Shown: positions 1-37,785 of the stretch, piece by piece
Layout of the letters: each line of letters starts with the position of its first letter
Numbering within the stretch: the stretch's first letter is position 1
Assembly (NCBI GenBank): GCA_002917775.1
Contig: KZ627149.1
Span: 46,829 to 84,613, forward strand
DNA: 37,785 nucleotides
Origin: Glaciozyma antarctica PI12
Taxonomy: Eukaryota > Basidiomycota > Microbotryomycetes > Kriegeriales > Camptobasidiaceae
Direction: 5' to 3'
Translations under genes and position numbers: made by a program
The notes under the pieces: model-generated
The model's database searches: none
What the model saw: the letters and a program-made list of their open reading frames with translations, nothing else
What the model was told of the DNA's origin: nothing

Positions 1-1
1 T

Positions 2-586
2 TGCCTTCCTCCACTCGACCACCCTCACTTTAATCCCACCGTCCTTCCTTCCCTCGTCACCCTCGGTCTGGCTCGCATTAATCCGGACAGCCCCAACGCT
101 TTCGCCCACTGCATCTTCGCGCTATCGACCCAGCTGGAAGCCATCTCGTGCGAATTCCCTCGCTGGCCCTCCCTTTTCCACCTGGCTTGGGCTTCCGGAT
201 TCGACGGCACGACGAACATCGTCCGCGAGAAGACGCTCTTCGATTTGGGCGAGGTCAGGACTGAAGAGATAGCTGGGAGATCGAGCTGGGGTCATCCCGC
301 TACGGACGAACCGCTCCATCTTGGTCTCGCCGGCTTCATCGAAATAGATCTGGTGGAATTCGCGTTCATCGTCGAGGGCCTCAACACCTACCGATTCGCA
401 ACGCTATGCCTCTCGACTAGTCTTGTGGAGAGCGTCGCTACGGAGGCGGCGAAAGCAGGGCTCGAGAACTTTCTACCATCTATGGGCGTGGAGGTATACT
501 TTGAGGAGATGGCGGTGGAGAGGGGAGCGTCGTTGGTCTCGGCGGAGTTCTGGAGGAGGCGAGGACGAGCTGGGAGCTTCGAGTGA
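2..586 (+). CDS. F-box/LRR-like protein, C-terminal part (copy 1, runs off the left edge)
   Basis: This is the 3' end of a gene that starts left of the window. One frame is open from position 2 to a TGA at 584-586. It matches, in order, the C-terminal halves of the F-box-like genes at 24367-25532 and 34640-35774: a leucine-rich stretch (NPTVLPSLVTLGLARI), a FATLCLS segment and a final VERGASLVSAEFWR block. Family members of this type in red yeasts are thought to be F-box/LRR substrate adaptors, but no F-box lies in the visible part. The first 257 nt are almost identical to the reverse complement of 14467-14716; the rest is only moderately similar. By alignment with the family, the frame seems to change at about position 20-30, at the same place as in copy 2, so this copy may be broken at its left end. 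The start and the upstream exon cannot be seen. Confidence 0.6.
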   Translation, partial: CLPPLDHPHFNPTVLPSLVTLGLARINPDSPNAFAHCIFALSTQLEAISCEFPRWPSLFHLAWASGFDGTTNIVREKTLFDLGEVRTEEIAGRSSWGHPATDEPLHLGLAGFIEIDLVEFAFIVEGLNTYRFATLCLSTSLVESVATEAAKAGLENFLPSMGVEVYFEEMAVERGASLVSAEFWRRRGRAGSFE

Positions 587-1082
587 GCTGAGCGAGATGC
601 TCGGCAAGTCTTTCTCTCGTTCTTTATCGACTCTAATCTAAGCTCACAATCTTTTCGGTAGCAGTTCTTCACCACTACAAGCCCTGTATTCACCCTCGCT
701 TGAAATCCTTCGACTTTCGCCCGGCATCTCCTCCTCCCTCTCGAGTCTCCCAACGTCTTCTCACCACCTTCAGCTCTCTTGGTTCGTCTCTCCCAGTTCC
801 GTCCCTCGCTGATGCGACCTGATGCCTGTCGTATGCAGACCTTCGTCTTGCACCCTGCGGCGCCAGCATCTACCCCCGGCTTAGGAGAAGTTGCTCGTTC
901 GCTAAACCAGCCTTGCGATGAAATCGACGAGATCTCGACTGCACCTCGTCGGCGCCTGCTTCTCTCTCACCGTCTCGATCTGCTGCTCGGCCAGCGAAAC
1001 TTTCGCAAGACCGGCGAACCTCCCCCCACTCATCTCGCCTCCCCACGGGCGAACCCCTCTCTCCCTCCTCCATCTCTGCGCG
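587..1082. other. Intergenic, F-box copy 1 to GFA gene
   Basis: No ORF here has convincing protein character. The stretch holds the 3' flank of the F-box-like gene and the promoter and 5' leader of the GFA-type gene. The part just before the ATG at 1083 is rich in C and T, as in other leaders of this window. An ATG at 918 is in frame with the gene, but the extension it would add matches nothing in the family, so 1083 was kept as the start. Confidence 0.5.
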
Positions 1083-1672
1083 ATGACTTCAATCAGCGGA
1101 CAGTGCAACTGCGGCTCTATGAAGCTCACCATCCCAACTCCCACCTCATCCCTCCTCTGCCGTACGTCCCCCCCGCCCTCCCGTCCAAGAACGCCGGCTC
1201 ACCTCCTCCGCTAGACTGCACCTCCTGCCGTACCGCCTGCGGATCTCTGTACGCCTCCACTCTAACCGTGCGAACGAGAGCTGATCACCGACGCAGCTTC
1301 TCCGTCAACTTGGTCGTCCCTACTGCGGATCTCAAGCTGAGCGGCACGCCCAAACGGTACATGGACACGAACACGACGAGCGGGAACCCCCTCGGGCGAT
1401 GCTTCTGCGGCAATTGTGGCTCGTGCGTCCTTCCCCCTTTCTCTCTCGCACCGCTGAGTCCTCGCAGCCCGATCCTCTCGGACGCAGGACCCGTGAGCTA
1501 CGTCAAAGCAGGTGTGTCCCAGCATTATCCGATATCCGTGAGGAAAAGTTGATGAACAGGCTTATTCCCGCCGGGGTCGATACCGAAGCCAGCTGCGGAG
1601 ATCTTTACGAGGAACTGCGAGAGCTGGGAGAGGCCGGCGGAGGGAGCGCACCAGGTCGCTGCGATGCCGTAG
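1083..1672 (+). CDS. GFA/CENP-V-type zinc-binding protein
   Basis: A four-exon gene of 147 codons: 1083-1161, 1215-1422, 1468-1511 and 1560-1672. All three introns are 45-53 nt with GT and AG ends, and codon phase is kept throughout. The spliced protein has the zinc ligands of the glutathione-dependent formaldehyde-activating (GFA) fold in order: CNC near residue 8, LLCHCTSC near residue 26 (created by the first splice) and FCGNCGSPI near residue 90 (created by the second). The end, with a tryptophan-proline pair and a final MP, fits the usual close of fungal GFA proteins of this size. Such proteins bind structural zinc and often a second zinc near a thiol-binding pocket. Most have no known substrate, and glutathione-linked chemistry is only a family guess. 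It is probably a soluble cytosolic protein, since no signal or membrane segment is visible. Confidence 0.88.
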
Positions 1673-2255
1673 AGGCGTCGTCAAGGGTGGTTTGTGGAGT
1701 GAGAATACCGCCATTCTTTCCTTGCTGTTCAGCGATGGGTCGACTCGCTTGGGCAGGACGTGCGGGTCTTCAATCTGCTCCGCTTTGAGCTTGCGAAGGG
1801 CTTCTGTACAGCTCGTATCGCGTTCCTTTCGCTGCTTCCTGTCTCCTCCTCGCTCTTCCCTGTACTCTCCATTGCAGAAACGCCACGCAACTTGAAAGGC
1901 GAGCGGATTGAGCAAGTCGCTTGCCAACGGCGCCGTCGCTGCGAGCTCGCTATTTCAGCACTCGAGCTTCCTCCACGGCACCAATTCCGCCTGCCAGTAG
2001 TTACTTCGAATAGAACAGCGCACGAACGAGACTGCGCTGGCTGGGGTGAGCGTCGTCGTGTTTTACAGCACCCCCCGCAGAGCTCGCAGTAGGGCAGAAC
2101 TTCACGCGCGTGGGCCAGCGTCCTCTTCCTCAGGTTGACCTCCCCCAAGACCAGCAGCAGCCAGCACCACCAACCCCTCCTCCTTCGAGCTCCAACCCGC
2201 AGGACCAGCCCAGTCAGGCCCGGCGGCGCCTCCACCCACCCCATCTCCGGCACCG
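1673..2255. other. Intergenic, GFA gene to SGNH hydrolase gene
   Basis: No supportable gene was found. Open frames exist on both strands, the longest on the minus strand over about 1729-2277, but they are arginine-rich or compositionally odd and show no domain. The stretch most likely holds the 3' end of the GFA transcript and the promoter of the SGNH gene. Confidence 0.45.
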
Positions 2256-4022
2256 ATGCAATACTCGAAGGTCTCAACGGACGACAGCGAGACGCACGAG
2301 CTCGACAGCCCCAGCTACGGCCGTTCAGTCCGTATCGCCCTGCCTGGCGCGCCTGGGGACCTTAACAACAACTCGCGCCTGTCGTTCTGCGCTCCTCTGA
2401 CGAGTCTGAGCAAGCCCGCTCTCGTGAGTCCCTTCGTAGCTCCCAGCTCGTTCATGCTGACTCGCCTCACCTCTACACAAGTCCGTTCTCGTGCGGACCT
2501 CCTGCCAGCACCTCAAGAACGCAGCCGCTGACCCCTCGACTCCCACAGGCCCTCCTCTCCTTCCTCATCCTCCTCACACCCTTTGCCTTCCACCGCCCTC
2601 CTCCGCCCTTCCCTCCTTTACCCGACCACTGTTTCCCCTGCGGACCCTCGGACGACCTGTGCCAAAAATGGGGTAGCGCAGTCCTCAGTCGCTCGAGGAC
2701 GTACACCGGCTCAGGCGCGCAGCTTGACCCGTTCTTCGCCAAGGTGCGCGCGGGACGAAAGGTCAAGATTGGGATTATCGGGGGCAGTATCAGCGCGTGT
2801 ATCGATTCTGAACTCGAGGATTGTTATGCGAACAGGTTGGAGGCGCAGCTGGGGATGGACTTTAGGGATTATGGAGCGGAGGTGGAGGTGCTGGATGGAG
2901 CTATCAGTGCGGTCGGGAGCGACTTCTTTGCGAGTTGCTGGAGTACGAGGTTCCTCGAGGAGGTCGACCTTATGATCGTCGAGCTGGCGGTCAACGACGT
3001 TTGGGAGGGCAAGGAGAATCGCAACATGGACGCCTTGTTACGGTCCCTCCTCGAGCGACCTTCGAAGCCCGGAGTCCTCCTCTTCAACATGTGGTCGCCT
3101 CTCCACCCCTGGTCGAACGGAGCCGCCTCGATCGACAACCTAGCGCAGTTCTACGACCTCCCCGTCATCTCGTTCGTCCCTCCTCTCCCTCTCCTTTGCA
3201 AGCTAACCCCATCCCAACGGCAGGCACCGCAACGTCGTCTACCACCAACGGCAACTGCACCGCAAGCCCGATGAGATCCACAAGTGGTTCTCTCCCGGCG
3301 CTCAAGGACTCTGGCAAGGCGGTCACCACCCCGCTAAGCTCGGGCACGAACTATCCTCCGACCTCCTCGTTTCGTTCTTCCGCGAACGCCTTTGCCGGCC
3401 CTCGCACGTCGTAGAAGGCCAGATGGGACTAGATCTTCCTTCCCATTTCTCCGCCGTGCGTCCACACCCTCTCTCCCGCGTGAACGGAGCTGACGAAGGA
3501 AACAGTGGTCCCCCTTCCAAGGCCTCGACGAAGAGCCCCACCCCTCCCACGCCGCCTCAGTCTGCTACGGTCCCCAACCCGGCGAGCTCCATTTCCCCTT
3601 CTCCAAATCCCCCTCCTCGTCCGTCCACGGCTTCGCCCTCGCGCACTGGGGGGCAAAGAACTTCCTCGCGGCGCACGAGGTGGGAGATCGAGTCGAGTTT
3701 GATGTAGAGGTTAAGCAGGGGTGGGTTGCGATTATGTATTGGAGGAGCATGACGTTGGGATTGGGGAGGGCGAGGGCGTGGTTGCGAGGGAGTGGTTGGA
3801 AGGTTCGAGGTGGCGTGGTGGGGGGATTGGGGGGAGAATGGTAATGTCCCCGTGTATGTTTCCCTTCCACTCTTCATTTCTTTCGGAGCTGATGAGTAGT
3901 GCAGGCGACATGATATCAGGACGGATTGGCCGAGCGGGAAACGCAAGGTCATCGTCGAGATCGACCCGTCGTCCAGCGTCGAGGGATCGCACGAGTTCCG
4001 CATCTCAGCTGTCATCATCTAG
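2256..4022 (+). CDS. Membrane-anchored SGNH/GDSL-type hydrolase
   Basis: Five exons (2256-2423, 2549-3171, 3224-3455, 3506-3840, 3905-4022) give 491 residues with phase kept at all four junctions. The N-terminal 56 residues are hydrophilic. A hydrophobic segment (ALLSFLILLTPFAF, about residues 57-70, begun by exon 2) then acts as signal anchor, so the catalytic part should face the secretory lumen or cell exterior. Cysteines follow (CFPC, C-QKWG). The SGNH blocks are clear: IGIIGGSIS with the likely nucleophile Ser near residue 136, the ELAVND block with its Asn, and HHPAKLGH near residues 298-305 with the likely catalytic His. A beta-rich C-terminal domain ends in FRISAVII. Fungal relatives are annotated as GDSL lipases or capsule-associated proteins; the substrate, perhaps an acetyl ester on a surface glycan, cannot be read from the sequence. 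It converges with the P450 gene, 194 bp away. Confidence 0.88.
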
Positions 4023-4216
4023 AGTAGAGGCATCCATATTATCCGCTGCAACATCGTCGTTCGATACCACCCTCTCGCGGCGTCCAAGGCGCAGCTCGGC
4101 CCTGATCTCGCTCCTCTCTGCTCGCGACCCCTCTCTCCAGTTTCTCGCACGGCATATCATGCTCAAACAGCACTGTCAAACTGACTTACTAAACTACAGA
4201 CGTCCCACAACAGCAT

Positions 4217-6332
4217 CTACACGATCGACCGCCGCTTAAACGCCAGCCTCACCTCGCCGACTCCCACTCCCTCCCCTGAGCTCCTCCTCGCCTGCGACGC
4301 CTCATCAGCCTCCTTCTCACTCCAGCCCGAAACCAACCTCACCTTGAACACCCTCTCCCTCCTCTCCCCCTCCTCCTCCCCCTCCCCCTCCCCCTCCCCC
4401 TTCCTCGTTCCAAACCCCTCGGCGAACGCGACATGGTACCTCCTCAGCACGCAAGCAAGAAACAACGTCGCCTGAATCGTCGCGAAATTTTTCCCCACGC
4501 ACACGCGAGGGCCAGTCAAGAAAGCGAGGAACGCAGAGCGGTCCCATGTATATTCAGCAGTGTCGATGAAGCGTGCTGGGCGGAATGTGTGCGGGTCGTC
4601 CCATAATGCCGCTGTGGGATCGTTAGCGGTGCAGGGAAAGAAGAGGGAGAACGTACGGTTGTAGTGCGTCGCTAGAGGGGAGAGGAAGACTTCGGAGCCA
4701 GCGGGGATGAAGACTGTTCGAGCTGTGGTATCTTGCGTGCGATGAGAGGGGAGGTACCGGTCTTCCGTCGCTTTAAAGGAGATGAGAGGAGTGGGAGGAA
4801 AGAGGCGGAGGGTTTCGAGGAAGGTGGCGGTTGTGTAGCGCTGTTTTTTGGAGTTAGCGAGGAGAAGGGAAGGGGAGAGGGGACGCACGAGGTGGGGAGA
4901 GCAGGAGTAGGGAGGTGGGGAGCCGTCGAAAGGGGAGAAGACGGAGTTGGCTTCTTGCTGGATGAGGTCTTGATGCTCGGGGTGGAGAGCGAGGAGGATG
5001 AGAGCTGCCGAGAGGGCGTTCGAGGTCGTATCTTCGCAATGCGCTGCGTTAGCTTCCCCATTAAGCGCAGGGAGAAGAAAAGCGGCGCACCATGACCAGC
5101 GAACACGAGCGACAGCATATTCGAAAGGATCTCGTCGCGCGATAGGGCCGGAGATCCTCCCTTCGCATCGTTCTCCGCAACGAGGTTGCTGAGGATATCG
5201 CTTGAGACTCCCTCGTACTCGTAATCCGCCTTGCGGTCGTCGATCAGTTCCTGCAGGTATGACTCGAGCTCCTGGTACGCGAGTCGGGTACGGCGAAGGC
5301 GTGTAATGGGGAGGCGGAAGACCCACTGCGAAGCGACATCAGCGACGAGCCGCGCGGAGAGTTAGGAAACTGACCTTGGGCAGTAAAAGCTTTGCATTGA
5401 TGTTGTTGAGAGTCCCGGATAGAGCTTTGGTGAAGGAGAGCGTGTGGCCGAATGGGACGTGCTCGCGACCATCGGCTTCAGGCCAATCGAGCGAGGTGCC
5501 GAATCCAGCGCTGGAGATGAGCTGCGACGTCGCATTAGGTTGGCTGAGAGCTTGCGAGAGAGGTTCGAGTGACGAACCATGAGAGTGAGACGCTTCGTGA
5601 CCGACGTGATCTCGACTACCGTCTCGTCGCGAACGCTTTCCTCCTCGAGACGCTGGAACCAGCCTTGACAGAGCTCGTACGTCGTCTTCCAGACCTCGAG
5701 ATTGTTGAGCTGTCCCATCGCAGGCATTACTGCAGGAGGATTGGGTAGGTGCTTGCGTGGGAGACTCGATCGACTCACGAATCTTGCGATGGCGTCGCGA
5801 GATCTCTTCCTCGCTCGAAGCAATGTTTGGGGTCCACCAGTCATAGATTCTGCGTCGAGGAGCTCAGCGCCAGTACTTCCAGCTCGATAAAAGCACCCAC
5901 TTGCGAAGTCGCACGCTTTTGACGAACGACGGATCGGCGACGATGGACCTGACAGCCTCAGAGTCCGCGACGAGCACGGTCGGCTTCACCTTGAGAAGCG
6001 AGTAGATAGTGGCAACGGTCGTGTTGCACCGCTCAAACACTGCTCCTGCATCAGCTCCACTCCTGCAGAACCGCCACCGCAACTCACCCTCGAACTTCTC
6101 CCTCCACAGCGCCATCGCCTGGACATTGAGCTTCGTAGAAGCCGGCAACAGTCGCCAGATGCTGTTGAACGGTCGTAGGAGGGTGAGAAAACCTGGTTGA
6201 TCGCTACCGTGCAACGCATCAGCTCGGCGGAGGAAGTGGCAAGACGAGGACTCACCGGCGCAGCCTGAGGAGCCGCAGGAGGGTGTGGGAGAGCCAGAGG
6301 GCGGAAAGGGCGACGAGCAGGTAGCTCAGCAT
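4217..6332 (-). CDS. Cytochrome P450 monooxygenase
   Basis: A minus-strand gene read as nine exons (6332-6256, 6203-5901, 5849-5779, 5729-5578, 5521-5375, 5325-5091, 5031-4889, 4840-4657, 4611-4217), giving 568 residues in one frame. It starts with a membrane anchor (LLVALSALWLSHTLL). The I-helix reads FAGHDTTSN, restored exactly by the splice at 5090/5032. The ExxR helix is ETLRLFPP, the following motif is FRPARF, and the haem loop is FLTGPRVCVG with the ligand Cys near residue 475. It should be an ER-bound, haem-thiolate oxygenase fed by a P450 reductase; no subfamily or substrate can be assigned. Two oddities: exon 2 contains a GTGAGT site with no matching acceptor in phase, so about 15 extra residues (GELRWRF region) may be retained, and an acidic Gly-Glu repeat coded by a microsatellite lies after the haem region. 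The amidohydrolase gene ends 235 bp upstream. Confidence 0.93.
4377..4402. repeat. Hexamer microsatellite (ccctcc)n inside P450 coding sequence
   Basis: About four tandem copies of a CCCTCC unit lie on the plus strand. On the coding (minus) strand they read as alternating Gly and Glu codons, followed by more Glu. The unit is six bases long, so length changes by whole units keep the reading frame. Confidence 0.8.
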
Positions 6333-6567
6333 CGGTGGCGATGTGGTAGGAGCGAAAGAACGGTTGGGGCGTTGGGGAAGACGAACACAGAGGTCGGCTG
6401 ATGCGGACGGGCCCTTCTCTCCGAGGAGGTACGCAAGGCTTCCGCGGAGTTGTTCACTTGCCAGATACTGTGCGTGGGGCCGTGGAGCAGGCTGGGGAAT
6501 GAACGGGGAAGTGGACGAGAGCAGGAGAGCAGCGGCGAAGCGAGCAGGCGTCGAGATGATACACACT

Positions 6568-9500
6568 TCAGTTCAGCAGCTCAACACTCCTCCCATCGCC
6601 CGAAGACAGCGCCACGGGCCTACTTCCAAACTCGAACGGATCGCGCTGCACCATCGAACGTATCAGCGAGCCCCTTCAGAGAGAAGAGGGAAGATACGCA
6701 CCTCGTAAGCGACGAATTCCTCAAACTCGTGCGCGACGGGGAGGTCGAGCATCGTCTCGAGGTTCGACGAGAGCCAGGCGACAGCGTCGGAGCGGATGAC
6801 TTCTCCGTTCGAGTCTCTAGCAGCCCAGGCAGCTTCCCAGAGCAGAGTGCGAGCTTGCCATTCTTCCGGTACCTGGAGCGAAACTGTCAGCGAAACGCGA
6901 TGGAGAGCAAGGTGAACGCACGCCTAGGCCAACGAGTACACCGGCGTTGTGGAGGATGTTGGCAGCGTTACGCTTGGTGAGAGGAGGACCGGGGGTGCTG
7001 TGGACGGAGGGGTAAGTCGGTGCGCGATTGAGAAGGAAGAACGCGCGCACGCTCGACGTTCGTCCCACGATTCAGGGAACGCGCGAGGAGGGCTGAGGAT
7101 GACCGAGATACCAGCGTCGGCGAGCTCGTCGGCGACAAGGTGAGACTCCTGTCCTCCATGACTGCCGATGCGTCAGCTCAATGCCAACCCCAAAGTGAGA
7201 AGACGAACATGACCCATTTGAGCTTCTTCCCTCCCACTAACGTCGAAGCCGCCTGGACCTCCCTCTTCAGCAGAATGAGGGTAGCAATAACGTCGGCCTT
7301 CCCCGCGTTCACGACCAGCGATATCTCGCCTCTCGCAACGAGCGCGAAATAGTCGGTCCCTTCGCTCGTCGCAGCGTCCCCCCTCAAGCCACCGAGGAGC
7401 AGGCCGCGAAGCTCAGCGATCTCGGTGCTGATAGAAGGCATCTGCGTTCCCTTGTAGTGTCCAATCGTCCTGCGCGATCATTAGCTCGGTGCGAGGGAGG
7501 AGCGAGGAGGACTCACACATGCAGCGCGACGGCGTCCTTGAGAACCGCTCCCTTCTCCAGAACTGCTCGCGAATCGTCAGCTCCTGCAATTCTTCTCGAG
7601 AAGAAGTCGAAATAATCTCACCATTTGCCGCCCCAGTCCTAAACGCCACACTAACGCCCCTAAAGAACCCGTCCCCCAGCGGCGCCGTAATCGCCTTCCC
7701 CACTCCCGCCGCTTTCGCAATCCTCAAATGCTTCCCCCCAAACGCCAGTCCATCCACCGCTTTCACCGCCACTCTTGGTCCCCACACCTGCTGCGCCCGA
7801 CTAAGCTCCCCGTGCATGAGCGGATCGAAGACGGGCGCATCGGTCGTGGAGCGCTCGGCGATGATCTCGGTTAGACCGAGGGCGGGACCGAAGGCGATGA
7901 TGGGAGGGAGGAGGGAGCCGCCGTGGAGGTCGATCGAATGGACGTTGGTGGTGGGACAGAGGCCGAGGCAGACGATTGAGCCGGCGCGGAGGTGGATTGA
8001 GAAAGGGGTGGGGAGGTCGGCGCCGAGAGACGTGAGAGCGCCTTGTTGGCGGAGAAGGACCTCTGAGACGTTCGTGAAGACCACTTCGTCGAGCTGCTCG
8101 ATTTCGGCGATTCCGTGCAAGGCGTCGTCGTCGTCCTCGAGCGTGATGGGCTCCTCGGGCATCGAGGCGATAGGCGGGACGACGTGCGACGTGTCGAGAG
8201 GTTTGGCGGGGTAGGGGTTCCTGAGCTGCGAGATACCGTCGATGAAGACTTGGAGAGGAGTGGCGCCGAGAGTGAGAGGGTGAGAGTCCCAGAGAACGAG
8301 ATCTGCGTCGAAGTTCTTGCGAATGAGGCCAAGACGGTGGCCGAAGCCGGCGGTGCGCGCAGAGTTCGTGGTGATTGAGGCGAGAGCAAGGTTGGCCTGT
8401 CGTAGAATGTCAGTCGAGGAGGGAGGGAGAGGGAGGAGGAATTGCACTCACGGCAAGGCCGAAGTGGTGAGCTTGCTGAGCCTCGAAGAGGAGGTAGCGA
8501 GAATCAAGGACGGGGTGGTCGCTCTTCATGATCACCTGCGCGCGATGGGTTCAGCTGCGTGCGAGCGAGGAGAGACTGCAAGGGAGGAACGCACCGTGAT
8601 GTTGTTCTCCGCAAGGATCTTGCCGGCGTACTCGCTCCCCCTCCACGCCTCGCGCTTGTACCTCGCGCTGCGGGAATCAGCCATTGCTTCAGATCGGGGA
8701 GGAAGCGGCGCACTTGGTAGCAAAGATGGCGACGGCTGGAGTCGAGTTCCACGCCGTTTTGATCAAGTCGGGCACCATGTAGGCCTCGTGAGCGTGATGG
8801 AACTGTTCGCCCCGTATCAGCTCCACGAATCCTAAGGACCGAAAAAGGGACTCGCCGCAGCGATGGGGAACTTGAACTCGTTCGTGTGGCGAACAAACGC
8901 TGAGAAGTCGGTCGATTCATAGCAGTGCGTGTTGACGAGGACCTGTCGAGTAAGTCAGCTTCTTCTCCAAGCCGGATTGAAGAAATCACACCTTCCCGCG
9001 AAGAACGTCGACCAGCGCCTCCCACTCGAGGTCATCCGGGAACTTGGCAGCGAGAACGTCTCCCTTCGAGTGGGCGATGAGTGCGGCTTCGCAGTACTCG
9101 TCTTGCGAGATCTTGATCTTGCGCGCGATCTCGAACGACGAGCGGAAGTTGTACGCCAGATCCATTCGAGTCTTCTCTTGCGAGATCAGTTCAATCGTCT
9201 TAGACGCAGCGAGGGGGAACGAACGACGCACCTGCTGGTGAACTCTGCGGATGTTCTCACCACACGCCATCTTCATGTGCCTCCACCTCGGTGGCTCTCC
9301 CTCCCTCCACTCCTTCCCTTTTCCCACCACATTATACGGCATCTCCAGCACCAAGCTCTCGGGCGTCCTTTCCCTCGTCTCGCGCAACTTGATCACGAAC
9401 GCCTGTCCTCCGATATTGTTGGCGCTGCCGGGGAGGATGAGGGACGAGGTGACACCACCAGAGATGGAGCGCTTGTAGGAGAGGTCGTGCGTGTTGAGAC

Positions 9501-10260
9501 CGTCGAGGGAGCGGAGGAAGGGGAGGATGGGCTTGGAGATTGAGTTGGTGTCGTCTGCGCCTGAGAGGGCCGGAGCGGAATCGACGCCGATGTGAGAGTG
9601 CTGCAGCTGGAGTCAGCGGGTTCAGAGAGAAGAGAAGGAGGAGCGCACCATGTCGAAGATTCCGGGAGTGAGGAACGCTCCGTGTGCGTCTACGACGACA
9701 GTGTTGCTCGGGAGGGAGGAGATGTCGAGAGAAGCTCCGACCGAGGTGATGATCCCGTTCGCAAGCAGAACGTCGCCGTGCAGTAGCTCGTGTCCACTAT
9801 CCTCGCCAGTCCAGATAGTCGCGTTGCGGATAACAGTAGGAGGAGTTCCCTGCGTAGCTCTTCAGCTGCGTCCTCGAGCACGAGCTCCTGCCCTTCTCCC
9901 TCGTCCATCCACCCTGCCACGCAGCACGCTACTCACCTCTACAAAGCGATCACTCTTCTCCCTTCTCCCAAAGTCGCTCGGCGGGCCCGGCAAGCGGTGG
10001 AGCTTCGAGCACTTGTCTACGCTCTCCCTAAACGCCTCCACGACGAGCGGGTGGTGCACAGCTGTAGCGCGTTGAGGCGCACCATTCAAGGTAGAGAAGG
10101 CGAGGAGGGAGAAAGGAGCGATGAGGGCCAGGGAGATGATGGAGGCGTAGCTGATGCGGTCGAGCGGTCGCTTCGGAGGGAAGGTGGGACTGAGGAGGGG
10201 TCAGCTTGAGGGAGGCGGGCCAGGAAGGAGAGCTCACGCTCCGTTGGCGAGTTTGGACAT
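6568..10260 (-). CDS. Membrane-anchored amidohydrolase (imidazolonepropionase-like / CE9-annotated type)
   Basis: A long minus-strand gene with more than a dozen short introns; start ATG at 10260, stop at 6568, about 950 residues by estimate. The first exon is only 23 nt. Exon 2 adds a hydrophobic segment (ISLALIAPFSLLAF) that acts as signal anchor. An amidohydrolase N-terminal strand domain follows (IRNATIWTG, then DAHGAFLTPGIFDMHSHIG), where the splice at the DM/HSH junction builds the HxH metal site. Further matches are VNTHCYES, HHAHEAYMVPD, KSDHPVLDSRY, and the family's closing part TAGFGHRLGLIRKNFDADLVLWDSHPL, which carries the late strand that closes the TIM-barrel fold. A second half of about 330 residues (starting near 8150) repeats features of the same superfamily (LHGGSLLPP, LVARGEISLVVNAGKADVI) and ends at RPVALSSG. 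Fungal relatives are annotated as amidohydrolase or carbohydrate esterase 9; the true substrate is unknown. Confidence 0.88.
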
Positions 10261-10599
10261 GGCTATTCTGCGCGCAGAGAAGGGTAGGAGGGAGAGAGAG
10301 GAGACACACGACTCGAGGAACGACCGCATGGGCGATAGGCGCGAACGCGACCTGAGTCAGCCTTATCACCGCAAACAACCTCCGTGCCTGGAGGGCCAGC
10401 AGAGCAGGGCAGGGCAGAGTTGAAGCAGGCGCGAGCGGGAGGAAGGAGAAGAGCAACGACCTCTTCCGCGGAAGGCCCTCCGCACGCTCAATGTGGAACG
10501 CTCCTGACTTCTCCCATGTAGTTCTCGCCCAACAAGACTGAAATAACGTCCATTACTGCGTGTGCTATGCGAACAGAAACTTCGATATGTACTCCTCCC
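10261..10599. other. Intergenic, PTC1 3' end to amidohydrolase start
   Basis: No gene was found. Both neighbours are on the minus strand, so this holds the PTC1 3' untranslated region and the amidohydrolase promoter and leader. Confidence 0.5.
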
Positions 10600-12243
10600 T
10601 CACAACTTGACGACCAGCACGCTCAGGTTATCCGACGAGAAGTTCCTGCTCCGCCAACGCCATCAGCGACCCTCCCTCATCTCTAGCGAAACGCGAGACG
10701 CACTGCAGCGCATGATCCAACAGCGCCTTCGAAGCCTCCTGCGGGTCCTTGAGCCCCTTGATGATATCGACCGCTTCCTGGTCCTGGCAGACGTCCCACA
10801 GCTGCAAACGCGATCAGCTCCCGCACGGCGAAGGCGAGGAGAAAGGACGAACCCCATCGCAAGCGACGATCAGGTAGTCGTCCTCGGGGCTGAGAGTCGT
10901 CTCGGTCGTATAAGGCGATCCGACGACGAATTCCTTCATCGACGAATCTCCCAGTGAGCGCGTAACAGCGAGCACGCCTGATCGTATCGTGAGCTCGCGT
11001 TTCCAGCTCAGCAGAGGAGACAGCGTACCGTTGACCCGATTGTTCATCACGAACCCTCCAGCGTCGGTGATCCTCTTCGCCTCCTGCGCGTCCGAGCCTT
11101 TGTGATCGTACGTCAACCTGACCGCTCTCCCCGCTCGTCTGCGCGCCTCAATCAGCTCGACCCCCACTGACCTCTGCGAGTAAAAAGGAACGCACGACAA
11201 AACCGCCCTCGCATCTCCCACATTCGCTGTGTACAACGTCCGCTTCGCCGCCTTCTTGACCTCCGCCGGTCCCCGCACCTCGACGACAGGATCGACCACT
11301 CCCTCCATCTTCCGCGCCTTCCCATCCATCTGTTCCGGCGTCGCCGTAAACTCGTCCGTCTTCCCTCCCAAGAAATCCTTGATCTTCTCCATCCCCTCCT
11401 TGAACTTCCCCTCCTTGAACATCCCCTTCTTCTCCTCCTCGCCCTCCTTCAACCGCGTCGAAACCGCCTCGACGTTCCCCGCCTTTAGCCTCGCAGAGAC
11501 CATCTCGAGCTGCAACCTCATCGCCGACTTGTCGTCCTTATCCTCCTTCTCCCCCTCTTGAGCCGCTTTCAACGCCCCCAACGTTTCCCCCCTCACCTCC
11601 CCCTCTCTCACCTCTACCCCACTCCCCACACCCCCCGCAGCTCCCACAGCCTTCCCCTCCTCGTCCTCGAGGCGTAGGAACGCAACGACGGCCGTACAGC
11701 CGCTGTGCGTGCCTTCGGAAGCGGCGAGTTGGGAGAGCCGAGTATCGACGAGGTGGAATGTGCTGTTGAGGAGGTCGGGGATAGGAGTGGTAGGAGACGT
11801 TCGGAGAGCTTCGAGGAGGTGCTGCGTGTGTGATGGTTAGCAAGTGAGTGCGGGAGGAGGGAAGGGACGGACTTCGTGGAAATGCTCGCCGCACCATTCG
11901 GCTGCGTGCTTCCCTGCGTGTCCGTCAAAGACGGCGAAATAGCCTTGTCCTCGGATCCCACCGAAATCGTAGATGAAGGAATGCGCACTGCGTTCGTGCG
12001 TTAGCTTCGTTCGCGAGAGAGGAGGGGAGGCAGCGCACTCTTCCATCGTTCGCCGACACTTCTTATTCCGATCCACGCTCACGCCGACCTTGAACGCTGA
12101 CTCGGTCGTCGCAGGGTGTTGGTTCAGCGCCTACAGACTCTAATCAGCGTCGCCTCCGCCGAACGCGCGGGAGAACGCACCCCAAACGTGTCCTCTCCAT
12201 CTGCCAGCGTCTCCTCCTTTGTTCGTGCGTTCGGACTCGCCAT
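10600..12243 (-). CDS. PTC1: Protein phosphatase 2C, Ptc1 type
   Basis: A minus-strand gene with several short introns; ATG at 12243, TGA at 10600-10602. The spliced protein follows yeast Ptc1 block by block: [127 protein letters not shown] and a final [14 protein letters not shown]. The metal-binding acidic residues of PP2C (the Glu and Asp of RRTMED, DGHAG, the DG before LWD, and the Asp of SDN) are all present, so it should be an active Mg/Mn-dependent Ser/Thr phosphatase. Yeast Ptc1 turns off MAP kinase pathways such as HOG and acts in organelle inheritance; a like role here is inferred. A Lys/Glu-rich insert of about 140 residues lies before LYTANVGD, where yeast has under 20. The open frame runs upstream of 12243 but reads like leader sequence. 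Confidence 0.95.
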
Positions 12244-14110
12244 ACTCTTGGGCTTGCGAGTGTGCGGATTAGTGGGTTCGACGGCCGCTATGTCGATGTG
12301 GAGTTCGAGAGGGGACGACGTTGTGGAGGTTGGGTTTGCGGTGGGGTGGAGCGAGCTAGAGGAGGAGTGCGTCAGTGGTGTTTGGGACGTGAGGGGGTAT
12401 AGAATGTCGCGCGACGGCTTTTCGAGCTCGATTTCATCTCGCCATCTCCTAATCCTCACGGAGCAGAGCTGAGACGAGATACAGCGAGTTGGAAACCGTC
12501 GCTCAAGCAAGAAAAGATGGGAAAGTACCTCGCCCTCTCCGCGTTCGCAGCTCAGAATGCAGGTGTCTCGCAGACGGTGCTCTCGCCCAGGGCAAGCGCC
12601 AACAAGCACACAGCCGGCTCGCCTCACTCCCAGAAGTGGTACGAGCCAGGCTGAATCTGATGCTCGCCCAGGGGGAGTTCCCTAGCTCAACGCCCCTCCA
12701 GAGCATCGCTACTTGACTCCTCCCCTGCTAAAGTCTCGGAGCAGCGTCTCGTTATCTTCGCAAGTACCTGTCCTGGGTCCTACTTCAACTCAGAATGCAG
12801 CCCCTCCTGCTCGTCAGGGAGCTCCGCACTCGCTCCAGGACGGTCCTTTCCCTTCCACCTCTACTTCGTTTCCCGCTGCGCAACCCCAGTCTCGTACGCC
12901 TGCTCCAGCTTGCGGTTCCTCGCAACCAGAGCCAGGTGAGAGGAGAATCGCGTTCAGCGGGTCCGACAAGTCCTTGCTGAGGAGAACCTCCGGCGACAGC
13001 GTCCCGTCGGATGCGACTCCAATCACAGCGCACTTCACCTGCTCTAGGAAGCAGGTAGCGCTCCGCTGTGACGAGGTCCAACGCGGACAGAAGGCGTACC
13101 CGTTAGCTCCCCCCGCCACGCCTCCCGCTCCCCGCTCCCGCTACCTCTGCCCACCAGCGGTCCCTCCCTCACAGCTAAGCCATCCGTTTGGGATCTGGTG
13201 CACTGTCTGCTTCCGCCATCAGAGGCGACTCGGGCGTCCACCGCCCTAGCGTCTTCCCGGAGGGGAATGACCTCAGCGCCAGGTCCTCAACCGCTCCACC
13301 AGCCAGCGTTCTCTGCCCTCCCTGACGAGATTGAGACCCACGCACAGCACCTTCCACCTCCTCAGACGAGAAGGCAGAACGGCACTGAGAGCAGCAAGAG
13401 CGCCAGGGAGACCGGAATAGCCTCTCGGTCTGTCCTCCCCTCCTCCTCCCCTCCTCCAGCCGCTGTGTCCTGCAGCGCAGCGCCGTTGCCCCCACTGACC
13501 AGCTGGTCCCCCGCTCCAGCCAGCACCAGACTAGCGTACGTACCTCGTGGGCGGACCTGTACAGACGGCGAGGGGGAGGCGTGAGGCGGGTCTAGTGGGC
13601 GTGGTTGGCTGGAGTGGCTGAAGGATAAGGATGGGCGTGGTGGTGGTGAGAGCGGCGGTGGTTCGATGGTGGGAGAGACGGAGGGAGATAGGTGACGAGT
13701 GAGTCGATCAAACGCGGGGAGGCTGAGCAGCGAGCTTGGAGCGAGCCTTTTCTCCTCGATTGGGAGGGACCTTGTACACGCTACAGGGAGACTCGTAGTC
13801 GATCTTAGCAAGGAGCTAGAGCTAGGGAATCAAGCTGAGCGCGCGTGCGAATGGCCCAGCACAGGGCGTCGTTGCCTCGCTCCCGAACCTCTATTCCAGC
13901 CACGCACTCACCCCCCAACACGAAAAGAAAGAAGCTGCTGTGAATAGAATGGAACGAGGAGACGTAGCCAAACTGTTTTCGATTTCAGAGGAAGTTGTAT
14001 GGGAGGAGAGGCGATGCGGGACCTCTGCGGCGGTGGAGGCGTAGGAATGATCGAACGACTGCAACGGAAGAGAACGTAAGCATAGAATCGCTGTAGAGCG
14101 AGAGAAAGTC
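12244..14110. other. Gene-poor stretch, possible decayed sequence
   Basis: Upstream of PTC1 lies about 1.9 kb without a gene I can support. Open frames occur on both strands (plus 12713-13249 and 13198-13584; minus 13362-13811 and 12814-13119), but they are Ser/Pro/Arg-rich, overlap each other and show no domain. On the minus strand near 12830-12930 one frame reads like a short coiled coil (NRKLEQAYETG, interrupted by stops), which may be the remains of an old gene. The first few hundred bases should include the PTC1 promoter. Confidence 0.4.
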
Positions 14111-15026
14111 TCACCGAACACCTCGCTCAGCTAACTCAAACCTCCCAGCCCCTCCGCACCCCCTCCAAAACTCCGCCGAGACTAACGACGCTCCCCTCTC
14201 CACCGCCGTTTCCTCAAAGGACACCTCCGTCCCCAGGAAAGGCAGCAGTCTCAGAAGCTCTCCTTTCGCCAGCTCCGCAACAATGCCCTTCACAAGAGCT
14301 GCCGAAAGGCACAGCGTCGCGAATCGGTCGGTATCGAGATCTCCTTCCCTAATGAAGAACGCGAATTTCGCCACGTCTACGTCGACGATTCTGGTGAGAC
14401 GAACGTGCAGCCGTTCCTCCGTAGCAGGATGCCCCCAGCTTGATCTCCCAGCCATTTCCGTGAAAGTGACCTCGCCCAAATCGAAGAGCGTCTTCTCGCG
14501 GACGATGTTCGTCGTGCCGTCGAATCCGGAGCCCCAAGCCAGGTGGAAAGCCAGCGAGGGAATTCGCACGAGATGGCTTCCAGCTGGGTCGATAGCGCGA
14601 AGATGCAGTGGGCGAAAGCGTTGGGGCTGTCCGGATTAATGCGAGCCAGACCGAGGGTGACGAGGGAAGGAAGGACGGTGGGATTAAAGTGAGGGTGGTC
14701 GAGTGGAGGAAGGCAATGCCGCAGAGGAAGAGATGGCGGAGGTGAGGGAGTCGGAAGGTCGTCGCCGGGGAAGCTGGCCCGTCGATATCTTTGCAATCGT
14801 GCATGAACAGTGATTCAAGATCTGAAAGGTAGCAATCGATGTGCTGAGCCTGAGCAGAGAACGCACTCGGAAGTTTGGCGAGCCATCTTATCGAGAACCC
14901 GCTGAGCTCTCCTAGCCAGATAAGACCATAACAGGTCGGCAGAATAAGCGGTCCAGGTACGCTCCACCTGGCTTCCCGATTCCCGCTGTCTCTCTCCGTC
15001 GTCGCCACCAGCCCAATCGCGCGTAC
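14111..15026 (-). pseudogene. F-box/LRR-like gene, broken copy 2, cut by the assembly gap
   Basis: The minus strand carries the same family as 24367-25532. Before an intron at 14866-14822 it reads FSIRWLAKLP, and after it NLESLFMHDCKDIDG, then LRHLFLCGIAFLHS. The intron is at the same place and phase as in the two intact members. The coding frame is then lost twice. Near 14695-14705 the frame of LCGIAF does not join that of NPTVLPSLVTLGL; about one base is missing relative to the relatives. Near 14545 a 7-nt deletion relative to copy 1 (in CEFPRW-PSLF) shifts it again. After that the frame of FHLAWGSGFDG runs to the stop at 14111. The 5' half is in or beyond the run of N, so the F-box cannot be seen. 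Either this is a pseudogene or the region near the gap is poorly assembled. Confidence 0.72.
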
Positions 15027-15366
15027 NNNNNNNNNNNNNNNNNNNNNNNNNNNNNNNNNNNNNNNNNNNNNNNNNNNNNNNNNNNNNNNNNNNNNNNNNN
15101 NNNNNNNNNNNNNNNNNNNNNNNNNNNNNNNNNNNNNNNNNNNNNNNNNNNNNNNNNNNNNNNNNNNNNNNNNNNNNNNNNNNNNNNNNNNNNNNNNNNN
15201 NNNNNNNNNNNNNNNNNNNNNNNNNNNNNNNNNNNNNNNNNNNNNNNNNNNNNNNNNNNNNNNNNNNNNNNNNNNNNNNNNNNNNNNNNNNNNNNNNNNN
15301 NNNNNNNNNNNNNNNNNNNNNNNNNNNNNNNNNNNNNNNNNNNNNNNNNNNNNNNNNNNNNNNNNN
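15027..15366. other. Assembly gap, 340 N
   Basis: A run of undetermined bases. It interrupts the 5' part of F-box copy 2. Any open frame drawn across it has no meaning. Confidence 1.
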
Positions 15367-16811
15367 CTGAAGTTAGCGCCAGTCACTCCCCTTGCGCAGA
15401 GCAGTACGAGTGCAAGAGGGGGAACTCGCGGCGACAAGTCGCCCTCGAAGCGGTCGTCTCTTCGCCTTCTCCCACACTCGAGCAAGAACCACGCCCACCA
15501 CCTCAGCCGATCCAGCACAGAACCGCACGCCATCCTCGCCGCGCGCCGACCTTCTCCGCCTTCAGCAGCTCTCGATTCGAGGTCCCGGAAACAACAGGTG
15601 CGTTGGGAGCACGTTCGGCGGGGGTACTGCTCTATTGCGATGAGGGACAGTGGAGGAGGAGAAGGGGGAAGAGGAGGACGCGTGGGCGGGGAGCTGACCT
15701 GCGCTTCTCACTGGGGCACTCGACGCACTCAGCACCGAGCTGCCCACTCGAGCGAGTGGTCAGAGGGTGCTGTGAGAGTGCGATAGTGGTCAGTGACGGC
15801 AGCAAGGACGAGGTGCTGGTCGGCTTCGCTGGGAGGATCAGGCGCTGAGGCAGGTGGAGCTTGTCCGCAGGGACTGCTGGCTAGTCGCGTGCCCAAGTAG
15901 CCTCGATAGCGAAGGGCTGGTTCCAGCGTCAGATTCTGAGACCACTGGAAGCCGCCAAAAGGACTGGATTACACGGCAAAGCTCTCGCGCGATGGCGAGG
16001 CTCAGCGAGGAGGGTTGTTAGGGAGCCGCGTGAGGGGAGTGGTGCGGGGGCATGGTGAAGGACTCGCTCGCCTCGACTCAGCTACGCTCTACCTGCTTTC
16101 TAAAGCGGATAGACCGAGCTGTAGTTTCGAAGGGTGCTGCGTCTTCGAGCTACGAACACCATGGTCGCCAGCTGGTGAAGGAGGAAGTCTGGCCTGCACC
16201 TCGAGGCAGTTGCTCCGCTGTCGACAGCAGAAGAAGGATCGAGTGTTGCGCTGGAGACGTCTTCTTTACCGCGCACAAGCCATGTGCTTCACCCCGCCCT
16301 CCCGAATGACCGCTAACCCTCCTCTCCCCAGCTCGCCGCGCTCAACACATTCCCCGAATACCGCAGCACCTGCTCCTTAATCCTCTTCCTTCTCGCCCCC
16401 GAGCTGCAATACGATGCCAACTCGCAGCTCTCGCTCCCCTTACCCAAACAAGCTCCCCCACACCAAAGCCACCGCCTCCCTCGCCCGCCTCGCTCTCCAC
16501 CCAACCTCACTTTCTCAACCTGCTCCTTCCTCCGTTTAACAGCTCTTCTGGGCCAACATACGAACCTGTCGTGCTTTAATCTCGTCTGCGTGGTCGGACT
16601 CGACCCTGCGTAGAGCAGTGAAGCAGCGGGTGCCGGAATCGGGAGGAGCGGTCTCCGTGCCAGTTTCTCTTCTGGTTCCTCTCTGCTCGAGAAAGCACCG
16701 CTTTCGTGTACACAAGCTCGTTGCAGGATTTCAACCTATACTCGATCAACCCGGTGGAGGTACTCCTGCGAGAGCTCACCCGCAACACTTCAACTGCTCT
16801 GCCTGAGCCCA
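15367..16811. other. Gene-poor stretch next to the gap
   Basis: No gene is supported. A short plus-strand segment near 16331-16430, after an intron-like CCCCAG, reads LAALNTFPEYRSTC and LLAPELQYDANSQLS with normal codon use, but it has no start and no continuation I could follow. It may be the remnant of a gene. The rest is full of short frames without domain features. Confidence 0.35.
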
Positions 16812-17006
16812 TCACGCGTTCATCTCGTTCCTGAGCCTCTTATCGAGCGCCATCAACAACGCTTCACAGCTCTCTAGCACCGGTCTCCTCAATCCCAGCT
16901 CCTTCGCCTTCCTCAACGTCGCCCACACAATCGGCGAGCGAAGCCTAGGGAGGAGAGTGGGGAGGACTTGCGCGCCAAGCCCGAGGAGTAAGATCTCGTC
17001 GGCCAT
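16812..17006 (-). CDS. Small hypothetical protein, 64 residues
   Basis: A single open frame, ATG at 17006 and TGA at 16812, with an in-frame TAA four codons before the start, so the start is well defined if the frame is real. The N-terminal third is hydrophobic (ILLLGLGAQVLPTLLPRL). The rest reads as an amphipathic basic helix (TLRKAKELGLRRPVLESC, then ALDKRLRNEMNA). The pattern would fit a small membrane-associated or complex-subunit protein, but I do not recognise the family. It is divergent from the MFS gene, with 543 bp between the two starts. It could be chance, or the last exon of a longer gene, although the upstream stop argues against that. Confidence 0.4.
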   Translation of the reverse strand: MADEILLLGLGAQVLPTLLPRLRSPIVWATLRKAKELGLRRPVLESCEALLMALDKRLRNEMNA

Positions 17007-17549
17007 AGTGGAAGTGGCTTAGGGACGGAGCAAGAGGGGGAGGGGCGGGTCAGACTTGAGTGGACGTGGTGGGGGGATTCGAAAGCAGAGTCCTCGGCGG
17101 CGGCAGACGTAGAGCGTGTCTGTGGGTGGAGTTTCACGAAGTATCGAGTTGTAGCCGTACTTGAAGGTCCAAAAAATACGTGGTATCGCCGAAGGAACAA
17201 ATCGAGAGGGACGAGTTCGAGAGCGACGACCGCGGAGCAGCCGCACCCTCCTCGGCCTCCTCGGCCTCCTCGGCCTCCACGGCGCTAGCGAGATCTCCTC
17301 CTTCTCTTTTCTACGAAATCGTGCGCAGGAAAACGCTGCCAGGAACTCTGCGGGGCCCGCCGGACGTCGCCCCAGCGCCAGTCGGGGCTCCACAGCTCGC
17401 TAGCTCCGCCCACGTTCTCCCCCACCTTTTCGTTCGCTTGCCAGCTCTCCAGGAGTCTTGAGCCTGCCGTTCACTCTGCTGTTGGCTACTTAGAGAGCTG
17501 AGGCTCTGCGTTCTTCTTCTCCGTACCCACCACTCTCCTACACAGCACC
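17007..17549. other. Intergenic, presumed divergent promoter region
   Basis: This lies between the small ORF (-) and the MFS gene (+). It contains a 9-bp tandem repeat (about three to four CTCGGCCTC-like units near 17247-17277). No further gene was found; open frames here are arginine- or serine-rich. Confidence 0.45.
17247..17277. repeat. Short tandem repeat, 9-bp unit CCTCGGCCT
   Basis: About three to four near-perfect copies lie about 270-300 bp before the MFS start codon. Confidence 0.75.
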
Positions 17550-19851
17550 ATGGACGCCATCGACCTCCAGAAGAAGGACAGCCAGTCCTCCTCGCAGCAC
17601 TTCGAAGACCACAAGGGCGCCGTTCCCTCTGGCCCTGGCGCGCTCACCCAGGGCGACCGTGCCCTTGAGATGGCGCAAGATCGCGTCGTTGTCACCGAGG
17701 AGGACGTGCGTCGCCCTCTGCCTCGCCTGCTCTGCTTGCAAAAAAACTGAACGGCCTCCCCTGCTTCAGTCTCGACGGATCTGCCGCAAGACTGATCTCC
17801 ACGTCCTCACCATTCTCTGCTGGATCTACTTCCTCCAGGTGAGTGGGCTTGCTGTCCGTGCCGCGATGAGGCCGCCGCACCCGGCCTTCAACTTTCAATT
17901 CGACCTCTCTGGCAAGCTCGTACGTCTGCTGATCCCTGCCTCCGCAGATCCTCGACAAGTCCGTTATCGGCTACTCTGCAGTCTTTGGATTGAAAGAGAA
18001 CGCTGGGCTCGTTGGGAACCAGTACTCGACAATTGGCTCAATCGGCTACTTTGCTCAGCTGGGAGCTCAACCCCTCGGCGCCTACCTCCTCGTCAAGCTT
18101 CCCGTTCGCTTCATCCTCCCCGCCATCGTGAGCTCCCTTCGCTTCCGTCGTTTGCTGCAAGCTTCGCGCTGACTACACGACCAGGTCTTCTGCTGGGGTT
18201 GCTCGCTCACCGGCATGGCTGGAGCCACCGACTTTGGCGGACTTGCCGCTGCTCGCTTCTTCCTAGGATTCTTTGAGGCGTACGTTGTATTTGTTTTTCA
18301 GGATCGGCGAGATTCGCAGAGCTGACCTTGCGCCTCGTGTCGCAGCACCTGCCTTCCTCTCTTCTCCCTCATCACCATCTCGTGGTACCGTCGCTCTGAA
18401 CAACCGATGCGTGTCGCTGCCTGGTACTCCACCAATGCGAGTCCTGCGTGCTCCTCATGCGATCTTACGAACGCCAAACTAACGAGCAAGTTCTCTTTGC
18501 AGGGTCTCGCTACCATCTTCGGCAGCTTGCTCGTCTGGGGGCTGGGTCACATCACGTCGGCGAAGCTCTACTCGTACCAGATCATCTTCCTCGTAACGGG
18601 ACTGATCACGGTAATCACGGGCGCCGTTCTCTAGTAAGCTCCGCCCTTCCCTCCTGCTCCTCCCAAATCACAGCTGGCTAACTCGCTCGCTCGCAGCTGG
18701 CTCATCGACAACTCGGTCGTTTCTGCTCGATTCCTCAGCCCCGAGGACCGCATCAAGGGAGTCGAACGTCTTCGCTCTAACAATACTGGAGTCGAAAACC
18801 ACGAGTTCAAGTGGCGTCAAGTCATCGAGCTCTTCCTGGAGATCAAGACCTGGCTGTTCATCCTGATGGCTGTCGCCGTCAACATCGGTGAGTGTGAGGA
18901 GTTAGGAGTACGAGAGACTTTGGCTGACGAGCGAGCTTCGCAGGCGCTTCCGCCTCGAACGTCTTCGGCCCTCTCATTCTTCAAGGACTCGCTGGCTACA
19001 ATCATCACCAAACGACCCTCCTCAACATGGGATTTGGCGCTATGCAGTTCACCATCATTCTTCTCTCCTCGTGGCTCGCATGGCGCTTCAAGATTAAGAG
19101 TGTTATCCTCGCAGCCTTCATGGTACCGGGTGCGTTCCTCCTGCCTCTCATCGCCTCGAAACGACCGCTAAAGCTCTTCTATCACCAGTCGTAATCGGCG
19201 CCGCGATCCTCTACGTCGTTCCTCACACCGAGAGCAACACGAGCGTCCTCCTCCTCGGTTACTACCTCCTCGCATGCCTTTTCTCCGCCAACCCTCTCCT
19301 CGTGCGTTCTCCCTCATCGCCGCTTTCTCCCGGGATCGCGCTAACGCTCTTCTCTCGCAGGTCTCGTGGATCGCAGCGAACAATGCTGGGCAATCGAAGA
19401 AGGCTGCCGTCTTCTGTGCCTACAACGCCGCCTCCTCTGCCGGCAACATCATCGGTCGTACGTCCTCCTCGCTCGCTCTCCCGCTTCCCGCGCTCACTCC
19501 TCTCTACAGCCTACCTCTTCCAAGCCAAGGAGGCGCCTCTCTATCTCACCGGCCTCATGAGCGTCCTGTGCGTCCTTATTCCCCTCTTCGCACTCTTGCT
19601 GACCTCGTCTCAACAGCGCCGTCTTCTGCATCCTCATCGGCCTCATCGTTCTCCAAGCTCTTAACCTTACCTGGCTCAACAAGCGCAAGGAAATCGAACG
19701 CGTCAAGAACGGCAAGCCTGCGAAGCTCCATGATCTTTCAATGGCGAACAAGTTTGATAACTCGGCGGAGAAGGACGAGGGGGATTTGGGAGCGAACGCG
19801 TTCTTGGATTTGACCGACAAGGAGAACGACGAGTTCATCTTCTTGATCTAG
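17550..19851 (+). CDS. MFS transporter, allantoate permease (Dal5/ACS) type
   Basis: The start ATG at 17550 follows CAGCACC; the TAG is at 19849-19851. The spliced protein has an acidic cytosolic N-terminus, then RKTDLHVLTILCWIYFLQ, ILDKSVIGYSAVFGL, NQYSTIGSIGYFAQLGAQP, FFLGFFEATCLPLFSL, SWYRRSEQPMRVAAWYSTN, a central loop with SPEDRIKGVERLR, then a second half with NVFGPLILQGLAGY, LLLGYYLLACLFSANPLLV, SWIAANNAGQSKKA, NAASSAGNIIGAYLFQ, and a tail closing DLTDKENDEFIFLI. These are the signatures of the anion:cation symporter family of fungal MFS carriers, which take up allantoate, nicotinate, vitamins and other organic anions at the plasma membrane; the exact substrate is not readable. The intron after WYSTN appears to use a GC donor (18437-18502) and is open in frame. 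The gene converges with the secreted-protein gene, 262 bp away. Confidence 0.92.
18437..18502 (+). other. GC-AG intron of the MFS gene, frame-neutral
   Basis: Family alignment wants WYSTN joined directly to GLATIFGSLLVWG. The 66 bases between start with GCGAGT and end with TTTGCAG, and hold a good branch site (ACTAAC). No GT donor in the right phase is available. The length is 66 (22 codons) and there is no stop, so an unspliced message would still be read through. Confidence 0.75.
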
Positions 19852-20113
19852 GGTGGGGTCTTTGTTTGATAGGGTGTGTAGGATTGGGAGTGTTATTCGA
19901 GTTCGTATTGGTATTGTTTCGATTTGGGCGCGCGGCGATTTTAGTTTTGAAAGTGACTCCACCGGAGAGGAGAGTGACTTGGAGGCAGTCCCTGATCCTT
20001 GAGAGACAAGAGGAGCGACCCCGGACTCCGGGACCCCCCCAGCCCATTCGAATCTCTACTTTTTCCGCGCTTTACTGCGTACACTATTATGGATTGCTTC
20101 CCCACTAATCACC

Positions 20114-23100
20114 CTACAAAATCCGAACCGCCTGGTACCCCCCAACGAACCCCTCTATCTCCGACATTGGGTTCTCCGCCATAGCACTTCGATAAAAGCC
20201 CCACTGCGGCACGAATCAGCACCTCAACCACCACCACACGCGAGCCAGAAGGACGCACCTTGAGACTCGATGCGCTCCCCATCTGTCCTACCGCCGTGTG
20301 CCTCAACAAAGCCTTCGTCGGATCTCGCGCGTCGGCAAGGACGTAATCGAATGAGCCGTTCGCCCCGTACTTGACGACGAGTGAGTGCAGGATGGGTCTT
20401 CCCCAGAACTCACTGCCAGAATCGGTTAGCTGGTACGGGAGGAGAGAAGAACGGACGAACGAGATGGGAAGTGAGGGACAGTCGGGGACGCCAGGCTTGC
20501 CGCAGCGGTCGAGGAAGTCGTTCATCCAGACCCAGCCCCATGAAGAGCTAAGCGCTATGATTGGACCTGGTCGACGATTCAGGAGCTGCTACGAGTAGGT
20601 GGAGAGACGAGGTACCGGGGAAGCAAGGATCACGGGACAAGAGTTGCCTGTGCGAGAGAGGTCAGAGCAGCGCGGCGGAGAGGGAAGGAGCGACGAACCA
20701 CATGTGGAAGAACTTTCCAGACGTCACTAAGCCCTCCTTAAGGTACGTACTGCAAAGAAATCAAGTCAGATGGACGGAGAAGTGAAGGACAGCAAAACGT
20801 GACGCACCTCCAGGTGTACTTCCAAGTCGTTCCCGCTGCCGCTCCAGGCCAGCTCAGAAACTCGATACGCTGCCGAGGACTTGCCCAGGTAGGGGTTGGA
20901 GCGGATGACGTCGGTGAAGAAGTTGAGGTGACGGTGGTGGTCAAAGATAAAGAAAGGGTCGGCGTAGGAGTGGCGTCGGTCGAGGCTGAGGAATTTGATG
21001 CGGTGGTAGAGGAGGAGGAGAGTATTGGTGATACCTGTTGCTTGATTATGAGCATACTAGCACTGAGTGTTCCGGACAAAGTCAAGGAGCTGCTCGCGGA
21101 CGCGACCGAAGTCAACGACTCTGAGCTCGCCTGACTTGCGATGATATGGCTCACCGTTGTGACAGCAGTACTCAGAGTCGTCATGCCGGGCAGAACACAA
21201 ACGGCTCGCTTCCTAAGCTCCCAGGGATTTGCCGGAAACGCCTGCCGCAAAAGAGAATCAGCTCGCGGGCCCCCTTGCAACATCGGAACGGAGATACGCA
21301 CGCGCCAATAAAGATCGATATCCTCGTCGTTTCTCCACGCCTGCTCCTGCAGCGAGTAATCTGGCGCAGCCAGGCGGGAGACTGCGATCCTCGCGTTCGC
21401 CGCGAGCGTCGTTCCTGCAGCGACGGTCGTTCCGGAGCTGAGCGACGTGGTCAAAGAAGTCGAAGGAGCCGAGCTGAGGAGCGAGGTGGTGATCGGCATC
21501 GGCGTTTGAAGCATTCCGGTCGAGTTGAGGTACATCCGATAGCACGTCTGCGCGACTCGTCAGCTTCGAATCTTCGCACAATCTGGGAGTGAGCGCACAG
21601 TTACCCCAGGAAGCATGTCGCTGCAAGTTCCCGCCATTAGGATACCCGACGATTGCCACTTAACGAGGGAGGTGAGAGCGCCAGTGGTGACTCCGGTGCC
21701 CAAGCCGAGGGATAGCGCCGTCTTGAGGACAAAGGAGGACGGCGTCAAGGTGTAGGTTGGTAGAGCGGCGAAAGACTCGGTGGATGTGGTTGAGGAAGCG
21801 GTGAGAGTTGCGGCTGAGGACGAGGGAAGTGTCGTGAGAGAAGGGGGCGCCGACGTCGTCGAGACTGCAGAGGACGATCTGTTAGAGCACGCACTCGAAG
21901 GTGTAGAAGATATCTGCGCACCTGATGAAGCGGAAAACGAAGGCGAGGAGGCAGGGCTGGTGAGGGATGAGGATGCGGGAAGTGTTGTCGTTAGGATGGT
22001 CGAGGTGAGGATCGTAGAGGACCTTGACGTGCTTGTTGAGAGCCGTGCGGTGGTAGTTGAGAGTCTCGTGATGGTGATCTGCATGCGCGGAAGTTTAGCG
22101 AGATTCGGCTCATTGCCAGGGAACGACGAACGGTGGTAGAGGTGAGCCGAACCGTGGTAGAGGAGGTTCTGGTTGAAGAGAGCGCCGGAGACCCAGCGAG
22201 CGAAGTCGTCTTAACTACCGAAGAAACGAGGGTGGAGGCCTTGGAGGAAGTCGACGCGGAGGACGGAGGTGCGCGATTTTTCGATTTTTCTAGTCGAAAC
22301 GGAAGTAGATCGCCTCGACGTAGTCTGCACGCGAAAAAAAATCAGCGAGATCTCCTCGAAAACCCAGGGAGCGACGAACCGTGGTAGAGACTCGAATCGT
22401 CGTCGTAGGTTTGCTCGTGATGGGCGCGGTAGAGGTCAAAACGCACGAGGTCGACGTCTGCGCGTACCCAGCCAAGCATTCTGCACTCATGACGCTCCGC
22501 TTCGTTCTGCGTGGTCAAAACGGCGAAGGACTCACTGAAGCCGCAGGTGGTGGCGGAAATGCAGATCCTCGTCGAGTACGCCGGGAGTACGTTCGTGCAC
22601 GCCGATATGGTGCACGCCCACGCTTTACACGCACCTGCGCTAAGGTAGAAGCCAGTGTTACAGACTGCGAGCGAGACGTCAGCGACTTCATATCAGCAAG
22701 AACGCGAGGGCGAAGCTGACCGGCAACGCAAGTTCCTGAGCGGCAGACCCCCTGCTGGTCGAAAAGTAGAGGCATCTTGTAACACTGGCTGTTATAAGCG
22801 CACGCAACTTTGGAAAGAACTGCAGACGGAGGGATTAAAGTACTAGAACGGACGGAGGTCGAGAGCTTTGTACCCGTGGTGGTTGTGGCTTTGGCGGGCA
22901 CCGAGGAGGAAGAGGTCGAGAGCCTCGTGCTGGCGGTGGTCGTAGGTTTGGCGGCCACCGAGGAGGTCGAGAGCTTCGTGCTTGTCGAGATCTTGGAAGT
23001 GGAGTTCAGGACGCACGAGCCCGACGTCTGCATGTACCCATCCCAGCATTCTGCACGCACGTCGTTCAGCTTTCTCTCTTTCCGATCGGAACTGCGAAGG

Positions 23101-23679
23101 ACTCACTGAAGCTGCAGGTGGTCGGGGATATGCAGATCCTCGTCGAGTACGCCGGAAGTACGTTTGTACACCACGACAGGGCGCACACCCACGGTCTGCA
23201 TCCTCCTGAACCGAGGTAGAAGCCAGCGTTACAGACTGCGAGCGAGAGGTCAGCGTCTTTGTGTCTGTAAGAAACTGAGGACGTAGCGGACCGGCGACGC
23301 AGACTCCTGAGCTACAGATGCCCCGCTGATCGGGGAGCAGGGGAATCCCGGAGCAGTGGCTGTTGTAAGTGCACGCCGCGCGCTTGAGGACTGCGGGCGG
23401 AGGGATCAGAGGACCGTTCCATGCTTGGGCTGAGCGCACGAGTAGCTTCTTTAGCTGAAAGGTGCGCCACCGTGCCTGTGTGGTTATCCTCATACTCTGC
23501 AGCGGTATTGACCCAGCTAAAGACGAGTCAGCTATCCTTCCTCATGGGAGCGGGCGAATCGAGGAGACGGCTTACGATTGGTCCCCCTTCAGCGTCGACG
23601 GGAGCCTCCTGGTGGTCGCGCGAGCCAAGGCACAGAGCAGTAGAAGCCCGTAGCCGCCCAGCCACACCGAAAGGCGCAT
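20114..23679 (-). CDS. Secreted cysteine-module / Ser-Thr-rich / jelly-roll protein, two-module form
   Basis: Start ATG at 23679 (MRLSVWLGGYGLLLLCALAR, a signal peptide), stop TAG at 20114. After a short propeptide comes LLKR|AAC, a Kex2-type site, then a cysteine module (CTYNSHC, GICSSGVCV, CNAGFYLG, CTNVLPAYSTRICIS, CWDGYMQTSGSCV). A Ser/Thr linker with TKLSTSS repeats follows, then a second module (CAYNSQC, CNTGFYLSAGACKAW, CTNVLPAYSTRICIS, CLAGYAQTSTSCV) and long Ser/Thr-rich linkers. Next is a conserved middle domain (LVKWQSSGILMAGTCSDML, CYRMYLNSTGM, WRNDEDIDLYW, a second dibasic RKR). Last is a C-terminal jelly-roll-like domain (RIEFLSWPGAAAGTTW, FFHMWQLLSRDPC, FWGRPILHSLVVKYG, TAVGQMGSASSLKWGFYR). 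That domain resembles secreted basidiomycete proteins often likened to fungal polysaccharide lyases, but activity is unproven. Exon edges at about 22100-22400 remain unresolved. Confidence 0.85.
22430..22815 (-). repeat. Cysteine module 2 (repeat unit, with introns)
   Basis: This unit matches module 1 (23010-23391) in coding sequence and in both introns. The first intron of each ends in the same CTCGCTCGCAG after about 56 nt, and the second intron of each begins GTGAGTCCTTCGC. The two units lie about 575 nt apart. Confidence 0.85.
23010..23391 (-). repeat. Cysteine module 1 (repeat unit, with introns)
   Basis: First copy of the intragenic duplication. It begins just after the KR processing site and ends at SGSCVLNST. 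The paralogue at 30700-33173 has a single, more diverged unit. Confidence 0.85.
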
Positions 23680-24366
23680 GGGTGAAGAAGCAGTGGCGAC
23701 GACAGAGACGGCGAGAAGAGGAGAGAGGAGGAGGGCTTGAAGGATTCCAGCTGCCGGGATTGACAGTAACCCACTGTGTTGGCCCCGTGTCGATACAGAG
23801 GGCAAAGAAGGTTCCATTTGAAGGGGGCAAATCTATAGGAATCAAACCTAAATTGTGCGGAAGAGGGCTCGATCGAGCAGACGGAGTGGGTGGGATCGGT
23901 TCTGCCCAGGATCGTCGGCGTCGCGTCGCGCGCGCGCTCAGGGTCGGGCTGCTGTAAACAAGCTTGAACGGGATCGAGCAGCTGGGAGCGGAGGTGGCGT
24001 AAGCTCCAAGAGCTGAGCCACGTCGAGGAAGTGAAACAGCCTGAGGTGCTGGGCTGTCCAGTGAGGTCGGCGGGTCCTTCTGCGGTCCTTGGTCCTGCGT
24101 GATGTCGCTGCGTCTTCCCTGCCGGTGCAGTTCGATCGCCAGAGCGGGGCGAGAGACGAGCAGGAAGAGCCCCGTGTCGCCGGAAGGATGTAGTGCGGTT
24201 GGCTCAGCCCCGAGGCAGGACCTGAGTGGCAAGTGGCGTTAACGACTCCTCAGACCGCTCTCACGACGCTCAAAGTCCTAGAGAGAGGAGCGCAGGAGGA
24301 GAAGAGGTTCGGCCCGCGAACGCGTTTCCATCTCCCTCCGACCCTCCCTGCGCTCTGCTTCTCGGA
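23680..24366. other. Intergenic, divergent promoter region
   Basis: This lies between the secreted-protein gene (-) and the F-box-like gene (+). No additional gene was found. The plus-strand frame runs open from about 24226 into the F-box gene, but without an ATG before 24367. Confidence 0.5.
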
Positions 24367-25532
24367 ATGGCGCACGCACAGTTCCCCACCGAACTCGTCT
24401 CCCACATTTTCCAGCTCACCCTTCCTCCCACGCGCTTCTCCACCTTCGCCGAACGTTCCTCCCTCCTCCGGACGGTCTCCATCGTCTGCACGCTCTGGCG
24501 TTCGCTCGCCCAAGCGCAGCTGTTCGCCGCGCTGGTCATCGAGACCAATGAGGCGGCAGAGAGGCTCCGGAACGTGCTGGTGACGCAGCCGTGGCGAGCG
24601 GAGGGGGTCAGGGTCCTTCGACTTAGGGCACGTTCGAGTCTTGAAGCGGGGCTGCCGGTCAGCGGTGGACTGGTCGCTACGCTGTTCCCGCTGTGCCAGA
24701 GGACTGAGAAGCTGTGTATGATCAGCATCCGCGGGGTCTCGATGAGCTGGTTAAGCATGCTTCCCAGTAGGTCGCCTCTCGACTCTCCTCTTTCGTTCCG
24801 ACTAACGTTGCGAACCGGACAGATCTCGAATCGCTGGTCATGTACTGCTGCGATCAGCCTATCTGCCCCATCTCGCCAACTCACTTCGTATTCTCTCACC
24901 TCCGACACCTCTCCCCATGCGGCATCAGTTTTCGCAATCCCACCTCGATCCAGCACTTCCTCAACCCAACCACCCTCCCTTCCCTTCGTACTCTCGGCTT
25001 TGACGCCGGCAGCAATAACGCAGAGGAACGTCACCTCGCTCGCTCCCTCCTGTCCCTCTCCCCGCAACTCGTCGCCATCTCCCTCGGATTCCCCATCCCA
25101 GATTCCGCGTGCGCACAGGTCCTGCGTACGCCCGTTGGAGACGGTACTTTGCTGGACGTGATTCACGACAAGACACAGTTTGATCTGGACGGCTACGACT
25201 TCCTCGCCCCCCTCGGCGACCCGACTCGGCCGCCAATTTCGAGCGGGAGGTTCCATTTCCGTCTCTACGACCTCGAAGACCTCTCGTTGCGCCCTTTCGT
25301 AGAGGAGGTCCTGGGCAGACGCATCAGGGTCGAGCAGCTTCGCACGCTGTGTCTTCCGAGCTTCCTCACGAGGGGAGAGCAGCCCGAAGTGGCAGAGGAG
25401 CTGGTGGAGGTCTTGCGAAAGGAGGGAGTGGAGCTGTATTCGAGGACTTGGAGAGATGGGACGAGGCGTCGATGGTTTCGCAGGGGTTCTGGAGGCTGCG
25501 AGGAGGAGTTGGGAGGATCGAGTGAGCGATGA
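24367..25532 (+). CDS. F-box/LRR-like protein (intact member)
   Basis: Two exons, 24367-24766 and 24823-25532, give 369 residues. The start is the first ATG of the open frame. The N-terminus (FPTELVSHIFQLTLPP, then SIVCTLWRSLAQAQLF) has the pattern of an F-box: Pro-x-Glu-Leu, hydrophobic helix, then C-x-x-W-R. After it come leucine-rich segments (LRVLRLR-like, NLESLVMYCCDQ, HLRHLSPCGISF, LPSLRTLGFD) in the manner of degenerate leucine-rich repeats, and a tail ending in a charged VELYSRTWRDGTRRRW block. F-box proteins of this layout serve as substrate receptors of SCF ubiquitin ligases; that role is inferred. Exon 1 is exactly 400 nt, as in the paralogue at 34640-35774, and the intron has the same phase. 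It is divergent from the secreted-protein gene. Confidence 0.8.
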
Positions 25533-26316
25533 AGGTGAGCAGTTTCGCTTGGCTCGTCGAGTGTGATTCTAACCGATCTTTCGCTTTCAGATCCCTCGCT
25601 ATTCCTACATACTGCCTCTGTTATTGGACGTCGAGGGGAGGGCTTTGGAGGGAAGGGGGAATCTGTTTGGAATTCAGCGGCTGCGTCGACAACTCAACGC
25701 GGTCAGCCCTGGATCTATTTCCTGCTTGTCGAAAGCTGCACTGAAGCTCACCGGGCGCGCTCCTAGGCTCCCAGCACGCTGTCTTCCCTGCTCCTCACGA
25801 TCTCGCCAAGGGTCTCGCAAGGCAACTCGCTCGCCTTCGTCGCACCAGTTTTTTTCTCCTCTGGCTCGCTGCCTTTTCTTCCTGTTGAGCTGGCCTTGAT
25901 TCCGCTCAAGCTCGCCGTACTCCAGGATCGTCGATCCTCAGAAAGTCCTCGGTCAGCTTGGGAAGCGTCAGGTCGAACGAGTCGTTCGAGCTTCGACCGA
26001 TCTCTTCTCTTTCTCCAACCTCCCACTCGCTGGGTCTACACGGATTCATCGAAAGTACAGCGGATCTACGACTTCGAAGACCTGGTACGTCCTTCGAGCT
26101 CCACGGCGCGCTGTCATCGCTCGCCGCGGTCTCCCCGCCAGCTGGACCCCTCCCCAACCGAGCTCACCAGCTTCTCCTCCAGAAGAGATCTTTTAAGCTC
26201 CTCAGCAACCTCATCGCCATCCTACGCCGCTCCTCCTCCCTCCACGCACGCCGCTCGCGCCCAAAGTGACGACGTTATCGCCTAATCGCCTTTGGCCCCA
26301 CGAAACAGCTCCCCCG
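25533..26316. other. Intergenic, F-box-like gene to GH36 gene
   Basis: No confident gene was found. Open frames lie on both strands around 25900-26285. A minus-strand frame (25906-26157) closes with an orderly acidic stretch (SFDLTLPKLTEDFLRIDD), and another minus frame near 26200 reads EVAEELKRSLLEEKLVSS. These might be fragments of a decayed minus-strand gene, but stops and the lack of any domain prevent a call. The GH36 promoter should lie at the right end. Confidence 0.4.
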
Positions 26317-29300
26317 ATGCCTTTCCATCCTTCCCTCCACTCGCACAGCGTCCTCCCCCTCTCCGGACCTCTCTACTTCACCTACACCTCCACCCTTTCC
26401 CCCGGCATCACTCCCGAACTCTGGACCAACCTCCCTTCCTCCGCCTGGCATGCGATCCCCTTCCTATCTCTCTCCGCTTCGCTCTGGAGCGCCGAGGTAG
26501 AGGTAGAACGGGAGGGAGACTTCGAGTATACGTACAGGCTTAGGCAGCCGGATGGAGGGATCGAATGGCTTGGGAGCGAGGGGGGGAACGGTCGGATCGA
26601 GCTGGTCGCTCCCAGCGGAGGGGTGGAGAGCTGCCCGATCGAGCTGGGACCGCGGGCCAAGGTGGAGAAGGGGGAGCACGGCCTGCTGGCGCGGTATGAG
26701 CTTGGGCAGGGCGTGAGTGGGGATGTGGAGCGGTTCGAGCTGGGAGCTCTCGAGTGGGAGGGAGCTGATGGTGTGGTCTGGGAGCGCAGCGAGTGAGCTC
26801 CTAGTCTTCCCCTACTTGAGCAGGACTAACTGTAAACTGCCAGGCGCACCTGGTACCTGCCTCGTATCCTCCCACCGCCTTCGCCGCTCGCCGCCCTCTC
26901 CCCCTCCTTCGAGGCCCAACTCCTCGTCCTCCGATCCCTCGCCACCACCTCCTCCCCAACGCGCAAGCTCCTCGTCCTCTTCCCCTTCACTACCACGACC
27001 GTCACCGCCTCTCTCGTCGGCCAACCGCTCCAGCTCCGGTGCGAGCGAGACTCCCCAGCTCCGGGCGAAGGTCACCTCGTCGTAGCCTGGGGAGTTGATG
27101 GCGAGCTCGACACGCTCATCAAGCGTTGCGTAGACGTAGCTTCCACCGTTCTCGCCACCTTTCTCCCGGGAGCCCCGGCCGTCCATCCCCCTCCCATCTC
27201 GTTCGGTCCGCACGGCCTCACTTGGTGCACTTGGAACGCGCTCGGGCAGGTCTACACCCTCTCTCAGGTCCTCTCGTCCCTCGATGATTTTGCAGCTCTC
27301 CCCGATTCGTCGTTCGCGGATACGATCGACGCGGTTCTCCTCGACGATGGGTGGCAGGATACCGGTGCACGTGGATCCGGAGGCGAAGGCGGAGCGAGAC
27401 GGCAAGGCGCTGGCGAGCTTTGGAGTTAGGAAAGGGTGGTTTGATTTGGAGGGCGTGCGGGAGAGGAACGGAGAAGAGCTCAAGGAGGCGGTCGGGAAGA
27501 TCAAGGAGCGAGGGGTCGAACGGGTCGGAGTGTGGATGACCCTGGCTGGGTGAGTTCCTCCCTTTGCCCTCGCAAAGATGGAGCTAACAACGGCTGCAGA
27601 TACTGGAACGGCATTCACCCTCACTCGCCTCTTGCGACAAAGTTCCCTCTCTATCGCTGGGAGCTACACTCGGACGTCCACTCAGCCGTCAACACGACCA
27701 TGCACCTCCCCCTCCTTTCCTCCGTCAAAAACTTCTACCTCTCCTACTTCACCACCCTCCGCACCGCCGGCATCTCGTTCATCAAAGTCGACGACCAAGC
27801 GCACCTCGACTACCTCGTCCTCCAACCCTCCCACGACGCTGGCGCCCTCCGCACCGCCATGCTCTCCTCCCTCTCCTCCGCCGCTCTCGACATTCTCGGC
27901 CCCAACTCCATCATCCACAGCATGGCCGGCTCTCCCCGTATCTGGGGCTCCTCCTTCGCCCTCCTCGGCCCCTCCGCCAGCGGTACGAAATCCATTCTCC
28001 GCAATTCAGACGACTACTTCCCACACGCCGCCGATTCGCACCGGTACCACGTCTTCCTCAACGCTCACACCTCCCTCCTCTCGCGCCAACTTCGCTTTTT
28101 CCCTGATTTTGACATGTGCGAAGAGGGACATGCGTGGGGAGAGGCCCATATTGCTTTCAGGGGGTTCTCACCTGCGCCGGTGGTTGCTACGGATCTTGCA
28201 GGGGCCGTCGATGGGAAGGGATGGAGGAAGTTGGAGGCGAGGACTAGGGCGGGGAGGAAGGTGCTTCAGAGTCGTGGAGCGGTGGGAGGAGTGTTGGAGG
28301 GGAGGATTGGGGAGGACGTTCTTGGTAAAGGGGAGGGAGCGGGATTGGTGGTGGGATTGGAGGTGGGGAAGGGCGCGATGTTGGGGGTTTGGAATGTGAG
28401 GAGCGAGGGAGGGAGGACGAGGGATGTTATCGATGCGAAGGACGTCGTCGATGCGCTTGGGGAGGAGAGGGAGGGGGATTACGTCCTCTTTGTCGATCGG
28501 GCGAGGCCGTTCGCGGAGGTGAGTGAGGAGGAGCTCGAGCGGGCGAAGGGAGCACTGAGAGTCGTTGCGAGGCCGCTGCTGGAGATTGGGCTCGAGGAGA
28601 AGGGAGTACAGGTCGTCGTCGTCGCGCCTGTCTTTGAGCTCGCTGCGAGGGAGGAGGGAGGGAAGGGGATCAGGATCGCCTGCGTCGGATTGCTCGACAA
28701 GCACGTCGGACTGGCCGCCATCTCCTCGATCGGAATCGTCCCTCCTCGCCCTCCCTCCCCTTCCTCCCCCTCGTCCTCCTCCTCCAGCTCGACCACTTCC
28801 TCCTCCTACCTCATTCTCACCCCTCCCTCGCCTTACCCAACTCACTTCCCAACCCCAACCTCCCGCCTCGCCTTCCTCGCCACCGCTCTCCTCTCCTACC
28901 GCCGCGCGACCTCCGACCTCCGCACGCCCCGTTCCGAAATCTCGCACCTGATGCACGCACTCGCTCGAAGGCCGTTCAGGACCGTCTGGGACGAGGCGCG
29001 CGGGTTGGTCGCATTCAGCCTCGCGGTGGCGTTTTGGAGTTATTCGGTCGTTTTCAGTCGGAGAAACGGAGCGGCGGAGGAGGCGGTCGAGAAGGCTCTC
29101 TTGCCTGCGTCGTTGGCGGAGCTGGCGAAGGAACGTCTGCGCGTCGAACTCGAGTTTGTCGACGACCGACTCGGGTTCTTCGTCAGCTCGTACGGGGTGG
29201 AGTTGGCGATTGAGGTGGAAGGGACGCTGTTGGGGAGGAAGTTTATCAAGAGGCGCAGGATTGTCGATGAGGATCGGGAGCTGGTTGAGGTGGATTTGGG

Positions 29301-29361
29301 AGGAAGTGGGTTGCCCGAGGGAGGGAGTGGAGCGGGGTGGGTGGTCGAAGTGGCTTGCTGA
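26317..29361 (+). CDS. GH36 glycosidase, raffinose synthase / Sip1 (alpha-galactosidase) type
   Basis: Exons 26317-26792, 26844-27364, 27399-27549 and 27600-29361 give 969 residues in one frame if a 34-nt intron at 27365-27398 is accepted. The ATG at 26317 is the first in frame. An N-terminal beta domain is followed by the barrel: LTWCTWNALGQ, AVLLDDGWQD, KGWFDLEG, VGVWMTLAGYWNG, ISFIKVDDQAHLDYL (likely nucleophile Asp in KVD), SMAGSPRIWGS, and LRNSDDYFP (likely acid/base Asp). A Gly/Glu-rich C-terminal sandwich domain ends at VVEVAC. Length and motifs fit the raffinose-synthase/seed-imbibition branch, which acts on alpha-galactosides by hydrolysis or transfer. No signal peptide is visible, so it is probably intracellular. 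The frame break near 27365 is unusual. The alpha/beta hydrolase follows 176 bp downstream on the same strand. Confidence 0.87.
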
Positions 29362-29537
29362 GGGCGAGGGGGGCTTATGGTGAAGACTGTTGGAAGATTA
29401 CACTCGTTCCACCACCACCACCAGCGAGGCGACGACGAGGAGGACTTGGGCGAATAAACACAGCGAGTCGCCTTGTTCGGCTCCCCCACTTCGGGCTGTG
29501 CTTGTCTCCTCCCTCTTCTCTCCTCCTCGCCGCCACG

Positions 29538-30638
29538 ATGACTACGGCGTGCCCTCTGCCTTATAAAATAGCTCATATCACTCCGACGACACACCTCGCC
29601 TACCTCGACTCGTGGCACGCGCGACCAGCTCCTCTCCCCACCTCCTACACGACCATCCTCGCTCTTCACGGCGTAGGCTTCAACTCTGGTGCGCTCTTCT
29701 CCTCAGCCTTTTTTCAATCGCCGCTGATCCCGTACGCGCAGCCGTGTGGACGCCGCTGCTCTCCTTCATCCCAGCCGACATCCGATTCCTCGCGTACAAC
29801 CAGCGCTCATACGCCGGCTCCTCTCCTGCTTTTGAGAGTGTCCTTCCCGGCGGAACGAACGCCACAGAAGCGTATCTACAAGACCTGCTCGACTTCATAG
29901 CGTTCGCAGTGCAGGAGCTAGCTCTCCCACCCGCGGAAAGCAGTTCAGGCGGGGTGACTCTCCTCGTACGTCCTCTCGTCTCTTCTTCCTCCTCCCTCGC
30001 TAATCTAACGAGGACAGGGCTGGAGCAAAGGCACCGTCCTCCCCCTCTCCCTCCTCTCCTCCCTCCCTCCCAACCCTCTCATCGAATCCCACCTCCGCTC
30101 CATAATCCTCTTCGAACCTCCCGGCTCCTCCCTCGGCCGCTCCACCACCGCCGATTACACGCAAGCCATGTCCTCCGTCTCTCCTCCGCATTCTTCGACG
30201 CCAACAGAGTTCGCAGAAGCGTTCGCAGGGTGGATCGGGGGGTATTCCGAGGGAGGGGACGAGCCGGCGAGCGGACTGGAGGCGCTGGAAGAGGGGTTGA
30301 GGAACGAGGCGTGGCAGCCTGAGTGCGTAGCTCATGGTTTCAGCTGGCGTATGGCTTCGACGGCGGAGGAGGTCAAGGCGAAGGCTTTCGATGCTCTCAG
30401 CCGAGCTGCGAAGGGCGAGGGTCGGCGGGGAAGGATTGGGGTGGGGTTGGTGTATGGTAGGAGGACGAATGGGTATTGTTTGGATGCGGCGAGGACGATT
30501 GAGGGGATTTGGGAAGTGGAGGGGGAGAGGAGGACGGCGGTGAGGAGGATTGAGGGGACGAATCACTTTGCGTTTGTGCACCGGCCGAGGGAGTTCATGC
30601 AGGCAGTGTTGGAGATTCTGGAAGATCTGGGAGCTTAG
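29538..30638 (+). CDS. Alpha/beta hydrolase
   Basis: Three exons (29538-29688, 29742-29965, 30018-30638) give 331 residues, in phase. The fold's landmarks are in order: ILALHGVGFNSAVW (oxyanion HG motif), FLAYNQRSYAGSS, LLGWSKGT with the nucleophile Ser near residue 128 in GxSxG (completed by the second splice), SIILFEPPGS, VGLVYGRRTNGY (acid-residue region) and EGTNHFAFVHRP with the catalytic His. It has no signal peptide, so it is likely cytosolic. Fungal relatives are described only as alpha/beta hydrolase-fold proteins, possibly esterases or epoxide-hydrolase relatives; no substrate can be assigned. It ends just 61 bp from the stop of the convergent secreted-protein gene. Confidence 0.9.
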
Positions 30639-30699
30639 ATAGATCAAGGTGGAGCTGGTAATGCACCTGAGGAATGTGGTCGTACAACAACTGTCTCGT

Positions 30700-33173
30700 C
30701 TACAACACCTGAACCGCCTTGTAACCTCCAACAAAGCTGTCTACCTCCGACATCGGGTTCTGCAGCAACGCACTTCTATAAAGCCCAATCTACACCCACC
30801 AGATCAGCCTGCGTGCCAGCCCAACCAAAAAGCGAAACGTACCTTTATACTCCCCGCACTCCCCACCTGCCCCGTGGCATTGTAGCTCAACAACGCCACC
30901 TCCGGCGCCCTCGCATCCACCGCGACGTAGCTCATCTTCCCCGTCGGTCCATAAGTAATCTTCATCTCATGCGAGATCGGTCGTCCCCAGAACGACCTGC
31001 GAAAAATGCATCAGCACTTGCCTTGGCACGATGAGGGAAGGGACGTACGTGAGGCTCATAGAAGGGCAGGGGATCCCCGAAGTACCGCCACAGCGGCCTG
31101 GGACGAGGTCGGCGACGAAGACGCGGCCGGAGGAAAGGCTGAGCGTCATGACTGGACCCGAGAGGCATGGGTCGCGCGAGAGGATCTGCCTGCGTGCGAA
31201 GTTGGTCTCAATGCCGCTTCTCAAAGGCAGGAGAGGGAGGAACGAACCACATGTGGAAGAACTTGTTGGAGAGGACGACGCCGGGGGTGAGGTAGGTCCT
31301 GCGAAATAAGTTAGCGCGAGAAGAAGGGGAGCGAGGGATGGACGTACGTCCAGGTGTAAGTCCAGGAAGTACCGGCTGCGCCACCGGGCCAGCTGAGGAG
31401 CTCGACCCTCTGTCGGGAGGTATCGACGAAAGTGGGCGTCGGTACGGCGGTCGAGGTGGTCGTTGAGGCGATCGGGCGGGTCGTGAGAGTCGAGGTGGTT
31501 GAGAGGGTGGTGGTGAGGTTGACGGTGGCTCGGCGGGCGAGGGTAGCGATTTCTCGTCCGGTTGTTGTGGAGGCAATCCTTCGTCCTGTTGTCGTGGAAG
31601 CCGATGTTGGAGCGAGGGTCGTGCTGGTGGAGACGGGAGCGATGACACAGGCTCGCTTCATCAATCCCGAATGATGCTCCGGGAAAGCCTACGTGCGAGA
31701 ATCTTCAGTTCCTCGTTTAGTGTGAGGGAGAGAGGGTACGCACGGCGTAGTAGCGCTCCAAGTCCTCGTCGTCCGTCCAGGCGTCAACGTCCAGCGACCA
31801 CTCTGAGCGCGCACGAATCCCAGCAGTCCTCGCCACGGTCAGGGCCGAAGTCGCGGTCGAAACAGCGGTAGTCGTCGTCGAAACGGCGCTAATGGTGGTC
31901 GAAACGACGGTAGTTGCGGTCGACGAGAGTGCGGTGGTCGAGGGAAGAGGGGATTCGAGCATTCCAGTCGAGTTGAGGTACATGCGGTAGCACGACTGCG
32001 AAGCCAAATCAGCTCGCTTCGCTTTCGCAAAAATCGAAATGCTCACAACAACTCCTGGAAGCAGATTCCCGCAGAGGCCTGATGTGAGGACGCCAGAGGA
32101 CTGCCACTTGAGGAGGAGGTTGATGTTGCCCGTGAGCATTCCGACCGTGCCGTTCGTGATAACAACGGACGGCGAAAAGGAGAGAGTGGTGGTAGGGAGA
32201 TCGGTGGGAGGAGCGGTGATTGAGGTGGAGGTGACGGTGGAGGTGGTAGAGGAGATGGGGAGAGTCGTGCTGGTTGATGAGGCGGAGGAGAGGGTGGAAG
32301 CGAGCGTCGTCGAAATGAGGGTTGAGGTGGGCCTAGTCGAGGAGACGGTCGAGATGGGCTTGGTCGAGGCAAGAGTGGAGCTGAGCTTGGTCGTCGTGAG
32401 AGTGGAGCTGAGCTTGGTAGAGGTGAGGGTCGAAGTGGGCTTGATCGAGGAAGTCGTCGCAGCGGCCGTCGCTGTCGTCTTTGCGGCGACGGCGCATTCT
32501 CGATTTATCCAGGTGTACCCGCCAAAGCATCCTATCTCATCGCAATCAGCCTCAAGATTTCTCCGCCGAGGAAGGGAGAACTCACGGAACCCGCACGTCG
32601 TTGTGGAGATGCAGATCCGGCTTGAGCGGGCGGGAAGGACATTGGTGCACTTCCTCATGTCGCAGACGTACGCTTTGCACGTTTGAGTTGTCGTATCGAG
32701 GTAGTAGCCGGCGACGCAGACTAGAAAAAAAAAAAAAACCTACAGCTGCGGCCGAGGGAGGGACTCGAGGTGCGAATAACGAACATGCGGTGCAAACTCG
32801 CGACGAGCAAATCGCCATCTGGTTTGCGAGGAGAGGAGTGCCACCGCACTGAGTTGTTGACGTGCAGGCGGTTCGCTTGACCACTGCGAACGGGGGTGTT
32901 AGCGAGGTCAGAGGAGTCCAAGGAGACAATACGTACGAGTTCCTCGTTGAGCGTTGCTGAAGTCGCTGGCTTGCAACGGATCCAGGAGATTAGAATACGA
33001 ATCGATCTGCCTAGCCATTTGCGAAATCGTTAGTACCAAAGGACAAAGGAGGAGGAGGGGCGCGTGAGTAGCGCTTACACTTGATCCCCAGATCGTGTAG
33101 GAAAGCTCGCTACGCCGTTCAGAGCGCAGAAAAGAAGCGCGACAGACGCGCTGACAGGAAGTGGAAGCAGCAT
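30700..33173 (-). CDS. Secreted cysteine-module / Ser-Thr-rich / jelly-roll protein, one-module paralogue
   Basis: Start ATG at 33173, signal peptide LLPLPVSASVALLFCALNG, stop at 30700. The layout matches 20114-23679. A propeptide closes with VVKR before TACTSTTQC. One cysteine module follows (AICSSRVCTA, CVAGYYLDTTTQTCKAY, CTNVLPARSSRICIST, CFGGYTWINREC). Then come a threonine-serine linker with tandem repeats, a middle domain (LLLKWQSSGVLTSGLCGNLL, CYRMYLNSTGMLES, WTDDEDLERYY, a dibasic MKR), a second Ser/Thr linker and the jelly-roll domain (RVELLSWPGGAAGTSW, FFHMWQILSRDPC, FWGRPISHEMKITYG, ATGQVGSAGSIKIGLYRSA, ending GGYKAVQVL). The module's first intron has a run of about 14 T before its TAG end. 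It should be secreted or wall-associated and heavily O-glycosylated. Function is not established; polysaccharide binding or cleavage is a guess from the C-terminal domain. Confidence 0.87.
32320..32450 (-). repeat. Tandem repeats coding the Ser/Thr linker
   Basis: Imperfect units of about 30 nt read STKLSSTLTT, TKLSSTLAST, TKPISTVSST, TRPTSTLIST and so on. They extend the linker between the cysteine module and the middle domain. Confidence 0.75.
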
Positions 33174-34639
33174 CACGCAGGTGGAGGAGGGAGAGAGGAA
33201 AAGCAAGGAATCATCGGCGGTATAGTGGCGTCGAATAGAGCTGGCGATGACAGCTAAAACAGATCTAGCCGAGTAGATAGCGAAGTTCGAAAGCAAAACG
33301 GGTAACCAGCGCAAGGTCTGGCGATCGGGACCCGCGGGAACAAACGATAGGAAAAGCTAATGCGCTGAAAAGAGACTAATTCGATCAATACGAAAGAGTT
33401 GCCAGCCATCCGACGGCGACGACGCACGCAGCTGCGGGAGGTAGAGCCTGGCAGAGCTAGGGAGACGCTCTGTCTGAGTCGACGAGAGCGGTGCCAGGGA
33501 GCGCTGGAGGTGATGGGAGGAAGCAGTGAAGAGCAGGAGCGAGCGCGAACCGAACTTCAGCCCCCCGCCCAATTGAAGACGGCGCCGCCGGCCACGCGTA
33601 CATGCGTCCTCTGCTCTCCTTATGTACTCTCGCCCGCTGCCTTGCTGTGAACGGGATGAAGAGAGAACGCTCAACGATCGTGATGTGAGGAGAGCAGAAG
33701 GCGTGCAGTGACGAGACCTGAGAGGCCGACGGAAAAGAGCTTCGAGTCGGGGAGAGAAGCGGGGCGGAGCGGGCTGGAGAGGCAGTAAAGGTGCGGTGAG
33801 GAGAAGGAGGGGGTGGAGTGTATGGCGTAAAGGGAAGTGCGAGAGGATGGAGCGTCGGAGCTGCTGGGGAGGCGTCAGTGGGGCGTGAGGACCGGACGAA
33901 AGCCTGAGGAGCGTACCGCGAGGAGCTGACGATACTGTTCGGAGCGAAGAGGGGAGAGAGGGAGGAGGGAGAAGAGCAGCTTCGGAATGGAACTTGAAGG
34001 GGCTCGGAGTCGGCGCTCTTCCTTTCTCCTCCCCCGCCAGAGGAATGACAAGCCTGCGGAGAATGGAATCGATATCCACCTGAGTACTTCGCGCCTGCAA
34101 TACTGAGCTACGATTCGGGAGAAGAGCGGAGCCACGTAGCCTTCTCGCGGAGCTGTCCTGCGAGATCCTTGAGGTGCGGCGAGCAACTGCAACACAAGAA
34201 GGAGCAGAATCTTAGAGCAGCGAATGGGATCACAGAGCAGAACAGCCCACTTCCCGCAGCCAAACGCATCCAATCCAACGCCTTTCGTTCCTCCCCTCGT
34301 GCTCCCTCCCCCGCCAGGTCCCACCTCACGAGATCGCACCTGCTAACGAAGTTGTGAGCGTTACAGCTCTCCAGCGTTTGACGTTGAAAGACGTACGTAC
34401 GTTGAAGATGGGCTGCGAGGCCGAGCGTCGGCGTGGGGAGAAGTGTGGGAGGAAGATGGTGGGAGAGGTGATGTTGAGGGACGCGGAGGGACGATGGCGA
34501 GGGTACGGGATCGGAAGGAGGTACATAGAGGGTCTAAAGGGAAGAGAGGCTGGAGAAGAGGAACGCGCGCGAGTTAGGAAGAGGAAGGGCTTCACACGAC
34601 AGCTGGCTCACCGACACATCGAGAGAGCGCGAGCCTGCA
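33174..34639. other. Long intergenic stretch; doubtful small gene on the minus strand
   Basis: About 1.5 kb without a firm gene. The part next to 33173 should be the promoter of the secreted-protein gene. On the minus strand around 34566-34109 there are intron-like signals (GTACGTACG with an end TTAGCAG; another ending TTGTGTTGCAG) and helical segments (ERKALDWMRLAAGSG, HLKDLAGQLREKATWL), which could be a small multi-exon gene. The phases do not join cleanly and I do not recognise the product. The long Pro/Ser/Arg-rich minus frame at 33357-34100 looks like a chance frame. Confidence 0.35.
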
Positions 34640-35774
34640 CTACTTTGCTGATCCTCGGCGCAGCTTGAGGAACGTCGGCGAGATCATCGATTCCTCCCTC
34701 CAATTTGGGGTATCCTCGACGTAGAGTGTAGTCCCTTGCCCCCTCAGCAACTTCCTCAGGCGATCCACCACGGCGTCGTCGTCCCCAGGTGCCGGATCGA
34801 GGTAGAGCGACTGAACCTGCGCCAATCTCAGCTGTCCATTCTTCAGGCAGTGCGCGAGGTGCTCCAGCGAGGCGTCCTTGATACAGTAGAGGCGCAAGTG
34901 ATGCTTCTCCCCGACGGCTTCCTGCAAGGCGTTGACCCCGTATGTTGTGTCGGACAATGCGAACACGTCTAGATCCCAGAGCGGGACGCTGAACATCGCC
35001 TTGCGGAGCGCCGGGTCCTGCGCCGTGGAGCTCAGGAACTCTGGCGGCAAGGTTTTGAGATCGAGCGAGAGCGAGAGGGCTTCGACCCTTGGGAGTAACG
35101 CTGTGATGATGGGCCACAACTCTGCTCCCATCCCGCCGCTGTCGAAGAATCCAAATGAACGAAGCATAGGGAGCGAGTGGGGGGAAAGGAAAAGGGAGAG
35201 GTCGGAGTGGTGAGGGAACGGGGAGGAGGAGAGTGATAGATGGGAAAGGTGAGAGAAGTGGACGGGCTGGCATGAGAGAGGGGCGAAGGTGCTCCCAATG
35301 ATAACGAGCGTCTGGAGGGCTAAAGAGGGAATCAACAGTCAGCGCACGCCTACCGAATCAAAGACTAGGCGTACCCGTAGAGCTGTGGAACCACTGGAGA
35401 GCAAAGTTCCCAACTCCAGTAATCACAACTCGTCGCACCTCCGTGAGTCGTCTAAGCACCTCCTCCGCTGACGCGAGCCTCAGAGCGCTCCCAGGCGTCG
35501 TCGGGTGACCGAGCCGCAAGGAGTGAACTCGGGCAGCTTGCCACGGCTGGAGGTCCAAAGAAGCCATGTAGCGCCGGGCGACGGTGTCGTTTCTCAGCAC
35601 CAGTGGCGAAGCGATTAGCTCGTTCTGCGCGAGGCCGCGCCAGAGTGGCGAGACGAGGGCGAAGGCGCGAAGAGTTGCTGAGCGTTCCGAAAAATTCGAG
35701 AAGGATTCGTGCGGGAGGCTGAGCTTGATGATGTGGGAGATGACTTCGGTGGAGAGCTGGGGGAGTGGGGCCAT
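34640..35774 (-). CDS. F-box/LRR-like protein (second intact member)
   Basis: Two exons, 35774-35375 and 35319-34640, give 359 residues. The N-terminus (LSTEVISHIIKLSLPHESF, FALVSPLWRGLAQNEL) matches the F-box-like pattern of 24367-25532. The first exon is again exactly 400 nt and ends in the same codon phase. Leucine-rich segments follow (ALQTLVIIGSTF, FSHLSHLSLSSSP, LPMLRSFGFFD, LLPRVEALSLSLDL), then RLAQVQSLYLDP and a closing LRGQGTTLYVEDTPNWREES, which parallels the VELYSRTW block of the relative. No stop or frame break is seen. It is probably an SCF substrate receptor by family, or a red-yeast-specific derivative of one; its target is unknown. Sequence identity to the other members is low outside these blocks, so it is an older paralogue. 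Confidence 0.78.
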
Positions 35775-36169
35775 CGTGCAGTCCGTCGAGCTGCAAGGAG
35801 GGAGAGAGGGTCAGCTCGCGTTCTTCCTTCCCAACTCCTGCGCAGCCCCAGGCTGCTAGCTTCCAGGAGTCGAGGATGCTGTACCTGTATATGCCGAGTA
35901 GGTCACTTGAGCGCAAGGAGTCGTCCGAGAGCGTGAGCTGCGAGCGGGAGGAGAGCAGGCGAGGTCAGCATGTCGCTCCAGCTCCAGCCCCACCGCCACC
36001 TGGCGTACAGCCTCTCCCGTACCTTCGTAGAGCTTGGAGGATCGCTGTGCAGCAGTAGAGCTTCGGACGACGGTGTGGACGAAGAACAAGGGAGCTCAGC
36101 TCGAATGCTCGAACGCTCGCGGTCGTCGTCACCTTCTCCCTTCCCCACACCACCTCACGAACTTCAACC
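35775..36169. other. Intergenic, divergent promoter of F-box-like gene and ARPC3
   Basis: No gene was found. The 50 bases before the ARPC3 ATG are pyrimidine-rich and end in ACTTCAACC, a reasonable fungal start context. Confidence 0.5.
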
Positions 36170-37431
36170 ATGCCCGTACGCACTCTGCGTGCATACCAGG
36201 ATCCATCCACTCACTCTGAACGCAGGCCTACCACTCATCCTACAATGAAGAGGAGGACCACCGCCTCGTCGGCAACATGGCGCTCCTCCCTTTCAACTCT
36301 CGTATTCGCGGCTCCGCACCTCCCCCCGGTGCGCCCATTCCTCCACAGCACCGTGCAGAACGCAGCTGATGAACTGGCCACAGCGGACCCGACACGCGAC
36401 GACATCATCACCGAGTCTCTGGACCTGTTCCGTGCCAACTCGCTGTTCCGTAACTTTGAGATCAAGGGACCGGCGGATAGGTTGTTGATCTACTTGATCT
36501 TGTTCATTGGGGACTGCTTGACTAAGATCTCGCAAGGTACGTGCCTTCGTGGTGGAGTAGGTGAATGGGCCGGCGTGGCGATGGTGGGGAGCTGCTGGAG
36601 GGAGCGGTGGGCGATGGACGGTGCCGATGGGTAGCGCAGGATGGATACCGAGTAAGACCGAGGACTGAGCTGACTCCCCTCCCTCCCCCCCTCTCGCCAC
36701 GTCTCTCCTCCTATCCACCCTTCACGCACCTCCCTCCGACTCCCACCTCCACCCTCTCCGCTCCATCCACACCAACGTCGTCCTCCTCCCATGCCACCTT
36801 CTCCCTCTCCCTTCCACCCTCGCCTCCCCTCCCCCACAGCCAAAAGCCCCGGATGGACCCCCCTCGAAGCCTCCAAGTTCCTCTCCACTTACGCCGTCGA
36901 CAACTTTACGCTCCCTGGCGAGCCGGGGTTCCCGCTCAACAGTGTCTATGCGGCGCCGGGGGGGAGGGGGGAGGCTGGTGAGTCGTCGTGGTTGGTTTGG
37001 AGTGGGGTGGGGGCGGTGGAGTGGGGAGCGGGCGCGGTGGAGTATGGAGCGGGAGGGGTGCTGGAGAGGGGGAAGAGAGCGAGCGAGAGTGGAGGGACAC
37101 CGCAGAGAAGGCTCGCAGCTCGTGAACGACGGCAGCACGGCACAGCTATCACCGCACCTCCTGGACGCGAATCGGCGCTGACTTCCCCTCTTTCTCCCCC
37201 ACACAGATGCCCTCCGAAACTACCTCACTCACGCACGGCAAGAGACAGCCTCGCGTCTTGTGGAGCGCGTGTATGACGCAGCGAGCGGGGGTAAGCCTAG
37301 CAAGTGGTGGATGTGCTTCCAGGTTCGTTCTTCCAGCCTTCCCGGTGCTTTCTTCTGGGTTTGTTGAGTGACTGCTGACGAGATTGCGAGTGCAGAAGAG
37401 GAAATTTATGGGCAAGAGTCTCGGGGTGTAG
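36170..37431 (+). CDS. ARC18: Arp2/3 complex subunit 3 (ARPC3, p21-Arc)
   Basis: Six exons: 36170-36175, 36226-36328, 36384-36536, 36840-36977, 37207-37322 and 37396-37431, coding 183 residues in phase. The protein reads MPAYHSSYNEEEDHRLVGNM, ALLPFNSRIRG, DIITESLDLFRANSLFRNFE, IKGPADRLLIYLILFIGDCL, TLPGEPGFPLNSVYA, ALRNYLTHARQETASRL, KPSKWWMCFQ and KRKFMGKSLGV. This matches ARPC3 of animals and yeast from end to end (MPAYHS, LVGNMALLP, EIK-ADR-LIY, PGEPGFPLN, KPSKWW-CF, KRKFM-KSL). It is a core subunit of the seven-protein Arp2/3 complex, which nucleates branched actin at endocytic patches. The first exon holds only ATG and one more codon. Two introns (36537-36839 and 36978-37206) are much longer than others in the window. 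The yeast symbol is ARC18. Confidence 0.97.
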
Positions 37432-37785
37432 AGGCGAGCGGAGGAATGTAATGCTGGAATGGACGTTTGGTGCTTTCGCAGTCCTCGTGTCTCGGCCCTG
37501 GTGATGGGGACGCATCCCCTGATTCTATCACCTTCTCCTGCCTTTCTCAAGCGCTGCTCCTGAACGTCTCGCGTGCAGGTCGTCGTCGAGCTGCGACAGC
37601 GAGCTCGTCGAGTTCAGGCTCGACCCCCTCCAGACTTGTTTTGGCATTCCTCTCCCCTCGTTCTCCATTCCTTAAGTCTCATTCCATTCTCCAGCCCCGC
37701 CTCCTTCTCGTTCCTGCGAAGCCAACGACGCCCCCAAAAACTCTCCCCCTTTAAGCTGGCCCGATCGCGCAGCAACCTCCTTTCT
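37432..37785. other. Downstream of ARPC3 to the right edge
   Basis: No gene is supported. A Ser-rich plus frame (37467-37754) has no domain. It may be the ARPC3 3' untranslated region and the upstream part of a gene beyond the edge. Confidence 0.4.

What the first reader, a model, noticed from the sequence alone, without database searches (positions are those of the whole stretch)
20114..33173. Two paralogues of an unusual multidomain secreted protein flank an F-box-like gene, a glycosidase and a hydrolase
Both proteins share one order: signal peptide, KR site, cysteine module, Ser/Thr linker, unknown middle domain with a second dibasic site, Ser/Thr linker, jelly-roll domain. Both are on the minus strand about 10 kb apart. 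Cutting at both dibasic sites would release two separate products, a cysteine-module protein and a jelly-roll protein. I do not know a described family with this full layout; it is the best candidate here for a new surface or extracellular-polysaccharide system.
Basis: partly seen in the sequence, partly recalled or inferred. Interest (0 to 1): 0.75.

Follow-up and report, generated by a model that had tools for sequence, protein, structure and literature searches.

The report
Two paralogous multidomain secreted proteins
Two old duplicate genes, apparently from a fungus, appear to encode secreted proteins made of a cysteine-rich part, Ser/Thr-rich stalks and a conserved end domain, with likely cutting sites that could split each into two pieces; the layout looks real, but the function is not shown and fungal relatives could not be searched.

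Summary
On the minus strand, 33173-30700 (gene B, 638 aa, 10 introns) and 23679-20114 (gene A, 899 aa, 16 introns) splice into open frames encoding paralogous proteins. Order: signal-like start, pro-segment, LxKR, cysteine module, Ser/Thr linker, middle domain, acidic segment, LxKR, Cys, Ser/Thr linker, C-terminal domain. Each B intron has an equivalent in A at the same place and phase; a blind spliced alignment on genomic A runs from the cysteine module to the C-terminus. Pfam, PDB, GTDB and IMG/VR gave chance-level or below-cut-off matches only, and no fungal collection could be searched. "Jelly-roll" remains a motif guess. The GH36-like and hydrolase genes between them are on the other strand with no evident signal peptide, so a joint polysaccharide system is not supported. 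Best reading: Kex2-processed modular wall or matrix proteins, an unusual variant of a common fungal kind.

The parts
30700..33173 (-). Gene B: 11 exons, 10 introns of 49-68 nt, 638 aa precursor
   Evidence: hand-made splicing, all introns GT..AG, no internal stop
20114..23679 (-). Gene A: 17 exons, 16 introns of 48-60 nt, 899 aa precursor; intron 22264-22210 is non-consensus
32873..32878 (-). B first Kex2-like site LVKR|TAC: the KR codons, residues 59-60
   Evidence: coordinates derived from the exon table
32494..32866 (-). B cysteine module, residues 63-147, two 6-Cys units, contains two introns
31942..32196 (-). B middle domain, residues 247-314 (two Cys), contains one intron
31653..31658 (-). 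B second Kex2-like site LMKR|AC: the KR codons, residues 391-392
30703..31418 (-). B C-terminal domain, residues 471-638, four introns (jelly-roll by motif guess only)
23380..23385 (-). A first Kex2-like site LLKR|AAC: the KR codons, residues 63-64
23013..23373 (-). A cysteine module copy 1, residues 67-149
22443..22802 (-). A cysteine module copy 2, residues 220-302; preceded by LSKVAC, no dibasic site
21494..21760 (-). A middle domain, residues 476-547, contains one intron
21206..21211 (-). A second Kex2-like site LRKR|AVC: the KR codons, residues 622-623
20117..20878 (-). A C-terminal domain, residues 733-899, five introns

Best explanation
Two anciently duplicated genes of a fungus, probably a basidiomycete (inferred from GC content and short introns), encode secreted precursors that a Kex2-type protease cuts in the late Golgi at two LxKR sites. 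The first cut removes a short pro-segment. The second splits the rest into (1) a product with one or two cysteine modules, a probably O-glycosylated Ser/Thr stalk and the middle domain, and (2) a product that begins at or near a cysteine, has its own Ser/Thr stalk and ends in a compact domain that probably binds or cuts a polysaccharide of the wall or extracellular matrix. Shown by sequence: gene structures, paralogy, site conservation, selection on the three domains. Inferred: secretion (typical-looking start, no dedicated predictor), the actual cuts, O-glycosylation, the fold and the sugar target.
For: Spliced open frames with short GT..AG introns. Each of the 10 B introns has a counterpart at the homologous position and phase in A (compared by eye). 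A blind spliced alignment of B to genomic A gives one chain of 573 codons from cysteine module 2 to the C-terminus, 9 of 14 introns equal to the hand model; A to genomic B gives a chain from the Ser/Thr linker to the C-terminus, 5 of 6 equal. dN/dS 0.24 (cysteine modules), 0.19 (middle), 0.30 (C-terminal), against 0.34-0.70 in linkers and pro-segment (897-aa model; dS near saturation). Both KR sites are kept in both paralogues, all with Leu at P4. Even Cys counts in B products (14 and 4); product 2 of A has 4, and in both the Cys after the second KR is needed for the even count. Ser+Thr 47-60% in linkers.
Against: No transcript or protein data. Cys count of A product 1 is odd, 27. B has a further LARR after site 2, so the cut pattern may be more complex. 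KR frequency itself is at chance, KR is only one of 4 kept dipeptides of 34 in the pro-segment and of 8 of 32 before site 2, and the paralogues are not independent. The hydrophobic start of A (2.05) is barely above a stretch in its cysteine module (2.00). No profile match supports a carbohydrate role. Hand models of A were partly guided by B; five of 14 blind introns on A differed, one of which corrected my model. The blind alignment does not cover the first two introns of either gene, nor the cysteine module of genomic B.
Confidence: 0.5

Rival explanations
1. Only the first LxKR site is cut, as ordinary pro-segment removal; the rest stays one long mucin-like wall protein with a cysteine-rich head and a compact C-terminal domain.
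For: About 30% of 120 effectors examined in PMC8528282 have a putative Kex2-cleaved N-terminal pro-domain (passages); the first site follows a short variable segment, 30% identical over 37 codons.
Against: The second site is equally LxKR in both paralogues, follows a conserved acidic segment and is followed by Cys within three residues in both.
Confidence: 0.3
2. The secreted products act on a host or competitor (effector or antagonist) rather than on the fungus's own wall.
For: Kex2 processing is frequent among effectors (PMC8528282 passages); that effectors are often cysteine-rich orphans is recalled, not from that paper.
Against: Large size, long Ser/Thr stalks and an old paralogue pair under purifying selection fit surface proteins better (inference); nothing I looked at in the window points to a host.
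Confidence: 0.12
3. The cysteine part and the C-terminal part are separate adjacent genes joined by mistake.
For: They are separated by low-complexity linkers, where gene models are weakest; A needs one poor intron there.
Against: In B one exon (32531-32047) runs from the last cysteines of the module through the linker into the middle domain, and one exon (31688-31348) runs from before the second KR into the C-terminal domain; the introns joining the middle part are shared by A.
Confidence: 0.05

Closest known systems
Kex2-processed wall proteins and enzymes of yeasts (Pir family, Exg1, Scw4, Sun41/Sun4, Tos1)
   Same: Kex2 cleavage of wall-related secreted proteins; PMC2515848 passages list Pir, Exg1, CgScw4, CaSun41, CgSun4 as cleaved, and Tos1 as having a further, more internal Kex2 site
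   Different: No sequence match to any solved protein was found here; direct comparison with these families was not made. Internal Kex2 sites therefore have a precedent; a site between two unlike conserved domains was not described in the passages read
KEX2-processed repeat proteins (KEPs), e.g. Ustilago Rep1
   Same: Several products from one precursor by Kex2; Rep1 also has a longer unlike terminal fragment (PMC2515848 passages)
   Different: The KEP survey required at least three repeats with Kex2 sites between them (PMC6339444 passages); here the sites separate unlike domains and the repeated cysteine module in A has no dibasic site
Kex2-processed pro-domain (K2PP) secreted proteins
   Same: N-terminal pro-segment ending in LxKR (PMC8528282, section 4)
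   Different: A second site lies deep inside the protein
Jelly-roll polysaccharide lyases (PL7, PL20, Pfam PF14099; recalled)
   Same: C-terminal domain has RxRxEL, FFHMWQ, GP..L and a late YRS motif in an order resembling those families (recalled resemblance, not a test)
   Different: Only chance-level Pfam and PDB matches to other families; catalytic residues not established

Membership tests
Kex2-processed secreted precursor | N-terminal signal peptide | tested here: inconclusive
   best 12-residue hydropathy lies at residue 7 in both (A 2.05, B 2.41), but in A a stretch of the cysteine module reaches 2.00; no dedicated predictor available
Kex2-processed secreted precursor | KR site with aliphatic P4 | tested here: met
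   LLKR, LRKR, LVKR, LMKR; rule from PMC8528282 section 4
Kex2-processed secreted precursor | cleavage by Kex2 | not testable with these tools
   needs protein
KEPs | at least three repeats separated by Kex2 sites | tested here: not met
   two conserved sites, between unlike domains; second cysteine module of A has LSKVAC; criterion from PMC6339444 passages
Jelly-roll polysaccharide lyase (PL7/PL20/PF14099) | sequence profile match | tested here: not met
   Pfam with A and B domains, PDB with the B domain and a two-row profile: other families at E 0.16 or worse; a profile-profile test could not be set up
Jelly-roll polysaccharide lyase (PL7/PL20/PF14099) | beta jelly-roll fold and catalytic residues | not tested
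EB / EGF-like cysteine module | Pfam match over cut-off | tested here: not met
   1 of 6 units matches EB at E 0.0099, 16.4 bits against a cut-off of 24.3

The most novel reading that the evidence does not exclude
A lineage-restricted family of Kex2-split two-product proteins in which one precursor delivers, in fixed ratio, a cysteine-module binding protein and an extracellular polysaccharide-active enzyme of a new lyase family, acting together on the fungus's own capsule or wall.
Probability: 0.12. Interest if true: 0.65.

Novelty: new variant of a known kind. Interest (0 to 1): 0.35.

Why it matters
If the second cut is real, one fungal gene would deliver two unlike secreted proteins in equal amounts, beside the better known repeat-peptide precursors. 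Three domains without an accepted Pfam match, conserved in an old paralogue pair, are targets for structure work on fungal surface or matrix sugars.

Tried and rejected
Relatives. Pfam: whole proteins, both C-terminal domains, B's cysteine module, six single 6-Cys units, middle domains. PDB: B C-terminal domain, B cysteine module, two-row C-terminal profile, six-unit profile, both middle domains. GTDB: C-terminal domain and cysteine module, not the middle domain. IMG/VR: all three (the middle domain with the older A sequence). tblastn: B C-terminal domain in plasmids, A C-terminal domain in phages. All gave nothing or chance-level or below-cut-off matches; the lowest E-value is DUF5862 for the A middle domain, E 0.0014, 18.9 bits against a cut-off of 33.3. 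None of these collections is fungal except what Pfam and the PDB hold, so absence says little about fungi.

Homology of unit 1 and unit 2 by sequence score alone is not significant (B 181, A first module 287, A second module 522 of 2000 full shuffles reach the score; with Cys fixed 308, 540 and 1029). The repeat claim rests on near-equal spacing of six Cys (5,12,4,3,10-12 against 4,11,5,3,10) and the phase-1 intron at the residue before Cys5 in 6 of 6 units.

KR frequency alone as evidence: rejected. A polysaccharide gene cluster: rejected, see full report. A profile-profile comparison with a lyase family could not be set up: PF14099 gave no locus. Chou-Fasman averages do not discriminate: the cysteine and middle parts lean more to beta than the C-terminal domain.

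My first donor for the A intron in the middle domain was wrong; the blind alignment moved it from 21604 to 21598 and the model from 897 to 899 aa. Searches used the older A model or segments from it; one search repeats the main counts with the corrected one.

Literature: nine searches (one returned no paper). Among the listings I recognised no paper describing this architecture; only titles and abstract starts were seen, apart from passages of PMC2515848 and PMC6339444, and passages and section 4 of PMC8528282.
Full report
What was checked. The window is about 60% GC with a gap of Ns at 15027-15366 and genes with short GT..AG introns, so it is eukaryotic and most likely fungal (inference); no genome is held for it, and no tRNA or Rfam family was found. 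I read both loci on the minus strand in three frames and joined exons at splice sites. Gene B runs from 33173 to 30700 with 11 exons and gives 638 aa. Gene A runs from 23679 to 20114 with 17 exons and gives 899 aa.

Is each a single gene? In B one exon joins the last cysteines, the Ser/Thr linker and the start of the middle domain, and another joins the second KR site to the start of the C-terminal domain. Each of the ten introns of B has an equivalent in A at the homologous position and phase (by eye); A has six more: two from the duplicated cysteine module, three in the linker and one in the C-terminal domain. Because I partly used B to choose sites in A, I wrote a spliced aligner that knew nothing of the target model. 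B against genomic A gave one chain of 573 codons from 22820 (cysteine module 2) to 20117, with 9 of 14 introns identical to the hand model; of the other five, four lie in or beside Ser/Thr linkers and one improved my model. A against genomic B gave one chain of 487 codons from 32508 (start of the linker) to 30703, with 5 of 6 introns identical. So the first two introns of each gene, and the cysteine module of B, rest on the hand models. Nei-Gojobori dN/dS between A and B (897-aa model) was 0.24 for either cysteine module, 0.19 middle, 0.30 C-terminal, 0.38 for the acidic segment before the second KR, 0.34-0.48 in linkers and 0.70 in the pro-segment; dS was 1.1-2.3, so the ratios are rough. A weak spot is intron 22264-22210 of A with a poor donor and acceptor; the blind alignment kept its acceptor but took another donor, and a frameshift there cannot be excluded.

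Anatomy. The most hydrophobic 12 residues of both proteins start at residue 7 (2.05 in A, 2.41 in B), but a stretch in A's cysteine module reaches 2.00, so secretion is likely rather than shown. The C-terminal 40 residues peak at 0.9 in both, so no GPI anchor is apparent. The cysteine module has 12 Cys. It reads as two units of six Cys with spacings 5,12,4,3,10-12 and 4,11,5,3,10, and in 6 of 6 units of the two proteins a phase-1 intron falls on the residue before the fifth Cys. Sequence scores between units do not beat shuffles. A's two modules are 69% identical over 89 codons; the second is preceded by LSKVAC instead of LLKRAAC. The middle domain is 56% identical between A and B and the C-terminal domain 57-58%.

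The dibasic sites. KR dipeptides are not more frequent than chance, but each protein has exactly two LxKR, at homologous places, and two or more LxKR appear in 124 of 20000 shuffles of A and 29 of 20000 of B; the two proteins are not independent. A preference of Kex2 for Leu or another aliphatic residue at P4 and an invariant Arg at P1 is stated in section 4 of PMC8528282. B has one more possible site, LARR, in its last linker. If both LxKR sites are cut, B yields products of 332 and 246 residues with 14 and 4 Cys, A products of 559 and 276 residues with 27 and 4 Cys.

Function. No domain has a Pfam match over its cut-off or better than chance in the PDB. The weak Pfam hits include EB for one of six units (E 0.0099, 16.4 bits, cut-off 24.3) and DUF5862 for the A middle domain (E 0.0014, 18.9 bits, cut-off 33.3; B's middle domain gives none at E 0.1). 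The jelly-roll reading rests on recalled motif order and is untested; mean Chou-Fasman propensities of the C-terminal domains lean only slightly to beta (1.01-1.04 against 0.96-0.98) and less than the other parts. Kex2 substrates that act on the yeast wall are documented, including Tos1 with a more internal site (PMC2515848 passages), so a wall or matrix role is the most economical guess.

Neighbours. Between A and B, on the plus strand, lie an F-box-like gene (PF12937 at E 0.0036, 17.5 bits, below its cut-off of 24.3), a raffinose-synthase-like (GH36, recalled) gene (PF05691, E 4.4e-9) and an alpha/beta hydrolase (PF12697, E 1.4e-6 on a roughly joined protein). The apparent N-termini of the last two are not hydrophobic (0.93 and 0.55); their starts were read by eye and an upstream exon is not excluded. 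They give no support for a shared extracellular pathway.

Verdict. A real pair of old paralogues with a good case for Kex2-processed, multidomain secreted precursors.

Noticed in passing
15027-15366: Run of 340 N: a gap, which explains the low GC at 15-16 kb.
   Followed up: yes
4217-5326, 7413-8447, 10814-11647, 36170-36634, 779-1552: Of 20 ORFs scanned (of 51 of at least 150 aa), these match cytochrome P450, amidohydrolase, PP2C, ARPC3 and GFA over the Pfam cut-offs: ordinary genes.
   Followed up: partly
22132-22324: The Ser/Thr linker of gene A needs a poor intron (22264-22210) or holds a frameshift; B has no intron in its linker.
   Followed up: partly
31996-32046 and 32532-32585: Two introns of B (51 and 54 nt) are multiples of three and open in frame, so retention would give insertions without a frame change.
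   Followed up: no
32285-32450, 31849-31923 and 22855-22966: Tandem repeats of 27, 21 and 57 nt within the Ser/Thr-coding linkers or stretches, a possible source of length variation between strains.
   Followed up: no
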